Source: Microbacterium sp. LWS13-1.2 (lineage in GTDB: Bacteria > Actinomycetota > Actinomycetes > Actinomycetales > Microbacteriaceae). Taken from it: a stretch of 64,000 bases of DNA. The stretch spans positions 3,162,001 to 3,226,000 of the forward strand of contig NZ_CP151632.1 in assembly GCF_040144835.1 (NCBI RefSeq), read 5' to 3'. A program made the position numbers and the translations under genes. Shown piece after piece: positions 1 through 64,000 of this stretch; positions within the stretch are counted from its first letter, which is position 1; every line of letters begins with the position of its first letter. The notes beneath the pieces are model-generated. The model ran no database searches. It was not told where the DNA came from and saw only the letters and a program-made list of their open reading frames with translations.

Positions 1-1
1 A

Positions 2-97
2 CAGTCGGCGCTCATCGACGCCGCGGGCGGGGTGGACGCGCTGCGCGGGGAGCGCACCCTGGACTTCAGTCCGCCACCGCCCGCGGCACACGCGTGA
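2..97 (+). CDS. C-terminal tail of an unidentified protein
   Basis: An open frame runs in from the window edge and stops at TGA 95-97, giving 31 residues that end in a Pro/Ala-rich tail (FSPPPPAAHA). It lies 27 nt upstream of the phosphosulfolactate-synthase-like gene on the same strand, so the two could share an operon. Too little is present to name the family. Confidence 0.5.
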   Translation, partial: QSALIDAAGGVDALRGERTLDFSPPPPAAHA

Positions 98-124
98 CAG
101 TCAACCAACGAGAGGAAACTCCCC

Positions 125-958
125 ATGGACCCGAACACCGGTCTCTCCGAACCGTTCGCCCCCGCCGGCCTCCCGCCTCGGGCGGGCAAGCCTCGCGAGA
201 ACGGCCTCACCATGTTCATGGACTCCGGCATCTCGCTCCCCGAGCAGCGCGGACTCCTCGACCTGTTCGGTCAGCACGTGGATGCGGCGAAGATCCTGAC
301 GACGACCGCAGGGCTCATCGACGGCGACCTGCTGCGCGCGAAGATCTCGGCCTATCGTGAGGCAGGTGTGAAGCCCTTCCCCGGCGGGATGTTCGCCGAG
401 TACGCGTTCAGCGTCGGAACCGTCGAGGCCTACCTGGATGCCTGCGTCGAGGTGGGCTTCCCCCTCGTCGAGATCTCCCAGAACATCACCGACGCGGGGC
501 CCGATGGTCGCCGTGCTCTGGTCGCCGCTGCACGCGCTCGCGGCCTAGAGGTCCTCGGCGAGGTCGGTGGCAAGACCGGCCATGTGGGGGCTGAGGCGAT
601 GGCCGCAGAGGCGAGGGACTTCCTCGACGCCGGGGCATGGAAGGTCCTCGTCGAGGCGCGGGAGTTCATCGCCGCTGACGGAGCATTCGACAGGGAGCTG
701 TGGGACGGCCTGGCGCAGCGCGTCGATGCGAGCAGCCTGTGGGTCGAGCTGCCGGGGAGCTGGATTTCGAACGTGCACAACTACCAGGTCTACGAGACGA
801 TGGTCTGGCTAGTCACGCACGTGGGAACCGAGGCGAATATTGCGAACGTCGACTCGAGGGACGTGATGAAACTCGAGACGATCCGGCGCCGCATCGGGCC
901 CAATATGCACGGCCTGCTGAGCGAGAGCCCCGCTGCGAGGGTGCGCCTGCGGCGCTGA
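125..958 (+). CDS. phosphosulfolactate synthase-like (ComA family) protein
   Basis: A 277-aa protein resembling the ComA/phosphosulfolactate synthase family, a TIM-barrel fold that in methanogens adds sulfite to phosphoenolpyruvate. Family-like features are the AKILTTTAGL strand near residue 60, KPFPGGMFAEYAF near 83-95, the GFPLVEISQN strand near 112-121 and LEVLGEVGGK near 142. Length suits the family (about 250-280 aa). Start ATG 125 is preceded by AGAGGAAA at 109-116. Bacterial members are found in many non-methanogens and their substrates are mostly unproven, so sulfolactate production is not implied. The downstream neighbour on the other strand is a wrecked sulfatase/FGE pair, a possible but unproven link to sulfur. 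A short hairpin (951-957 with 967-973) spans the stop codon. Confidence 0.7.
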   Translation: MDPNTGLSEPFAPAGLPPRAGKPRENGLTMFMDSGISLPEQRGLLDLFGQHVDAAKILTTTAGLIDGDLLRAKISAYREAGVKPFPGGMFAEYAFSVGTVEAYLDACVEVGFPLVEISQNITDAGPDGRRALVAAARARGLEVLGEVGGKTGHVGAEAMAAEARDFLDAGAWKVLVEAREFIAADGAFDRELWDGLAQRVDASSLWVELPGSWISNVHNYQVYETMVWLVTHVGTEANIANVDSRDVMKLETIRRRIGPNMHGLLSESPAARVRLRR

Positions 959-1055
959 AGCAACTGCAGCGCCGGTTGAGGGGGCGCGTGGCCGAAGATT
1001 CCAGGGACTTTCAACGGGGCCGGCTCAACACTTCACGGAACTCTGAGGATCGAGA

Positions 1056-1344
1056 CTATCGCCCGACGGTTCGGAATCCGGCGTTGCCCATCGAGGTTCT
1101 CGGTGGCGAAGTGGCCCTGCTAGTTGTTCGCGCGCCAGGCGCCTCCGGCGTCCGGCTTCTCATCACCCCAGGATGCTTCCTCCCCTCGAGGCCGCCCCGG
1201 GACGCGTACTCCCACTCCGCCTCGGTCGGCAGGCGTCTTCCTGCCCACTCACAGTAGGCGAGCGCATCGTTGTGCGACACGTGGACGACCGGGTGGTCAT
1301 CCCGTCCGTCGAGGCCGGAGTTCCTGCCGCCGCGCAATCGGACG
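1056..1344 (-). pseudogene. formylglycine-generating enzyme fragment (pseudogene)
   Basis: On the minus strand the frame reads [18 protein letters not shown], then [18 protein letters not shown] and LEGRK. This is the central signature of the FGE/sulfatase-modifying factor family, which oxidises the active-site Cys of sulfatases to formylglycine. After LEGRK, near 1165-1170, the frame is lost. In the neighbouring frame the expected WGDEKP continuation resumes, then an in-frame TAG stands where Trp is usual in ANxWQG, followed by [11 protein letters not shown], and homology ends near 1060. The first half of the protein is also missing. It follows the sulfatase remains directly, the normal arrangement for an enzyme and its activator. 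One frameshift, one nonsense codon and truncation at both ends make it non-functional. Confidence 0.8.
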
Positions 1345-2268
1345 TCACGCGCGGCCTCCTCCGGGAACGGTGAAGCATGCGTACACGCGTTCATCGGATG
1401 GCCGGAGCCCATTCGCAGCGACCTCACGGGCGGCACAGGCGAGTTCATCGCGAACGGTGCGGTACGCGGGATCGGGAGCAAAGTTCCGCCTCTCGGTCGG
1501 ATCGGCCACGGGGTCCGCGAGGAAGAGGTCGGCGTCGTCGTCGGCCGTCCGCTGTCCTTGGAGGCGGGTGGTGAGATCAAGTCGATAGCGGTCGGTCCTC
1601 ACGCAGATGCGCTGCGGCCACCCGAACCGTTTTCCAGCGTCCCCTTGCCGTGATTCGGAAAAGCTCGGCTCGCCGCCGCTCCGTACCCGATGCCGCTGAT
1701 GTGGAGCGGGTATGGATCGTCAGTGCGCAGATCCCCGCCTCCGATGTCGGCCGGGGTATCCACATCCGCGGCGGCTAGCAGTGTGCGGTCCACGTCTGCG
1801 TTGGACGCGAGATCCATCCGCCGCGAGCCCGGCTGGGTCTCGTCGCTCGACCAGACGATCAGGGGCACGCGGGCGCTCGCCGGGGCGAACGTGTGCTTGC
1901 CGAAGGATCCGTCCTCGTCGAGATGCGCGCCGTGATCGGCAGTGAGGAGCATGGTCAACCGGCCGAGGCTCTCGGTGCCGGAGATGGCGGCCGTGATCCT
2001 CCCTGCCTCAGTATCCAACCACGCCACGGCGCCGTGATACAGCACCCCGCGCGCGGTGCACCTCCTCGGCGGGCATGTCCGGGCCGCGGGTGATCTCGGA
2101 GAACCGCCGCTCGAAGGAACTCTCCGCATGGGGCAGCGGTACGGCCTCACCGAAGTCGACGTCCTCGTATCTGCTCGCCGACGGCTCCGGAACGACCACG
2201 GGGGTGTGAGGCTGCAGGTACGACGCGCGGACGAAGCTCTCGACCCGGTCGCAGTCGTTACCATTCAC
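1345..2268 (-). pseudogene. sulfatase, C-terminal remains (pseudogene)
   Basis: Three minus-strand frames must be joined to follow the homology. SFVRASYLQPHTPVVVPEP lies near 2230-2170; TMLLTADHGAHLDEDGSFGK and RVPLIVWSS lie near 1960-1850 (the late metal-binding Asp-His of type I sulfatases); [13 protein letters not shown] and [16 protein letters not shown] lie between 1600 and 1470 (typical C-terminal end). The N-terminal half with the Cys-x-Pro-x-Arg formylglycine site is absent; the homology stops where the divergent LacI gene begins. At least two frameshifts are needed. The FGE fragment follows on the same strand, so this was probably a sulfatase-FGE operon for sulfated glycans. It cannot give an active enzyme. 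Confidence 0.8.
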
Positions 2269-2309
2269 CTGGTCAAAGCCCGGACGTGTGATCGCGGTAG
2301 CCTTCCAGG

Positions 2310-3350
2310 ATGGTCGTTGGTGCGGGGATTGCGTCGTCTCGGCCCGGGGGTGCGTTGCCGGTCCTGTCCGATGTCGCCGCGCGCGCGGGAGTCAGCGTCT
2401 CGACGGTGTCCCGGGTGTTGACGGGCAGGACGCCGGTCAGCCCAGCCTTGCGGGCGCGCGTGATGGACGCGGTCGCGGAGCTCGGGTATCGGCCCAATGC
2501 GGCCGCGCAGGCGTTGGTGAGTGGCCGGCGTTCCACGGTCGCCGTCGTCGCGCGCAACACCTTCCGGTTCGGATATGCAGCCACCCTGCACGGGATCGAG
2601 GAGGCTGCCCGGGCGGCCGGCATGGTGGTGAACATCGCCGTCGTCGAGACGGGTGATGCGGCGGAGATTCACCGGACCGTCGACCTGGTGATGGGCCAAC
2701 CTCTTGCGGGCGTGATCGTGATCGAGTTCGACGCCGTGGGCACCAGCACCCTCGAAGCGTTCCCGGAATCGATTCCGGTCGTCGCTGCCGCTGGTGCGCG
2801 CAGGCGGCGGGGTGCCCGTCCCCACGCGTTCCTCGACGATGCCGAAGGTGGCAGGGTGGCGACCGAGTACCTCCTCTCTCTGGGGCATCGCACTGTGCAC
2901 CACCTGGCGATACCCAGGACGAGGGCGCGCAGCGGCCGCACCGAGGGGTGGCGCCAGGCGCTCCGTCAGGCCGGAGCGCCTGTCCCGGCGATCACGCAGG
3001 CCGATTACTCGCCCACATCCGGCTATTTCGCGGTTCAGTCGTTGATCGGGCGCTCCGATGTCACTGCGATCCTGTGTGGGAACGACGAGCTCGCGATCGG
3101 CGCCGCGCGCGCACTTCAGGAACGCGGGGTTCGCGTCCCGGCGGATGTCAGCCTGGTGGGGTTCGACGATCAGCCATTCGCGCAGATGTGGGTTCCCGCG
3201 CTCACCACGGTCGCGCAGGATTTCGCCGATCTCGGGCGCAGGACCTTTCGCCTGCTGGAGGAGTGGCTGAACACGGGGACTCCTCCCGCGGACTCATCTG
3301 TCGCCCCGACTCTCGTCGTGCGGGACAGCACTGCTCCGCCCTCACACTGA
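2310..3350 (+). CDS. LacI-family transcriptional regulator (alpha-galactoside locus)
   Basis: A 346-aa LacI/GalR regulator. The helix-turn-helix is at residues 17-41 (LSDVAARAGVSVSTVSRVL), followed by the hinge region and a periplasmic-binding-protein-like effector domain with the usual ILCGNDELAIGAARAL and SLVGFDDQPFAQM segments. It lies just upstream of, and points the same way as, an alpha-galactosidase/ABC importer operon, and two near-identical operator-like sites sit in the 137-bp gap between them. By family behaviour it should repress that operon until a galactoside binds. Start ATG 2310 has a weak ribosome site; TTG 2352, closer to the HTH, is an alternative. Confidence 0.9.
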   Translation: MVVGAGIASSRPGGALPVLSDVAARAGVSVSTVSRVLTGRTPVSPALRARVMDAVAELGYRPNAAAQALVSGRRSTVAVVARNTFRFGYAATLHGIEEAARAAGMVVNIAVVETGDAAEIHRTVDLVMGQPLAGVIVIEFDAVGTSTLEAFPESIPVVAAAGARRRRGARPHAFLDDAEGGRVATEYLLSLGHRTVHHLAIPRTRARSGRTEGWRQALRQAGAPVPAITQADYSPTSGYFAVQSLIGRSDVTAILCGNDELAIGAARALQERGVRVPADVSLVGFDDQPFAQMWVPALTTVAQDFADLGRRTFRLLEEWLNTGTPPADSSVAPTLVVRDSTAPPSH

Positions 3351-3392
3351 CAGGTTGCGTGGCTCGTCGCCGCCGGGTTCGTCTGCAGTTTC

Positions 3393-3450
3393 TGACCAAC
3401 GTTTGCAGATCCCCGTCATTCGCTGTAACTTTTTGACCAACGTTTGCAGA
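3393..3450 (+). promoter_or_regulatory. promoter with two LacI-type operators before the GH36/ABC operon
   Basis: The 17-mer TGACCAACGTTTGCAGA occurs exactly at 3393-3409 and 3434-3450, 41 bp apart (about four helical turns). Its core CCAACGTTTGC has the central CG and inverted-repeat character of LacI-family operators. A promoter fits between them: -35 TTGCAG at 3403-3408, 17-bp spacer, -10 TAACTT at 3426-3431, predicted start near 3438. One operator covers the -35 and the other the transcription start, a classic repression layout. The adjacent LacI gene is the likely partner. Confidence 0.75.
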
Positions 3451-3486
3451 GCGCGCGTCGTGGCGAGCAGAGAGCATGGTCTTCGG

Positions 3487-5679
3487 TTGAGTACAGCACT
3501 GGTCAATGTCGACACTCCGGAAGGTGGCGCGGTCGAGACCCCGCCCCGCGTCCGTCTCGCGGCGGCGGGCGTCGCGATGATCGTCGACCTCCCCCCGGAC
3601 TCGCTTCCGGTGATCGTCCACTGGGGCGCTGACCCTGGCACGCTCGACGGCGAGGAACTTACGACGATAGCCGCGGTCACCCGCCCGGCGCTGGCGACCA
3701 ACGGCGTCGACGCACCACGCCCGGTTTCGCTGCTCCCCGAGGGATGGACCGGCTGGACCGGCACGCCCGGTCTCTCAGGGCACCGCCGAGGAGAGGACTG
3801 GTCGCCGCAATTCCACCCCACCTCGGTTGTCGTCGACATGAAAGAGAATGCCGGGGGCCGCATCGGCGTCCGCGCCACGGACGAGCACATCCAGGTCGGG
3901 ATGTCGCTCGACATCGAAATGCTTGCCTCCGGGCTCGTCCGGCTGAGGGCCGAGGTGGAGAACCTCGGCTCCACCGGATACACCGTGGATGCCCTCCAGC
4001 TGGCGTTGCCGGTCCCCACGCGCGCGGACGAGATCCTCGACCTCGCCGGCCGCTGGGCGAAGGAGCGAGTGCCGCAGCGGCGTCCGTTCACCGTCGGGGC
4101 CCACCTGCGTGAGGGGCGTCACGGACGCACCGGGGCGGACGCGCCGACCGTTCTCGTCGCAGCCGAGGATGGCATCGACTTCGACCGCGGCGATGCGTGG
4201 GGTGTGCATGTCGGCTTCAGCGGCAATCACCGCAGCATCGCCGAGCGCGCCTTCACGGGTGAGCGACTGCTCTACGGCGGTGAGTTGCTGCTCCCGGGTG
4301 AGATCGAACTGGAACCTGGCCAGGTATACAGCACCCCGTGGGTTTACGGGGCTTTCGGTCGTGGCCTGGACGAATTGGCTGCCCGCTTCCACGACTACCT
4401 CCGGTCACGTCCGCACCACCCAAGGACCGCGCGCCCTGTGGTGATGAACGTATGGGAGGCGGTGTACTTCGAGCACGACCTCACTCGCATAATTCCCTTG
4501 GTGGACTTGGCCGGGCGGGTCGGGGTGGAGCGCTTCGTGCTTGACGACGGATGGTTCGGATCGCGACGCGACGACGGTAGCGGGCTCGGCGATTGGGTCG
4601 TCGCGTCCGATGTGTGGGGCGCGGGGCGCTTCGAACAACTGGTGCAGGCGGTGAAACAGCGCGGGATGGAGTTCGGGCTGTGGTTCGAGCCCGAGATGGC
4701 GAATCTCGACTCGGACTTGGCGCGTGCGCACCCGGAGTGGCTGCTTCAGGTTCCGGGGCGCCTGCCGGTGGAGGCACGGCATCAGCATGTGCTCGATCTC
4801 ACCCATCCCGGAGCCTTCGACCACGTCCGGGACAGCATCGTCCGTCTTGTGCACCGGTATGGCATCGACTTCATCAAGTGGGATCACAACCGCGACCTCG
4901 TGGATGCCGGCTCCACTCGTACTGGGCGTGCGGGCGTGCACGCCCAGACTCTCGCGACCTACCAGCTTCTCGATGAAATCCGCGTTGCCTGTCCCGGCCT
5001 GGAGATCGAGTCGTGCTCGTCGGGCGGAGCACGCATCGACCTGGGCATTCTTGAACGAACCGACCGAGTGTGGGCATCCGACTGCATCGATCCGCACGAG
5101 CGTCAGCAGATCCAGCGGTGGACCGCTCAGCTGCTGCCGCCCGAACTGGTCGGCAGCCACATCGGATCCGAGCGGGCTCACACCACCGGTCGAAAGAACG
5201 ACCTCGGGTTCCGCGCGGCGACATCCGTCTTCGGCAGCCTCGGTGTGGAATGGGACCTCTCCGTAGCGGGCGAGGACGAACTCGAGGAGCTCACCGCGTG
5301 GATCGCCTTCTACAAGGAGGTGCGGGACCTCGTGCACACCGGCAGGGTGCTGCGACGGTCGCTCGAGCGCGGGGACGTATGGCTGACAGCGGCTGTCGCC
5401 CAGGATCAGTCCCGCGCGCTGTATCAGGTCGTCTTGCGAGAGCGCCATATCAGCTGGCCGGTGGGCGCCGTCCGACTGGACGGGCTGGCTCCAGCGCGCC
5501 GGTATCACGTCCGGGCGGCGGGGCCGGAAGCGAGCGGCGCCCTGGATCCGCGCACCCATCCCCAGTGGTGGCGTGACGGGTTCTTCGCCACCGGTGCTGT
5601 GCTGGGAGAGGTCGGCATCCAGATTCCGGCTCTGAACCCAGACCAGGCGATCCACATTCTCGTGGAGCAGCACCCGTGA
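3487..5679 (+). CDS. GH36 alpha-galactosidase
   Basis: A 730-aa cytoplasmic glycoside hydrolase of family 36, cleaving terminal alpha-D-galactose. Seen: FVLDDGWFGSRRDDGSGLGD, FGLWFEPEMAN, nucleophile Asp in FIKWDHNRDL (about residue 466), ESCSSGGARIDLG, and acid/base Asp in VWASDCIDPHERQ. There is no signal peptide. The frame is open back to 3355, but that stretch holds the operators and promoter; TTG 3487 (LSTALVNV) gives the usual family start, with GTG 3460 as alternative. It is first in an operon with an ABC importer, and the next gene starts inside its stop codon (GTGA). Probable role: hydrolysis of imported alpha-galactosides. The other GH36 in the window (54657) is clearly different in sequence. 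Confidence 0.9.
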   Translation: MSTALVNVDTPEGGAVETPPRVRLAAAGVAMIVDLPPDSLPVIVHWGADPGTLDGEELTTIAAVTRPALATNGVDAPRPVSLLPEGWTGWTGTPGLSGHRRGEDWSPQFHPTSVVVDMKENAGGRIGVRATDEHIQVGMSLDIEMLASGLVRLRAEVENLGSTGYTVDALQLALPVPTRADEILDLAGRWAKERVPQRRPFTVGAHLREGRHGRTGADAPTVLVAAEDGIDFDRGDAWGVHVGFSGNHRSIAERAFTGERLLYGGELLLPGEIELEPGQVYSTPWVYGAFGRGLDELAARFHDYLRSRPHHPRTARPVVMNVWEAVYFEHDLTRIIPLVDLAGRVGVERFVLDDGWFGSRRDDGSGLGDWVVASDVWGAGRFEQLVQAVKQRGMEFGLWFEPEMANLDSDLARAHPEWLLQVPGRLPVEARHQHVLDLTHPGAFDHVRDSIVRLVHRYGIDFIKWDHNRDLVDAGSTRTGRAGVHAQTLATYQLLDEIRVACPGLEIESCSSGGARIDLGILERTDRVWASDCIDPHERQQIQRWTAQLLPPELVGSHIGSERAHTTGRKNDLGFRAATSVFGSLGVEWDLSVAGEDELEELTAWIAFYKEVRDLVHTGRVLRRSLERGDVWLTAAVAQDQSRALYQVVLRERHISWPVGAVRLDGLAPARRYHVRAAGPEASGALDPRTHPQWWRDGFFATGAVLGEVGIQIPALNPDQAIHILVEQHP

Positions 5680-6581
5680 GCCTGCCACGCACTCCGACGA
5701 CGACGCGTCGGCGGCCGCGCTCCGACCTTCGCGTGGCGTTGTGGTTCATCGCCCCGGCGTCCCTCGGCCTCGTGGCCTTCTACCTCGTGCCCGCACTGCG
5801 CGGGCTGTGGTTCAGCTTCACCGATCAGAATCTGATCGGAGCGGGAACGTTCACCGGGGTCGAAAACTACACCCGCATGATCTCCGACCCGCTGTTCTGG
5901 AACTCGCTGTGGGTCACCGTCGAGTACGTCGTGATCAACATCGGCGTCCAGACCGTCTTGGCCCTGCTGCTGGCCGTACTGCTGCACAGGCTCACGCGCT
6001 CCGTCACCATCCGCGGTCTGATACTGCTGCCCTACCTTGTCGCCAACGTGGTCGTGGCCATCGTCTGGTTCTGGATGGCGGACTATTCGACTGGCATCAT
6101 CAACGTCGCGCTCGATGCGCTGGGATGGGATCGGATCGCATTCTTCGGAGACCCGGCGACGGCGATACCGACCATTGCCCTCATCAACGTGTGGCGGTTC
6201 GTGGGATACACGGCGCTGCTGCTGTTCGCAGGGCTGCAGATGATCCCGGGCCAGTACTACGAAGCCGCCTCACTGGACGGCGCGTCCGAGTGGCGGATGT
6301 TCTGGACGATCACACTTCCTCTGCTGCGCCCCGTCCTCGCACTGGTGATGGTCATCACGGTCGTCGGCAGCTTCCAGATCTTCGACACCGTAGCCGTCAC
6401 AACAGAAGGCGGCCCCGTGAACGCGACACGGGTGATCTACTACTACATCTACCAGCAGGCGTTCGAGCGCTTCGACCTCGGCTACGCGAGCGCACTCTCG
6501 GTGTTCCTCGTGGTGATCCTGTCGGCGATCGCCTACTTCCAACTGAAGATCATGCGGTCCAACCGCTCGGATCTGGCTTGA
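5676..6581 (+). CDS. ABC sugar transporter permease (MalF/UgpA type)
   Basis: A 301-aa inner-membrane permease of a carbohydrate importer (CUT1 type). It has about six hydrophobic segments and the EAA loop near residue 195 (YYEAASLDGASEWRMFWTI), which docks with the ATPase. GTG 5676 overlaps the alpha-galactosidase stop by four bases, so the two are translationally coupled. The second permease and the binding protein follow. No ATPase gene is present, as is common where a shared MsiK-type ATPase serves several importers. Confidence 0.92.
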   Translation: MSLPRTPTTTRRRPRSDLRVALWFIAPASLGLVAFYLVPALRGLWFSFTDQNLIGAGTFTGVENYTRMISDPLFWNSLWVTVEYVVINIGVQTVLALLLAVLLHRLTRSVTIRGLILLPYLVANVVVAIVWFWMADYSTGIINVALDALGWDRIAFFGDPATAIPTIALINVWRFVGYTALLLFAGLQMIPGQYYEAASLDGASEWRMFWTITLPLLRPVLALVMVITVVGSFQIFDTVAVTTEGGPVNATRVIYYYIYQQAFERFDLGYASALSVFLVVILSAIAYFQLKIMRSNRSDLA

Positions 6582-6591
6582 GGAACCCTCG

Positions 6592-7542
6592 ATGACTCTC
6601 ACCACAGATCGTGTCGACATCGACCCCGAAACTGTCGTGGCGCCGGCCACCCCCCGCCGCCGGCCTCGCCGCAACAGATGGGGGCGCATCGCAGCCTGGG
6701 TCAGCCTGGCCGTGGTCATGCTGATCACGCTGTTTCCGTTCTACTGGATGCTGCGCACCGCGCTCTCCAACAACAACGCCCTCTATCTGGACCCGGGCAA
6801 CCTCTTGCCGGCAGATCCCTCGCTAGGCGGGTTTCGGCGGGTTCTCGGACTTTCTACTCCCGAGGAGGCCGCCGCGGAGGGAGGCACGACCGGATCCATC
6901 AACTTCTGGTTGTACCTGCGCAACTCGGTCATCGTGGCCACTGTCATCACCGTCGGCCAAGTGCTGTTCTCATCGATGGCGGCGTACGCGTTCGCGCGAC
7001 TGACGTGGAAGGGCCGCGACGCGGTCTTCTTCGCCTTCCTCACCGCGATGATGATCCCGCCGATCTTCGTGCAGTTGCCGAACTTCATCCTGATCCGCGA
7101 CCTCGGCCTGCTGAACACCTTGGCCGGGATCATCCTCCCTTTCTTCTTCATGACCCCGTTCGCCATCTTCTTCATGCGTCAGTTCTTCCTCGGCATTCCG
7201 CGGGAGGTCGAGGAGGCCGCGATGATCGACGGCGCGGGGCACGCCCGCCTGTTCTTCCGCGTCCTGCTGCCGATGTCCGCGACGCCGCTGGTCACCTTGT
7301 CGTTGCTGACCTACATCACGGCGTGGGGCGAGTACTTCTGGCCCCTCCTGGTCGGAAGGGCCGAAGAGGCCCGCGTGCTGACCGTGGCGCTCGGGATCTT
7401 CCGCGCGCAGACGCCGCAGACGGGCCCCGATTGGGCGGGTCTCATGGCGGGGACGCTCATCGCCGCGTTGCCCGTGCTCGTCCTCTTCTTGATCTTCGGA
7501 CGGAGGTTCGTCGACAACCTCGGTTATTCCGGCATCAAGTAG
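6592..7542 (+). CDS. ABC sugar transporter permease (MalG type)
   Basis: A 316-aa permease partner of the preceding gene, with a charged N-terminal tail of about 35 residues, some six membrane spans and an EAA loop near residue 205 (REVEEAAMIDGAGHARLFFR). It starts 10 nt after the first permease stops. Together with the lipoprotein at 7606 it should form a CUT1 importer for an alpha-galactosyl oligosaccharide. Confidence 0.92.
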   Translation: MTLTTDRVDIDPETVVAPATPRRRPRRNRWGRIAAWVSLAVVMLITLFPFYWMLRTALSNNNALYLDPGNLLPADPSLGGFRRVLGLSTPEEAAAEGGTTGSINFWLYLRNSVIVATVITVGQVLFSSMAAYAFARLTWKGRDAVFFAFLTAMMIPPIFVQLPNFILIRDLGLLNTLAGIILPFFFMTPFAIFFMRQFFLGIPREVEEAAMIDGAGHARLFFRVLLPMSATPLVTLSLLTYITAWGEYFWPLLVGRAEEARVLTVALGIFRAQTPQTGPDWAGLMAGTLIAALPVLVLFLIFGRRFVDNLGYSGIK

Positions 7543-7605
7543 GCGCGCGCGAGGGGCGCGCGAAGCCATCAACCCGCACCAACTCATCTGAAGGAACGAA
7601 CTGCA

Positions 7606-8970
7606 ATGTCGCACTCCACCCCTGTCACCCGCCGACTCGCACTCGGCATAACAGTCGCGGCCGTGCCCGCGCTGTTGCTCGCATCCTGCTCCGGCTCGGG
7701 TCCAGACCCGGCCGCCGAGGACACGTCGATTACGTATTGGCTGTGGGACTCGAACCAGCAGCCCGCGTACCAGCAGTGCGCGGATGACTTCGAGGCCGAG
7801 TCGGGGATCTCGGTCAAGATCGAGCAATATGGTTGGGCGGACTACTGGCAGGGCCTGACCACCGGCTTCGCCTCCGGGACTGCTCCGGATGTCTTCGCCG
7901 ACCACCTGTCGTACTATCCCGAGTTCGTCTCGCAAGGTCAGCTGTTGGATATCTCGGACCGCGTCGAGGAAGACGATGTCGACCTGTCGATCTACCAGGA
8001 CGGCCTCGCCGAGCTCTGGGTCGACCAGGAAGGCGGCCGGTACGGTCTGCCGAAGGACTTCGACACCGTTGCGATGTTCTACAACGAGTCGATGGTCGCC
8101 GACGCGGGCTTCACTCCCGAGCAGCTCTCGGGACTGGCATGGAGCCCGGACGGCTCGGGTGCCTTCGAGGAGCTGATCGCTGCGCTCACGGTTGACGCCA
8201 ACGGCGTGCACGGCAATGAGCCAGGCTTCGACCCGAGGAATGTCGATATCTACGGTCTCGCCCTGAGCGGGAACGGCCTGAACGCTTCGGGCCAGCAGAC
8301 ATGGGCGCCGTACGCGCTGGGCAACGACTGGTACTTCGGAGACACCACGCCATGGACCACGGAGTGGAACTTCGACGATCCTCGGTTCGTCGAGACGATC
8401 GAGTGGTACAAAACGCTGCAGGAACGTGGCTTCATGCCGTCTGTGGACATCGCGCTCTCAGAGGCGGATCCGCTGAACGGCTACCTCGCCGGACGCTACG
8501 CGCTGGTGACCGATGGCAGCTGGATGAACGGCTCCTACCTCGGCCAGTCGGACGTTCCCACGCAGGTTGCGCCCACGCCCGTCGGCCCGAGCGGACAGCG
8601 TGGCAGCGTCTTCAACGGTCTCTCCGACGCCATCTGGGCCGGAACCGATCAGCCCGATGAAGCCTGGGAGTGGGTCAAGTACCTCGGCTCCACGGCGTGT
8701 CAGGACGTGGTCGCGAAGGACGCGGTGGTGTTCCCGGCGATCAAGACCTCCACAGAGATCGCCACTGCGGCATTCGCTGAGAAGGGATGGGACATCTCCG
8801 GCTTCACCGTTCAGGTCGACGACGGAACCACGGCTCTCCTGCCGATCGCGGACCACTGGTCCGAGATCAACGACACCGTGACGGCCGCCGTCGAGTCGTT
8901 CCTGCAGGGCAGTGCCGACAGCACCGTCTTCACCACAGCCAACGACAGCGTCAACGCGCTGTTCCAGTAA
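7606..8970 (+). CDS. ABC sugar transporter substrate-binding lipoprotein
   Basis: A 454-aa extracytoplasmic solute-binding protein (bacterial SBP family 1). The N-terminus has twin Arg and a hydrophobic stretch ending in a lipobox (LLLASC, Cys near residue 27), so it is exported and lipid-anchored. Family segments include TGFASGTAPDVFADHLSYYPEF and AMFYNESMVADAGF. Ribosome site GAAGGAA precedes ATG 7606. As third gene of the importer, placed between cytoplasmic GH36 and a secreted glycosidase, its ligand is probably the product of that enzyme. Confidence 0.92.
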   Translation: MSHSTPVTRRLALGITVAAVPALLLASCSGSGPDPAAEDTSITYWLWDSNQQPAYQQCADDFEAESGISVKIEQYGWADYWQGLTTGFASGTAPDVFADHLSYYPEFVSQGQLLDISDRVEEDDVDLSIYQDGLAELWVDQEGGRYGLPKDFDTVAMFYNESMVADAGFTPEQLSGLAWSPDGSGAFEELIAALTVDANGVHGNEPGFDPRNVDIYGLALSGNGLNASGQQTWAPYALGNDWYFGDTTPWTTEWNFDDPRFVETIEWYKTLQERGFMPSVDIALSEADPLNGYLAGRYALVTDGSWMNGSYLGQSDVPTQVAPTPVGPSGQRGSVFNGLSDAIWAGTDQPDEAWEWVKYLGSTACQDVVAKDAVVFPAIKTSTEIATAAFAEKGWDISGFTVQVDDGTTALLPIADHWSEINDTVTAAVESFLQGSADSTVFTTANDSVNALFQ

Positions 8971-8976
8971 GTCTGC

Positions 8977-9003
8977 GGGGCGGCCGGAACCTCCGGCTGC
9001 CCC
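8977..9003 (+). terminator. GC-rich hairpin after the binding-protein gene
   Basis: GGGGCGGCCGG (8977-8987), loop AACCT, then CCGGCTGCCCC (8993-9003): an 11-bp stem with one G-U pair, seven bases after the binding-protein stop and without a T-run. It could be a partial terminator or an mRNA-stabilising hairpin that raises binding-protein expression over the downstream glycosidase. Confidence 0.5.
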
Positions 9004-9134
9004 CAGGGCGACTCCGCGCGGAGTCGTCGATTCGTGGTCCTCCCCGCAGACGCGCGGCCGACAGGACCGCGATCCGTAGCGCCGAGACTCCGACGTTACG
9101 GCCAGCCAGCACGAACCCCAAAGGAGTGGAACGA

Positions 9135-12100
9135 ATGTCAACGCAATTGAAGAGACGCGCAGGAGGGCTGCTGCTGGTCACGGCCTTGGCCGCAACAGCG
9201 GCACTCGCAGCGACCTCTCCCGCCGCGGCGGCAGCCGACACGCTGTCCGTCGACTTCGGCGACTCGACGGGCAAGGTCCACGGTGGCGCAGCAGGCTACC
9301 TGTACGGGCTCGGCGATCCGGGCGTCCCCACGACCGCAGTGGTCGCCGGCGCCGGCGTCCGCCACGTCACTCAGATGCCGGAAGGCGGGCTACAGCATCC
9401 CAACGGGGGCGCGCTCACCAACTCGCCGGACTTCTTCTCGTCGGGTGGCGAGGAGATATACATCAACATCCAGGATGACTACGCGCAGTGGCCTTACGCC
9501 GGAAACACCTATCCCGGACAAGTGGAGTATCTGACGCACGTCCAGACCGTGGTCCAGAAGGTCGCCGACGTCACGGCCCCGGAAGACTACGACCGATACA
9601 TCTTCACTCCATTCAACGAACCCGACTGGATCTGGTACGCGGACTGGTCGACCCGGAAGGACCAGTTCCTCTCCGACTGGTCCGCCGCCTACGATCTCAT
9701 CCAGAGCATCATGCCGGGCGTGCGCGTAGCGGCGATGGGCGACTCGTACTGGCACGCCGACCGGACCCGCGACTTCCTCACGTACGCGAAGGCCAATGAT
9801 CAGCTGCCGGATGTGTTCACTTGGCACGAGCTCTGCGATTGCTCGCTTCAGTATTTCCCCGGCAACCTGGCGACCTACCGCGCCATCGAAGATGAGCTCG
9901 GGATCGATGACATCCCGGTCAACATCACGGAGTACGCACTGCGACGCGACACCGGTGTGCCGGGACGCATGATCCAGTGGATCTCAATGTTCGAGCGCGA
10001 GAAGGTCGACGCGCAGGTGGCGTACTGGTCCCAGTCCGGCAACCTCGATGACCATGTGGCTCAGGTCAATGGCGGTAACGGCGCGTGGTGGCTTCTCAAG
10101 TGGTACGCCGACCTGACAGGAGACACCGTTCAGCTCACGCCGCCAGCGCCGAACCAACCCGGCACACTGCAAGGCACCGCTGCAGTCGACGAAGAGAACA
10201 AGACTGCGACCGTGCTGTTCGGTGGTGGCACGACAGACGCCGAGCTGGAGTTCAGCGGGCTCGACAGCGACGTCTTCGGCGCGCAGGTGGACATCCTGGT
10301 CCAGCGTACGCAGTTCAGCGGCCAGGAAGGGTTCGCTGAGCAGCCGCCGGTCATCAAGGCCGAACGGATCGCGCTCGACGGTGCGGGCGGAGGGGTCGTC
10401 ACCGTTCCGAACGGGGACCCGATGGACGCGTACCGCGTGATCATCACGCCCGCCTCAGGGTCCGCACCCACTCCCGATGCCGCATGGCAGACGCGCATCG
10501 AGGCGGAAGCGACGGCGCTGGCGGGTGGCGCGACCATCACCACCCTGGCGGCCAACGCCCAGGCGACCTCTGGCCAGAAGGACGTGCGCGGGTTCACCAA
10601 CGCTGCGGCCTCGGCGACTTGGTCGGTGGACGTTCCGCGCGACGGCGCCTACCTGCTCGGCATCCAGTACGGCACGAGCGATCGCCCGGACGGCACGAAC
10701 ATGAAATCCGGCCGCCATGCACTGTTCGTGGACGGCGGTCTCGGCGAACTCGTCCAGTACTCGTCCACGCTGAGCAACACCTATAAGGGTCGCGTCGAGG
10801 TGCCCGTTACTCTCACTGCGGGCATGCACTCGCTGTCGCTGCGCGCGAGCCAAGACGGCAGTGCGGCACTTCCGGGCAGCAATGTCGCGCTCGACCGGTT
10901 CGATCTCACGGAGGTGAACGCCGCTGAAACCTCGTCGTACCCGGCATCGCTTGCGCGCTTGTCCGGCGGAGCGGTACATAGCCGGGGCGAAGGCCACTTC
11001 GGCGGAGGAGTGAATCTCGGCGCCGACGGCAAGGCGGCGTTCTACCTGGGTGCGGCGAACGACGGATACTACGATCTGGTGATCGAGTACGACACCGGCG
11101 CTGCCGCTCAGCTCGACGTGCAACTCAACGATCGCGCGATCGGCTGGCTCGGCGCAGACGCAGCTGGAGGCTGGAGGACGCAGGCGACCGTTCACCTGGC
11201 CCAGGGGATCCAAGAGCTCACCATCGCCGGACCGGATGTCACGGTTCGCGGTGTCACGCTAGTGCGAAACTCGTCAGCGGACTCGCGCGTCACGACCATC
11301 CAGGCGGAGGACCCGTCAGTGGTCCGTTCCGCCGGGACCACGGTGGAGACGCCGGCGGCGACCTATGGGTCCAACGTGCAGGGCCAGTACGTCGGCTGGA
11401 TCTCGGCGGGTCGTACGTTGACCCTCCCTCGCCCTGCTGCAGGAACCGAACCCGGCCAGTACAACTTGCTGGTTCGATTCGCCAACGCCACGCGCAACAC
11501 CACCCACCCGTACAACACGGACGGCATCAGTCGAGTTGCCAACATCACGGAGGTCGGGGGTGAGAACACCGCGACGGGGTACTTCCGGTACAACTACAGC
11601 TATTTCAACTTCTGGTGGCAGAACGTACCGATCGATCTCACGACCGCGGAGGGCGCCATCGTCGTCGGCAACCCGAGCGGTGATGCGCCGAACATCGACG
11701 CCTTTCAGATCGCACCGTTGGTCGCCGCCGTCGTGAACGAGAGGACGGACGCCGACAAGGTCAAGCCGGTCGCCGCACTCGTGGCCCCGACAACGGCCGG
11801 CCCGTTCAGCCAGCTGAACGTCCAGGTCGACGCCACCGATGACCGCGGCCTCGATCGCGTGGTGGCAAACATCTACAGCAACGGCAAGCTGGTCAAGAGC
11901 ACGCAGACGGCGGCCAACGGAGCCAAGGCGGCAACGCACACGGCGACGGTGACGCTGCCGGACGGCACCTACTCGGTCAAGTACAACGCCGCCGATCTGG
12001 CGGGCAACATCGCCAAGACCGGGACGTTCGATGTCACGATCGATGCGACGAAGCCGAAAGCGACGATCAAGGAAGGTACATCCTTTACGGTGAAGACCGG

Positions 12101-12314
12101 CGACACCTACGATCTGATCTCGTTCAAGCTCAGTGACGCCGGGAAGATCGACAAGGTCGAATTGAACGGCAAGGTGAAGGATCTGACCGACAACGCATGG
12201 TCGGACCTGAACTACATCGAGCCGCCCACATTCGGCGCTGCGCAGGGTGTGAACACGCTGATTGTGTTCGACGTCGCGGGCAACACCGAAACGTACACCT
12301 TCACGCTCAACTGA
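9135..12314 (+). CDS. secreted clan-A (GH39-like) glycoside hydrolase with carbohydrate-binding modules
   Basis: A 1059-aa exported enzyme. Residues 1-37 form a Sec signal peptide ending near AAAAA; there is no sortase motif. The catalytic (beta/alpha)8 domain covers about residues 40-360, with probable acid/base Glu162 in FTPFNEPDWIWY and probable nucleophile Glu266 in VNITEYALRRDTG. A beta-sandwich follows, then CBM6/CBM35-like domains beginning ARIEAEA (about 455) and TIQAEDPSV (about 720), and Ig-like C-terminal domains (TYSVKYNAADLAGNI). AAAGGAG at 9121 supports ATG 9135. The pairing with GH36 and an importer suggests a GH39 enzyme releasing an alpha-galactosyl-arabinose unit, but the family assignment is by motif only; xylosidase or other clan-A activities are possible. 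Confidence 0.75.
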   Translation: MSTQLKRRAGGLLLVTALAATAALAATSPAAAAADTLSVDFGDSTGKVHGGAAGYLYGLGDPGVPTTAVVAGAGVRHVTQMPEGGLQHPNGGALTNSPDFFSSGGEEIYINIQDDYAQWPYAGNTYPGQVEYLTHVQTVVQKVADVTAPEDYDRYIFTPFNEPDWIWYADWSTRKDQFLSDWSAAYDLIQSIMPGVRVAAMGDSYWHADRTRDFLTYAKANDQLPDVFTWHELCDCSLQYFPGNLATYRAIEDELGIDDIPVNITEYALRRDTGVPGRMIQWISMFEREKVDAQVAYWSQSGNLDDHVAQVNGGNGAWWLLKWYADLTGDTVQLTPPAPNQPGTLQGTAAVDEENKTATVLFGGGTTDAELEFSGLDSDVFGAQVDILVQRTQFSGQEGFAEQPPVIKAERIALDGAGGGVVTVPNGDPMDAYRVIITPASGSAPTPDAAWQTRIEAEATALAGGATITTLAANAQATSGQKDVRGFTNAAASATWSVDVPRDGAYLLGIQYGTSDRPDGTNMKSGRHALFVDGGLGELVQYSSTLSNTYKGRVEVPVTLTAGMHSLSLRASQDGSAALPGSNVALDRFDLTEVNAAETSSYPASLARLSGGAVHSRGEGHFGGGVNLGADGKAAFYLGAANDGYYDLVIEYDTGAAAQLDVQLNDRAIGWLGADAAGGWRTQATVHLAQGIQELTIAGPDVTVRGVTLVRNSSADSRVTTIQAEDPSVVRSAGTTVETPAATYGSNVQGQYVGWISAGRTLTLPRPAAGTEPGQYNLLVRFANATRNTTHPYNTDGISRVANITEVGGENTATGYFRYNYSYFNFWWQNVPIDLTTAEGAIVVGNPSGDAPNIDAFQIAPLVAAVVNERTDADKVKPVAALVAPTTAGPFSQLNVQVDATDDRGLDRVVANIYSNGKLVKSTQTAANGAKAATHTATVTLPDGTYSVKYNAADLAGNIAKTGTFDVTIDATKPKATIKEGTSFTVKTGDTYDLISFKLSDAGKIDKVELNGKVKDLTDNAWSDLNYIEPPTFGAAQGVNTLIVFDVAGNTETYTFTLN

Positions 12315-12328
12315 CGCTCGCTGGCGAA

Positions 12329-12364
12329 GCGCCCGACCTGTTCGACAGGTCGGGCGCTTTTCTT
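12329..12364 (+). terminator. strong intrinsic terminator
   Basis: A perfect 12-bp stem, GCGCCCGACCTG (12329-12340) with CAGGTCGGGCGC (12346-12357), loop TTCGA, extended by two A-T pairs and followed by TTTTCTT. It lies 15 nt past the glycosidase stop and closes the alpha-galactoside locus. On the minus strand the flanking A/T pairs make it partly bidirectional, but the gnd remains begin only about 100 bp further on. Confidence 0.92.
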
Positions 12365-12464
12365 GTGCGCGATAGCCACGCCGACGGACATCTCGCGGAT
12401 CTCCAGTCGCTTGTCTGCGACTTACTCAGACCACGCATCTGAAGCCCGCCCACGACCCACTGGC

Positions 12465-13215
12465 CTAGAGTCTGCTCCAGACCGGGACGTTGAAATTGTC
12501 CCGAACGAGGTAGGACTCCAGCTCGCCGCGGTTCCACTCGGCGAACACGTCGGCGATCTCGGCCGGGGTCTTGCCGGTGCCGCGCCGGATGAGGTCGTAG
12601 GCCTCGGCGATGAGCTGCATGTCGGCGTACTCGATGCCGTTGTGCACCATCTTGACGAAGTGCCCGGCGCCGTCGTGGCCGATGTGCGTGACGCACGGCT
12701 CGCCCTCGGCGACCGCCGCGATCGACTTCAGGATCGGGCCGAGTGTGATCCACGACTCATCCGAGCCGCCGGGCATGATCGACGGGCCGAGGAGGGCGCC
12801 CTCCTCGCCGCCGGAGATGCCGGCGCCGACGAAGTTGATGCCGGTCTCGCGCACAGCCTTCTCACGGCGGATCGTGTCGGTGAACAGCGCGTTGCCGCCG
12901 TCGACGATGATGTCGCCGGGCTCGAACACGTCCACCAGCGCGTTGACCACGGCATCCGTGCCCGCGCCGGCTTTGACCATGATGATCGCCGTCCGCGGCT
13001 TCTGCAACGAGGCGGCGAACTCCTCGTACGTCGCGGCCGGGACGAACTCGGCTTCGGGGTGGGCGGCGACGAGGTGGGTGGTCTTGTCGTGACTGCGGTT
13101 GTAGATCGCGACGGTGTTCCCTCGCGGCTGGCGAGGGTGCGGGCCAGATTCGAGCCCATCACCGCCAACCCGACGACGCCGATGTTCGCGCTCGTCGGCT
13201 GCGACGTCGGGGCCG
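12465..13215 (-). pseudogene. gnd: 6-phosphogluconate dehydrogenase, truncated and frameshifted
   Basis: The N-terminal NADP-binding motif ANIGVVGLAVMGSNLARTLA lies in one minus-strand frame (about 13195-13130). Homology then moves to another frame near 13120 (NTVAIYNRSHDKTTHL) and continues through KPRTAIIMVKAGAGTDAV, IIVDGGNALF, GAGISGGEEGALLGPSIMPG and HDGAGHFVKMVHNGIEYAD. It breaks off after GELESYL, replaced by about a dozen unrelated residues and a stop. Some 230 of about 480 residues remain; the C-terminal helical dimerisation domain is gone. One frameshift plus loss of half the protein makes it inactive. It fits with the gluconokinase at 24853, whose product would be its substrate; an intact copy is presumably elsewhere. 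Confidence 0.85.
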
Positions 13216-13390
13216 GTGGGCGTCGGTGCCGGGCGGGGGACGTCCTCGGGTGCCGGACCTTCCCTCGTGCTCCAGCGCAGAACCGGGAGTGTCGTCCCGA
13301 TCGGTCGAGATGTTCAGGGGCGCGTGCGTCACGTGTGGTCCTGTCTCTCAATCTGCGGCGTCGCGCGGCGCGGATGCGGCGGACGAATGT

Positions 13391-13400
13391 GCAATCGGTT
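13391..13400 (+). promoter_or_regulatory. half-matching LacI-type operator (upstream site)
   Basis: TGTGCAATCGGTTTCC contains GCAATCGGTT, identical over ten bases to the operator at 13457 and 66 bp upstream of it. It may be an auxiliary site for cooperative binding or looping, or a remnant of control over the former gnd gene on the other strand. Confidence 0.5.
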
Positions 13401-13456
13401 TCCTATCCAGGATTTCCGAATGAATAACCCCAGTATGCGAATGAGGCGATAATCTG

Positions 13457-13493
13457 GCAATCGGTTGCACAAACTCCTGCTGCTGGGTAGAGT
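13457..13493 (+). promoter_or_regulatory. promoter and LacI-type operator of the oxidoreductase/isomerase operon
   Basis: The operator-like inverted repeat GCAATCGGTTGC (13457-13468) has the central CG of LacI-family sites. It overlaps a -35 box TTGCAC (13465-13470), separated by 17 bp from -10 TAGAGT (13488-13493), with predicted start near 13500, about 54 nt before the first gene. The same arrangement recurs at 17727, so the two operons are probably controlled by one regulator, most likely the LacI protein at 25391. Confidence 0.72.
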
Positions 13494-13553
13494 CTCCACA
13501 AGTTCACTCGGCGATGGCTGCCGAGGCCCAGGAATCAGAGAGGATCACGACGA

Positions 13554-14402
13554 ATGACCGATGCCCAACCGATCGCGTGGAATCTGTCCGGCTTCGGCGA
13601 CGAGATCGATCCGAACCCCGAAGTGCAGGTGGCAGTGTTACAGGCGCTGGGCGCCCGCTTCATCGAAGTGCGCAGCGCCTGGGGAGTGAATGTCGTCGAC
13701 CTCGACGACGCACAGCTTGCGGCGCTGAAGGCGATCCTCGGGAAATCCGGCATGGGGGTGTCGGCGATCGCATCGCCGATCGGCAAGGTCGGCCTCGACG
13801 GTGACCCTCAGGATGAGGTCGGTCGCCTGCTGCGCGTCATCCGCGTTGCGAAGGAGCTCGGCACGTCCAGCATCCGGGTGTTCTCACTCTTCCTCGAGGG
13901 CGCGGCTCACGACGATGCCCGGAGTGCGGTGCTGGAGCGGATGTCGCTGCTTGCTGCCGCAGCCGCCGATGCGGGCGTGACTCTGCTCCACGAGAACGAG
14001 AAGGGCATCTACGGCGACACACCCGACCGGGTGCTCGACATCGTCCAGTCCGTCGGGTCGCCGGCACTCCGTGTCGCGTGGGACAGCGCGAACTTCGTGC
14101 AGGTCGGCGTCACTCGTCCGCACGACGAGGGCTACGCGCAGCTGCGCCCCTACCTCGACTACCTGCAGGTGAAGGACGCGGTCTCCGCGACGGGCGAGGT
14201 CGTGCCCGCCGGCGAGGGCGACGGACAGGTGGCCGATACGATCCGGGCGCTGGCGGCGGACGGCTACACCGGCTTCGCATCGCTCGAACCCCACCTCGCC
14301 AGCTCCCATGACCTCGGCGGATTCTCGGGAGCCTTCGCGTTCGGCGAGGCCGCGCGAGCCTTCCGCCGAATGGCGGACGACGCCGGCATCGCCCTGCGCT
14401 AG
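13554..14402 (+). CDS. TIM-barrel sugar isomerase/epimerase (AP-endonuclease 2 fold)
   Basis: A 282-aa protein of the xylose-isomerase-like TIM-barrel family (IolE/IolI/YcjR relatives). Likely metal ligands lie in TLLHENEKGIYGD (His/Glu near 145), VAWDSANFVQ (Asp near 175), LDYLQVKDA (near 205) and the final Glu of YTGFASLEPHL (near 245). First gene of a four-gene run with two Gfo/Idh/MocA dehydrogenases and a second barrel, a grouping that in other bacteria oxidises a sugar hydroxyl to a keto group and then epimerises, isomerises or eliminates. ATG 13554 is preceded by AGAGAGGA. The substrate cannot be read from sequence. Confidence 0.85.
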   Translation: MTDAQPIAWNLSGFGDEIDPNPEVQVAVLQALGARFIEVRSAWGVNVVDLDDAQLAALKAILGKSGMGVSAIASPIGKVGLDGDPQDEVGRLLRVIRVAKELGTSSIRVFSLFLEGAAHDDARSAVLERMSLLAAAAADAGVTLLHENEKGIYGDTPDRVLDIVQSVGSPALRVAWDSANFVQVGVTRPHDEGYAQLRPYLDYLQVKDAVSATGEVVPAGEGDGQVADTIRALAADGYTGFASLEPHLASSHDLGGFSGAFAFGEAARAFRRMADDAGIALR

Positions 14403-14464
14403 CCAGCCAGTCCCACGCGACGCATCCACTCACTCACTCAGACGGATTCAAGGAGACACATCAC

Positions 14465-15640
14465 ATGAGCGACACGGTTCGCCTCGGCATCATCGGACTC
14501 GGCGCTCAAGGCTCGATGTATGCCGGCTTCATCGCTGAAGGCCGCGTGCCCGGCATGACGATCGGCGCGATCGCCGACACCGACCCCGCCGCACTGGAGG
14601 TCGCACGTACGCGCTACCCCGACGTGCCCACCTACACCGACCACCTCGCGCTGATGGACTCCGGCGACGCCGACGCCGTCATCACGTGCGTCCCGCACTT
14701 CCTGCACCCCGAGATGGCGGTCGACGCGCTGGAGCGTGACCTCCACGTCCTGGTGGAGAAGCCGGCCGGAGTCTACGCCGGCCAGGTCTCCCGAATGAAC
14801 GAGGTCGCGGCCGGCAAGCCTCACCTTCGCTTCGCGGTGATGTTCAACCAACGCAACAACCCGCTCTACCAGCGCATCAAGCAGATCGTGGATGCCGGCG
14901 AGATCGGCCGCATCATCCGCTCCAACTGGATCATCACGACCTGGTGGCGGCCTCAGGGCTACTACGAGCAGAGCGCGTGGCGCGCGACGTGGGGTGGCGA
15001 GGGTGGGGGAGTGCTCGTGAATCAGGCACCGCACCAGCTCGACCTGTGGCAATGGATCTGCGGGGTGCCGGCATCCGTCTTCGCAAAGGTGTCGTACGGA
15101 CTGCAGCGCGACATTGCCGTCGAGGATGAGGTCACGGTGCTCGCCGACTTCGGCCAGGGATCCACAGGCGTCTTCGTCACTGCCACGCACGACCTCGTCG
15201 GCACGGATCGATTCGAGATCCAGGGCGACGCCGGCAAGATCGTCGTCGAAGGCAGTCGCATCGCCGTCGTGACGCGCCTGAACAGTCCCGAGCGCGAACT
15301 CAGTGACGGGATGGGCATGGACGACGTGCGACGCCTGTTCATGGGCGAGCTCGATGCCTCGACCCTCTACACGCAGGAGACGATCGAGTTCCCGTCGGCG
15401 TGGGGTGAGCAGCACGTCGGCGTGCTCGCGAACTTCGCCGCGAGCATCCTCAACGGGACAGAGCTCATCGCGCCGGGCGCCGACGGCATGCTCGGAGTCC
15501 GCCTCGCCAACGCCATCCATCTGTCGAGCTGGACCGGACGGGAGGCTCCGATCGACTTCGACGACGGCGAGTTTCTGGAGCTGCTCAACGAGCGCATCGC
15601 AGACGAGGGCCTCTATCCCGTCCGTCAGGCGACGGCATGA
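14465..15640 (+). CDS. Gfo/Idh/MocA family oxidoreductase
   Basis: A 391-aa NAD(P)-dependent sugar dehydrogenase. The Rossmann motif LGIIGLGAQGSMYAG is at the N-terminus, the conserved Lys is in VLVEKPAGVY (near residue 100), and the catalytic-site His is in VNQAPHQLDLWQW (near 195). AAGGAG at 14450 precedes ATG 14465. The next gene overlaps its stop (ATGA). Relatives oxidise a ring hydroxyl of free, phosphorylated or glycosidic sugars and inositols. Being paired with a second, diverged family member suggests two different oxidation/reduction steps. Confidence 0.9.
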   Translation: MSDTVRLGIIGLGAQGSMYAGFIAEGRVPGMTIGAIADTDPAALEVARTRYPDVPTYTDHLALMDSGDADAVITCVPHFLHPEMAVDALERDLHVLVEKPAGVYAGQVSRMNEVAAGKPHLRFAVMFNQRNNPLYQRIKQIVDAGEIGRIIRSNWIITTWWRPQGYYEQSAWRATWGGEGGGVLVNQAPHQLDLWQWICGVPASVFAKVSYGLQRDIAVEDEVTVLADFGQGSTGVFVTATHDLVGTDRFEIQGDAGKIVVEGSRIAVVTRLNSPERELSDGMGMDDVRRLFMGELDASTLYTQETIEFPSAWGEQHVGVLANFAASILNGTELIAPGADGMLGVRLANAIHLSSWTGREAPIDFDDGEFLELLNERIADEGLYPVRQATA

Positions 15641-16782
15641 ACCCGTTGCGAATCGCCCTGGTCGGTGCCGGCGTGATCGCCCGCACGCATGCCCGCATCG
15701 GCGTCGCGCACGAAGATCTCGTGCTTGCGGCGGTCATCGACTCGACGCTGCCCGCCGCCGAGGCCCTCGCCGCCGAGACGTCCCCACCAGCCGGCACGCC
15801 GGCTGTTTTCGGGTCGCTCGCAGAGGCTCTGAGAGCGGCATCCTTCGATCTCGTCGTGATCACGACCCCAAGCGGGACCCACGCGCAACTCGCGGAAGAG
15901 GCGCTCGACGCAGGCTGTCACGTCATCATCGAGAAGCCTGTCGACATCGACCTCGACCGCGCGCGCAGGCTCGCCGCGCGCGCGGAGCGGTCCGACCGTG
16001 TCGTCAGCGTGATGACGCAGCGCCGGTTCGCCCCGGCGGTGCAAGCCGTCTCACGTGCGGTGCTCGACGGCCGCTTCGGCGCGGTCACCTCGGGCACGGC
16101 GACGCTCGCCTGGTGGCGCGACGACGCCTATTACGACTCGGCCGCCTGGCGCGGCACCTGGGCCAGCGACGGCGGCGGCGCGCTCATGAACCAGGGCATC
16201 CACACCGTCGATGTGCTGCTCTCGCTCATGGGGCGGCCGGTGACGGTCGTGGGGACCGCGGTGACCGTCGGTCACGACCGCCTCGAGGTCGAAGACGTCG
16301 CAGGCGCGGTGATCACGTTCGAGAACGGGGCCGTCGCGACCCTCCTGGCGAGCACCGCCGCGTTCCCCGAGAACTCCACGCGCATTCAGGTGCACGGCAC
16401 CCGCGGCTCCGCGTACCTGCAGGACGGACTTCTCGAGTACTTCCACGCCGACGACGCCCACGACGGCTCGCCCCGCGGGTGGGGTCGAGTCGGCAATCAA
16501 GCCGGGCGCGAGGTCGGATCCGCAGACCTCCCCGGCGGCGGGAGCCTCGTGCCCGACCTCTTCGAGGACCACCTGCGGCAGTACGAGGACGTCATCGACG
16601 CGATCCGCGCCGGGCGCGAGCCCGCCGGATCGATCGGCGACGCCGTACAGGCGCTCGCGGTGATCATCGCCGTCTACGTCTCCAGCGCGCTCGGGCACCC
16701 GGTGCGGGTGGAGGACGTGCTGGACGGCAAATACGAACAGATCGACTACAAGAACACCAGGAGGATGACATGGCACGCATAG
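15637..16782 (+). CDS. Gfo/Idh/MocA family oxidoreductase (second)
   Basis: A 381-aa dehydrogenase with Rossmann motif IALVGAGVIARTHARI, conserved HVIIEKPVDIDLD (Lys near 96) and TWASDGGGALMNQGIHTVDVL segments (His near 190). It overlaps the previous gene by four bases, and the following isomerase gene starts 13 bases inside its 3' end, so the four genes are tightly coupled. It shares only family-level similarity with its neighbour, arguing for distinct substrates rather than a recent duplication. Confidence 0.9.
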   Translation: MNPLRIALVGAGVIARTHARIGVAHEDLVLAAVIDSTLPAAEALAAETSPPAGTPAVFGSLAEALRAASFDLVVITTPSGTHAQLAEEALDAGCHVIIEKPVDIDLDRARRLAARAERSDRVVSVMTQRRFAPAVQAVSRAVLDGRFGAVTSGTATLAWWRDDAYYDSAAWRGTWASDGGGALMNQGIHTVDVLLSLMGRPVTVVGTAVTVGHDRLEVEDVAGAVITFENGAVATLLASTAAFPENSTRIQVHGTRGSAYLQDGLLEYFHADDAHDGSPRGWGRVGNQAGREVGSADLPGGGSLVPDLFEDHLRQYEDVIDAIRAGREPAGSIGDAVQALAVIIAVYVSSALGHPVRVEDVLDGKYEQIDYKNTRRMTWHA

Positions 16783-17627
16783 GCGTCCAGGCCATGATGC
16801 TCAAGGCGAGCGTCGCAGAAATCGGTGCGTTCGAGACGCTCCGCCGTGTGCGTGACATCGGATACCGCGCGATCGAGGTCTCGCAGATCCCGATGGTGGA
16901 GGAGAACATCGCCCAACTGGAACGCGCGAAGGATGAGCTCGGCATCGATATCGCCGCGCTCTCGGCAGGGCTCGCACCGCAACCAGGCGGAAACGACTCG
17001 CTCGAGGAGGACCTCGACAAGATCGTGGCGGACAGTCACCGCCTGGGCGCCGAAATGGTGCGGATCGGGATGCTGCCCTTCGAGGCGATGGGGTCGCTTG
17101 AGCTGCTGCTCGACTTCTGCGAGCGCACCGATGCCTACGCCCAGCGGCTGGCCGATTCCGGCATCCGCCTCTATTACCACAACCACCACGTCGAGTTCGC
17201 TAAGTTCGACGGTCGCCTCATGCTCGACATCATCGCCGACCGCGCCCCGCACGTCGGCCTCGAGCTCGACGTGCATTGGCTGCAGCGCGGCGGGGTGAAC
17301 CCTGTATCGGTCATCGAGCAGTACGCGGGGCGCGTGCGGATGGTGCACCTGAAGGACTACCGCATCGGAAAGCTGCCCGACAGCGCCTTCGAGGCGCTCG
17401 CGAAGGGCGACATCGCGGGTTTCATGACGGCGTTCGCCGGCGTCGTGCAATTCGGTGAGGTGGGGGAGGGCAACCTCGACTTCGCCTCGATCATCCCCGC
17501 ATCGATCGCCAGCGGGGCTGAGTACCTGCTGGTGGAGCAGGACGACCTCTACGGCCGCACCGTCTGGGAGGCGCTGCAGACATCGCACGACAACCTCGTC
17601 TCACTGGGGTTCTCCGACCTGTTCTAG
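16770..17627 (+). CDS. TIM-barrel sugar isomerase/epimerase (second)
   Basis: A 285-aa member of the AP-endonuclease-2-like TIM-barrel family. Seen are LYYHNHHVEFAKF (near 135), metal-binding GLELDVHWLQRGGVNP (near 160), RMVHLKDYRI (near 190) and the closing Glu in YLLVEQDDLYG (near 255). The HNHHVEF and HLKDY pattern is that of inosose dehydratase and 3-keto-glycoside-acting enzymes. ATG 16770 follows AGGAGGA; it overlaps the upstream dehydrogenase by 13 bases. It ends the operon, with a terminator shortly after. Confidence 0.87.
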   Translation: MARIGVQAMMLKASVAEIGAFETLRRVRDIGYRAIEVSQIPMVEENIAQLERAKDELGIDIAALSAGLAPQPGGNDSLEEDLDKIVADSHRLGAEMVRIGMLPFEAMGSLELLLDFCERTDAYAQRLADSGIRLYYHNHHVEFAKFDGRLMLDIIADRAPHVGLELDVHWLQRGGVNPVSVIEQYAGRVRMVHLKDYRIGKLPDSAFEALAKGDIAGFMTAFAGVVQFGEVGEGNLDFASIIPASIASGAEYLLVEQDDLYGRTVWEALQTSHDNLVSLGFSDLF

Positions 17628-17646
17628 AGCGTCGCTCGGGATGCGA

Positions 17647-17658
17647 GCAATCGCTTGC
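17647..17658 (+). promoter_or_regulatory. LacI-type operator-like site
   Basis: GCAATCGCTTGC differs by one base from the operator at 13457 and keeps the central CG. It sits between the end of the isomerase gene and the terminator, 80 bp upstream of the matching site at 17727; it may be an auxiliary operator for the glucuronate operon. Confidence 0.5.
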
Positions 17659-17661
17659 AGC

Positions 17662-17699
17662 AACCGCTTCCTCTGAATCTCAGAGGAGGCGGTTTCTTC
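17662..17699 (+). terminator. intrinsic terminator
   Basis: A 15-bp stem, AACCGCTTCCTCTGA (17662-17676) with TCAGAGGAGGCGGTT (17680-17694), one G-U pair, three-base loop ATC, then TCTTCC. It closes the four-gene oxidoreductase/isomerase operon and makes the glucuronate genes a separate unit. Confidence 0.88.
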
Positions 17700-17726
17700 C
17701 CATAACGGCGCGCAGAAATGGCGATG

Positions 17727-17763
17727 GCAATCGGTTGACAAGATGGCCGATCACCGACATGCT
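17727..17763 (+). promoter_or_regulatory. promoter and LacI-type operator of the glucuronate operon
   Basis: GCAATCGGTTGA (17727-17738) repeats the operator seen at 13457 and overlaps a perfect -35 TTGACA (17735-17740). Seventeen bases on is CATGCT (17758-17763), a weak -10. A start seven bases later would fall on ATG 17770, so a leaderless mRNA is possible. The operator over the -35 implies repression. Confidence 0.62.
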
Positions 17764-17769
17764 GAGGTC

Positions 17770-19173
17770 ATGTCACGGACGACCCAGATCACGGCAGCCG
17801 CGCTCATGCCGGCTGACGAGCGCACACGCGAGATCGCTGAGGAGCTCTACCAGGAGGTCGTCGCGGCGCCGATCATCTCCCCCCACGGACACGTCGACCC
17901 GGCGCTTCTGCTGGACGACGAGGCCTTCTCCGATCCGACGAACCTCCTCGTCCGGCACGATCACTACGTCACGCGGCTGCTGTTCGCGTCGGGTGTGTCG
18001 TTCGCCGAACTGGGTCTCGATGACGCGCACCCGGCGGATCCGCGGGCGGTGTGGCGCCGACTGGCGGAGAACTGGCACCGGTTCATCGGTACGGCGAGCG
18101 GGTATTGGCTGCAGCGTGAGCTCGCAAGCCTGTTCGGCGTGGACGAGGAGCTGTCGGCAGACAACGCCGACGAGGTCTACATCCGCATCGCGGGGGTGCT
18201 GTGCGAGACCGACTTCCGTCCGCGGGCCCTCTTCGACCGCTTCGGCATCGAGGTGCTCGCGACGACCGACGACCCCCTCGACGATCTCGCGACGCACCGC
18301 GCGCTCGCAGCCTCGGACGCGGTCGCGGGGCGCGTTATCCCGACGTTCCGCCCCGACGCATATCTTGACCCCGCCGGAGCCGGCTTCGCCGACCGGGTGC
18401 AGAGACTGCTCGATGCAACAGGCCGACCCGGTTCGTTCGACGGCTACCTGCGCGCGCTGGAAGACCGTCGCGCGCACTTCATCGCCAACGGTGCGGTCTC
18501 GACCGACCACGGCGTGCTCGAGCCGTTCACCGCCGATCTCTCGAGCGACGACGCCGAGCGTCTGTTCCGCGGAGCCCGAGAGGGTCGCCTCGACGAGGGT
18601 CAGCAGCGGCTGTTCCGCGGCCACATGCTCTTCCAGATGGCCCGGATGAGCGTGAACGACGGCCTAGTCATGACGATCCACCCCGGCGTGAGCCGCAACC
18701 ACCACGAGCCGACCTTCGCGGCATTCGGACCCGACACCGGACACGACATCCCAGTGCGCACCGAGTACACCCAGAATCTCCGGCCGCTGCTGAACGCGTT
18801 CGGCACGGCACCCGGCTTCCACGTCGTGCTGTTCGCCGTCGACGAGACGGTCTACTCGCGAGAGGTGGCGCCCCTCGCGGGCTTCTACCCGAGCGTCTTC
18901 ATCGGAGCGCCGTGGTGGTTCCTCGATGCGCCCGACGCGATCCTCCGCTTCCGCAGCGCCGTTACCGAAACCGCGGGCCTCTATCGCGGCAGCGGCTTCA
19001 TCGACGATACGCGCGCGTTCCTCTCGATCCCGGCTCGCCACGACATGGCCCGGCGCCTCGACTCCGCCTTCCTCGCGCGCCTCGTGCGAGAAGGCCGCGC
19101 AAGCCTGCCGACAGCTCGGCGCATCGCGCGCGACCTCGTCGACGCCATTCCGCGAAAGGCGTTCAAGCTGTGA
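17770..19173 (+). CDS. uxaC: glucuronate isomerase (uronate isomerase)
   Basis: A 467-aa uronate isomerase of the amidohydrolase-fold family, converting D-glucuronate to D-fructuronate (and often D-galacturonate to D-tagaturonate) in the cytoplasm. Motifs: metal-binding PIISPHGHVDPALL near residue 35, HDHYVTRLLFASG near 60, QMARMSVNDGLVMTIHPG near 300 and the closing region SIPARHDMARRLDS. The frame is open from ATG 17743, but that start lies next to the operator and within the promoter; ATG 17770 (MSRTTQIT) is preferred. The next gene begins inside its stop codon. Confidence 0.93.
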   Translation: MSRTTQITAAALMPADERTREIAEELYQEVVAAPIISPHGHVDPALLLDDEAFSDPTNLLVRHDHYVTRLLFASGVSFAELGLDDAHPADPRAVWRRLAENWHRFIGTASGYWLQRELASLFGVDEELSADNADEVYIRIAGVLCETDFRPRALFDRFGIEVLATTDDPLDDLATHRALAASDAVAGRVIPTFRPDAYLDPAGAGFADRVQRLLDATGRPGSFDGYLRALEDRRAHFIANGAVSTDHGVLEPFTADLSSDDAERLFRGAREGRLDEGQQRLFRGHMLFQMARMSVNDGLVMTIHPGVSRNHHEPTFAAFGPDTGHDIPVRTEYTQNLRPLLNAFGTAPGFHVVLFAVDETVYSREVAPLAGFYPSVFIGAPWWFLDAPDAILRFRSAVTETAGLYRGSGFIDDTRAFLSIPARHDMARRLDSAFLARLVREGRASLPTARRIARDLVDAIPRKAFKL

Positions 19174-20582
19174 CCGCGCTGCCTCTCGACGACCGCTCCC
19201 TCGTGCAGCGCGGCGGGCCGGCACGCCCCGGCAGGGTGCGCATCGTGCACCTCGGACTCGGCAACTTCCATCGCGCACATCAGGCCTGGTACACGGCTCA
19301 TTCGACGGATGCCGCGGACTGGGGCATCGCCGCCTTCACGGGGCGCTCGCCGCTCCAGGCCGAGCTGCTGCAGCGGCAGGACGGGCTTTACTGCCTCGTC
19401 GTGCGCGGCGATGACGGCGATCAAGTCGAAGTGGTGCCGAGCATCCTCGAGGCGCACGACGCGTCCCGTATTGACCGGCTCGTCGAATTTGTCGCCGATC
19501 CCGCGGTCTCGATCGTCACGCTGACGGTGACCGAGGCCGGCTATCGCCTCACGGGTGCGGGTGACCTCGACCGCTCCGACCCCGTCACGCGCGACGACAT
19601 CGCCGAGCTCGCCCGCACCTTCGCGGCTGGACGACTGACGTCTGCGGCGCCCCAGGCGGCGCTCTCCCGCCTGCTGGTCGGGCTCGAGGCCCGCCGGCGC
19701 GCAGGTGGTGCCCCGATCGCGATCGTGCCGTGCGACAACATCCCGAACAACGGCGCCTACGTCGGGCGAGGGCTCCGCGCACTCGCCGCCGAGGTATCGG
19801 CGGAGCTGGCCGAATGGATCGCCACCCACGTGTCCTTCGTCGGCACGTCCGTGGACCGCATCACCCCCCGCATCGAAGGGGAGGTCGACGCCGTGCGAAC
19901 CGCCGGCTGGATCGATCGGTCGCCCGTCGTGACCGAACCGTTCTCGGACTGGGTCCTCTCCGGCGACTTCCCCGCGGGGCGACCCGCGTGGGAGACGGCC
20001 GGCGCGCGCTTCGTCGAGGACCTCGAGCCCTGGGAGAACCGCAAACTGTGGCTCCTCAACGGCGCCCACAGCATCCTCGCCTTCTCCGGTCTCGTCCGCG
20101 GTCACGAGACCGTCTCGACCGCGATCGCCGACCCCGACTGCCGAGCACTCGTCGAAGAGTTCTGGGACGAGGCGGTGCAGCTGCTCTCCGAGGAGATCGA
20201 GACCGTCGACTACCGCCGTGATCTGCTCGACCGCTTCGCCAACCCTCGGATCGTGCACCGTCTCACGCAGATCGCGGGGGATGCCACGACCAAGGTCCGC
20301 TATCGTTTCGCGGCCGTGGCCGAGCGCACTCTCGCACGAGACGGTGCACCGACCGGGTCGGCGCGCGCGCTCGCGTCGTGGATCGGGGGCCTGCGCCGCG
20401 GCGTCGTCCCCGCTGACGCCTTCGACGGCGAGATCGCGCGCGCTCTCGACGGCTCCGCGCCCATTCCGGCTCTCACCGACCTCGCGTCACCCCGCCTCGC
20501 GAGCAACGACGTGTTCCTCGGACTCGTCGCCATGGCAGACCAACCCACCACCGCATTGAGCGGCGCCCCGGCGTCCTCATGA
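19170..20582 (+). CDS. uxuB: fructuronate reductase (mannitol dehydrogenase family)
   Basis: A 470-aa long-chain polyol dehydrogenase. The N-terminal Rossmann segment is VRIVHLGLGNFHRAHQAWYTA; IVPCDNIPNNG (near 185) and FVGTSVDRITPR are typical; the catalytic Lys/Asn region is WENRKLWLLNGAHSILAF (near 290). In this setting it reduces D-fructuronate to D-mannonate, the step between glucuronate isomerase and mannonate dehydratase. GTG 19170 overlaps the uxaC stop (GTGA). A tagaturonate or mannitol role is less likely because a mannonate dehydratase is present and no altronate dehydratase is seen. Confidence 0.9.
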   Translation: MTALPLDDRSLVQRGGPARPGRVRIVHLGLGNFHRAHQAWYTAHSTDAADWGIAAFTGRSPLQAELLQRQDGLYCLVVRGDDGDQVEVVPSILEAHDASRIDRLVEFVADPAVSIVTLTVTEAGYRLTGAGDLDRSDPVTRDDIAELARTFAAGRLTSAAPQAALSRLLVGLEARRRAGGAPIAIVPCDNIPNNGAYVGRGLRALAAEVSAELAEWIATHVSFVGTSVDRITPRIEGEVDAVRTAGWIDRSPVVTEPFSDWVLSGDFPAGRPAWETAGARFVEDLEPWENRKLWLLNGAHSILAFSGLVRGHETVSTAIADPDCRALVEEFWDEAVQLLSEEIETVDYRRDLLDRFANPRIVHRLTQIAGDATTKVRYRFAAVAERTLARDGAPTGSARALASWIGGLRRGVVPADAFDGEIARALDGSAPIPALTDLASPRLASNDVFLGLVAMADQPTTALSGAPASS

Positions 20583-20596
20583 CCACAGGAGATCAC

Positions 20597-20638
20597 ATGC
20601 GTGCAACACCCGACCGCCGGGCGGTCCGTAATGACTGA
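20597..20638 (+). other. very short upstream ORF at the transporter start
   Basis: ATG 20597 follows AGGAG (20587-20591) by five bases and opens a 13-codon ORF (MRATPDRRAVRND). It overlaps the transporter's GTG start at 20601 in another frame and ends at 20638, just past the transporter's internal ATG 20631. Ribosomes using it would compete with, or be passed on to, the transporter start. It could equally be chance. Confidence 0.3.
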
Positions 20639-22025
20639 GACGAGCAAGCCGCTGGACGCCACGCAGGCGCAGCGCACCTACGGGACCGAAACCGGCACGA
20701 CGCGCGTCGACAAGGTGAAGGGCCGTGGCGGCGGCCTTGTCGCCCTCGCGTTCGCGAGCATCGTCGACGGCTTCGAAGGCGGGCTCGTCAACACGCTGTT
20801 CCCGGTGATCCGCGACTCCCTCGGCCTGCAGACAAGTGCCCTCGGCATCCTGACGGCGATGAGCCGCTTCGCCCGCATGCTTTTTGGCCCGATCTGGGCG
20901 GCGCTCGCCGACAGGTACGGACGCAAGCGGGTCCTGTTCATCGCGACGGGTCTCTGGGGTCTGTGGACCATCGCCGCCGGGTTCGCGCAAGACTCGACGC
21001 AGCTGTTCATACTCTACGGGATCGGCGTGATCGGCACCGTCGCGAGCGAGCCGATCACCAACGGCCTGATCGTCGACATGTACCGCTCCAAAGAGCGCGG
21101 CCGGGCGTTCGGCACCGTTCGGACGATCGCCGTGTTCGCATCCGTCTTCGCGACGCCTCTGATCGGCCAGTTCGCGAACGTCGAAGACGGCTGGCGCTAC
21201 GGGATGTTCGCGATGGGCGGCATCAGCGTCGTGTCCGGCATCCTGATCCTTCTGCTCGTGCACGAGCCGAAGAAGCACACGCCCGTCGGCGCGATCGACC
21301 CCGACGCCATGAAGTTCAACTGGCGCGACGCCGCAGGTCTGCTCAAGAACCGGACCATCCGGTTCATGGCGATCCAGGTGATGCTCACCACGAGTCTCGT
21401 GCTGTTCGCCTTCTTCATCGTCTACTGGGTCGATGAGCGCGGATGGGCCACTGCGGACGCAGCTCTGCTGATGTCGGCATACATGCTCGGCGCAGTCATC
21501 AGTAGCTTTGCCGGCGGCCTCCTCGGCGACTGGTTCGAGAAGAGGTTCGGCTACAAGGGCCGCGTCATGATGATGCAGGGCTATCTCGTGGCGTACGCGC
21601 TCTCGACCGCGCTGCTGTTCCAGATCGACTGGGGCACGGGAGTCGCCGTGTATGTCGCGGTGTTCGTGACAGGCCTACTCAGCTCGCTCGGCCACCCGGG
21701 AGCCGTGCTGCCGATCGTGGGGTCCGTCGTCCACAAGAGCGTGGTCGCCACCGCGTACGCACTGATCTTCTCGTTCGTGCAGGGTCTGTTCGCCGCTCTG
21801 TTCAGCCTTGTTTTCGGCTTCCTCGCCGACTCGCTCGGCCTGCAGGCGCTGATGTTCTGGCTGATCTCGGTTCCGTACGCCATCAACGCCGTGCTGTGGA
21901 CGATCATGTACCGCATCTACCCGAAGGATGCCGCGGCGCAGCGTGCGCTCGACGAGCAAGAGGAAGCGGAACTCGCCGCGACTCCCGCGTCCGTCGGGTC
22001 AGGCGAACCCGACGTCTGCGCCTGA
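20601..22025 (+). CDS. MFS transporter, probable hexuronate uptake
   Basis: A 474-aa major facilitator with about 12 membrane spans. The A-loop motif FGPIWAALADRYGRKRVLF (near residue 100) and a second-half equivalent GGLLGDWFEKRFGYKGR are clear. It lies between fructuronate reductase and the beta-glucuronidase remains in a glucuronate operon, so it probably imports glucuronate or a glucuronide. GTG 20601 is best placed (AGGAG nine bases upstream); ATG 20631 is possible but lacks a ribosome site. Confidence 0.85.
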   Translation: MQHPTAGRSVMTETSKPLDATQAQRTYGTETGTTRVDKVKGRGGGLVALAFASIVDGFEGGLVNTLFPVIRDSLGLQTSALGILTAMSRFARMLFGPIWAALADRYGRKRVLFIATGLWGLWTIAAGFAQDSTQLFILYGIGVIGTVASEPITNGLIVDMYRSKERGRAFGTVRTIAVFASVFATPLIGQFANVEDGWRYGMFAMGGISVVSGILILLLVHEPKKHTPVGAIDPDAMKFNWRDAAGLLKNRTIRFMAIQVMLTTSLVLFAFFIVYWVDERGWATADAALLMSAYMLGAVISSFAGGLLGDWFEKRFGYKGRVMMMQGYLVAYALSTALLFQIDWGTGVAVYVAVFVTGLLSSLGHPGAVLPIVGSVVHKSVVATAYALIFSFVQGLFAALFSLVFGFLADSLGLQALMFWLISVPYAINAVLWTIMYRIYPKDAAAQRALDEQEEAELAATPASVGSGEPDVCA

Positions 22026-22076
22026 AGCGACTCCACTCACTCGACACATCAGTACACACGATCCAGGAGGACTCCG

Positions 22077-23608
22077 ATGCTGAAGCCCCGTTCCGCTGCC
22101 ACAGGCGAGGTCGTCCGTCTCGACGGACTGTGGCGCTTCGCGCTCGACACGACGGTGGGCGACACCCCGTGGACCACGACGCACGACACAAAGCGGAGGC
22201 GCCCGTGCCCTCCGGCTACAACGATCTGTTCGTCGATGCCGCCATCCGCGACCACGTCGGCTGGGTCTGGTACCAGCGCCAGGTGCGCGTGCCTCGAGGC
22301 TGGTCGGGGGAGCGCGTCTTCGTGCGAGTGGATGCCGCGACCCACGAGGGCCGGGTCTATGTGGGACGACCAGCTCCTCGCCGAGCACGTCGGCGGATAC
22401 ACGCCCTTCGAGGCCGACGTCACGGAGTTCGTGCGACCCGGTGAAGAGTTCCGGCTCACGGTCAGAGTCAACAACCAGCTGTCGAACGTGACGATCCCGC
22501 CGGGGTCCGTCACGATAGACGACCGAGGTCGCAAGAAGCAGACGTACCTGCACGACTTCTACACCTACGCCGGACTCGCACGCTCGGTGTGGCTGTACAG
22601 CGCCCCGGCAGTGCGGGTCGATGACATCACCGTCGTCACCGGTGTCGACGGAGTCGACGGCGTGGTGGCCTACGAAGTCGCCACGACCTCCGACACCGAC
22701 GTGCGGGTGCAGATCCGGGATGCCGCCGGCAACGCGGTCGGCGCGGCCGAAGGTGCGCGAGGCGAGGTTCGCATCCCCGAGGTGAAGCTGTGGCAGCCGG
22801 GCGCGACGTATCTCTATGAGTTCACCGTCGAGATCGTCGAGGGCGGCGAGCTCGTCGACACGTACCCGCTCGCAATCGGTGTGCGCACCGTCGAGGTGAA
22901 GGGTAATCAGTTCCTCGTCAACGGCGAACCGTTCTACTTCACCGGCTTCGGTAAGCATGAAGACACCCCGGTGCGGCAAGGGGCACGACGATGCCTACCT
23001 CGTCCACGACTTCGAGCTGATGAAGTGGATCGGCGCCAACTCGTTCCGCACGTCTCACTATCCCTACGCGGAAGAGGTTCTGGAGTACGCCGACCGACAT
23101 GGCATCGTCATCATCGACGAGACGGCGGCCGTCGGGCTGAACTATTCCGTCATCGGGGCTTCGGGGATCCGGTGGTTCCGACCTTCGGACCCGACACCGT
23201 CAACGATGAGACGAAACGGGCGCATGTGCAGGCGACTGGTATGTCGACACCGGCGACCTCGAGGCCGCCGAGAGTCACCTCGAGGCGGAGCTGCGCGGTT
23301 GGGAGGCCACGTACGGCAAGCCGATGATCATGACGGAGTACGGCGCCGATACGGTCGCCGGACAGCACTCGGTCTTCGGGCAGCCGTGGACCGAGGAATA
23401 CCAGGTCGACTACCTCGACATGAATCACCGGGTGTTCGACCGCATCGACTCGTTCGTCGGTGAGCAGGTGTGGAACTTCGCCGACTTCCAGACCGCCGTG
23501 GGCATCATGCGCGTCGACGGGAACAAGAAGGGCGCCTTCACACGCGACCGCAAACCGAAGGCAGCGGCGCATGTGCGCCGCCGCCGCTGGACCCTACTCG
23601 GAATGTAA
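22077..23608 (+). pseudogene. uidA: beta-glucuronidase (GH2), multiply frameshifted with internal deletion
   Basis: GH2 beta-glucuronidase homology runs across three frames. VPSGYNDLFVDAAIRDHVGW and VWYQRQVRVPRGW lie near 22205-22300; LLAEHVGGYTPFEADVTEF near 22375-22430; [20 protein letters not shown] and [12 protein letters not shown] near 22980-23080; nucleophile region [16 protein letters not shown] near 23325; [20 protein letters not shown] near 23475. At least four single-base frame changes are needed (near 22195, 22365, 22970 and 23155). Near 23230 HVQA is joined directly to WYVDTGDL, removing about 85 residues that normally carry the Asn-Glu-Pro acid/base. Good ribosome site AGGAGG at 22064 remains. 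The gene cannot make an active enzyme. Confidence 0.9.
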
Positions 23609-23617
23609 GGCACAGAA

Positions 23618-24856
23618 ATGATCATCGAAAAGGCAGAAGTCATCGTGACCAGCCCCGACCGCAACTTCGTCACGCTCAAGCTCACGACCGACGATGGATT
23701 CACCGGGCTCGGCGACGCGACCCTGAATGGTCGTGAGCTGGCCGTGGTCACCTACCTGACCGAGCACGTGGTGCCGCTGCTGATCGGTGCCGATGCGTCG
23801 CGGATCGAGGACACTTGGCAGTTCCTGTACCGCTCGGCGTACTGGCGGCGGGGCCCGGTCACGATGGCGGCGATCGCCTCGGTCGACATGGCGCTCTGGG
23901 ACATCAAGGGCAAGGCGGCCGGGATGCCGGTGTACCAGCTGCTCGGCGGCGCTTCGCGCAACGGCCTGATGGCGTACGGGCACGCGTCCGGCAAGGAGCT
24001 GCCCGAGCTGTTCGACTCGATCCGCTCCCACCAGGAGCAGGGCTACAAGGCCATCCGGGTGCAGACCGGTGTCCCGACGCTGAAGGCGATCTACGGCATC
24101 GCCGCGCAGGGCGCCGACGTCGGTGACGCGACGGTCCGCTACGACCACGAGCCGGCGCGCCGCGGCGCGAAGCCCGTCGAAGAGGACTGGGACACCCGCG
24201 CCTACCTCAACCACCTGCCGGGCGTGTTCGAGGCCGTCCGCAATGAGTTCGGCCCCGACATCCCGCTGCTGCACGACGGTCATCACCGGATGACGCCGAT
24301 CCAGGCGGCGCGGCTCGGCAAGGACCTGGAGCCGTACGACCTGTTCTGGCTGGAGGATTGCACGCCGGCCGAGAACCAGGAGGCTCTTCGCCTGGTGCGC
24401 CAGCACACCACGACGCCGCTCGCGATCGGCGAGATCTTCAACACGATCTGGGACTTCAAAGACATCATCCGCGACCAGCTCATCGACTACGTCCGCGGGG
24501 CCGTCACCCACATGGGCGGCATCACGTCGCTGAAGAAGACGCTCGACTACGCCGCGATGTACCAGATCAAGTCGGGCATGCACGGGCCGACCGACATCTC
24601 GCCGGTGGGAATGGCCGCGGCGATGCACCTCGGGCTGTCGATCCACAACTTCGGCATCCAGGAGTACATGAGGCACGGTGCCAAGACCGACCAGGTGTTC
24701 CAGCAGTCGTTCACCTGGACCGACGGCTACCTGCACCCCGGCGACAACCCCGGTCTCGGTGTCGAGCTCAACGTCGATGAAGCCGGCAAGTACCCCTACG
24801 CGCAGGCCTACCTGCCGTACAACCGCCTGCTCGACGGCACCGTGCACGACTGGTGA
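23618..24856 (+). CDS. manD: mannonate dehydratase (enolase superfamily)
   Basis: A 412-aa enolase-superfamily enzyme of the ManD/RspA type, dehydrating D-mannonate to 2-keto-3-deoxygluconate. Metal ligands are visible in [11 protein letters not shown] (Asp near 225), [12 protein letters not shown] (Glu near 247) and [12 protein letters not shown] (Glu near 272); [13 protein letters not shown] and the hallmark ending [15 protein letters not shown] match the family. It is intact although the upstream beta-glucuronidase is destroyed. Gluconokinase starts inside its stop codon. Confidence 0.93.
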
Positions 24857-25401
24857 GCGGAAAGACCCGGATGCTCGCACCAGATGGCGACGCGACGGCA
24901 CCCGCCATCGTGGTGATGGGAGTGTCCGCGTCGGGCAAATCAAGCGTCGCTGCCGGTCTGTCAACCTCGCTCGGCATCGACTGGTTGGATGCGGACGATC
25001 TTCACCCGGCGGCGAACGTGGCGAAGATGGCATCGGGGCGCGCGCTCACCGACGACGATCGGTGGCCCTGGCTCGACCGCGTCGCAGAGGAACTCGCGCT
25101 CGGCGCGGCCGCTGGCGGAATTATCGTGGCGTGCTCGGGGCTACGCCGCGCGTATCGCGATCGCCTTCGCTCACAGGCGCCGCACGCAGTCTTCGTGCAC
25201 CTCACCGGAACCCCCGAGTTGTTAGTGGACCGCGCCAAGGCCCGCACCGGTCACTTCATGCCGGCGACCCTGCTCGCGTCGCAGCTCGCATTGCTAGAGC
25301 CGCTCGCGGCGGATGAGGCCGGCGTCGAGATCGACATCGCTGCGCCGGTGCCCAGTATTGTCGAGAAGGCACGCAGGTGGATGGAGTTGCATGGCGAGTG
25401 A
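24853..25401 (+). CDS. gntK: gluconokinase-family sugar acid kinase
   Basis: A 182-aa kinase with P-loop [11 protein letters not shown] (near residue 25), substrate-binding [31 protein letters not shown] (split here as WLDADDLHP and ANVAKM) and [10 protein letters not shown]. Length and motifs are those of thermosensitive-type gluconokinase, making 6-phosphogluconate from gluconate and ATP. GTG 24853 overlaps the manD stop. A 2-keto-3-deoxygluconate kinase would be expected at this point of a glucuronate pathway and is not in the window; this enzyme may serve gluconate or be recruited to that step. Confidence 0.88.
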
Positions 25402-26461
25402 CGTGGGGGCGGACCGTACGAGCCGGAAAGGCGGTGCGGCCACGATCTACGATGTCGCCGAGCTGGCAGGGGTGAGTCCGTCTACGGTGTCACGTGCGCT
25501 CGGCAAACCAGGGCGCATCAGTGCCGCCACCGAGACGCGCATTCGCGCGGCCGCCGAGCAGCTGAACTTCCGCATCAACCCGGTGGCCCGCGCGTTGCAC
25601 ACCGGAAGAACCCATACGCTCGCGCTTGTCGTGGCCGACATCACCAACCCCGTGATCTTCGATATCGTTCGCGGGGCCGAGCAGGCCGCCAGCGCGGGGG
25701 GATACACGCTTGTCATCGCCGAGTCGCAAGAGTCTGGGGAGGCAGAGACTGAAGCCGTTCGGCGCCTCCTGCCGAGCGTCGACGGCGTGATTCTCGCCAC
25801 GACGCGCCTCGCGAACCCCGTCATCGCTGAGCTCGCGCGACAGAAGCCGCTCGTGCTCATCAACCGCGCCGTGGACGGTGTCGCGGCCATCCTCCCGGAC
25901 GTGAAGGAGGGAGTCGCAGCTCTCTTGGATCACCTCTTCGACCTCGGCCACCAATCCATCGCGTATCTTTCAGGCCCCGCGACCTCGTGGGTGAGCGCAC
26001 GGCGCTGGGAGCATCTGCTGGAGCAGTCCGAGCAGCGGGGGATTGCGGTTGTCGAGATCGGACCGAACGCGCCGACCATTGATGGCGGCCGCGCAGCGAT
26101 CCGCCGGGTGCGCGCGGCGAACGCGACCGCTGTCGTTGCGTTCAACGACCTCATCGCGATCGGACTGATGCAAGGTCTTGCAGATGCCGGCATTCAGGTT
26201 CCCGATGAACTGAGCATCGCGGGATTCGACGATATCTTCGGCAGCGAGCTGATCGTCCCCGCCCTGACCACCGTTCGCAGCCAGCTCGAGCTCGCGGGAA
26301 AGCGTGCGACGTCGCACCTTCTTGCGCAGCTGCGTGGCGACGAGGCGAGCGTGGAGGAGGAGTTGTTGTCGACTCAACTCGTCGTTCGTGGTTCGACCGC
26401 GAGCAGCCCGGCGCTCAAGAGAGACGCAGGTCCGCGCGATCAGCTGTCAACGATGTCCTGA
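25391..26461 (+). CDS. LacI-family transcriptional regulator (uronate locus)
   Basis: A 356-aa LacI/GalR regulator with HTH TIYDVAELAGVSPSTVSRALG (residues 18-38), RINPVARALHTGRT hinge and a full effector domain (VVAFNDLIAIGLMQGL, IAGFDDIFGSELI). ATG 25391 lies inside the gluconokinase gene with GGAG upstream, so it is co-transcribed at the end of the glucuronate operon. It is the nearest candidate for the GCAATCGGTTG operators at 13457 and 17727, giving an autoregulated regulon responding to a uronate intermediate. Confidence 0.92.
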   Translation: MASDVGADRTSRKGGAATIYDVAELAGVSPSTVSRALGKPGRISAATETRIRAAAEQLNFRINPVARALHTGRTHTLALVVADITNPVIFDIVRGAEQAASAGGYTLVIAESQESGEAETEAVRRLLPSVDGVILATTRLANPVIAELARQKPLVLINRAVDGVAAILPDVKEGVAALLDHLFDLGHQSIAYLSGPATSWVSARRWEHLLEQSEQRGIAVVEIGPNAPTIDGGRAAIRRVRAANATAVVAFNDLIAIGLMQGLADAGIQVPDELSIAGFDDIFGSELIVPALTTVRSQLELAGKRATSHLLAQLRGDEASVEEELLSTQLVVRGSTASSPALKRDAGPRDQLSTMS

Positions 26462-26491
26462 AACCCGACACCACCGTCACCGCCAGCTTAG

Positions 26492-26531
26492 AAGCCCCCG
26501 AACCGTTGGAAACACTGGGATCGCGGGGCTT
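26492..26531 (+). terminator. possible terminator after the uronate operon
   Basis: AAGCCCC (26492-26498) can pair with GGGGCTT (26525-26531), followed by TCG, with a 26-base loop. It is correctly placed 30 bp after the regulator stop, but the long loop and short T-run make it doubtful. Confidence 0.35.
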
Positions 26532-26651
26532 TCGCTCTGCCCCGGAATGGGCGTGTCATGTCTCAGGACATCGGTAACGGTTGTGGGTCAACACATCGGT
26601 GACGCTTCGGCGGTCGTTGGTGGTGACAGTTCTCGGCTCTATCTGTGAGGG

Positions 26652-27924
26652 ATGAGCCCGGTTGAGCCTGTTGATCCTCGTGTCCGTGTGGCGATCGCGC
26701 AGTGGCCGCCGGACGCGCCGCGCGGGTCGGTGGCGACGTTCTGCGTCGAGCACGGGATCTCGCGGAAGACGTTCTATGCGATCCGCAAACGGGCGGTTGA
26801 GGAGGGGCAGGCCGCGGCGCTCGAGCCCCGCTCGCGGTGCCCGAGGAACAGTCCGACGCAGATCACCGACGACGCAAAGACCCAGGCGCTCGCGGTGCGA
26901 GCTGCGTTGGAGTCGTCGGGTCTGGATCACGGACCGATCAGCGTGCACGACAAGATGCTCGCGCTCGGGATGGAGGCGCCCTCGATCGCGTCGCTGGCGC
27001 GGATCTTCCGCCAGACCGGGGTGGCGCGGGCAGAGGCCAAAGAAGAAGCCGCGGGCCGCGTTCCGCCGGTTCGTATATCCGGCGCCGAACGCGTGCTGGC
27101 AGCTCGACGCCGCAGAGTATGTCCTGGCCGGCGGTCGGCGGTGCGTGATCTTCCAGCTCTCGGACGACCATGCCCGCTATGCGGTCGCATCCCACGTCGC
27201 CTGGAGCGAGAACTCCGGCGACGCGATCGTGGTGTTCGACAAGGGCGTGGCCGCGCACGGGGTGCCGCAACGGCTGCTCACCGATAACGGCCTGGCGTTC
27301 AACCCGTCGCGTCGCGGCGTGGTCGGGCAGCTCGTCGCGCACGTCACCGCGCTCGGTGTCGAACCGATCACTGGCAAGCCCTACCGGCCGACCACGCAAG
27401 GCAAGAACGAGAGGTTCCACCAGACCTTGTTCCGCTACCTCGACAAGCAGTCCCTCGCCGGCACGCTCGCCCAACTGCAGGAGCAGATCGACCGGTTCGA
27501 CGTGATCTACAACACCGAACGACCACACCAGGCACTTCCCGGCCGGATCACGCCGCAACAGGCGTGGAACGCAACGCCGAAGGCCACTCCGCCCAGGCCC
27601 AAGCCGGACGCCGAGCGTCATGCCCTGCAGCTGCTGGGGCAACCCGCACCAGCCCCGCACCATCGAGTCGATGACGAGATCCGCGTCACCCGCATCGGGG
27701 ACAACGGCACGATCTACGCGCGCGGCACCAAGTTCCAGACCAGCCGCGCGCTGGCCGGCCAGCTCGCGCACGTGATCTACGACGACAACACGCTGACGAT
27801 CTTCGACGCCCGCGGCACCTTCATCATCGAGCACGCATGGCCGACACCCGGGACCGAGTACGTCGGCAGCGGCAACCCGCGCGGACCACGCCCTCGAACC
27901 CTCCCACTGTCACCGATGTCCTGA
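26652..27924 (+). pseudogene. IS481-family transposase, split by a frameshift
   Basis: The N-terminal part (26652 to about 27040) has HTH features (GSVATFCVEHGISRKTFYAI, RIFRQTGVAR). The catalytic part continues in the +1 frame from about 27045 to 27924, with DDE residues in CWQLDAAEYVLAGG, RLLTDNGLAFNPSRR and KNERFHQTLFRYLD. The switch falls in GCCAAAGAAGAAGCC. Family members are normally one ORF of about 400 aa, so this reads as an inactivating frameshift; programmed shifting at the A-rich stretch is an alternative. The stop lies inside the right inverted repeat. Confidence 0.78.
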
Positions 27925-27975
27925 GACATGAAGTGTCACCGATGTCCTGATGCAGAACTGTCACCGATGTCCTGA
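27908..27975. repeat. three direct repeats at the IS right end
   Basis: TGTCACCGATGTCCTGA occurs exactly at 27908-27924, 27934-27950 and 27959-27975, at 26- and 25-bp steps. The inverted form ACATCGGT occurs twice at the left end with 25-bp spacing. These look like multiple transposase-binding sites, or scars of nested insertions. Confidence 0.85.
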
Positions 27976-27990
27976 GACATCACACGAACC

Positions 27991-28157
27991 TGTACCAGGA
28001 CATCGGTGACACTTCGGGGTTCGTTGGTGGCGTCACTTCTCCTCTATTTGTGAGGGATGAGCCGCGCTGAGCCTGTCGATCCCCGTGTCCGTCTCGCGAT
28101 CGCACAGTGGCCGACCGACGCGCCGCGCGGGTCGGTGACGACGTTCTGCGCGGAGGG
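27991..28157 (+). mobile_element. left-end remnant of a second, related insertion sequence
   Basis: CCAGGACATCGGTGAC at 27995-28010 repeats the IS left end, and from ATG 28057 about 33 codons (MSRAEPVDPRVRLAIAQWPT, GSVTTFCAE) closely match the first residues of the neighbouring transposase with several substitutions. Homology stops near 28157, 29 bp before the end of the convergent LacI gene. It is a separate, diverged copy whose rest was deleted. Confidence 0.82.
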
Positions 28158-28185
28158 GACTGACGACACCGTGACGTGTCCGCAC

Positions 28186-29202
28186 CTATGGACGATGACC
28201 CGGGGGCGCGGTCGATTGCCTGATGATCAGATCGGTGGCGACCTCGACACTTCTGGCGGGGCGGCCATCATTGCGTGTGGCAGAGAGCATTTGAACCGCG
28301 AGGCGAGACATCTCGGCGAGCGGCTGGCGAACAGTCGTGAGTGCTGGGTATGTCCACACTGACTCGGGGACGTCATCGAATCCGACGACGCTCAGGTCGT
28401 CTGGCACCTGGATTCCACGTTCCCGCGCTGCCTTCAACACCCCGAGCGCTTGTTCGTCGTTCCCGGCGAAGATGGCGGTGGGTGGCTTGGGTAGATCCAG
28501 CATGACTCGACCCAGCCGCTCACCAGATGTGACGGTGAAGTCCCCGTGCGCTTGTAGTGTCGCATTCGTCTCGATTCCCGCCGCGTTCAGTGCTGCCAGG
28601 TACGCACCGTGCCGCGCCTTGCTGAAGAGCGAATTGGCGCCACCCGCGATCATTCCGATCCGACGGTGACCGAGGTCAAGAAGATGCTCCATTGCTTTGA
28701 GTGCGCCGCTCCAGTTCGCCGTGCTGACCGTCGGGAAGCCGTCGAGCGACGGGAGACGTGGTTCGATGAGCACCACGGGTCGGCTCGAGCCGACATTCAT
28801 GACTGCCTCATGCACGGCCTCGTCAGGGGACACAACGATAGAGCCGACAAGCGCCGCGGGGTAGTCGCGATGAATCCGTCGCCAAGCATTCGGGTCTCCA
28901 ACGGATGAGTTGGTCACCAACAAGCTGGCGCCCGCTCGGCTTGCGCTCGCCTGAACCCCATCGAGGAGGCCGAGAAGGAACGGGCTTCGCAGCGACTTGA
29001 CAACGAGCTGGATGAGTTCGTCGCGCGAACCCGCCATCTGCGTGGTGCGCCGCACGTAGCCGACCTGTTGCACCGCGTCCTCGACCCGACCGCGGATCTC
29101 ATCTGAGACTCGGTGCCGCCCGGTGAGTACTTTCGAGACGGTCGCTACCGACACGCCGGCCGCATGTGCGACATCCAGGATCGTCTTTCGCGGAGATTCC
29201 AT
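28186..29202 (-). CDS. LacI-family transcriptional regulator (arabinofuranoside locus)
   Basis: A 338-aa LacI/GalR regulator starting at minus-strand ATG 29202 (MESPRKTILDVAHAAGVS), the HTH being residues 7-27 and the effector domain carrying TAIFAGNDEQALGVLKAA and LSVVGFDDVPESVW. The frame is open further upstream but that part overlaps the control region. It is divergent from an ABC importer/GH51 operon, with two palindromic sites between them, so it probably represses that operon and itself. Its 3' end nearly touches the IS remnant but the reading frame looks complete. Confidence 0.92.
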   Translation of the reverse strand: MESPRKTILDVAHAAGVSVATVSKVLTGRHRVSDEIRGRVEDAVQQVGYVRRTTQMAGSRDELIQLVVKSLRSPFLLGLLDGVQASASRAGASLLVTNSSVGDPNAWRRIHRDYPAALVGSIVVSPDEAVHEAVMNVGSSRPVVLIEPRLPSLDGFPTVSTANWSGALKAMEHLLDLGHRRIGMIAGGANSLFSKARHGAYLAALNAAGIETNATLQAHGDFTVTSGERLGRVMLDLPKPPTAIFAGNDEQALGVLKAARERGIQVPDDLSVVGFDDVPESVWTYPALTTVRQPLAEMSRLAVQMLSATRNDGRPARSVEVATDLIIRQSTAPPGHRP

Positions 29203-29248
29203 CGCCTGGGAGTTTCCTGTACTGGACACAGAGCGAGAGTAGCAGAAA

Positions 29249-29327
29249 ATTTCGGGAAATAGTGATTGACAGCAACCGCAACTTCCAGCAAGCTTGTGGA
29301 AGCCAAGAAACGAAAATTTCCGGAAAG
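29249..29327 (+). promoter_or_regulatory. divergent control region with two palindromic operators
   Basis: AAATTTCGGGAAAT (core ATTTCGGGAAAT, 29249-29260) and AATTTCCGGAAAG (core TTTCCGGAAA, a perfect palindrome, 29317-29326) are related LacI-type sites with CG-rich centres, 67 bp apart. Between them is a perfect -35 TTGACA (29266-29271) for the importer operon, with CAAGCT 17 bp later as a weak -10. The first site also lies just upstream of a minus-strand -10 TACTCT (29241-29236), so autorepression of the regulator is plausible. Confidence 0.7.
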
Positions 29328-29442
29328 TCATAGAGGTGTGGACCTGCGGGTTCTGCTTCGTTGAGTCCGCTGCTGATCGGATCTTGAAAGGGTGGCCTAC
29401 GCGCAGAGTCATCACCTGTCATCACGATCAAAGGAGAAGTGA

Positions 29443-30687
29443 ATGAGACACACAGCAGTTGTCGCCGCGGCTGCCATCGTGGCCTGCACGCTTGCGATCT
29501 CGGGCTGCACCGCGAGCACCGAGGGAACGGACGAGGCGCAGACCACGATCAGTTACCTGTCATGGGAGAACCAAGAGGTCATGACGCCGATCATTGCCGC
29601 TTTTGAGGAGGCGCATCCGGAAATCACAGTCGAGGTCTCGTACGCGCCACCGGTGCAGGAGTACATCACCGCACTCCAGACCCGACTTCTTTCGGGAACC
29701 GCGCCGGACGTGTTCATGATGGCGGCAGAGAACAAGACCCAATTGATCGACGGTGGCTTCACTCTCGACCTGGCTGACGACGAGTTCACCGCAAAGGTCC
29801 CCGAGTTCAATCGGACAACCTACGGACGTGATGGGGCGGTGTACGGACTGTCGCTTGCCTCGTGGGGTGCAGGAGTGATGTACAACAAAGATCTACTCGC
29901 CGAGGTCGGGTATGACGGGCCGCCCGACACGTGGGACGAGTTCCTCGTTCTGTGTGAAGAGCTCCAGGCAGCGGGGATCACCCCGTTCTACGAGGCCATC
30001 GACGGACTTCCGATTGTTCTGGGTGCAATGCTCGGTGCACACAATGCGTCGATCGATGGAGCGATGGATGACGAGATCTTCGGTGGCGGTTCATCTTTTG
30101 AGGAGCAATGGACTCCGATAGTCGAAGAGTATGTGCGCTTGTACTCGGAAGGCGGGGTAACGCGCGACGTCGTCGGTCTGTCGCGTGACGAGGCCCAGAA
30201 CGAGTTCTACGCTGGCCGTGTTGCGATGACCATCGGTCGTCCGTGGATCATGGCGGCGGCGCGAGAGGCCGGTGGACCTGAGCTGGACTTCGAGGTGGTG
30301 AAGGTTCCTGCGGTCACGGGACTTGAGCCCTATCTGGCCGGGGCCGCAAGCCCCGCTTTTGCGATCAACGCTGCATCGGAGCACGTTGATGCGGCGAAGG
30401 TCTTCCTCACTTGGTTGGCGTCGGCAGAGGGCGCTCAGGTGTTCTCGGAGGCCAGCGGCCAGATCACCGTGACCGCTGACTTCGAGCCAACGCTCGATGC
30501 GGCCTTGGACCCGGTCGTGCCTGACATCCGTGCCGGCAACCTCTACCTTCCGCAGATCGCGTGGCAACGCGACGAAGATGCCCTCAACCAAGAGGCCATC
30601 GCGCAGGTGCAGTTGCTGGTCGCCGGGACAATCACCCCACAGCAGTTCACCCAGGCACTCGATGCCAGGCTGGCAGCCGGCTCTTGA
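29443..30687 (+). CDS. ABC sugar transporter substrate-binding lipoprotein
   Basis: A 414-aa SBP family 1 protein with a signal sequence and lipobox LAISGC (Cys about residue 22). ISYLSWENQEVMTPIIAAFEEAHPEI and RLLSGTAPDVFMMAAENKTQ are typical. AAGGAG precedes ATG 29443. It heads an operon with two permeases and an intracellular GH51 arabinofuranosidase, so the ligand is probably an L-arabinofuranosyl oligosaccharide. Confidence 0.92.
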   Translation: MRHTAVVAAAAIVACTLAISGCTASTEGTDEAQTTISYLSWENQEVMTPIIAAFEEAHPEITVEVSYAPPVQEYITALQTRLLSGTAPDVFMMAAENKTQLIDGGFTLDLADDEFTAKVPEFNRTTYGRDGAVYGLSLASWGAGVMYNKDLLAEVGYDGPPDTWDEFLVLCEELQAAGITPFYEAIDGLPIVLGAMLGAHNASIDGAMDDEIFGGGSSFEEQWTPIVEEYVRLYSEGGVTRDVVGLSRDEAQNEFYAGRVAMTIGRPWIMAAAREAGGPELDFEVVKVPAVTGLEPYLAGAASPAFAINAASEHVDAAKVFLTWLASAEGAQVFSEASGQITVTADFEPTLDAALDPVVPDIRAGNLYLPQIAWQRDEDALNQEAIAQVQLLVAGTITPQQFTQALDARLAAGS

Positions 30688-30748
30688 TTTGTCGCCGAGG
30701 GGTGTGGATTGATTCGCACCCCTCGGTCATTCCGGGGAAAGGTTCGCA

Positions 30749-31693
30749 ATGTCGCAGGTGCGTGCGCCGAGGCTCACCAGCACGGCTCCCAGAAGGCGTC
30801 GGTCGTTAGGCGGCGGTTGGCGTCAGGTCACGATCAGTCAGGCATTCCTTGTGCCGATGATCATCGCCTTCATGGTGCTGTTCGTTGTGCCGTTGGCTCA
30901 ATCGGTCTATTGGAGCTTCACCGACTTCAATGGATACTCCACCGAGTCTGAGTTCATCGGCTGGGCGAACTACATGACTCTGTTCACCGACCAATCCCTA
31001 CTGGCTGGATTGAGTTTCACGCTCCTCTTTGCGATCGGCACTACGCTCGGGGTGACTGTTATTGCCATTCCGCTCGCTGTTGCCCTCAATCGTCCGTTCT
31101 TCGGCCGCAATTTCGCGCGCTCTGTGTTCTTCTTCCCTGCAGTGCCCAGCATGCTCGTTTTGGGTCTGGTGTGGACGTACATCTTGTCTCCACTGGGCAC
31201 GGGTGCCCTGAACAGCATCCTCAACACGGTCGCGGGTGTCGGGCCATTCCCTTGGCTCGCGGACCCGGCGCTGGCCCAGTTCTCGGTCATTATGGTCGGG
31301 ATATGGGGGCTGGCTGGCTGGCATGCAGTTCTGTACCTTGCGTACCTGCAATCGATCCCCGCCGAGTACTACGAGGTCTCCATGATCGACGGGGCCACCA
31401 GCTGGCAACAGTTCTGGGGGATCACTCTTCCGCTGCTAACTCCGGCGGTCGTGATCAGCCAGTTCTTGCTTCTGACGCATGGACTCAAGATCTTTGACCT
31501 TCCATTTGCGCTCACTGGCGGGGGACCCGGATTCGCTACCCGCACGATCACCCAGTCCATCATCATCACCGGCGTTGGGCAGGGTCGCTATGGTCTCGCT
31601 TCAGCTCTCGCGGTTGTCTTCACCGTGATTGTCGCGATCCTCGCGATGTCGCAACTCGCCCTTATGCGCCACCTGGAGAGGAGGGCGTCGTGA
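30749..31693 (+). CDS. ABC sugar transporter permease (MalF type)
   Basis: A 314-aa permease with about six spans and EAA loop YYEVSMIDGATSWQQFWGIT near residue 205. GGGGAAAGG lies upstream of ATG 30749. It partners the next gene; no ATPase is encoded nearby. Confidence 0.92.
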   Translation: MSQVRAPRLTSTAPRRRRSLGGGWRQVTISQAFLVPMIIAFMVLFVVPLAQSVYWSFTDFNGYSTESEFIGWANYMTLFTDQSLLAGLSFTLLFAIGTTLGVTVIAIPLAVALNRPFFGRNFARSVFFFPAVPSMLVLGLVWTYILSPLGTGALNSILNTVAGVGPFPWLADPALAQFSVIMVGIWGLAGWHAVLYLAYLQSIPAEYYEVSMIDGATSWQQFWGITLPLLTPAVVISQFLLLTHGLKIFDLPFALTGGGPGFATRTITQSIIITGVGQGRYGLASALAVVFTVIVAILAMSQLALMRHLERRAS

Positions 31694-32514
31694 GGATCAA
31701 GAAACAACGCCGCATCCTTCGTTCGGTGATCATGCTGTTGTTGGCATGCATCGTCGGGTTTCCGCTGTATTACGTCTTTGTCAACACCTTCAAGACGCAA
31801 CGCGAGGTCGTTGAGAACCCACTCGCATTGCCGCAGTCCTTCTACCTCGGCAATTACATCGACGTTGTCCGCGAAGTTCCCCTTGCGCAGAGCTTCGGCA
31901 ACACGCTTTATGTCACGGCAGTCGCTGTGACCGTGCAACTACTTATAGGGGCCATGGCCGCGTACGCCATGGTCATGCGGCGCTCCACGTTCAACCGAGT
32001 TCTGGAAGCAGCACTGCTCTTTGCGTTTGTCGTTCCCGCCCAATCGACGCTGATTCCGCTCTACCGGATCCTCGTCGGAGCTGGACTCGTCGATGACCTC
32101 AATGGACTCGTGGCGATGTACACCGCAGGTTCGGTCTTCTGTTACTTCCTCATTCAGGGTTATATGCGAACTCTTCCCTTTGAGGTGATCGAGGCCGCGC
32201 GGATCGATGGTGCGGGGCCTACTCGCATCTTTTGGTCGATCGTCTTGCCGCTGATTCGACCAATACTCGTGACGGTTGGCGTTTTTCAAACGATGTGGGT
32301 GTGGAACGACTTCGTCTTCCCGACGGTCTTCATCTCCTCCCCCAGCAAGCAGACCATCGTGCAGCAGATCTATTCGTCAGTGGGAGAGTTCGCGACGGAT
32401 TGGCCGTCGTTCATGACCCTTACTGTCATCGCCCTCATCCCGATGGTGATCTTCTTCATCTTCGCTCAGCGCCACATTGTGAGCGGGCTACTCGCCGGCT
32501 CGACGAAGGGCTGA
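31690..32514 (+). CDS. ABC sugar transporter permease (MalG type)
   Basis: A 274-aa permease with EAA loop FEVIEAARIDGAGPTRIFWS near residue 165. GTG 31690 overlaps the previous stop by four bases. It completes the importer and is followed after 68 nt by the arabinofuranosidase. Confidence 0.92.
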   Translation: MRIKKQRRILRSVIMLLLACIVGFPLYYVFVNTFKTQREVVENPLALPQSFYLGNYIDVVREVPLAQSFGNTLYVTAVAVTVQLLIGAMAAYAMVMRRSTFNRVLEAALLFAFVVPAQSTLIPLYRILVGAGLVDDLNGLVAMYTAGSVFCYFLIQGYMRTLPFEVIEAARIDGAGPTRIFWSIVLPLIRPILVTVGVFQTMWVWNDFVFPTVFISSPSKQTIVQQIYSSVGEFATDWPSFMTLTVIALIPMVIFFIFAQRHIVSGLLAGSTKG

Positions 32515-32582
32515 TCGACGCCCACGACCGGAACCGCCTCACCGTAGCTCGCCGCACATCACGACCGCAAGGACACAAGATC

Positions 32583-34139
32583 ATGACAACTACTCACACC
32601 CGCGCCGTCATCGACCTGGATGTGACCGGACCGACAATCAGTCGCCACCTCTACGGCCACTTCGCCGAGCACCTCGGACGCTGCATCTACGGGGGATTCT
32701 GGGTCGGCGAGGACTCTGAGGTCCCCAACGTTCGAGGCATCCGACTCGACATCGTGGAGGCGCTCAAGCAGATTCGCATTCCCAACCTGCGCTGGCCGGG
32801 AGGGTGTTTCGCGGACGAATATCACTGGAGGGACGGCATCGGGCCTCGCGGGGAGCGACCTCGAATGGTCAACTCCCACTGGGGTGACGTGGTCGAGGAC
32901 AATTCGTTCGGTACACACGAATTCCTTGACCTCTGCGATCTGCTCGGCGCCGCGCCCTACGTCAACGGCAACGTCGGCTCGGGAACCGTTCGCGAGATGA
33001 GCGAATGGGTCGAGTATCTGACGCGCGATGACGACTCACCCATGGCAAGCCTGCGGCGCTCCCACGGGCGCGACGAGGCATGGAGGATCCCCTTCTGGGG
33101 CATCGGAAATGAAGCCTGGGGATGTGGCGGCCGCATGCGTGACGAACACTACGCAGACCTCGCACGCCAGTACGCGACGTACCTGCGAGACCACGGAGAT
33201 AACAAGCTCTACAGGATTGCGGCCGGAGCACGTGACGACGACTACTCGTGGACGGAGACGCTGATGAAATCGATCAGCTGTAACGGCTGCGGGGATGGCC
33301 CGAACAGTCCCTACCAGGCGATCTCGTTCCACTTCTACACAATTCCCGTGCCCCGGGATTCCGTAGGAAGCGCCGTCGACTTCACTCTTGACGAGTACTA
33401 CTCCACGATGGTTGAGGCGCAGCGCGCTGAGGAGATCATTCGCCGACACTCCGCCGTCATGGACGTCTACGACCCCGCCAAGACCATTGGGTTGGTGTTC
33501 GACGAGTGGGGAACATGGCACGGCACAGAAGAAGGCACGAACCCGGGCTTCCTGTACCAGCAGAACACGATGCGCGACGCTCTGGTCGCGAGTGTTCACT
33601 TCGATGGGTTTCACGCGAACGCTGAGCGATTGGTCATGGCGAACATCGCACAGACTGTGAACGTCTTGCAGGCGATGGTGCTCACTGACCCTGAGACGAA
33701 CTCGATGATTCTTACCCCGACCTATCACGTGTTTGCTATGAACGTTGCCCACCACGACGCGGCATCGCTCCGCGTGCATTTGGAGTCGGACACAGCTCGT
33801 CGGATCGTCGGGGACAAAGAGTTGCGGACGATCTCGGCGTCGGCATCGACCAAGGACGGGAAGGCACTTGTTTCGCTTAGCAACCTTGACGCCGTAACCC
33901 CCGCAACCGTCGAGCTCGACCTGCGCGGACGTAAGGTGGCATCCGCTGAGGCATCCATCCTCACCGGGGACTCGCCCCACGCTCGCAACACTTTCGAGCA
34001 ACCCGAAGCGGTGGCGGTGCGGAAGCACGTCCTTGAAGTTGGAACGTCGGACTTCGGTACTCGGGTTGTGGTCAAGGTTCCGCCGCACTCCTATGTCACG
34101 GTCAGCCTCACGCTAGGAGACCATTCCGGAAGTTGGTGA
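32583..34139 (+). CDS. abfA: GH51 alpha-L-arabinofuranosidase
   Basis: A 518-aa intracellular glycosidase. The N-terminal signature is YGHFAEHLGRCIYGGFWVGE, with LRWPGGCFADEYHW; the acid/base is Glu177 in WGIGNEAWGCGG and the nucleophile Glu308 in LVFDEWGTWHG; the C-terminal beta-sandwich ends SYVTVSL. No signal peptide, and length fits the family. It releases terminal alpha-L-arabinofuranose from arabinan, arabinoxylan or arabinogalactan oligosaccharides brought in by the preceding importer. Confidence 0.95.
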   Translation: MTTTHTRAVIDLDVTGPTISRHLYGHFAEHLGRCIYGGFWVGEDSEVPNVRGIRLDIVEALKQIRIPNLRWPGGCFADEYHWRDGIGPRGERPRMVNSHWGDVVEDNSFGTHEFLDLCDLLGAAPYVNGNVGSGTVREMSEWVEYLTRDDDSPMASLRRSHGRDEAWRIPFWGIGNEAWGCGGRMRDEHYADLARQYATYLRDHGDNKLYRIAAGARDDDYSWTETLMKSISCNGCGDGPNSPYQAISFHFYTIPVPRDSVGSAVDFTLDEYYSTMVEAQRAEEIIRRHSAVMDVYDPAKTIGLVFDEWGTWHGTEEGTNPGFLYQQNTMRDALVASVHFDGFHANAERLVMANIAQTVNVLQAMVLTDPETNSMILTPTYHVFAMNVAHHDAASLRVHLESDTARRIVGDKELRTISASASTKDGKALVSLSNLDAVTPATVELDLRGRKVASAEASILTGDSPHARNTFEQPEAVAVRKHVLEVGTSDFGTRVVVKVPPHSYVTVSLTLGDHSGSW

Positions 34140-34227
34140 CCACAGGCTCTGGCTCGACACCAGCTCCGGCTTCATGCAGTCTCCCGCTTCGTCCATCGCA
34201 CCTCGCCCGGAGCCCAGGAGCCGGGAC

Positions 34228-34265
34228 TTGGCAACGTTGTACAACGACGCTACTCTGAAATTCAG
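34228..34265 (+). promoter_or_regulatory. promoter and operator-like palindromes before the GH3 operon
   Basis: TTGGCA (34228-34233) and TACTCT (34251-34256) are spaced by 17 bp and match actinobacterial -35/-10 elements; the start would be near 34263. CAACGTTG (34232-34239), a perfect palindrome with central CG, overlaps the -35, and CTGAAATTCAG (34255-34265) covers the -10/start. No regulator gene lies in the operon, so an unlinked LacI protein may act here. Confidence 0.6.
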
Positions 34266-34304
34266 AATTGTTGTTATAGAGAACAAATGCGCGGAAGGTC
34301 GAGG

Positions 34305-36644
34305 ATGACACAGCCGACGGACGTCGTGGCCGCACGCGTGTGGGCAGAACCCACCACCGACATCGACACTCGTGTCGAGGCACTGCTGGCGGAGATGACG
34401 GATGCCGAGAAGCTCGCGCAACTCGGAAGCTTCTGGGCCGACAAGCGGGAATCGACCCAGATCATCGCCCCCATGCAGGACGTGCTCTCGAAGGGCCGCC
34501 CGCCGTTCGACGAGGCGAGCGCCGAGGGCATCGGTCATCTGACGCGCGTGTTCGGCACGACGCCGGTGAGCGCCCGTGACGGTATGGCGAAGGTGCACGA
34601 GTCGCAGCAGCACCTCATCACGAGCACGCGTCTCGGCATCCCGGCGATCGTGCACGAGGAGTGCCTGACCGGCTTCACGACGCTCGGGGCGACGGTGTAT
34701 CCGGCCTCGATGGCGTGGGCGGCGACGTTCGATGCCCCGCTCGTGCGCGAGATGGCCCACGCGATCGGCTCCGACATGGCCGCGGTCGGCGTGCACCACG
34801 GTCTCTCGCCGGTGCTCGACGTCGTCACGGACTACCGCTGGGGGCGCGTCGAAGAGACGCTTGGCGAAGACCCGTACGTCGTGGGCACGCTGGCGACCGC
34901 CTACGTCGAGGGACTCCAGGGCGCCGGCATCATCGCCACCCTCAAGCACTTCGCCGGCCACGCCACCTCGCGCGGCGGTCGCAACCATGCGCCGGTGTCG
35001 ATGGGCGAGCGCGAGCTGCGCGACCTGGTGCTGCCGCCGTTCGAGATGGCGGTGCGCATGGGCGGCGCGAAGAGCGTGATGAATTCGTACACCGAGCTCG
35101 ACCGGGTTCCCGCGGCGGCCGATCGGTGGCTCCTCACCGACCTGCTGCGCGGCGAGTGGGGCTTCGACGGCACTGTCGTGTCGGATTACTGGGCGGTCGC
35201 GTTCCTCAAGTCCAAGCACGGCGTGGCCGGGACGATGGCGGATGCCGGGCGCCTGGCGCTGCACGCAGGCATCGACGTCGAACTGCCCGACATCGCGGCC
35301 TACCGCCTCCTCGCCGAGGCCGACCCCGACCCGGCGCGCACGCGGGACGACATCGACACCGCGGTGCGGCGGGTGCTGCGGCAGAAGATCGAGGTCGGCC
35401 TGCTCGACGACGGCTGGACTCCGGCGGAGCCCGCCGACGTGGACCTCGACAGCGCACGCAACAGGGTGATCGCCCGCCGCCTCGCCGAGGAGTCGATCGT
35501 CCTCCTCGACAACCGCCGCGGCATCCTTCCCCTCGCCGAGGACACGCGGCGCATCGCCGTGATCGGGCCGTGCGCGGACGACCCTCGCGCGATGATGGGC
35601 GCGTACTCCTACCCGATCCACGTGATGCCGCGTCATCCCGAGCTGGGCCTCGGCATCGACGCGACGACCATCCCCGACGCACTGTGCGCGGCGCTTCCCG
35701 GTGCTGAGGTCGTCGTCGAGCAGGGGTGTCCGCTCATCGAGCCTGCGCATGAGCGGCAGATCGCGGTCGCGGTCGCGGCCGCAGCATCCAGCGACGTCGT
35801 CGTCGCTGTCGTGGGCGATCGCGCGGGGATGTTCGGCAAGGGCACGTCGGGGGAGGGATCCGACGCCCCGACCCTCGACCTGCCCGGCGACCAGCGCCGC
35901 CTCGTCGACGCGCTCCTCGCGACCGGGAAGCCCCTCGTGCTGCTCGTGCTGTCGGGTCGCCCGTACGCGCTCGGCGCGCACACCCAGCGGGCCGCGGCGA
36001 TCGTGCAGTCGTTCATGCCGGGTGTCGAGGGTGCGGCGGCCATTGCGGGCGTCCTCACGGGTGCGGTCAACCCCAGCGGGCACCTGCCGGTGCAGATCCC
36101 GCGCACCAACGGGGCGCTGCCGCACACCTACCTCGCCCCGCCGCTCGGCCAGGACGGCGATCGCATCAGCAACCTGTCGATCGCGCCTGCCTTCCCGTTC
36201 GGGCACGGTCTGTCGTACACGACGTTCGAGCTCGGAGACGTCCGACTCGACCGGGATGAGATCCCGAACGACGGGACCGTCATGGCCTCGGTGACCGTCA
36301 CCAACACGGGCGATCGCGCCGGCGCGACCGTCGTGCAGCTCTACAGCGCCGACCCCGTCGCGCAGGTCACGCGTCCGGTGCAGCAACTGGTGGGCTATGC
36401 CCGGGTGCCGCTCGAGCCGGGGGACTCGGCATCCGTCTCGTTCGAGCTGCACGCCGATCGCTTCTCGTTCACGGGAGTCGCGCGCCGCCGCATTGTCGAG
36501 CCCGGTGTCGTGCAACTGACGGCGGGACTGTCGCTCACCGACGTGACAGCGTCGGCCGACCTCATGATCCTGGGGCCGGAGCGCGCGGTCCAGAATCCCG
36601 CGCTGGCGACCGGGGTCCGCATCGAACGAGAGGATGCCGCGTGA
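34305..36644 (+). CDS. GH3 family glycosidase (beta-glucosidase/beta-xylosidase type)
   Basis: A 779-aa intracellular GH3 enzyme. N-terminal barrel motifs include DYRWGRVEETLGEDPYVVG, IIATLKHFAGHATSRGGR and nucleophile Asp294 in GTVVSDYWAV; the alpha/beta sandwich (AEESIVLLDNRRGILPLA, RIAVIGPCADDPRAMMGAY) and fibronectin-III-like C-terminus (FPFGHGLSYTTFELGDV) follow. ATG 34305 has AAGG upstream; ATG 34287 is an alternative. It starts a run of six genes that all overlap by four bases, so its sugar should feed the downstream isomerase, kinase and oxidase; the linkage is not predictable. Confidence 0.9.
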   Translation: MTQPTDVVAARVWAEPTTDIDTRVEALLAEMTDAEKLAQLGSFWADKRESTQIIAPMQDVLSKGRPPFDEASAEGIGHLTRVFGTTPVSARDGMAKVHESQQHLITSTRLGIPAIVHEECLTGFTTLGATVYPASMAWAATFDAPLVREMAHAIGSDMAAVGVHHGLSPVLDVVTDYRWGRVEETLGEDPYVVGTLATAYVEGLQGAGIIATLKHFAGHATSRGGRNHAPVSMGERELRDLVLPPFEMAVRMGGAKSVMNSYTELDRVPAAADRWLLTDLLRGEWGFDGTVVSDYWAVAFLKSKHGVAGTMADAGRLALHAGIDVELPDIAAYRLLAEADPDPARTRDDIDTAVRRVLRQKIEVGLLDDGWTPAEPADVDLDSARNRVIARRLAEESIVLLDNRRGILPLAEDTRRIAVIGPCADDPRAMMGAYSYPIHVMPRHPELGLGIDATTIPDALCAALPGAEVVVEQGCPLIEPAHERQIAVAVAAAASSDVVVAVVGDRAGMFGKGTSGEGSDAPTLDLPGDQRRLVDALLATGKPLVLLVLSGRPYALGAHTQRAAAIVQSFMPGVEGAAAIAGVLTGAVNPSGHLPVQIPRTNGALPHTYLAPPLGQDGDRISNLSIAPAFPFGHGLSYTTFELGDVRLDRDEIPNDGTVMASVTVTNTGDRAGATVVQLYSADPVAQVTRPVQQLVGYARVPLEPGDSASVSFELHADRFSFTGVARRRIVEPGVVQLTAGLSLTDVTASADLMILGPERAVQNPALATGVRIEREDAA

Positions 36645-37627
36645 CCGGCCTCACCGCCGACGACTGGCCGATCGCGGCCGCCGCCCTGCCGTTCGCCGGC
36701 CGCACGCCCGACGGGCGCACGATCGCGGCCGCCGGACCCGAGGAATGGGAGCGCACCCTGACCGAGATCGTCGACGCGGGCTTCGACCGCGTCGACCTCA
36801 CCGACTCATGGCTGCGCGTCGCCGACCTGGACGAACCGGGTCTGCGCGATCTCACCGCCGTCGCGTCCGATGCGGGAGTCGTGCCGACCTCGATCTCGGC
36901 GATCCGCTGCAGCGTCATCGACCACGCCCACGGCGCCGAGAACCTCGCGTACAGCCACAGGACGCTGGATGCCGCGGCCGCCCTCGGCATCGAGACCGTG
37001 TCGTTCGGCCTGCACCAGGCGCTGACGCCGCAGCAGCAGGAGCAGCTGTGGTTCTGGACGGTCAAGGGCCACCACGACGACCCCGCCGACTGGGACCTCG
37101 CGGTCAGCAGACTGCAGGAGCTGGGCCGCCACGCGGCCGAGCTCGGCATTCTGGTCTCGCTCGAGATGTACGAGGACACGTTCCTCGGCACCGCCGACTC
37201 GGCCGTGCGCCTCGTCGAAGGCATCGGCTTGGACAATGTCGGGCTGAACCCCGACATCGGCAATCTCGTGCGACTGCACCAGCCGATCGAGCCCTGGTGG
37301 CAGCTCGTCGAGAAGACGCTCCCCTACGCCAACTTCTGGCACGTGAAGAACTACGCGCGCGATGAAGACACCGCGCGCGGCGAGTACTTCGCGGTGCCGG
37401 CGCCCATGCAGTACGGGCTGATCGACTACCGCCGCGCATTCCGGTACGCGATCGAGCACGGGTTCCAGGGCGTCATCTGCGTCGAGAACTACGGCGGCGA
37501 CGGGCTGAGCGTGTGCGCCGACAACCGCGATTACCTCCGCCGGCACGTGCTGCCCAAGCGCGAGGGCTACGCGCTCGGGACCAGCAGGGTGCGCCAGCCT
37601 CGCCACGCGCAGGGCGGTTCACGATGA
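36641..37627 (+). CDS. TIM-barrel sugar isomerase/epimerase
   Basis: A 328-aa xylose-isomerase-like TIM-barrel protein. Probable metal-site segments are VSLEMYEDTFLG (Glu near 174), VGLNPDIGNLVRL (Asp near 205), NFWHVKNYARDE (His near 238) and GVICVENYGGDG (Glu near 282). GTG 36641 overlaps the GH3 stop. Together with the DhaK-DhaL kinase and RpiB-type enzyme it resembles the L-erythrulose-1-phosphate isomerase step of mycobacterial tetritol pathways, but it may act on a different ketose. Confidence 0.85.
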   Translation: MTGLTADDWPIAAAALPFAGRTPDGRTIAAAGPEEWERTLTEIVDAGFDRVDLTDSWLRVADLDEPGLRDLTAVASDAGVVPTSISAIRCSVIDHAHGAENLAYSHRTLDAAAALGIETVSFGLHQALTPQQQEQLWFWTVKGHHDDPADWDLAVSRLQELGRHAAELGILVSLEMYEDTFLGTADSAVRLVEGIGLDNVGLNPDIGNLVRLHQPIEPWWQLVEKTLPYANFWHVKNYARDEDTARGEYFAVPAPMQYGLIDYRRAFRYAIEHGFQGVICVENYGGDGLSVCADNRDYLRRHVLPKREGYALGTSRVRQPRHAQGGSR

Positions 37628-39336
37628 CCCGCATCGCGAACGACCCCGCCGATTTCGTGTCCCAGGCCCTCGCCGGATTCGTCGCCGCACACGGCGATGT
37701 CGTTCGCGCCGTGGATGGCGGCGTGGTGCGTGCCGTTCCCGCAGCCCGCGGGTCGGTCGCCCTCGTCGTTGGCGGCGGCTCGGGACACTACCCGGCGTTT
37801 GCCGGCGTGGTAGGTGCCGGCATGGCTGCCGGGGCGGTATGCGGCAACATCTTCACGTCGCCGTCGGCGGGGCAGGCGTATCGAGTCGCGAAGGCGGCGC
37901 ATCGCGGCGGAGGAGTGCTGTTCAGCTTCGGCAACTACGCCGGTGACGTGCTGCACTTCGGCGAGGCCGAGGCGCGCCTGCGCGACGAGGGCATCGATGC
38001 CCGCACGGTGCTGTGCACCGACGACATCGCGAGCGCACCGCTCGACGAGATCGATCGGCGCCGCGGCATCGCCGGCGACTTCGTCGTCTTCAAGATCGCC
38101 GGTGCTGCGGCCGAGCGCGGCGACTCGATCGACGAGGTCGAACGCCTCGCGCGGCTCGCGAACCACCGCACGCGCACCCTCGGCGTCGCGTTCGGCGGCT
38201 GCACCTTCCCGGGAGCCGGCGAGCCGCTGTTCACCGTCCCCGACGGCATGATGTCGATCGGCCTCGGCATCCACGGCGAACCCGGCATTCGCGACGTGCC
38301 GCGCACCGACTCCGCCACGCTCGCCGCGACGCTCGTCGGCGCGCTCCTCGCCGACGTGCCCGAGCAGCGCGGCGCTCGCGTCGTTGTGATCGTCAACGGC
38401 CTGGGCACCGTGAAGTATGAGGAGCTCTTCGTGCTCTACGGCGATGTCGCCGCACTGCTCGAGGCCGCGGGTGTCACCGTCGTGCAGCCCGAGGTCGGCG
38501 AGCTCGTGACGAGTCTCGACATGGCCGGGGCATCCGTCACCCTCTTCTGGCTCGACGACGAGCTCGAGCCACTGTGGGCGGCGCCCGCGTATACGCCCGC
38601 CTACCGCAAGGGCTCGGTCGAGGTCGCGGCCGCAACGGACGCCGGCGACGAGGTGTTCGAGGCAGGCGAGGCCGAGCAGCTGCCCGAAGCGTCGGAGTGG
38701 TCGAAAACGGCGGCCACCCTGGCGCTCGGATACCTCGACGCGGCACGCGCGACCCTCCACGAGCACGAGGCGGAGCTCGGCCGCATCGACGCGATCGCGG
38801 GCGACGGCGACCACGGCGTCGGCATGCGCACCGGCATCGACGCGGCCGGCGAGGCGGCGGACCCCGACGCCGGGTTGCGCGCGATGCTCGCCGCCGCCGG
38901 CGATGCATGGAGCGAGCGCGCGGGCGGCACCTCCGGCGCGCTGTGGGGCTCGATTCTCGTCGCGGTCGGGAGGGCTCTCGACCGCGAGGGCGCCGACCCG
39001 TGTACCGCTGTGGCCGATGCCGCGCGGGCCGCGCTCGACGCGGTGACCTCGCGCGGCGGCGCGCGCGTGGGCGACAAGACAATGGTCGACGCGCTCGATC
39101 CCTTCGTCCGGACCCTCGACCAGCGCCTCGCCGCCGGCGATGCGCTCCCCGATGCGCTCGACGCGGCCGCCCGCGCCGCGACCGACGCGGCCGCTGCCAC
39201 CTCTGCGTTGCGGCCGGCCCTCGGCCGCGCCCGTCCGCTGGCCGAGAAGAGCCTCGGACACCCCGACGCCGGCGCCACGTCGTTGGCGCTGATCGCCACG
39301 GCGATCTCCGAAACCACGCGAAAGGAAGCTCGATGA
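37624..39336 (+). CDS. DhaK-DhaL fusion kinase (dihydroxyacetone/tetrulose kinase family)
   Basis: A 570-aa ATP-dependent kinase. The DhaK half (1-330) has [30 protein letters not shown] and the covalent-substrate His217 in LGIHGEPGI; the DhaL half (from about 365) has [26 protein letters not shown] and [13 protein letters not shown]. The family includes dihydroxyacetone, L-erythrulose and D-erythrulose kinases; the neighbours favour a ketotetrose or related short ketose. ATG 37624 overlaps the previous stop (ATGA). Confidence 0.92.
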
Positions 39337-39854
39337 CCGACCCCCTGCGCATCGTCGTCGGAAGCGACGATGCGGGCTACGAGTACAAGACGGCGCTGAA
39401 GGCCCTGCTGGAGGCCGACCCGCGGGTCGCTGCGGTCTCCGACGTCGGGGTCCGCGGCGACGAGCACACCGACTATCCGCACGTCGCCGTCGAAGCCGCG
39501 CGACGTGTGGCTGCGGGCGACGCTGACCGGGCGCTGCTCGTCTGCGGCACGGGGCTCGGGGTGGCGATCTCGGCCAACAAGGTCCCCGGCATCCGTGCCG
39601 TCACCGCGCACGACAGCTACTCCGTGGAGCGCTCGGTGCTGAGCAACAACGCCCAGGTGCTCACGATGGGGCAGCGCGTCATCGGCCTCGAGCTGGCCAA
39701 ACGGCTCGTCTCGGAGTGGCTCGGCTACCGGTTCGACCCCGCGTCTTCATCGGCGTCGAAGGTCGCCGCCATCGAGTCGTACGACCGCGGCGCAGCCGAC
39801 CAGAACGCCGCGGAACAGCAGACCGCTGACCAGAACACGGAGGCAAGCTCATGA
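39333..39854 (+). CDS. RpiB/LacAB-type sugar phosphate isomerase
   Basis: A 173-aa isomerase with [18 protein letters not shown], active-site Cys71 in [16 protein letters not shown] and [20 protein letters not shown]. This family interconverts aldose and ketose phosphates (ribose-5-P, allose-6-P, D-erythrose-4-P/erythrulose-4-P). Following a DhaK-type kinase, a tetrulose-4-phosphate isomerase is a good guess. The last 25 residues are Gln/Ala-rich and unusual for the family. ATG 39333 overlaps the kinase stop. Confidence 0.9.
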
Positions 39855-40867
39855 CCCGGATCGCCGTCGTCGGCAGTGGCTACATGGGTGGCGGCATGGC
39901 GCAGGTCTTCGCGCTGGCCGGCCACGATGTCGTGATCTCGGACGTCACCGCCGAGATCGCCGCCTCCAACCTGGAGCGCATCCGTATCGAGACCTCCGAG
40001 TTCGAAGAGCAGGCACTCTTTCCCGCGGGCGCGACCGAGCTGATCACTGCCAATATCTCGGCGGCGGAGAGCATCGAGGATGCGGTGGCGGATGCCGAGT
40101 TCATCGAAGAGGCGGTGCCCGAGCGGATCGAGATCAAGCACGCGACGCTGCGTCGCATCTCGCATGCGAATCCGACTGCGGTCATCGGCAGCAACACCTC
40201 GACCATCTCGATCACCAAGCTCGCCGAGGCCGTCGAGAATCCCGAGCGTTTCCTCGGCGTGCATTTCTCGAATCCGGCGCCGTTCGTGCCCGGCGTGGAG
40301 CTCATCCCGCACCTCACGACCGCCGAGAGCGCGATCGTCGCCACCGAAGAACTCGTCGCCGGCAGCGGCAAGATCGGCGCCCGCGTGAGGGACGCGACCG
40401 GATTCGTGCTGAACCGGCTGCAGTACGCGCTCTTCCACGAAGCCACGCAGCTCGTCGACGAAGGGGTCGCGACACCGGAAGACATCGACGCGATCGTGCG
40501 TTCGACCTTCGGCTTCCGCCTGCCGTTCTTTGGCCCGTTCGCGATCGCCGACATGGCCGGGCTCGACGTCTACGCCTTCTGCTACGCCTCGCTGCAGGGC
40601 GACTTCCCCGAGCGCTTCGCGACCCCGGCCATCCTCTCGGAGCGCATCGAGCGCGGCGAACTGGGCACGAAGACCGGCGGCGGCTTCCGCGCCATCGACC
40701 CGAAACGCGTCCCCGAGCTGGTCGCCTACCGCAACCGGGCCTACGCCAAGATGACGGAGCTCCTCGACGAGCTCGGTCCCTCGCCGTTCGACGCGCCGGC
40801 CGCGGCGTCCGGCCAGGAACCCGCCGCGGCGCCCGCTTCCGAGCCGGTCGCGGAGCCTTCGCGATGA
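39851..40867 (+). CDS. 3-hydroxyacyl-CoA dehydrogenase-like NAD-dependent enzyme
   Basis: A 338-aa protein with Rossmann motif [39 protein letters not shown] and [20 protein letters not shown], the pattern of the short 3-hydroxyacyl-CoA dehydrogenase/L-gulonate 3-dehydrogenase group. In a sugar operon a sugar-acid (for example tetronate or pentonate) 3-dehydrogenase is more likely than a fatty acid role. The last 35 residues are an Ala/Pro/Glu-rich tail. It overlaps both neighbours by four bases. Confidence 0.85.
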
Positions 40868-42141
40868 GCATCGCCGGGCCGACGGCGGCCATGACGCGCA
40901 ACTGGGCCTCCAACGTGGTCTACGGCGCGGCGAGCGTCGTCGCGCCCGGCTCTCTCGGTGAGCTCGCCGACGTGCTGGGCTCGGCCGGGCGCGTCAAGGC
41001 GCTCGGCAGCCGCCACTGCTTCAATACGATCGCCGACACCGACGGCGTGCACATCGTCTCGAGCGCCCTTCCCGCCGAGATGAGCATCGACAGCGGGCGC
41101 CGCGTCGTCCGGGCGTCGGCGGGGATGCGGTACGGCGATGTCGCCCCCGCGTTGCACCGTGAGGGGTGGGCGCTGGCGAACCTCGCATCGCTGCCGCACA
41201 TCTCGCTCGCCGGCGCGGTCGCGACCGGAACCCACGGCTCGGGCGATGCGGTGGGCTCCCTCGCGTCCGCCGTCGCGGGCGTGGAGCTCATGACCGCGGA
41301 TGGCGAGGTGCGCACGTACCGCCGCGGCGACGCCGACTTCGAGGGCGTCATCGTCTCGCTCGGGGCGCTCGGCATCGTCACCGCGCTCGAGCTCGATCTC
41401 GTCCCCGCCTTCGAGGTCACGCAGACGGTGTACGAGCGTCTGCCGCTGGATGCGGTGCTCGACGATCTCGACGCCGTCACCGGCCTCGGCTACAGCGTGT
41501 CGATGTTCCACACCTGGCGCGATCCCGAGGTCGTCGACCAGCTGTGGGTGAAGCGTCGCGCAGACGCGCCCGGCGGCCCGCCCGAGCGCGTGCTGGGTGC
41601 GGCGAAGGCCTCGGGCAAGAGGCATCCGCTCCCCGACGTCTCGGCCGAGAGCTGCACCGACCAGCTCGGCGAGCCGGGGGAGTGGTATGCCCGGCTGCCG
41701 CACTTCAAGCTCGAGTTCACGCCGTCCAACGGCGAGGAACTGCAGTCGGAGTTCCTCGTGCCTCGGCGCAACGCCGTCGCGGCGATCGCGACCATGCGCG
41801 ACCTCGCCGGTCGCGTGGCGCCGCTGCTGCAGGTGTGTGAGCTGCGCACCGTCGCGCGCGACGACCTGTGGCTGTCGCCGGCGTACGGCACCGACGTGCT
41901 CGGCATCCACTTCACCTGGAAGCCCGATCAGCCGGGCGTCGAGCTACTGCTGCCGCTCATCGAACAGGCCCTCGAGCCGCTCGACGCGCGCCCGCACTGG
42001 GGCAAGCTGTTCACGCTCCATGGTGCAGAGGAGCGGATGCCGCGGCTCTATCCGCGCTGGAATGACTTCGTCGCGCTGCGCGAGCGCCTCGATCCGCGCG
42101 GGGTGTTCCGAAACGACTACCTGACGCAGCTCGGGCTCTGA
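40864..42141 (+). CDS. aldO: FAD-linked alditol oxidase
   Basis: A 425-aa flavoprotein similar throughout to Streptomyces alditol oxidase, which oxidises xylitol, sorbitol and shorter polyols at C1 with O2, giving aldose and H2O2. Seen: the His that binds FAD in KALGSRHCFNTIAD (His51), NLASLPHISLAGAVATGTHGSG, RLPHFKLEFTPSNGEELQSE and HWGKLFTLH. No signal peptide. Last gene of the coupled six-gene operon, so a polyol or polyhydroxy aldehyde is probably an entry substrate. ATG 40864 overlaps the previous stop. Confidence 0.92.
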   Translation: MSIAGPTAAMTRNWASNVVYGAASVVAPGSLGELADVLGSAGRVKALGSRHCFNTIADTDGVHIVSSALPAEMSIDSGRRVVRASAGMRYGDVAPALHREGWALANLASLPHISLAGAVATGTHGSGDAVGSLASAVAGVELMTADGEVRTYRRGDADFEGVIVSLGALGIVTALELDLVPAFEVTQTVYERLPLDAVLDDLDAVTGLGYSVSMFHTWRDPEVVDQLWVKRRADAPGGPPERVLGAAKASGKRHPLPDVSAESCTDQLGEPGEWYARLPHFKLEFTPSNGEELQSEFLVPRRNAVAAIATMRDLAGRVAPLLQVCELRTVARDDLWLSPAYGTDVLGIHFTWKPDQPGVELLLPLIEQALEPLDARPHWGKLFTLHGAEERMPRLYPRWNDFVALRERLDPRGVFRNDYLTQLGL

Positions 42142-42155
42142 GCCTCGCGCCCCCG

Positions 42156-42180
42156 TCGGCCCCCCGTGATGTGGGGCCGA
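42156..42180 (+). terminator. hairpin after the GH3 operon
   Basis: TCGGCCCC (42156-42163) pairs with GGGGCCGA (42173-42180) across a nine-base loop, 15 nt after the aldO stop. There is no T-run, so termination may be weak or factor-dependent. Confidence 0.55.
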
Positions 42181-42206
42181 TGGGCGAGGCCGTCCGTGAA
42201 CGTTCC

Positions 42207-43475
42207 CTAGGCGAAGTCACACACCTGTGCGTCTCGGAACCGCCGGCGAATAGGGCAGGTCGGTCTCGACGAAGGCCGTCGCCAGCTCAGCTGGCGCCAG
42301 GTCACCGCGGAGGGGGAGGATGCGATACAGATGGGTGAACGGTCCCTTGGCAGGGGTGTTGCTGTACTTGTCCGGTCGGGTGACCACATCCCAGTTGCCG
42401 CCGTGCATCCCCTCTTGAGCGGCGTCGACCCGGACGACCGTTCCCCGGGACTCGGGGACCTCGTGCCAGTGCCGTCGGTCGGCGAGCTCTGCCGGTGCGT
42501 GAGGCTGAGCGTTGAAGAACATGCTGCCGCCGGCGACGAACAGCACGCCGCTCCCGGTGTCGTCGACGAGGGCCGCCCACCGAGTGTCGGCCTTGTTCGC
42601 GGAGTCCTGCGGGCGGCTGTATCGCGTGACCTGATCGGCGACCGACCCGGCGTACCGGCCGAAGAAAGCAGAAGTGCGACGGTCGGCTGTCGATTCGTGC
42701 GGCCCACGCCCGTACCACTAAATGGCACTGAGCTCCGGGATGAGGGTCAAAGTCGTGCCGATGACCTGCGGGTTGGGCGCTCCGGTGTCGGGGGGCAAAG
42801 GTCGACGACAGCACATCGAGTTGGCCGTTGCCGTAGACGGTGTAGGTGATCGACTGTGATGAGGTCGTGATCTGAAAGCTCGGCCGGAAAGGCACCTTTG
42901 TGGTGACGGTGCCTCGGACGATGACGCGCACCCCACCGGGTATCGACTTCATCTCGACATCTTCAATGGCCCAGTCCTCACCGACGCCCCGCCATGGCTG
43001 CGACGGCTCGGGACGATTCACCCGGATGTCGGGGATGGCCAGTTCCGGATCGTTCGGGGTCCGCCAGTAATTCGGCGTCAACTCACTCACCAGCAGTTCC
43101 CGGTCGTCATACTGCAGCGACGTCAGACGGCCGGTGATCCGGGAGATCTCAACGGAGAATCGGTCTCCGGCCACGCGAACGGACGTCGCGCTGTCGGCAA
43201 CGGTCAGATGTGACAGGCCCGCGGTCTCCAACGGCAGCCGGTCGAGAGGGTCCGCCACCGTCGACGTCTTCGCCGGCGAAATCGAGCAGACGCGACGCGG
43301 GATTCGAGGACCAGTGGAACTTCCATTCCCCATCGAGGCTGAGACGGTAGGGCGAATCGCGGCGATCCGCGCGCATCGCCTCGTCCAGCGTCTCGTAGGG
43401 CATGAGAGAGGCGTGCGTGGGCTCGGTGCCCCATTCGTAGGCTGCAGGGTCGTTCCACTCCGGCGTGGTCATCAT
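42207..43475 (-). pseudogene. lacZ: beta-galactosidase (GH2, LacZ type), catalytic core deleted
   Basis: From ATG 43475 the first about 62 residues are typical LacZ N-terminus (EPTHASLMPYETLDEAM, SPYRLSLDGEWKFHWSSNP). Near 43280 the sequence jumps to another frame and to the LacZ C-terminal domain (AGLSHLTVADSATSVRV, LLVSELTPNYWRTPNDPE). About 650 residues, including the whole catalytic barrel, are missing. Further damage follows: a frameshift near 42790, an in-frame TAG at 42718-42720 before WYGRGPHE, and further frame changes leading to the end (DKYSNTPAKGPFTHLYRILP) near 42300. The enzyme cannot function. Confidence 0.9.
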
Positions 43476-43761
43476 CTATCCTCAACTATTTTGATAATCG
43501 CGTGCGAGCGGCTCGGGCCATCCTGCAGATCCTCCGAGGAGTCGTAAAGGTAAGATGAATACACCCTACCGCGAACGGGACCTGTGGACGAAGTATCCGC
43601 TCTGTTCAGGCTGTCACCGTCAGCAGGATCGGCATGGACGGGTCAAGTGGTCGGATCGTTCGTAAGAGTGCGACCATTCATTGGATGATTCGGCGCTACG
43701 ATGGCGGATGCAAGACCAATGCCCCGACGGCGGGGACCAACGATCGAGAAGCGGAGTCAGC

Positions 43762-46131
43762 GTGACCATCCGAACCGGCTTCTGGAGTTCGTCCGCCGGC
43801 ATCGACTGGGAGCACGGACTCATCGCGGGCACGGGTTCTCTCGGAGCGGTGCTGTCCGGCACACCGACGCGCCACTCGATCCACGTGTGCCACGAGGAGT
43901 TCTTCCTGCCGGTGAACTCCGCGAAAGCGGCACCGCGCATCGAACCGGCGATCGCCGAGGTGCGGGCGGCCGCCCTCGCCGGCGATGCCGAGACTGCGAC
44001 CGCGATCACCCAGCGTCTCGCGCGCGACGACGGCTACGACGGCTCCATGATCTGGACGGATCCGTTCGTGCCGGTCGCCGAACTCACGTGGAGTCCCGAC
44101 ACTGCCGTCGAGGACGGGCAGTACCGGAGGATCGGGGACTTCACCACCGGCAGGGTTGAAGTCGAGTGGACCGATGGCGCAGGTGTCGGCAGCGGCATCG
44201 CACTGATCCCGGACCGGGCAACGGGCGGGATGTCGATCGAGCTCTGGTCCGATCACGACCACAGCGGCGTGCTGGCACTGGACTTCGGTGAGGCGCCTCG
44301 CGACCCCGGTGAATATCCGTCGACGGACTACGGCGTCTTCCTCGAACCGGCCGTCCCGACCATCGACGGCTCTCGCATGACCCTCGATGTCAAGGTCGCC
44401 GAAGGCAATCTGTCACCGTTCGTGCGCGAGAACCCGCCGAGCCCATGGCCGCCGAGGCACGCGAGGCTGATCGTCGACCTGCCCGCCGGCATCGACGCCG
44501 AGCCGGAATCGGGCGCCGTGCGTCTGCGTCTGACCGCCGGGCGGACCGTCCGACTCCCCATCCGAGTCGAATTGTTCGGCGGCATCGCCGAGGCCGAGGT
44601 CGCCGCGGCCGACACGCACGCGTCCCTGTTCGAGGCGTGCTCGCTCGACTTGAGCAGCGGCGTCGACGACGCCGTGCCCTACGACGACGTGCTGCAGCGG
44701 GCGAGGGCCGGTGACCCGCAGGGGTTGCTTGCAGCAGTCGAACTCGCGTTCGCATCCGGGCGCCACACGATCATCTCGTCGACCGGAGTCCTGCCTCCCA
44801 CGCTCGTCGGCATCTGGCAGGGAACTCGCCGGCCGGCGTGGTCGGGCGACTGGACGCAGAACGGCAATGTGCAGCACGGCGGTGTTGCATCTCTCATCGC
44901 GTCGGGCACGCCTGAGCTGCTCACGTCGTACCTGCGGGCGATCTTCCGGCACGTGGACGACTACGCTGCGAACGCGCAGCGGATCTTCGGCGCTCCTGGC
45001 TGGCTGCTCCCTGCACGTTTCGACTCGCACGGCAACAGCAACCACTTCGCCCCCGCCTTTCCCCACCTGTACTGGATGGCAGGCGGTGCCTGGGTGCTGC
45101 GTTTGGCATGGGATCAGTTCACCGCGACCGGTGATGTGGACATTCTGCGCGAATACGCCTGGCCGCTCGCGAGCAACGTCATGGCCTTCACGCTCGCGGT
45201 CGCCCTGCCGGGCGATGACGGCCTCCTACATCTCGCTCCGTCGTATTCCCCCGAGAACACCCCTGGCAACCGCGCCAGTCCCATTGGAGTCGACGCCACG
45301 ATGGACGTCGCGGCGTTCCGAGATGCCGCGCGTCTCGCCATCAGGATCGCCGACATCCTGGGCGAGGAAGCCGACCGCGACGCTTGGCGTTCGTTCGCCG
45401 ATCGGCTGCCGCCGTACCGGGTGACCGACGAAGGAACCTTCGCTGAGTGGCTCGATCCCACGATCGCCGAGGAGATCGGGCACCGGCACGTCTCGCAGCT
45501 CTACCCGTTCTGGTACGAGGACGACGAGGCAGCCAGCGCACCCGAGCTCCGCGCGGCTGCGCTCGAGACGATCAGGCGCAAGCTCGCCTGGCGCAACGAG
45601 AAGCCGTGGGCAGCCGGCGACGGTCGCATGGAGATGGCATTCGGCCTCGTGGGCCTCGGCCTCGCGGCAGCTCGGCTCGGGGATGCCGAAGCCGCGCGAC
45701 AGTGCGTCGAGTCGCTCGCGCACGATTTCTGGCGCTCGAACGCCGTGTCGACGCACGACGGCGACGCGATCTTCAACGTCGACGCGAGCGGTGGGCTGCC
45801 GGCCGTCGTCATCGAGATGCTCGTGCAGTCGCAGCCCAATCGGATCTCGTTGCTACCCGCACTGCCGAATTCGTGGAGCCGGGGATCGATCAGCGGCGTC
45901 CGCGCGAGAGGCGGCGTCGTCGTCGAGAACCTCCGCTGGGACGAGGACGTCCTGGTGTCCACGCTGCGTGCCGCCGGGGGCTCTGCGGCCGCCCGGGACG
46001 GGGACGTCGTCGACGTTCGCGGCCCGGATGGCGAACACGCATCGGTCGATCTCTCCACCGGGCCGGTCACCGTCCAGTTCCCCCGATCCATTGCGGCCCG
46101 ACCGGATTCTGGAGTCCAGCACGATGAATGA
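43762..46131 (+). CDS. GH95 family alpha-L-fucosidase-type glycosidase
   Basis: A 789-aa GH95-like enzyme without signal peptide. The N-terminal domain is followed by an (alpha/alpha)6 barrel with ASGRHTIISSTGVLPPTLVG, GDWTQNGNVQHGG, the conserved Glu498 in HLAPSYSPENTPGN, GHRHVSQLYPFWYED, and the C-terminal SQPNRISLLPALPNSW and GVRARGGVVVENLRW. GH95 contains 1,2-alpha-L-fucosidases and some alpha-L-galactosidases. The usual NxNxQ stretch reads QNGNVQ here, so activity is not certain. GTG 43762 (VTIRTGFWSS) has GCGGAG upstream; the frame is open back to 43681. L-fuconate dehydratase at 48550 supports a fucose role. Confidence 0.85.
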   Translation: MTIRTGFWSSSAGIDWEHGLIAGTGSLGAVLSGTPTRHSIHVCHEEFFLPVNSAKAAPRIEPAIAEVRAAALAGDAETATAITQRLARDDGYDGSMIWTDPFVPVAELTWSPDTAVEDGQYRRIGDFTTGRVEVEWTDGAGVGSGIALIPDRATGGMSIELWSDHDHSGVLALDFGEAPRDPGEYPSTDYGVFLEPAVPTIDGSRMTLDVKVAEGNLSPFVRENPPSPWPPRHARLIVDLPAGIDAEPESGAVRLRLTAGRTVRLPIRVELFGGIAEAEVAAADTHASLFEACSLDLSSGVDDAVPYDDVLQRARAGDPQGLLAAVELAFASGRHTIISSTGVLPPTLVGIWQGTRRPAWSGDWTQNGNVQHGGVASLIASGTPELLTSYLRAIFRHVDDYAANAQRIFGAPGWLLPARFDSHGNSNHFAPAFPHLYWMAGGAWVLRLAWDQFTATGDVDILREYAWPLASNVMAFTLAVALPGDDGLLHLAPSYSPENTPGNRASPIGVDATMDVAAFRDAARLAIRIADILGEEADRDAWRSFADRLPPYRVTDEGTFAEWLDPTIAEEIGHRHVSQLYPFWYEDDEAASAPELRAAALETIRRKLAWRNEKPWAAGDGRMEMAFGLVGLGLAAARLGDAEAARQCVESLAHDFWRSNAVSTHDGDAIFNVDASGGLPAVVIEMLVQSQPNRISLLPALPNSWSRGSISGVRARGGVVVENLRWDEDVLVSTLRAAGGSAAARDGDVVDVRGPDGEHASVDLSTGPVTVQFPRSIAARPDSGVQHDE

Positions 46132-46174
46132 CGCCAAGCAAGCGTCCCTGCTCGCTCCGCCGGCACTGTTGCGG

Positions 46175-48268
46175 TCAGCGTGCCTCGAGGTCGACCGAGG
46201 CCGATACGTACCCGGAAGCCGACGCCGTCACGGTGATTCGTCCGGCTGAGGTCGGACGGATCACGGCCAGCGCGCGGCCGTCGTGGAGTCGATGCTGCGC
46301 ATCGGCGAAGGATTCCTCGGTGACCATCGCCGCGCTCCCGAATCCCTGGAGTGATCCAGGACCGTCGATCCGAAGTTCGACTTCGACGTCTGCATCGGTG
46401 GCCCTGACACCGTCGGCATCCCCGATCTCGATCACGACGTAGCCCAGATCTCGACCATCGACGGCGAGCGCCGCGTGTTCGGCTGTCAGTCTCAGGCCGT
46501 ACACGATCTCTCGGTAGTACGAGGCAGGGCGACGCTCGCCGGTGATGTCGATGTCGCCAGAACCCGCGAGCAAGAAGGGGTAGGGGCCGAGTGCGCCGTC
46601 GCCCGGTGGATCGTCCGCGTAGTGCATGCGCCCGAGGCCCGGCTCACCCAGATAGTCCCACCCCGTCCAGGTGAAGTCGCCGATCACCTGCGGGTTGGCG
46701 CGTACAAGTGCCCAGAGTCGGTCTATGTGCGTGGGGAAGGTCTCAGACCCGACGATCACGCGATTCGGAAGCAGCTCGCGGTCCAGTTCGTACCGGCAGT
46801 CAAGATAGTTCATTCCCGCGATATCGGGGGCACCGTGGGCCTCCTCAGTGAGCGCGGTCACCGCGCCGGTGACGCCGAGCGCACTCATCCGATCCTCGAG
46901 GCTCGACTCGCGGGCGTTGATCTCGTCGACCGGATGCAGCGGCGCCCCGCCCAGCAATTCCGGATCGACCTCCACGGCCGCATCCATCACGAACAGCGCG
47001 CCATTGACGGCGGCCGTGACATACCGGGTCGGATCCAAGCGGCGGACCTCGGCAGACATGCTCCTCGATAGGTCGGAGCCTGACCGGGTTGCCGCCTCCG
47101 GGATCTCGTTGCCGATTGAGTAGATGATGACACTCGGATGGTTGCGGTCCTTGGTCACCATCGCCTCGAGATCACGCTGCCACCAGTCCGTGAACTGATC
47201 CGCGCCGTCGTCGGGCGACTTCGATCTGGTCCAGACGTCGGTGAGCTCATCCATGACGAGCACTCCCAGACGATCACAGGCATCGAGCATCGCTCGACTC
47301 ATCGGTTGATGAGCGCTGCGGATTGCATTGAAACCGGCGGACTTGAGCAGGGCGACCCGGCGCGCCTCCGCGCGATCGAAGGTCGCGGCGCCGATCACCC
47401 CGTTGTCGGCGTGCACGCAAGCGCCGCGCAACTCGACCGAGTCGCCGTTGATGCGCAGGCCGCGGGCCGCATCGAGGTGAAGTGTCCGGATCCCGAACTG
47501 CACCTCGCTCCGGTCGGGGTCGATGTCACCGGTACCCGAGCTGAGGCTCGAGTCGACGCGGTAGAGGTCGGGCGTTTCGACGGACCACCGCCGTGGGGCC
47601 ATTACCAGGATGCGCTGGCTGACTTGGGCGCTGCCGCCGGGCGGGACGCTCACCCTCGTGCGATCGACGCCGACGACCTCGCCTGAGGGATCCACGATGC
47701 TCGTCTCGAGCCGCCGCACGGCCGGGATCGTCTCGAGGTTTCGCACCGTGGTCACGACCTGTACGACCGACGCCTCGGCGTCATGCTCGGGGGTCGTCAC
47801 GACGATGCCATCGAGCGGGACATGGACGCGGGGCGCGATTGCCAGGTGGACCGGCCGGACGATGCCGCCCCCGGTGTACCACCTCGCATCCCGGTGGGCA
47901 CGCGCCTCGACGATGATCTCGTTGTCGCCGCCGTAACGCAGGTACCGGTCGAGTTCAACGGTGATGGTGGAGGTTCCCGACGGTCGCCGAATCGCGAGGT
48001 CGCCGTTCACGAAGACGGCGGCCGACCGGTAGACGGATTCGAATTCGAGCATCACATGACGGTCCCGCCAGTGCGCTGGTGCCGGGAGCCTCGCGCGGTA
48101 CACCCAGTCGCCGCCCGGGAAGTACCCGGTGGCCTGGAGGGCCGGGTCGTCGAGTCGGCTCGAACCCAGCACAGCATCATGCGGGAGCACGACCGACTCG
48201 AACTCGGTATGACCAGCGGAATACCGCTCTCGGAACTCCCACGAGTGGGGGAAGAGCACTCGCTGCAT
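46175..48268 (-). CDS. GH2 family glycosidase (beta-galactosidase type)
   Basis: A 697-aa cytoplasmic GH2 enzyme: jelly-roll (LPHDAVLGSSRLDDPALQAT, YFPGGDWVYRARLP), Ig-like domain, barrel with VELRGACVHADNGVIGAATF, acid/base Glu388 in IIYSIGNEIPE and nucleophile Glu509 in VIVGSETFPTH, then WDYLGEPGLGR and a C-terminal sandwich. It is intact, unlike the LacZ-type gene at 42207, and may replace it. Convergent with GH95 and divergent from fuconate dehydratase. Galactosidase is the commonest activity of relatives with this ending; glucuronidase or others are possible. Confidence 0.88.
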   Translation of the reverse strand: MQRVLFPHSWEFRERYSAGHTEFESVVLPHDAVLGSSRLDDPALQATGYFPGGDWVYRARLPAPAHWRDRHVMLEFESVYRSAAVFVNGDLAIRRPSGTSTITVELDRYLRYGGDNEIIVEARAHRDARWYTGGGIVRPVHLAIAPRVHVPLDGIVVTTPEHDAEASVVQVVTTVRNLETIPAVRRLETSIVDPSGEVVGVDRTRVSVPPGGSAQVSQRILVMAPRRWSVETPDLYRVDSSLSSGTGDIDPDRSEVQFGIRTLHLDAARGLRINGDSVELRGACVHADNGVIGAATFDRAEARRVALLKSAGFNAIRSAHQPMSRAMLDACDRLGVLVMDELTDVWTRSKSPDDGADQFTDWWQRDLEAMVTKDRNHPSVIIYSIGNEIPEAATRSGSDLSRSMSAEVRRLDPTRYVTAAVNGALFVMDAAVEVDPELLGGAPLHPVDEINARESSLEDRMSALGVTGAVTALTEEAHGAPDIAGMNYLDCRYELDRELLPNRVIVGSETFPTHIDRLWALVRANPQVIGDFTWTGWDYLGEPGLGRMHYADDPPGDGALGPYPFLLAGSGDIDITGERRPASYYREIVYGLRLTAEHAALAVDGRDLGYVVIEIGDADGVRATDADVEVELRIDGPGSLQGFGSAAMVTEESFADAQHRLHDGRALAVIRPTSAGRITVTASASGYVSASVDLEAR

Positions 48269-48297
48269 CTGGAACTGCTGCCTCTCGGTTCGCCGTC

Positions 48298-48339
48298 ACG
48301 CTAGCATCGCGGCTAGCATGTGTAAAGATCAGATCTTTA
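48298..48339 (-). promoter_or_regulatory. promoter of the GH2 gene with a 17-bp palindromic operator
   Basis: TAAAGATCAGATCTTTA (48323-48339) is a perfect palindrome around one A. On the minus strand its end forms the -35 TTTACA (48326-48321), with a 17-bp spacer and -10 TAGCGT (48303-48298), so a start near 48291 and a short leader to ATG 48268. A protein on the palindrome would block this promoter. The GntR/FadR-type regulator at 49868 is the nearest candidate; fuconate dehydratase, read the other way, may be co-controlled. Confidence 0.7.
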
Positions 48340-48549
48340 GAACTGGCCGTTGAAGTCACATTCTTCGAGCGATGCGTCCGCGTCTTCACGAGGACTCGGC
48401 GCATCGTATGGCCTGTCGGGGCTTCCTCGGCGCGATGCGGTCCTACTGAGGTCGCCTCGCGGTGACCTCTGCGACCAACTCGGCTTCTCAATTCTGGCCG
48501 ATAGATCAAATGACCTGGAGTTACTAACACCGCCACGAAGGGATGATTG

Positions 48550-49878
48550 ATGCCGATCATCACCAATGTCCGCGTCCACGATGTGCGCTTTCCCACCTCG
48601 CTCGACGCTGACGGTTCCGACGCCATGAACAAGGACGGCGACTACTCGGCGGCCTATGTGGCGTTGGAGACCGACTCCGAGTTGTCCGGGTATGGGTTCA
48701 CATTCACGATCGGTCGCGGCAACGATCTCTGTGCCGAGGCTGCACGGCAGCGAGCGCTGCCGCTGGTCGGGCGGGATGTCGACACATTGCTCGACGACCT
48801 GGGCGCAACCTACCGAGAGCTGGCTTCTGATACTCAGCTGCGGTGGCTCGGTCCGGAGAAGGGCGTGGTCCACCTCGCGATGGCGGCGGTGATGAACGCG
48901 CTCTGGGACATGGCAGCGCGACGAGCGGGCGTTCCGCTCTGGCGTCTCCTGGTGGAGATGAGTCCCGAGCAGTTGGTCGATGCCGCCGATCTGCGATACC
49001 TATCCGATGCGCTGACCCGCGACGAAGCCATCGCGATGCTGCGTTCGGCGGCCCCGGGCCGGCACCAGCGCCTGGAGGAGTTGAAGGCGCGCGGCGGATT
49101 TCCCTGTTACACAACCAGTGCGGGCTGGCTCGGCTACTCAGATGAAAAGCTTCGAACACTGCTTCGCGATGCGGTGACCGACGGGTACCGTCACTTCAAG
49201 CTCAAGGTCGGCGCAGACCTGGACGACGACCGCCGGCGGCTTCGTATTGCCCGCGAAGAGATCGGCTGGGATGCCGAGCTCATGATCGACGCCAACCAGG
49301 TGTGGGATGTGCCGCAGGCGATCGAATGGATCAACGCACTCGCCGAGTTCCGGCCGATGTGGATCGAGGAGCCCACGAGTCCCGACGACGTGTTGGGGCA
49401 CGCGGCGATACGCAGGGCTGTCGCGCCCATCGGTGTCGCCACAGGCGAGCACGGCATGAACCGCGTGCTCTTCAAGCAGATGTTCCAGGCAGGGGCTCTC
49501 GACTTCTGCCAGCTCGACTCCGCCCGGCTTGCCAGTGTCAACGAGATCCTGTCGGTGTACCTCATGGCACACAAGTTCGGCGTGCCGGTCTGCCCGCACG
49601 CCGGCGGAGTCGGGCTGTGTGAGCTCGTCCAGCACCTTTCGATCTTCGACTACGTCGCCGTGTCGGGATCACTCGACAAGCGCCTCACCGAGTACGTCGA
49701 TCACCTCCACGAACACTTCGTCGACCCGGTGATCGTCTCCAACGGCCACTACGCACTGCCCTCGCGACCGGGATACAGCGCCGAGCTCCGCGACGAGAGT
49801 GTGCAACGCTACCGATTCCCAGACGGCCAGTACTGGCTCGAGCGAAAGGCGCAGGACCTGCTGGTGACTACTCGCTGA
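48550..49878 (+). CDS. fucD: L-fuconate dehydratase (enolase superfamily)
   Basis: A 442-aa enolase-superfamily dehydratase. Catalytic Lys pair in YRHFKLKVGADLD (near 217), metal ligands in LMIDANQVWD (Asp near 246), MWIEEPTSPDD (Glu near 274) and IGVATGEHGMNR (Glu near 301), and His in VCPHAGGVGLCE (near 352). N-terminal VRFPTSLDADGSDAMNKDGD and DYSAAYV match L-fuconate dehydratases, which yield 2-keto-3-deoxy-L-fuconate. ATG 48550 has AAGGG upstream. It sits among fucosidase, importer and aldo/keto reductase genes, suggesting non-phosphorylative fucose oxidation; fuconolactonase and the lower pathway are not in the window. Confidence 0.9.
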   Translation: MPIITNVRVHDVRFPTSLDADGSDAMNKDGDYSAAYVALETDSELSGYGFTFTIGRGNDLCAEAARQRALPLVGRDVDTLLDDLGATYRELASDTQLRWLGPEKGVVHLAMAAVMNALWDMAARRAGVPLWRLLVEMSPEQLVDAADLRYLSDALTRDEAIAMLRSAAPGRHQRLEELKARGGFPCYTTSAGWLGYSDEKLRTLLRDAVTDGYRHFKLKVGADLDDDRRRLRIAREEIGWDAELMIDANQVWDVPQAIEWINALAEFRPMWIEEPTSPDDVLGHAAIRRAVAPIGVATGEHGMNRVLFKQMFQAGALDFCQLDSARLASVNEILSVYLMAHKFGVPVCPHAGGVGLCELVQHLSIFDYVAVSGSLDKRLTEYVDHLHEHFVDPVIVSNGHYALPSRPGYSAELRDESVQRYRFPDGQYWLERKAQDLLVTTR

Positions 49879-50626
49879 GCGGCTCGACCCGCGAGTCACC
49901 AGCGACGGGATGCTCGGCCGCGAAGACCTCGACGCCGAGGAGATGCGCCGCCATCCGGATGCGAGCCCGCTCGGCGTCGCGCGTGCGAAGCGCCGCGAGG
50001 ATCGCCCGGTGCTCCGCGTGTGCCGCACCGAGCGAGTCGCGTTCGGTGATCGCCCGCCATAAGCGGCCGCGGAGCGTCCGGGTCATGAGGCTATCGATCA
50101 GAGCGGCGAGGGCGGCGTTGCCGCTGGCGGCAGCGATCCGCTGATGGAATGCCGCATCCGCATCGATGAATGACTCGGGGCCGAGTTCGCCGGAGGCCAA
50201 CCCGACGTCGATGTCCGTGAGGATCAGCTCGAGCTCGTCGAGATCGCGGTCGGTGAGCCGTACGGCGGCGAGTCCAGCGGACTCGGTCTCGAGCACCCTG
50301 CGCACGCCCAGCAGGTCGACAGACTGCGTCGCCTCCTGCAGTCCCGCCCAGAACTCCAGCGGGCGCAACAGCGAACCTGGGTCGAGCTGCGTGACGTAGG
50401 TGCCGTCACCCTGCTTCGTCTCGAGCACACCGAGCGCCGCGAGCGAACGGACGGCTTCCCGCAGAGATCCTCTCGAGACTCCCCACCGTGCGGCGAGCTC
50501 CTTCTCGATCGGGAGTCGGTCGCCGGCCTGCAGTTCACCCGACGCGATCATCTCCTTGACGATCGCGATCACGCGGTCGGAACGGGAGCCCGAGCCCGTT
50601 GCGGTGTCATCGGCGCCGGTTGCCAC
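49868..50626 (-). CDS. GntR/FadR-family (FCD) transcriptional regulator
   Basis: A 252-aa regulator with winged HTH (VKEMIASGELQAGDRLPIEK, WGVSRGSLREAVRSLAALGV, residues about 25-75) and an all-helical FCD ligand domain (ESAGLAAVRLTDRDLDELEL, DADAAFHQRIAAASGN, HAEHRAILAAL). FCD metal-binding Asp/His residues appear present (DAAFH and EHRAI), typical of regulators sensing sugar acids or carboxylates. It overlaps the 3' end of fucD by 11 bp on the opposite strand and is divergent from the ABC importer; a fuconate-type ligand is plausible. Confidence 0.92.
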   Translation of the reverse strand: MATGADDTATGSGSRSDRVIAIVKEMIASGELQAGDRLPIEKELAARWGVSRGSLREAVRSLAALGVLETKQGDGTYVTQLDPGSLLRPLEFWAGLQEATQSVDLLGVRRVLETESAGLAAVRLTDRDLDELELILTDIDVGLASGELGPESFIDADAAFHQRIAAASGNAALAALIDSLMTRTLRGRLWRAITERDSLGAAHAEHRAILAALRTRDAERARIRMAAHLLGVEVFAAEHPVAGDSRVEPLSE

Positions 50627-50750
50627 GCACGCAGTCTACCGATGCGAGGACCCGACCGACGCCTCGCACGACGCGAACGCGCCGAACGCCGACGGTAAAG
50701 GTTCAATCAATTACCCAGGACACTCACGTATTGCCCTATCCAGGGTGCTG

Positions 50751-50807
50751 ATTGACACTCAATGATCAGACGTTTATCGTGAGAGTCCGGTGACTGCAAC
50801 GTTGCAG
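50751..50807 (+). promoter_or_regulatory. ABC importer promoter with two operator-like palindromes
   Basis: A strong promoter: -35 TTGACA (50752-50757), 17-bp spacer, -10 TATCGT (50775-50780), start near 50787. Inverted repeat ATTGACACTCAAT (50751-50763) covers the -35. Perfect palindrome CTGCAACGTTGCAG (50794-50807), with the central CG of LacI-family sites, lies just after the start. The first could bind the divergent GntR protein; the second suggests an additional, unlinked LacI regulator. Confidence 0.75.
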
Positions 50808-50821
50808 AAAGGAACACCCTG

Positions 50822-50902
50822 ATGATGTCCCCCAGACCACCGCGCTGCACGTTCCATCGTGAGGTGCCGCGTGACGCGGGCCCGGTGGAGCACGCATGGT
50901 GA
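50822..50902 (+). CDS. 26-codon leader ORF upstream of the importer
   Basis: ATG 50822 follows AAAGGA by eight bases and opens a 26-residue ORF (MMSPRPPRCTFHREV at its start) that ends at TGA 50900-50902. The stop overlaps the permease start ATG 50896 in another frame. Translation of the leader would carry ribosomes to the permease start. No known family; it may be a coupling device or fortuitous. Confidence 0.4.
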   Translation: MMSPRPPRCTFHREVPRDAGPVEHAW

Positions 50903-51882
50903 CCCCGGTCGGCGGCATCGGACTCGATGTCGGCGATGTGACCCGCGATCTCCGCGACCGAGAGAGCGGACGCGGCTTCCGCGGGCTGAGGCGCAGTTTC
51001 CGGCGTCACTGGCAGCTGTACCTGCTCATCCTGATCCCGATCGCGTACTTCGTCGTGTTCAAGTACATCCCGATGGCGAACACGATCATCGCGTTCAAGG
51101 ATTACAACGTTGTGGACGGTGTTTGGGGCAGCGACTGGGCCGGGGTGAAGCACTTCGAGCGCTTCTTCTCGAACCCGATCTTCTGGCCTGTGCTGCGCAA
51201 CACTTTCGTGCTCTCGGCGTACGTGGTGCTCGCAAGCTTCCCGATTCCGATCATCCTGGCCCTGGCGCTGAATGAAGTGCGTCTGAGGTTCTTCAAGAAC
51301 ACCGTGCAGATGGTGACCTACGCGCCGTACTTCATCTCGACGGTCGTGGTCGTATCGATGACGATCCTGTTCCTGTCGCCCCGCGTCGGCCTCGCGGCCC
51401 ACGTCACGCAGTTCTTCGGCCTCGGCACCATCGACTTCCTGAGTGATCCCGACTACTTCCGTCACATTTACGTGCTCAGCGACATCTGGCAGACGATGGG
51501 CTATTCCGCCGTGATCTACCTCGCCGCGCTCGCCGGGATCGACCCGACCCTGTACGAGGCGGCAAGGGTGGACGGGGCCAGCCGCTGGCAGAAGATCCGC
51601 CACGTGGACATCCCGGGTCTCATGCCCACGGCGATGATCGTCCTCGTGCTCGGTGTCGGCAACGTCATGGCGATCGGATTCGAGAAGGCGTTCCTCTTCC
51701 AGAACAGCCTGAACATCTCTCAGTCCGAAATCATCCCGACTTACACCTACAAGGTCGGCTTGCTGAGCGCCGACTTCAGCCAGGCAGCAGCGATCGGCCT
51801 GTTCAACGGGGCCATCAACCTCGTGCTGCTCCTCGCCGTGAACGCTCTCGTCAAACGACTGACAGGAAACGGACTGTGGTGA
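50896..51882 (+). CDS. ABC transporter permease (LplB type)
   Basis: A 328-aa permease with a cytoplasmic N-terminus of about 40 residues, six or so spans and EAA loop LYEAARVDGASRWQKIRHVD near residue 220. The sequence belongs to the LplB/YteP subgroup, which in other bacteria imports oligosaccharides from complex plant polysaccharides. GGTGGAG lies five bases before ATG 50896. The second permease starts inside its last codons. Confidence 0.92.
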   Translation: MVTPVGGIGLDVGDVTRDLRDRESGRGFRGLRRSFRRHWQLYLLILIPIAYFVVFKYIPMANTIIAFKDYNVVDGVWGSDWAGVKHFERFFSNPIFWPVLRNTFVLSAYVVLASFPIPIILALALNEVRLRFFKNTVQMVTYAPYFISTVVVVSMTILFLSPRVGLAAHVTQFFGLGTIDFLSDPDYFRHIYVLSDIWQTMGYSAVIYLAALAGIDPTLYEAARVDGASRWQKIRHVDIPGLMPTAMIVLVLGVGNVMAIGFEKAFLFQNSLNISQSEIIPTYTYKVGLLSADFSQAAAIGLFNGAINLVLLLAVNALVKRLTGNGLW

Positions 51883-52838
51883 CCACGACTCTGGACGAAC
51901 GCCGAAGCAGCGACGCCGAGCCGCCGGTGCGCAAGCCGAGACCGGTCAAGGCCCCGCGGCGCATCAAAGAGTCGCCGACCGACCGGATCTTCATGGTCGG
52001 GGTGTACATCCTGCTGACGACGTTCCTGCTGTGCGTCCTGCTGCCGCTGCTGTACATCGTCGCTAGCTCCTTCAGCGATCCCTTGGCGGTGTCATCGGGC
52101 CGTGTCACGTTCTGGCCCGTCGACTTCACACTCGAGGGCTACCAGCGGGCGCTGAGCGACAACTCGATCCTCACCGGCTTCACCAACTCGCTCATCTACA
52201 CGCTGGCCGGCACGGCGATCAGCCTTGTCCTGACGGTCGCCATCGCGTATCCGCTCTCCCGCAGCGACCTGTGGGGTCGCCGCGGGATCACGCTCTTCGT
52301 GGTCTTCACGATGCTCTTCGCCGGCGGCATCATCCCGACCTACCTGGTCGTCCAGAACCTCGGGTTGCTCGACACGCGATGGGCGCTCATCCTCCCCCAG
52401 GCCATCGGCGTCTGGCAGGTCATCATCGCCGTCGCGTTCTTCCGCACATCGATCCCCGAGGAGCTCTACGAAGCGGCCCAGCTGGACGGCGCCAGCGATC
52501 TTCGATTCCTCCGGACAGTGGTCCTGCCGCTCTCCAAGCCGCTCCTCGCCGTGATCGCGCTCATGTACGCGATCTTCCAATGGAACTCGTACTTCGACGC
52601 GCTGCTCTATCTGCGGGACCCGAGTCTGTACCCCCTGCAGCTTGTGCTCCGCAACGTACTGATCCTCAACCAGGCCGCTCCCGGTCTCGACGCCGCCGCT
52701 GCGCTGGAACGCCAGCAGCTCGCCGACCTGCTCAAGTACTCGCTCATCGTCATCTCCACGGTGCCGGTGATGCTCGTGTACCCCTTCGTCGCCCGATTCT
52801 TCAACAAGGGGATCCTCGTAGGCGCCGTCAAGGGCTGA
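51876..52838 (+). CDS. ABC transporter permease (YtcP/AraQ type)
   Basis: A 320-aa permease, partner of the LplB-type protein. A basic/proline-rich N-terminus of about 45 residues precedes six spans; EAA loop ELYEAAQLDGASDLRFLRTV near residue 210. GTG 51876 overlaps the preceding gene by seven bases; GTG 51879 is equally possible. Confidence 0.92.
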   Translation: MVTTTLDERRSSDAEPPVRKPRPVKAPRRIKESPTDRIFMVGVYILLTTFLLCVLLPLLYIVASSFSDPLAVSSGRVTFWPVDFTLEGYQRALSDNSILTGFTNSLIYTLAGTAISLVLTVAIAYPLSRSDLWGRRGITLFVVFTMLFAGGIIPTYLVVQNLGLLDTRWALILPQAIGVWQVIIAVAFFRTSIPEELYEAAQLDGASDLRFLRTVVLPLSKPLLAVIALMYAIFQWNSYFDALLYLRDPSLYPLQLVLRNVLILNQAAPGLDAAAALERQQLADLLKYSLIVISTVPVMLVYPFVARFFNKGILVGAVKG

Positions 52839-52909
52839 CGCGCCGCACGTCGCACCGCGTCATGAATCCAGCACCACACCCGTCCCAATCACAGAGAGGC
52901 AGGACTTTG

Positions 52910-54577
52910 TTGAGACAACATATGTCGGACAAGATGCGACCCAGCCGTCGCTCACTCGCAGCCATCGCGGGAGTGGCGGCTTTGACCGCCGCAGTCGTCG
53001 GGTGCACCCCAAGCGCCGGAGACGATCAGAAGGTCATCACCATCTTCGGCGAACAGGGCGGCCAGATGGACCTCAACACCAACTCCTTCACGAGGCTGCT
53101 GGAGGACAAGTTCGACGTCGACATCGACTTCCAGACCACGGGATACGACTCGGGCGCAGCGACCGAGGCCCGGCAGATCTCCCTCGCCGGCGGCGAACTG
53201 CCCGAGGCGTACATGCTCGTTCCGTGGGCATCGCAGTTCACGCAGGCCGAGCTGCAGCGCTACGGAGACCAAGGCGTCGTCCTGCCCCTGAACGACCTCA
53301 TCGAAGAGCACGCGCCCAACATCGCCGACGCCCTTGCCGCTGAAAAGGGCTTCGAGACCCTTGCGACCGCGCCCGACGGGACGATCTGGGGGCTCCCGCA
53401 GTGGAACGACTGCTACCACTGCTCCTACCCGTACAAGTTCTGGATCAACACCGTCTGGCTCGAGAACCTCGGACTCGCGATGCCGACGACACCCGACGAG
53501 TTCTTCGACGTCATGACAGCTTTCAAGACGCAGGACCCGAACGGGAACGGCGTCGCGGACGAGATCCCCATCACGGGAAGCGCGCAGTGGTCGATCGTGC
53601 CGTACATCATGAACGCGTTCATCGCGAACTCCTTCAACACCGGCGCCGGCGCGGCCAGTCAGCCCATCTCGCTGGGGCTCGAGGGTGACACCGTGCAGAT
53701 GCAGACCATGCAGGACGGTTGGCGAGAAGGTCTGAAGTTCCTGAACAGGCTGTGGGCGGCAGGACTGATCGACCCCGCGGCGTTCTCGCAGGGCGGCGAC
53801 ACCATGCAGGCCACCGGCAACTCGGCCGAGGGCGTCCTCGTCGGCGGCTTCACCGCCATCCACCCCTGGATCGGCGTGAGCATCGGTCAGGAGGATGCGC
53901 GGGACACCCAATACGACCCGCTGCCGCCGCTCGAGGGTGTAGAGGGACCGATCACCACCTATCAGTTGCCGAGCGTGCCCGGTGCGACCTTCGCCATCAC
54001 GAAGGCTGCCGACGAGGTGGAACAGCAGGTGATCATGGAGATGATGGACTACATCTTCACCCCCGAGGGTCACCTTCTCGGCGAGATGGGCGAAGAGAAC
54101 ATCGGCTGGCGGGCTCCTGAGGAAGGCGACATCGCCCTTGATCCCGAGCTCGAGCCTTGCTTCGTCGACCTGCCGCTGGATGAGGAGAACGAGGCGGACT
54201 ACAACGGCAACTGGGGCCCGATGGCGCAGGTGTTCGACACCGTCGAGTGGCGCAATTGCCAGGTGCAGCCGCTGGACATCTACACGGAGGAAGGAGCCGA
54301 GCGCCGACTCTTCCAGGCGACCGAGCTCTATGAGGGCAAGGAGTCCGACGCCAATTTCCCGTACTGGAACCTTTGGGTGCCGGCGGAAGAGGCGAGCGAA
54401 CTGGCCACGCTCACGACCAACATCGAGAGCAACGTGGCCACCGCGACTGCGGAGTTCGTCACCGGAGTGCGTGACCCGAACAACGACGGTGATTGGAACG
54501 GCTACCTGGACGGCCTCCAGGGCCTGGGCGTCGACCGCTACCTCGAAATATGGCAGGCGGCGAACGACGCCAGCTGA
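52910..54577 (+). CDS. ABC transporter substrate-binding lipoprotein (LipO/LplA type)
   Basis: A 555-aa binding protein, longer than the other two here, as usual for partners of LplB/YtcP permeases. The signal sequence ends in lipobox AAVVGC (Cys about residue 29). Seen are GYDSGAATEARQISLAGGELPEAY and DGTIWGLPQWNDCYHCSYPYK, the latter with two Cys, and DPNGNGVADEIPITGSAQWS, a calcium-loop-like stretch. TTG 52910 has AGGA five bases upstream; ATG 52922 lacks a ribosome site. The large size suggests a bulky oligosaccharide ligand. Confidence 0.9.
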   Translation: MRQHMSDKMRPSRRSLAAIAGVAALTAAVVGCTPSAGDDQKVITIFGEQGGQMDLNTNSFTRLLEDKFDVDIDFQTTGYDSGAATEARQISLAGGELPEAYMLVPWASQFTQAELQRYGDQGVVLPLNDLIEEHAPNIADALAAEKGFETLATAPDGTIWGLPQWNDCYHCSYPYKFWINTVWLENLGLAMPTTPDEFFDVMTAFKTQDPNGNGVADEIPITGSAQWSIVPYIMNAFIANSFNTGAGAASQPISLGLEGDTVQMQTMQDGWREGLKFLNRLWAAGLIDPAAFSQGGDTMQATGNSAEGVLVGGFTAIHPWIGVSIGQEDARDTQYDPLPPLEGVEGPITTYQLPSVPGATFAITKAADEVEQQVIMEMMDYIFTPEGHLLGEMGEENIGWRAPEEGDIALDPELEPCFVDLPLDEENEADYNGNWGPMAQVFDTVEWRNCQVQPLDIYTEEGAERRLFQATELYEGKESDANFPYWNLWVPAEEASELATLTTNIESNVATATAEFVTGVRDPNNDGDWNGYLDGLQGLGVDRYLEIWQAANDAS

Positions 54578-54656
54578 CCGACGACATCGACCCGGGGCGG
54601 GGCGGATGCCTCGCCCTGGGCCTCGACGCCGCACAGGTCATCGGAGGAACACCGCC

Positions 54657-56759
54657 ATGCATACGCAGACGATCAGATGGCGCCCGGGCGCGTTGGAGTT
54701 GGACCTCGACCTCGGCGTCGACGGCCCCCCGAAAGTGCGGCGGCTCGCCGCGGTCGGCGGCGGCCGCACCGCCGCGCCTTCGGCTGCGATTCCCATCGCG
54801 GAGGTTCACCTCGGCGGCGAGGGCTCGGGCACGTCGTCCTCCGAGCGGCTGATGGGGAGCGCAGTCGGGCTCCGTCTCCGCACGGTGGATCACCGCACCT
54901 GGACCGACGGTGACATGGCACACCTCGAGGTGACGGCGCGGGACGCGATGTCAGGCATCCTGGTGATCGCACGATGGTCGAGCTGGCGCGACCTTCGGGT
55001 CGTGCGCTGCGCGACCGAAGTCGTCGCGGGCGACGAGGCCGTCCACCTGCGCGCGGTCTCGTCCGTCGCCATCGGCGGCATCTCAGCGGATGGCTCGCAC
55101 TGGTGGCACGATCACGAAGTCGGCTTCGCGCACAACACATGGTTCCGCGAGCTGATGTGGCAGCGGCGGACGCCCGCCGAACTGGGGCTCGACGACACCG
55201 GGCTGCGCACATGGGGCATCCCCAGCTCGCGGGCGTCGTTCGCCCTGGGGCAGCGGGGCAGCTGGTCGACCGGCGGACATCTGCCGATGGGCATCCTGAG
55301 ATCCCGCGTGGAACGGCGGTCGCTGCTATGGCAGATCGAGCACAACGGTGCATGGCGGTGGGAGCTCGGCGATCAGGACGACGCGCTCTATATGGTGGCG
55401 AGCGGACCGACGGACCAGGGCGCGGCTTGGTCGCATCGGCTCGGTCCAGGCGAGCGGTTCAGCTCCGTGCCCGCGACGCTTGTACTGGGCGGTGACGACG
55501 ACGAGATCTTCGGTGCCCTGACCGAGGCTCGGCGGCGGGTGCGGCGCCCGCATGTGGACCACGAGAACCTGCCGGTGATCGTCAACGACTTCATGAACGC
55601 GCTCATGGGCGACCCGAATGCCGAGAACCTGCCGCCCTACATCGACGCAGCGGCCCGCGCGGGAGCCGAGGTCTACTGCATCGACTCAGGCTGGTACACC
55701 GACGGCCCGGCGTGGTGGAACGACCTCGGCTCGTGGCAGCCATCCTCCCGACGATTCCCCCGCGGCCTCGATCAGATGACGCGCCGGATCCGCGACGCGG
55801 GCATGGTAGCCGGCCTCTGGCTCGAGCCGGAAGCCGTGTCGGTCGCGAGCCCGATCGCCGAGCAGCTGCCGGCCGAGGCGTTCTTCCAACGCGATGGGCA
55901 GCGCGTCGTGGAATCGGGGCGACTGCAGCTGGACTTCCGCCATCCGGCCGCACTCGCACACATCGACGCGGCGGTCGAGCGACTGATCGTCGAACTCGGA
56001 CTGGGGTATCTGAAGTTCGACTACAACATGGACGTCACGCAGGGCACTGACCTCGACGCCGACAGTCCCGGTGACGGAGCATTCGGTCACCAGCGCGCGC
56101 TGCTCGAGTGGGTGAGCGAGCTCATGGACCGGCATCCCGGCCTGGTGATCGAAAGCTGCGCGAGCGGTGGACAGCGGATGGACGGCGCGACGCTGCGAGT
56201 GCATCCCGTGCAGTCCACGAGCGACAATCAGGACCCGCTGCTCACGGCCGCGATCGCCGCAGCCGCGCCGACCGCCGTCACACCTGAGCAGGGTGCGGTG
56301 TGGGCGTATCCCGATCCCTCCTGGTCCGACGAGCGGATCGTCTTCTCGCTCGCGAGCGCGCTGCTCGGCCGGGTGCATCTCGCAGGCCGGATAGACCTGC
56401 TGTCTGAGGCGCAGATGCGGCTCGTGCAGGAGGCGATCGACGCCTATCGCACCACGCGGACCCGTATTCGCACCGCGCTGCCCTTCTGGCCTCTCGGATT
56501 GCCCGGGTGGCATGACCCCGTCGTGGCGCTGGGCGTGCGCGACGACGACGGCGAACTGATCACGGTCTGGCGCCGGGCTGGCTCCACCACCGTGCGTGTG
56601 CCCCTCGCCCGGCACTCCGGGCGCCCGCTCGTTGTCGAAGCGGTCTTCCCGACCAGCCTCCCGACGAGAGTGCGATGGGATGCGGATGCCGGCGAGATCG
56701 TGCTCGAACTGCCCGACGAGCCAGCGGCGCACACGCTGCGGCTGCGAGGAGAAAGCTGA
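54657..56759 (+). CDS. GH36 family alpha-galactosidase-like glycosidase (second)
   Basis: A 700-aa cytoplasmic clan-D glycosidase. Seen: GAEVYCIDSGWYTDGPAWWNDLG, MVAGLWLEPEAVS, nucleophile Asp455 in LKFDYNMDVTQGTD, VIESCASGGQRMDGATL and acid/base Asp in QSTSDNQDPL. It is far from the GH36 at 3487: KFDYN instead of KWDHN and SDNQD instead of SDCID, the pattern of a different subgroup. It follows the LplB-type importer with TCGGAGGAAC before ATG 54657. Alpha-galactosidase or alpha-N-acetylgalactosaminidase-type activity is possible. Confidence 0.87.
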   Translation: MHTQTIRWRPGALELDLDLGVDGPPKVRRLAAVGGGRTAAPSAAIPIAEVHLGGEGSGTSSSERLMGSAVGLRLRTVDHRTWTDGDMAHLEVTARDAMSGILVIARWSSWRDLRVVRCATEVVAGDEAVHLRAVSSVAIGGISADGSHWWHDHEVGFAHNTWFRELMWQRRTPAELGLDDTGLRTWGIPSSRASFALGQRGSWSTGGHLPMGILRSRVERRSLLWQIEHNGAWRWELGDQDDALYMVASGPTDQGAAWSHRLGPGERFSSVPATLVLGGDDDEIFGALTEARRRVRRPHVDHENLPVIVNDFMNALMGDPNAENLPPYIDAAARAGAEVYCIDSGWYTDGPAWWNDLGSWQPSSRRFPRGLDQMTRRIRDAGMVAGLWLEPEAVSVASPIAEQLPAEAFFQRDGQRVVESGRLQLDFRHPAALAHIDAAVERLIVELGLGYLKFDYNMDVTQGTDLDADSPGDGAFGHQRALLEWVSELMDRHPGLVIESCASGGQRMDGATLRVHPVQSTSDNQDPLLTAAIAAAAPTAVTPEQGAVWAYPDPSWSDERIVFSLASALLGRVHLAGRIDLLSEAQMRLVQEAIDAYRTTRTRIRTALPFWPLGLPGWHDPVVALGVRDDDGELITVWRRAGSTTVRVPLARHSGRPLVVEAVFPTSLPTRVRWDADAGEIVLELPDEPAAHTLRLRGES

Positions 56760-56848
56760 TGTCAGTGATTCCGTGCCGGTCGTCCAATGCAGGTGGACCG
56801 CACGATCGATCTCGCGCTCACGATGGGCGGCTGGATCAGGACGCCTTG

Positions 56849-57760
56849 CTAGCGCGGCTCGAGGAGGCCGAGGAACTCGGTGGTGAGGTGAGACGTCCTC
56901 TCGGAGTGGGCGTAGGCGGCGCTCACCGTCCAGACGGGGTCACGCTGCTCAAGACTCAGCGTGTGGAGGTCCGCCGCGATCGTCTTCCGTGACACCGACT
57001 GCGGAACGACCGCCACACCGAGGCCTCGGTTGATCATGTCGACCAGAGCGTGGATGTCGCCGACCGTGAAGGCCACTCGCCTCGGGATTCTTCGTTTGGC
57101 GAAGATCTCGTCGGTGACGACCCTGATGGCCCAGGTGCTGTCGAGGTCGATGAAGGTGCGGTCCTGGAGGTCGTTCCACGCGACGGACTTCTGTGACGCG
57201 AGCGGATGCTCCGGTGGTGTGAGCAGTACGAGTGGCTCCGTTGCGAGCGTGACATGGTCCAGCCCCGTGAGCCGAAGTTGCGGGGCGGTCGTCTCGGAGG
57301 TGCCCGCCACGAAGGCGAGATCGATGTCGCCGCTTCGCATCCGCTTGAGAAGATCGCCGCTGCCCGCCTGCGTGAAGCTGATCTCCACCTCACGGTGCCT
57401 GCGGTGGAATCGCTCGACGATCTCAGGCACATTGACCGACCCGAGGCACTGCTCGGCGCCGACGCGCAACGCGCCGGCGAATTCCGCCGTCGTCGCGGCG
57501 ACGGCGTCCCGGCCGGCGTTGGCCTCCGCGAGGAGATTGCGGGCATGAGGGAACAGCGCATGCCCCGCGGGTGTCAGTTCTACCCGCCGCGTCGTTCGGA
57601 TGAACAGCTTCGCGTTGAGGTCGTCTTCCAGGCTCTTGATGGCTGCCGACAGCCCGGATTGCGACACCCGGGTGATCTCCGCTGCTCGCGTGAACTGATT
57701 CTCTTCGGCCAGCGCAACGAAGTACTCCATCTGCCTGAGATCCATATGTCGGCCATCCAT
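56849..57760 (-). CDS. LysR-family transcriptional regulator
   Basis: A 303-aa regulator with HTH LRQMEYFVALAEENQFTRAAE and TRVSQSGLSAAIKSLEDDL (residues 8-50) and a substrate-binding domain (FAGALRVGAEQCLGSVNVPEI, LGVAVVPQSVS). ATG 57760 or 57745 could start it. It is divergent from two aldo/keto reductases, which it probably activates. The 89 bp between it and the upstream GH36 contain no recognisable gene. Confidence 0.92.
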   Translation of the reverse strand: MDGRHMDLRQMEYFVALAEENQFTRAAEITRVSQSGLSAAIKSLEDDLNAKLFIRTTRRVELTPAGHALFPHARNLLAEANAGRDAVAATTAEFAGALRVGAEQCLGSVNVPEIVERFHRRHREVEISFTQAGSGDLLKRMRSGDIDLAFVAGTSETTAPQLRLTGLDHVTLATEPLVLLTPPEHPLASQKSVAWNDLQDRTFIDLDSTWAIRVVTDEIFAKRRIPRRVAFTVGDIHALVDMINRGLGVAVVPQSVSRKTIAADLHTLSLEQRDPVWTVSAAYAHSERTSHLTTEFLGLLEPR

Positions 57761-57798
57761 TCATGATTGGCAGTTGTGAAATCGACAATATTCTTCTG

Positions 57799-57828
57799 TT
57801 GGACAGATGGCAAGGCTGCACCTAGCTT
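57799..57828 (+). promoter_or_regulatory. promoter of the aldo/keto reductase operon
   Basis: TTGGAC (57799-57804) and TAGCTT (57823-57828) are 18 bp apart, with a start near 57835 and AAGGAGA before ATG 57873. The AT-rich upstream stretch 57761-57798 has space for LysR (T-N11-A) binding. Confidence 0.5.
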
Positions 57829-57872
57829 GAAAGCAGATCAACTGAATAGCTCATGATCAAGGAGATATGTAG

Positions 57873-58730
57873 ATGAATCATCGCTTCATCGGAGACGTAG
57901 CGGTCGGCGCGATCGGTCTCGGCGGCATGCCGATGTCGATCGAGGGCCGGCCTGATGAAGCCCGCTCGATCGCGACGATCCACGCCGCGCTCGAGGTCGG
58001 CGTGACGCTCATCGACACCGCGGATGCGTACCACCGCGACGCCGACGAGGTCGGCCACAACGAGGTCCTCATCGCGAAGGCGCTTGGGACCTACGGGGGC
58101 GACACCAGCGATGTGCTGGTGGCGACGAAGGGCGGGCACCTGCGCCCCGGAGACGGCAGCTGGACGTTGGACGGTCGACCCGAATACATCAAGGGCGCGG
58201 CGAAAGCCTCCGCGACGCGGCTCGGCGTCGAAGCGATCGGCCTCTACCAGTTCCACCGACCCGACCCCCACGTCGACTACGCCGACTCGGTCGGTGCGCT
58301 GCGCGACCTGCTCGACGAAGGCGTCATCCGGATGGCCGGGATCTCCAACGCGAACGCCGACCAGATCCGGCTCGCGCAGGAGATCCTCGGCGGGCGCCTC
58401 GCCTCGGTTCAGAACCAGTTCTCACCGGCGTTCAGATCCAGCCAGGCAGAACTCGAGCTCTGCGCGGAACTGGGCATCGCGTTCCTGCCATGGAGTCCAC
58501 TGGGAGGAATAGCCCGCGCCAGCACCCTGGGTGGGAAGGGCGCCGCGTTCGAACGGATCGGCGCGGAGCTCGGAGTCAGCGGGCAGCAGGTCTGCCTCGC
58601 CTGGGAGCTCGCGCTCGCGCCGGTCGTCATTCCGATCCCCGGCGCCTCGCGGCCCGCGAGCATCCAGGACTCCGCACGGGCCGTCGACATCACCCTCACC
58701 GACGATCAGATCAAGGAGCTCAACGCGTGA
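57873..58730 (+). CDS. aldo/keto reductase
   Basis: A 285-aa NAD(P)H oxidoreductase. Catalytic tetrad visible: Asp in GVTLIDTADAY, Tyr in DAYHRDADEV, Lys in VLVATKGGH and His in LYQFHRPDPH; the C-terminal cofactor site is IPIPGASRPASIQ. Strong AAGGAG ribosome site. Co-transcribed with a second reductase and next to the fuconate/fucosidase locus, so a sugar dehydrogenase role (for example L-fucose or L-galactose oxidation) is possible but unproven. Confidence 0.92.
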   Translation: MNHRFIGDVAVGAIGLGGMPMSIEGRPDEARSIATIHAALEVGVTLIDTADAYHRDADEVGHNEVLIAKALGTYGGDTSDVLVATKGGHLRPGDGSWTLDGRPEYIKGAAKASATRLGVEAIGLYQFHRPDPHVDYADSVGALRDLLDEGVIRMAGISNANADQIRLAQEILGGRLASVQNQFSPAFRSSQAELELCAELGIAFLPWSPLGGIARASTLGGKGAAFERIGAELGVSGQQVCLAWELALAPVVIPIPGASRPASIQDSARAVDITLTDDQIKELNA

Positions 58731-59779
58731 GCGCACCGCAGCAGTCAGCCGGCTATCGCACACTCGGCCGCAGCGGAGTCGCAGTCTTCGAGCAGGCCCT
58801 CGGGACGATGACCTTCGGTGCCGAGGCGGACGAGACGACGTCTCACGCCATCATCGACGCGTACGTGGACGGCGGCGGCAACTTCATCGACACCGCCGAC
58901 GTCTACAGCGCCGGTCGCAGCGAGGAGATCATCGGCCGATGGCTCGCCGCGCACCCCGCCGAGGCAGCGCAGCTTGTCATCGCCACCAAGGGCCGGTTCC
59001 CGATGGGTGCCGGACCGAACGATCACGGGACCTCCCGACGGCACCTTCGGACTGCGCTCGAAGCTTCGCTGCGTCGCCTGGGGGTCGAGCACATCGACCT
59101 CTACCAGCTGCACGCCTGGGATGCGATCACCCCCCTCGACGAGACTCTGCGTTTCCTCGACGATGCGATCACGCAGGGGAAGATCGGGTACTACGGCTTC
59201 TCGAACTTCACGGGCTGGCAGCTCACCAAAGCGTCCCAGCTCGCGGAGCGGCACGGCTGGAACCTGCCGGTGACACTGCAGCCCCAGTACAGCCTTCTCG
59301 TGCGAGGCATCGAGCACGAGATCGTCCCCGCGGCTCTCGATGCCGGCATCGGCCTGCTGCCGTGGTCGCCGCTGGGCGGCGGCTGGCTCAGCGGCAAGTA
59401 TCGACGTGACGTGTCCCCGACCGGCACGACGCGGCTCGGCGAGAACCCGGAGCGTGGCATGGAGGCGTGGCAGCAGCGCAACGCCGATCCCCGCACCTGG
59501 CAGATCATCGACACCCTCACCGGCATCGCGGAGGAGCGCGCCGCGTCGCCGTCGCAGGTCGCGCTGGCCTGGCTCGCCGCGCAGCCCGCGGTGACATCCG
59601 TGATCCTCGGCGCGCGGTCGGTCGAGCAGCTTCGCGACAACATGGGTGCGGTCACGCTCGAATTGGATGCCGCGGAGCTCGAGAGCCTGACCGCGGCCAG
59701 CGCGCCGCGTGCCGACGACTACCCGTACGGTGCGCCGGGCATCGCACAGCGTCACCGCAACATCGGGGGTGGCCGGTGA
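58727..59779 (+). CDS. aldo/keto reductase (second)
   Basis: A 350-aa aldo/keto reductase of the longer type. Asp and Tyr in GNFIDTADVYSAGRSEEIIG, Lys in VIATKGRFPM, His in DLYQLHAWDAIT, then LLPWSPLGGGWLSGKY and the cofactor-binding SVILGARSVEQLRDN. GTG 58727 overlaps the first reductase's stop (GTGA). The two share only family similarity, so they are not a recent duplication. Confidence 0.92.
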   Translation: MSAPQQSAGYRTLGRSGVAVFEQALGTMTFGAEADETTSHAIIDAYVDGGGNFIDTADVYSAGRSEEIIGRWLAAHPAEAAQLVIATKGRFPMGAGPNDHGTSRRHLRTALEASLRRLGVEHIDLYQLHAWDAITPLDETLRFLDDAITQGKIGYYGFSNFTGWQLTKASQLAERHGWNLPVTLQPQYSLLVRGIEHEIVPAALDAGIGLLPWSPLGGGWLSGKYRRDVSPTGTTRLGENPERGMEAWQQRNADPRTWQIIDTLTGIAEERAASPSQVALAWLAAQPAVTSVILGARSVEQLRDNMGAVTLELDAAELESLTAASAPRADDYPYGAPGIAQRHRNIGGGR

Positions 59780-59811
59780 GCGGGATGACCATCGCCGTCA
59801 CCGGCGGGTGA
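59776..59811 (+). pseudogene. 11-codon stub of a deleted Rossmann-type gene
   Basis: GTG 59776 overlaps the reductase stop exactly as operon genes here do, and encodes VSGMTIAVTGG before a stop. MTIAVTGG is the start of NAD(P)-dependent epimerase/NmrA-type proteins (normally MTIAVTGATG). The rest is absent; the 130 bp that follow hold nothing recognisable. Confidence 0.5.
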
Positions 59812-59945
59812 GCGTGCGGCCGGGTTCGTGCAGGTTGACCTGACGGACTACTGACGCTGGCCCCTGCGGAGGCGGAGCCCGGCGGGACCTTCGACCCTCA
59901 CGCTGGAATCGCGGATGCGGTGGACTCGTCGAAGGAGGTGACAAG

Positions 59946-60380
59946 ATGAACGACACTGCGACTTCGACCGGTTCATCCGGAACGCGGCGCCGGCACGACG
60001 TCTGGGATCGCCCGATGACCGCCGTCGCGGCGATCGTCATCGCCGCCGTGCTCGCGTCGCGGTTCGCCCCCGACTTGGTCACCGGCCGGGAGCACGAACA
60101 CCTCCCGCTCGTGGCCCTCACCATCTGGCCCTGGGCCGCCGCTGCGATCGGGTACGTCCTGATGGCGGGTCGGCGAAGCCGGGCACGCGAGCTTGTCCTC
60201 GGGGTCATCTTCGTGTGGGCGGCAGCCGCGGTCCTGGCCATCGCTCTGCCCGCCATGGTGACGGGTACGGACCCCACCCGCATCCCGCTCGCCGCGCTCA
60301 TCGTGCCGCCGTTCGCCGCCATTGCGACCGGGTTCTTGGCGATCGCGCACGTCCGCGCGGATGCAGCCCTCACCGATTGA
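59946..60380 (+). CDS. small integral membrane protein
   Basis: A 144-aa protein with four hydrophobic spans (about 24-42, 55-72, 84-102 and 112-133) and polar ends; no known family. The ribosome site AAGGAGGTGA (59933-59942) is a near-perfect anti-Shine-Dalgarno match. It lies before a DUF6544-like gene with a 22-nt gap, and the three genes to 62237 read as one unit. Confidence 0.75.
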   Translation: MNDTATSTGSSGTRRRHDVWDRPMTAVAAIVIAAVLASRFAPDLVTGREHEHLPLVALTIWPWAAAAIGYVLMAGRRSRARELVLGVIFVWAAAAVLAIALPAMVTGTDPTRIPLAALIVPPFAAIATGFLAIAHVRADAALTD

Positions 60381-60402
60381 CGGTCGGGGAGAGGGGCCCG
60401 GG

Positions 60403-61089
60403 ATGCGTCGCCGAGTGATGGTGGCCGCCACCGCGGTGCTGCTGCTGAGTGCTGCTGCGTACGGCCTCGTTTCTCGCGGCCCCTGGGTTTGCGCGGCGAG
60501 TACCCGGCGACGACTGTTCTTCATGGATGCGACCATGAGAGGACTGCCGGTCGACGTACTCCACGTCTACGACGGCGGCCACGCGACAATGCGGGCGAGA
60601 GTCTGTTCGCTCATCCCGGTGGTCGATGCCTCCGGCCCCGACATGAGCCGAGCTGAGCGTGTCACCGTGGTGAACGACATCTGCGTGCTGGCCCCGGGTG
60701 TGCTGCCGTTCGCGGACGCCGTCTGGGAGGAGGTGGATGCCCGCCGCGCCCGCGCCGTCTTCCGTATCGATGGGCAAGACGTACACGTCGAGCTGACGTT
60801 CGGCGAGGACGGCGCCCTGGTCGATTTCGTGTCCGACGATCGCCGTCGTGCAGATGACCGCGGCACGTCGTTCGCACGTCAACGCTGGTCGACCCCGATC
60901 TCGCGCACGGCTGAGCAGCACGGCTACATGCTCGCGAGCCATGGCGAAGCGCGTTGGCATGCCCCCGAGCCGGAGGGAGAATTCGCGTACCTCGAGTTCA
61001 CGATCGACACCATCGACTACACCGCAGACCATCGCGCTGGTCAAAAGGTGACGACACGACCGGCCGGTCGTCGTGTGCCAACACCATGA
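60403..61089 (+). CDS. DUF6544-like protein, short N-terminus
   Basis: A 228-aa protein whose middle and end match the DUF6544 pattern: MRARVCSLIPVVDASGPDMS, RVTVVNDICVLAPGVLPFA, LVDFVSDDRRRADDRGTSF, RWSTPIS and HGEARWHAPEPEGEFAYLEF. An N-terminal hydrophobic segment (about 7-24) may anchor it. Family members are often longer at the front, so the N-terminus may be trimmed. ATG 60403 has GGGAGAGG upstream. Function unknown. Confidence 0.75.
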   Translation: MRRRVMVAATAVLLLSAAAYGLVSRGPWVCAASTRRRLFFMDATMRGLPVDVLHVYDGGHATMRARVCSLIPVVDASGPDMSRAERVTVVNDICVLAPGVLPFADAVWEEVDARRARAVFRIDGQDVHVELTFGEDGALVDFVSDDRRRADDRGTSFARQRWSTPISRTAEQHGYMLASHGEARWHAPEPEGEFAYLEFTIDTIDYTADHRAGQKVTTRPAGRRVPTP

Positions 61090-62237
61090 CGGCGTCGTCG
61101 GAGATCACGCCGCGACCTGTACTCGGCAGGCCGGGTCGACCGCCGACACGTTCGTTCGCCTCCTGCTCTCGACCTCGCCTGCTTTTCGCAATCGTCGCCA
61201 CGCTGCTGGGTTGGATCGTGCTGTCGGTAGGACTCGGCATCGGTCTACCACGTGCGGGTAGCGGCGTGGCGGGCACGACGCTGGCGGTCGTCGCTCTGGT
61301 CGTCGGGGTGACCCTCGTCGCCATCGCCGGAACGCTGCTGTTCCACGCGGCTCGCGGCTGGGCGCGCCTGATCTTCGTTCCCTGGAGCCTGGCGATCCTC
61401 GCCGGGCTCTACAGTCTGTCGATTGCGCTGGCCGCGGTCTACCCGCCCCACGCATCGTCCGACGGCCCGCTGCCAGCCGATGCGACACGGGTCGAGATGA
61501 CCTCCGCCGACGGCGAACGCTTGGCGGGCTGGTACCTCCCATCACGCAACGGCGCCGCCGTCGTGCTGCGCCACGGAGCCGGATCCACGACCGCAGATGT
61601 CAGGCAGCACGCGCGTCTGCTCAACGACGCCGGGTATGGCGTGCTGGCCACGGACGCCCGCGGTCATGGGAAGAGCGGCGGACTGGGCATGGATCTCGGC
61701 TGGTACGGCGAGCTCGACATCCAGGCGGCCGTCGATGTTCTGGCGGGTCGCACGGATGTCGACCCGGGGCGAATCGGGGTAGTCGGGCTCTCGATGGGCG
61801 GTGAGGAGGCCATCGGTGCCGCCGGAGTCGACCGACGGATCCGAGCGGTGGTGGCCGAGGGTGCGACGGGTCGCACGGCGGCGGACAAGGCATGGCTCGC
61901 CGACGAATACGGTGCGCTCGGGCTCGTGCAAGGCGTTCTCGACTCGGGGACGTACGGTTTCGTGGACCTGCTCACGCCTGCCGATCCGCCGGCGACGCTC
62001 GAGGAGTCGGTCCGCGATTCCGCGCCGACGGCGATGCTGCTTGTCGCGGCCGGAGACCGCCCCGACGAGGAGTCGGTCGCGGTGCGGCTCGCTTCACTCG
62101 CCCCCGCGCGTGTGAAGGTCTGGGTCGTTTCGGGCGCCGGCCACGTGGCAGGACTTCGCACGGATCCCGCCCGCTGGCGGGAGCACGTGATCATCGGCTT
62201 CCTGGATGTCGCCCTGGCAGTCGAATCGCAGCGGTGA
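61086..62237 (+). CDS. membrane-anchored alpha/beta hydrolase
   Basis: A 383-aa protein with three hydrophobic spans in residues 30-120 and an alpha/beta hydrolase domain after it: oxyanion region VVLRHGAGSTTAD, LATDARGHGKSGGLG, nucleophile Ser in IGVVGLSMGGEEAIG (near 240), acid near 330 and His in VSGAGHVAGLR. The active site probably faces outward or into the membrane. ATG 61086 overlaps the DUF6544 stop. Substrate unknown. Confidence 0.87.
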   Translation: MTASSEITPRPVLGRPGRPPTRSFASCSRPRLLFAIVATLLGWIVLSVGLGIGLPRAGSGVAGTTLAVVALVVGVTLVAIAGTLLFHAARGWARLIFVPWSLAILAGLYSLSIALAAVYPPHASSDGPLPADATRVEMTSADGERLAGWYLPSRNGAAVVLRHGAGSTTADVRQHARLLNDAGYGVLATDARGHGKSGGLGMDLGWYGELDIQAAVDVLAGRTDVDPGRIGVVGLSMGGEEAIGAAGVDRRIRAVVAEGATGRTAADKAWLADEYGALGLVQGVLDSGTYGFVDLLTPADPPATLEESVRDSAPTAMLLVAAGDRPDEESVAVRLASLAPARVKVWVVSGAGHVAGLRTDPARWREHVIIGFLDVALAVESQR

Positions 62238-62540
62238 AGTCCTCGTCCTGGTCCACGGCCGTGTCGGGGCAGCACCCGGGTGCCGCAGCGGAGTCATCGA
62301 CTCCGAGGGGTTCTGCCGGCTCCTCGGGCGCGAGTCTCCGACGACACCCGCCATTCCGCCGAACGAATGAGTGGGACGGCGCAGCATGGCCGCCGGCGCC
62401 TGCTGCGCCACCTCGCAGACACTCACACGGCCGGCGGGGAAGAACTCCTCCCCGGCAATCGGCGGGGTCATCGCGCACCACTGTGCGTGGCGGGACGTTC
62501 GGCCTACGCGTCGCACAGTCTTGCGACGATCGTGTGCAGC
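62238..62540. other. 303-bp stretch without a recognisable gene
   Basis: Between the hydrolase and the GyrI-like gene. The frame of the latter is open through it, but the residues (Arg/Pro/His-rich) look non-coding and no ribosome site supports an earlier start. No terminator or repeat was recognised. Confidence 0.5.
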
Positions 62541-62999
62541 ATGATGAACATCAGGATCACTGAGCACCCCCAGCAAGCGACGGCAGCCGTGCGGGAGAAG
62601 GTGCCGATGGCTGAATTGACCGAGTTCTTCTCTCGGGCGTTCCAGGACACCATGACAGCGCTCGAAGATCAGGGCCTGCACCCGACGGGAGCGCCATTCG
62701 GCAAGTACTACGGTCGTCCGAATGCGATGGTGGACGTCGAAGCCGGCTTCCCCGTCGGGACGGCCATCACCCCCGCTGGCAGCGTGCTGCCAGGCAGTCT
62801 GCCAGGCGGAAGAGTCGTGGAAGCGATGCACATCGGACCGTACGACACGATGGAGAGCACGTACTCCGCGGTCGAGCGCTATTTCGCCGATGCGAAGCTC
62901 ACCCCCGGCGCCGTGATGTGGGAAAGCTACCTCACTGATCCCGAGGCCGAACCGGACCCCGCGAAGTGGCACACACAGATCTGCTGGCCGATCGACTGA
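62541..62999 (+). CDS. GyrI-like/effector-binding domain protein
   Basis: A 152-aa protein with the GyrI-like (SOUL/AraC effector-binding) fold: QATAAVREKVPMAELTEFFS at the start, FGKYYGRPNAMVDVEAGFPV and GGRVVEAMHIGPYDTMESTY in the middle, WESYLTDPEAEPDPAKWHTQ at the end. Stand-alone members bind small hydrophobic ligands or act as stress proteins. ATG 62541 or 62544. Confidence 0.82.
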   Translation: MMNIRITEHPQQATAAVREKVPMAELTEFFSRAFQDTMTALEDQGLHPTGAPFGKYYGRPNAMVDVEAGFPVGTAITPAGSVLPGSLPGGRVVEAMHIGPYDTMESTYSAVERYFADAKLTPGAVMWESYLTDPEAEPDPAKWHTQICWPID

Positions 63000-63032
63000 T
63001 CAGCGACCGCCGGCTTGTCCACGGAGATGGCT

Positions 63033-63899
63033 ATGGCGGAGACGCAGCGATACGGGTCTGACATCGACGTGATCCTGGCACGGCGCCACGACAACGGCGC
63101 GGACTATTGGGCCACTCCTGACGGCCGGATCAGCAAAGGAAGTCCCTTCACGACCCTCGATTGCGCGTTGATGCTCGCCGACCTGGGCATGGACCCGGCT
63201 GAACCGGTGCTGCAGGGAACCGCCGACCTCATCTTGAGCACGGTGCGGCCGGACGGGCGGATCCGAGTCTCGCCACAAGGCGCGATCTATCCCTGCCACA
63301 CCATCAACGCCCTGCGGGCACTCTGCCATCTGGGGTTCGCCGCAGATACGAGGCTTGCAAAGACCCTCGACCAACTGATGCAGATAGAACACGGCGACGG
63401 CGGCTGGCGGTGCCAGAAGTTCAGCTACGGGAGAGGCCCGGAGACGCAGTTCTCCAATCCCGGCCCCACGCTGGCCGCTCTGGATGCCTTCCGGCTGACG
63501 GGCCTCCGTCGGGACTCCGAGCCCCTCGGCCATGCGGTCGAATTCCTCCTGGAGCACTGGGTCACGCGCGTACCGCTCGGCCCCTGCCACTTCGGCATCG
63601 GCACCCTCTTCATGCAGGTCACGTACCCCTTCGCCAGCTACAACCTCTTCTTTTACGTCTACGCCCTCTCGTTCTACGAGAGGGCCAGGGGAGACCCGAG
63701 ATTTCTCGAAGCGCTGGAGGCACTTGAGTCCACCATGGCAGGCGGCGAAGTCGTCGTGCAGCGGCGTCATCCCAGGCTGGCAGCGCTTTCCTTCTGCAGG
63801 GTGGGGGAACCCAGCGCTTTGGCGACCGAACGATATCGCGAGATACGGCGGAACCTCGACGGGCCGTTAGCCCCGCGCCTGCCATCGTTGGGGGCTTGA
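63033..63899 (+). CDS. prenyltransferase/squalene-cyclase-fold repeat protein
   Basis: A 288-aa protein of alpha/alpha-toroid repeats: FTTLDCALMLADLGM, ADLILSTVRPDGRIRVSPQG, YPCHTINALRALCHLGF and a QW-like HGDGGWRCQKFSYG. The repeats resemble prenyltransferase-beta/terpene-cyclase helices but the DxDD or zinc ligands of those enzymes were not seen, so catalysis is doubtful. ATG 63033 has GGAG six bases upstream; TTG 63015 and ATG 63027 are in frame. Confidence 0.7.
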   Translation: MAETQRYGSDIDVILARRHDNGADYWATPDGRISKGSPFTTLDCALMLADLGMDPAEPVLQGTADLILSTVRPDGRIRVSPQGAIYPCHTINALRALCHLGFAADTRLAKTLDQLMQIEHGDGGWRCQKFSYGRGPETQFSNPGPTLAALDAFRLTGLRRDSEPLGHAVEFLLEHWVTRVPLGPCHFGIGTLFMQVTYPFASYNLFFYVYALSFYERARGDPRFLEALEALESTMAGGEVVVQRRHPRLAALSFCRVGEPSALATERYREIRRNLDGPLAPRLPSLGA

Positions 63900-64000
63900 C
63901 CTGTGTACGCGGGTCGCGCCTGCGCAACCGATTCGGACATGGTGCGACGAGCTGCGTCGTCATCATCAGGCTGTAGCAGTCCTTCGCGCGCTCGCTGTGC

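Follow-up and report, generated by a model that had tools for sequence, protein, structure and literature searches.

A six-gene operon of Microbacterium that may take a glycoside-bound sugar to erythrose-4-phosphate by oxidation and decarboxylation

Organization of the locus

The window, i.e. the whole 64-kb stretch of the Microbacterium sp. LWS13-1.2 genome analysed here, contains one run of six genes (34305-42141) encoding, in order, a GH3 glycosidase, a xylose-isomerase-like TIM barrel (TIM), a DhaK-DhaL fusion (DhaKL), an RpiB-type isomerase (RpiB), a 3-hydroxyacyl-CoA-dehydrogenase-like enzyme (HCDH), and an FAD enzyme. The features of this region are as follows.

28186..29415, minus strand: LacI-family regulator (family match), divergent from the ABC importer
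29443..32514, plus strand: sugar ABC importer of the neighbouring operon, a binding protein (family match) and two permeases (judged from sequence)
32583..34139, plus strand: GH51 alpha-L-arabinofuranosidase of the neighbouring operon (2vrk, 594 bits)
34235..34246, no strand: perfect 12-bp palindrome CGTTGTACAACG 5' of GH3, labelled LacI-operator-like by eye
34267..34288, no strand: inverted repeat ATTGTT-N10-AACAAAT with conserved counterparts, putative operator/promoter element of the operon
34305..36644, plus strand: GH3 glycosidase of the beta-xylosidase/alpha-L-arabinosidase type, 779 aa (NF052329, 985 bits)
36641..37627, plus strand: TIM (PF01261), 328 aa, proposed 3-oxo-aldonate decarboxylase (role from context)
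37624..39336, plus strand: DhaKL, proposed (D-)erythrulose kinase (NF011049, 722 bits; kinase tree)
39333..39854, plus strand: RpiB/DerI-type isomerase, proposed erythrulose-4-phosphate isomerase (TIGR02133 and NF051858 matches)
39851..40867, plus strand: HCDH (PF02737 and PF00725), proposed aldonate 3-dehydrogenase
40864..42141, plus strand: FAD-dependent alditol-oxidase-type enzyme (VAO/ALO family), proposed sugar/polyol oxidase feeding the aldonate (8ot8 and 2vfr matches)

The original prediction of a six-gene run with a 4-nt overlap at every junction was confirmed at these coordinates (5 of 5 junctions, four ATGA and one GTGA). Such overlaps are not rare in the window, being possible, when alternative starts are allowed, in 14 of the 36 same-strand neighbour pairs and in 9 of the 31 pairs outside the operon. 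The predicted gene identities agree with the Pfam families of all six products, i.e. GH3, AP_endonuc_2 (PF01261), Dak1 and Dak2, LacAB_rpiB, 3HCDH_N and 3HCDH, and FAD_binding_4 and ALO, respectively. The predicted coupling to a GH3 enzyme, an HCDH-like enzyme, and an AldO-type FAD enzyme is likewise present and conserved: the six-gene order is identical in M. yannicii PS01 (L069), M. timonense (L071), and M. salsuginis (L072), and it is kept in Microbacterium sp. HD4P20 (L070), there without an adjoining GH3 gene. Since the order recurs in these related Microbacterium loci, we regard it as real and conserved, and the six genes are a tight predicted operon.

The inverted repeat at 34267-34288 is probably the operator/promoter element of the operon. 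Counterparts were found 5' of GH3 in L033/L069, L034, and L071, all of which have the FAD gene, and, with one change, in L035, which lacks it; none was found in L036 and L074 with the GH3 starts used there. The GH3 start at 34305 is preferred over that at 34287 because the latter lies within this conserved repeat. The palindrome also occurs 5' of GH3 in L034 and L072 and has no second exact copy in the 64 kb; it was considered as a regulon mark, and the four sites with at most two mismatches in the window (1.44 expected) do not show a regulon.

Conservation of the TIM and HCDH genes

Two sets of loci with a called TIM gene were compared using a codon-usage gene caller, i.e. 62 loci from named genomes and 31 from the genus; the sets overlap and their rows are related. 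On this basis, HCDH accompanies TIM in 54 of 62 and 28 of 31 loci, and the two form a conserved pair that recurs in many actinobacteria. No account of the pair was met in searches of open-licence PMC papers, made under terms other than the pair itself. RpiB is present in 39 of 62 loci of the first set and 25 of 31 of the second. Among the 62 named-genome loci, 16 have GH3 and 4 have the FAD oxidase gene. The conserved core consists of TIM, HCDH, DhaKL, and RpiB, to which particular clades have added GH3 and the FAD oxidase. The claim that an FAD oxidase stands in place of a polyol dehydrogenase is therefore sustained only in part: family searches found no polyol dehydrogenase family among the six products, but an oxidase of such restricted distribution is not a simple replacement for one.

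HCDH is missing in 11 loci (8/62 and 3/31), three of which show a PdxA or 3-hydroxyisobutyrate dehydrogenase (HIBADH)-like gene and eight of which show neither. Loci without HCDH but with PdxA are L047, L099, L066, and L102 (in L102 at a distance of 4.2 kb and on the opposite strand), and those with an HIBADH-like gene are L104 and L068. The four PdxA rows occupy separate places in the TIM tree. The substrates of PdxA and HIBADH are beta-hydroxy acids. Other acid-linked neighbours include a GntP permease gene (13/62 TIM loci, and also a Streptomyces plasmid cluster), an MFS gene whose nearest model, below its cut-off, is the D-galactonate transporter (10/62), Tct genes in S. meliloti and L047, and, in L103, a gene 3' of HCDH resembling a gluconolactonase-type protein of L148. 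In M. ulmi, the one genome with this arrangement, a Gfo/Idh gene lies 3' of HCDH, the position of the FAD gene in the window. The sugar-acid permeases, the lactonase-like gene, PdxA, and Gfo/Idh at these loci suggest that the intermediate is an acid and not a polyol. Two nucleoside-linked loci (L097 and L118) do not fit the route proposed below.

Enzyme families and related pathways

The GH3 enzyme contains the GH3 N, GH3 C, and Fn3-like domains and scores below the curated cut-off of NF052329 (1050 bits); its best solved relatives are the beta-xylosidases 7zb3 and 8c7f. D-Xylose and L-arabinose were considered as obvious substrates and are weakened as candidates by the presence in the genome of XylA (with a further GH3 of the same type approximately 6 kb away) and AraA.

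The FAD enzyme carries the alditol-oxidase domain signature (FAD_binding_4 and ALO) and is homologous over its whole length to 8ot8 (435 bits) and AldO (2vfr, 398 bits). It keeps H51, S109, E326, R328, H349, T351, and K381, which we take to be the covalent-FAD histidine and active-site residues of AldO, but differs from both proteins in being coupled to a GH3 enzyme and an acid-type pathway. AldO prefers polyols over aldoses, which counts against aldose oxidation by the FAD enzyme in the proposed route.

None of 23 NCBIfam matches of HCDH exceeds its own cut-off. Among the solved matches, 4om8 (FHMPC dehydrogenase, which acts on a free pyridine carboxylate) aligns over the longest stretch (3-305), with a score equal to that of the acyl-CoA enzyme 3mog. 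Both 4om8 and lambda-crystallin (3f3s/3ado), presumably L-gulonate 3-dehydrogenase, share the 3HCDH family with HCDH and act on free acids; HCDH would differ from them in its substrate and has a partner barrel.

TIM has at least 2,456 homologues at E <= 0.001. The title of its solved M. smegmatis homologue, 5tnv, says merely xylose-isomerase-like, and its structural neighbours beyond 5tnv are mostly ketose 3-epimerases. TIM could be a tetrulose 3-epimerase converting L- to D-erythrulose, with HCDH making or consuming another polyol or acid and the FAD enzyme acting as a true alditol oxidase in an operon for a short polyol or its glycoside. We consider this unlikely: HCDH occurs without DhaKL within the stretch examined, in some cases a short one, in 12 of 62 and 5 of 31 TIM loci, so that TIM is tied to HCDH no less than to the kinase, and TIM also occurs with a triosephosphate isomerase (TPI)-like gene in 23 of 62 loci.

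A D-apionate pathway to L-erythrulose with the enzymes ApnO, OiaC, LerK, LerI, and DerI was reportedly described by Carter et al. in 2018. It shares with the operon a PF01261 barrel, a DhaKL kinase, an RpiB isomerase, and, as proposed here, a beta-keto-acid logic. It differs in that the operon has a 3HCDH dehydrogenase in place of PGDH_C, a barrel of a distant subfamily (328 aa compared with 264-282 aa in the OiaC type), and GH3 and AldO-type enzymes, and that the genome has no second TPI-like gene. The OiaC profile gave 12.8-35.4 bits across 101 TIM rows (26.2 for the window TIM), 18.2 bits for a barrel-like protein (L048 7800-8723), and 404-520 bits for OiaC rows, which are partly in the profile itself; with the TIM profile, the L048 protein gave 23.4 bits, akin to OiaC (15.7-28.6 bits). 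The similarity, being at the superfamily level, was rejected as proof of decarboxylation. Since TIM is just distantly related to OiaC and its structural neighbours after 5tnv are for the most part ketose 3-epimerases, its decarboxylating role is proposed from context. Of the 120 relatives listed for the L145 OiaC, at least two are named 3-oxo-isoapionate decarboxylase.

PF16896 (PGDH_C), which we take as the signature of ApnO apionate oxidoisomerase, was not found in the window's genome and is present in 6 of the 296 genomes searched. This absence is compatible equally with a variant apiose route and with a linear pentonate. In such a variant, GH3 would be an apiosidase, the FAD enzyme would make apionate, and HCDH and TIM would replace ApnO and OiaC, giving L-erythrulose. 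The kinase and RpiB families common to two ApnO clusters, an AldO homologue (44%) adjoining the ApnO cluster of G034, and the M. ulmi Gfo/Idh gene (apiose dehydrogenase is a Gfo/Idh enzyme) are in its favour. It nevertheless appears distinctly unlikely, as the C3 hydroxyl of apionate is tertiary and could be oxidized by neither HCDH nor PdxA, only one PF00121 gene is present in this genome, and the ApnO/OiaC and TIM-HCDH pairs coexist in two genomes (G034 and Nesterenkonia sp. F). This coexistence suggests that TIM-HCDH is probably not merely a stand-in for ApnO/OiaC.

A mycobacterial erythritol/threitol pathway is said to have been reported by Huang et al. in 2015. The original prediction likened the isomerase of the operon to this route, whose LerI is a TPI-type protein; this is not supported, because the window barrel belongs to PF01261 and the sole PF00121 (TPI) gene of the genome lies outside the window. 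The pathway is also described in PMC12780249. It shares with the operon the DhaKL and RpiB-type enzymes leading to erythrose-4-phosphate. The predicted departure of the operon from this route is supported: it lacks a polyol dehydrogenase and has an FAD oxidase. It also differs in its non-LerI barrel and in the acid-linked neighbours of related loci.

The tetrulose end and the proposed route

DhaKL and RpiB of the window are 55-57% and 71-72% identical, respectively, to those of two ApnO/OiaC clusters (L148 and L145). This resemblance to actinobacterial D-apionate clusters supports the predicted tetrulose-type end and makes a tetrulose-phosphate end likely. RpiB scores 199 bits with TIGR02133 (RPI_actino; cut-off, 168) and 160 bits with NF051858 (DerI; cut-off, 240). 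These scores, together with the GntP permeases, would suit a hexonate that is oxidized and decarboxylated to a pentulose, with RpiB as a true ribose-5-phosphate isomerase; we know of no DhaK-type pentulose kinase, and this highly improbable reading also conflicts with the kinship of kinase and RpiB to the apionate clusters. Alternatively, a C4 acid (threonate or erythronate) could be oxidized at C3 and decarboxylated to dihydroxyacetone, with DhaKL as an ordinary dihydroxyacetone kinase. The chemistry would be identical to that of the pentonate route, triose metabolism is the canonical setting of the DhaKL and TPI families, and DUF1537-type and HIBADH-like genes lie near some loci, but RpiB, with its frequency and its identity to the ApnO-cluster proteins, would be left unexplained, and we give this alternative little credence.

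In a kinase tree of 76 rows, no row of the 28-row set containing the window kinase has a TPI-like neighbour (0/28, including L164, whose remote kinase lies on a contig of 7 kb), and such a neighbour accompanies the kinase at two of three ApnO loci; in the third ApnO cluster, L148, no TPI-like gene was found within the stretch examined. The lack of a LerI-like neighbour in this clade hints at D-erythrulose as the substrate of the window kinase. A split into D and L loci according to the absence or presence of a TPI-like gene was considered; the kinase tree supports it, but a clean split is doubtful, since ten kinases without such a neighbour fall outside the 28-row set, six Nesterenkonia loci have GH3 plus a TPI-like gene, and agreement with the TPI label is poorer in the TIM tree (15 label changes) than in the kinase tree (6).

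We put at about an even chance the proposal that the operon takes a glycoside-bound sugar to erythrose-4-phosphate by oxidation and decarboxylation. GH3 would free the sugar from a plant-type glycoside, and the FAD enzyme (in M. ulmi, the Gfo/Idh enzyme) would convert the sugar, or the matching polyol, to an aldonate. HCDH would then oxidize the C3 hydroxyl with NAD, and the resulting 3-oxo-aldonate, a beta-keto acid, would be decarboxylated to a tetrulose by the metal-dependent TIM barrel, phosphorylated by DhaKL, and converted to erythrose-4-phosphate by RpiB. The likeliest substrate class would be a linear pentonate, of the D-series in the window's clade, giving D-erythrulose. We infer every substrate, the decarboxylation, and the stereochemistry of this route.

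More tentatively, and at somewhat less than even confidence, TIM and HCDH may be an aldonate 3-dehydrogenase/decarboxylase pair of several actinobacterial families (with the barrel beside PdxA on Sinorhizobium megaplasmids) that converts pentonates to erythrulose in parallel to and independently of ApnO/OiaC. On more than one occasion, an unrelated beta-hydroxy-acid dehydrogenase would have taken the place of its dehydrogenase, and in the window's Microbacterium clade GH3 and an AldO-type oxidase would have extended it into a glycoside-to-erythrose-4-phosphate operon. If true, the large barrel family, including 5tnv, could be named as catabolic beta-keto-acid decarboxylases, and a further route, one that trims five-carbon sugar acids to erythrose-4-phosphate, would be added.

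Operon organization and upstream elements

The six genes predicted at 34305–42141 (+), encoding a GH3 glycosidase, a xylose-isomerase-like TIM barrel protein (PF01261; TIM or barrel), a DhaKL kinase, RpiB, a 3-hydroxyacyl-CoA-dehydrogenase-family enzyme (HCDH), and an AldO-type oxidase (FAD gene), were confirmed by gene calling in the window, and inspection of the sequence bore out the 4-nt overlaps at all five junctions. Because such an overlap is also possible in 9 of 31 same-strand gene pairs elsewhere in the window, a single one is ordinary here, while the run of five marks a tight unit. Two elements were found upstream of the GH3 gene:

34235–34246, perfect palindrome
34267–34288, inverted repeat

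The inverted repeat has counterparts in three loci that carry the FAD gene (L033/L069, L034, and L071) and a counterpart differing by one change in L035, which lacks that gene; none was found in L036 or L074, given the gene starts used there. The conserved inverted repeat and the palindrome support a putative transcription start in front of GH3. Upstream of the six genes lie a GH51/ABC-importer operon and a divergent LacI gene. The operon is real, conserved, and probably catabolic, coupling a widespread TIM-HCDH pair to GH3 and an AldO-type oxidase, and would be a variant of known tetrulose-phosphate routes.

In two Microbacterium loci, vanHAX-like genes (D-2-hydroxyacid dehydrogenase, D-Ala-D-Ala ligase, D-Ala-D-Ala dipeptidase, and Mur-ligase-domain genes) were observed immediately 5' of the six- or five-gene operon (L034, 2302–6328; L070, 5853–9880, assigned by clustering with L034).

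Distribution of the barrel module

The barrel was detected in 32 of 149 genus-sample genomes (E ≤ 1e-40); 2 of 33 genus loci were dropped for want of a called barrel, as were 8 of the 70 loci taken from named genomes. In the remaining 62 named-genome loci, the barrel is accompanied by HCDH (54), DhaKL (48), RpiB (39), a TPI-like gene (23), GH3 (16), a GH51-type gene (15), GntP (13), an MFS gene closest to D-galactonate transporters (10), and the FAD gene (4), although the two sets overlap and their rows are related, so that these counts are not independent. Barrel-adjacent GH3 homologues occur in Microbacterium, Promicromonospora, Nesterenkonia, and one Streptomyces plasmid. HCDH is followed by a Gfo/Idh gene in M. 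ulmi, in the position of the window's FAD gene, and by a lactonase-like gene in L103. In L062 (6126–16410) and related Microbacterium loci, a single island holds DhaKL, RpiB, TPI-like, GntR, barrel, HCDH, SDR, MFS, 3-hydroxyisobutyrate-dehydrogenase-like, and DUF1537-type genes, which ties the barrel module to tetronate-type genes.

HCDH is missing from 11 loci (8 of 62 named-genome and 3 of 31 genus loci). PdxA is present in two of these (L047 and L099) and a 3-hydroxyisobutyrate-dehydrogenase-like gene in one (L104); neither gene turned up in the remaining eight. Outside both sets, PdxA occurs in L066 (Sinorhizobium meliloti pSymB) and, with looser linkage, in L102, and a 3-hydroxyisobutyrate-dehydrogenase-like gene on a Streptomyces plasmid (L068). 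The four PdxA rows are scattered over separate places of the barrel tree. L066 (7634–14640; GntR, PdxA, Tct, barrel, and DhaKL-like genes, the last broken into two overlapping ORFs in that record) represents a form of the module geared to carboxylate uptake. In L118 (9974–10939; neighbours from clustering) and L097 (5113–6114; neighbours from a domain scan), the barrel lies without HCDH among genes for a PnrA-type nucleoside importer and an adenosine deaminase, in L118 with DhaKL and RpiB.

Comparison with D-apionate clusters and proposed chemistry

Two apionate-type clusters (L148 and L145), located via PF16896 matches, share MFS, DhaKL, RpiB, short PF01261 (OiaC-type), and PGDH_C (ApnO-type) genes; L145 additionally has a TPI-like gene, and L148 an SDR, a lactonase, and an AldO homologue on the opposite strand. 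Among 120 listed relatives of the L145 barrel, at least two are named 3-oxo-isoapionate decarboxylase. The pathway details are reportedly those of Carter et al. (2018). The RpiB and kinase of L148 and L145 are 71–72% and 55–57% identical to those of the window, respectively, which supports a predicted tetrulose-phosphate end for the window operon. Because both pairs coexist in another Microbacterium genome (G034; apionate-type cluster plus TIM-HCDH cluster L056) and adjoin in Nesterenkonia sp. F (L119/L163), the data argue that TIM-HCDH is a parallel feeder, not merely a spare for ApnO-OiaC.

The HCDH, PdxA, and 3-hydroxyisobutyrate dehydrogenase families oxidize beta-hydroxy acids or their esters, and apionate has no C3 hydroxyl that can be oxidized; the common chemistry around the barrel is thus most simply C3 oxidation of a linear aldonate, which would yield a beta-keto acid. 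If that acid is a 3-oxo-pentonate, its decarboxylation would give erythrulose, fitting the operon's kinase and isomerase. We infer that the barrel carries out this step; in profile comparisons it resembles OiaC weakly, and no more closely than it does another barrel-like protein.

Proposed erythrulose stereochemistry and genomic context

In a 76-row kinase tree, the window kinase falls in a supported set of 28 rows (including one remote kinase from a short contig), none with a TPI-like neighbour within its stretch. Such a neighbour accompanies the kinase at two of the three ApnO loci, the fetched stretch of L148 showing none; outside the set, another ten kinases lack it. D-Erythrulose-4-phosphate requires an RpiB-type step alone, whereas L-erythrulose-1-phosphate also needs the TPI-like isomerase LerI, and we therefore lean towards D-erythrulose for the window operon. 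This picture is blurred by six Nesterenkonia loci holding GH3 together with a TPI-like gene; the barrel tree tracks the TPI-like-neighbour label less well than the kinase tree.

The 4.33-Mb genome, which named homologues place very probably in Microbacterium, contains one triosephosphate isomerase gene, AraA, an actinobacterial-type XylA, two Dak1 genes, and five GH3 genes matching that of the window at E ≤ 1e-80 (itself included); a domain search found no PF16896. Adjoining the operon, 42302–43333 (-) has a weak Bgal_small_N match (43 bits) and possibly encodes an aldose-epimerase-like protein. More glycan genes (GH2, GH95, and melibiase PF02065), two MR_MLE enolase-superfamily genes, MFS, and LacI lie at 20631–26461 and 43762–56759, and an integrase-core fragment at 27145–27924.
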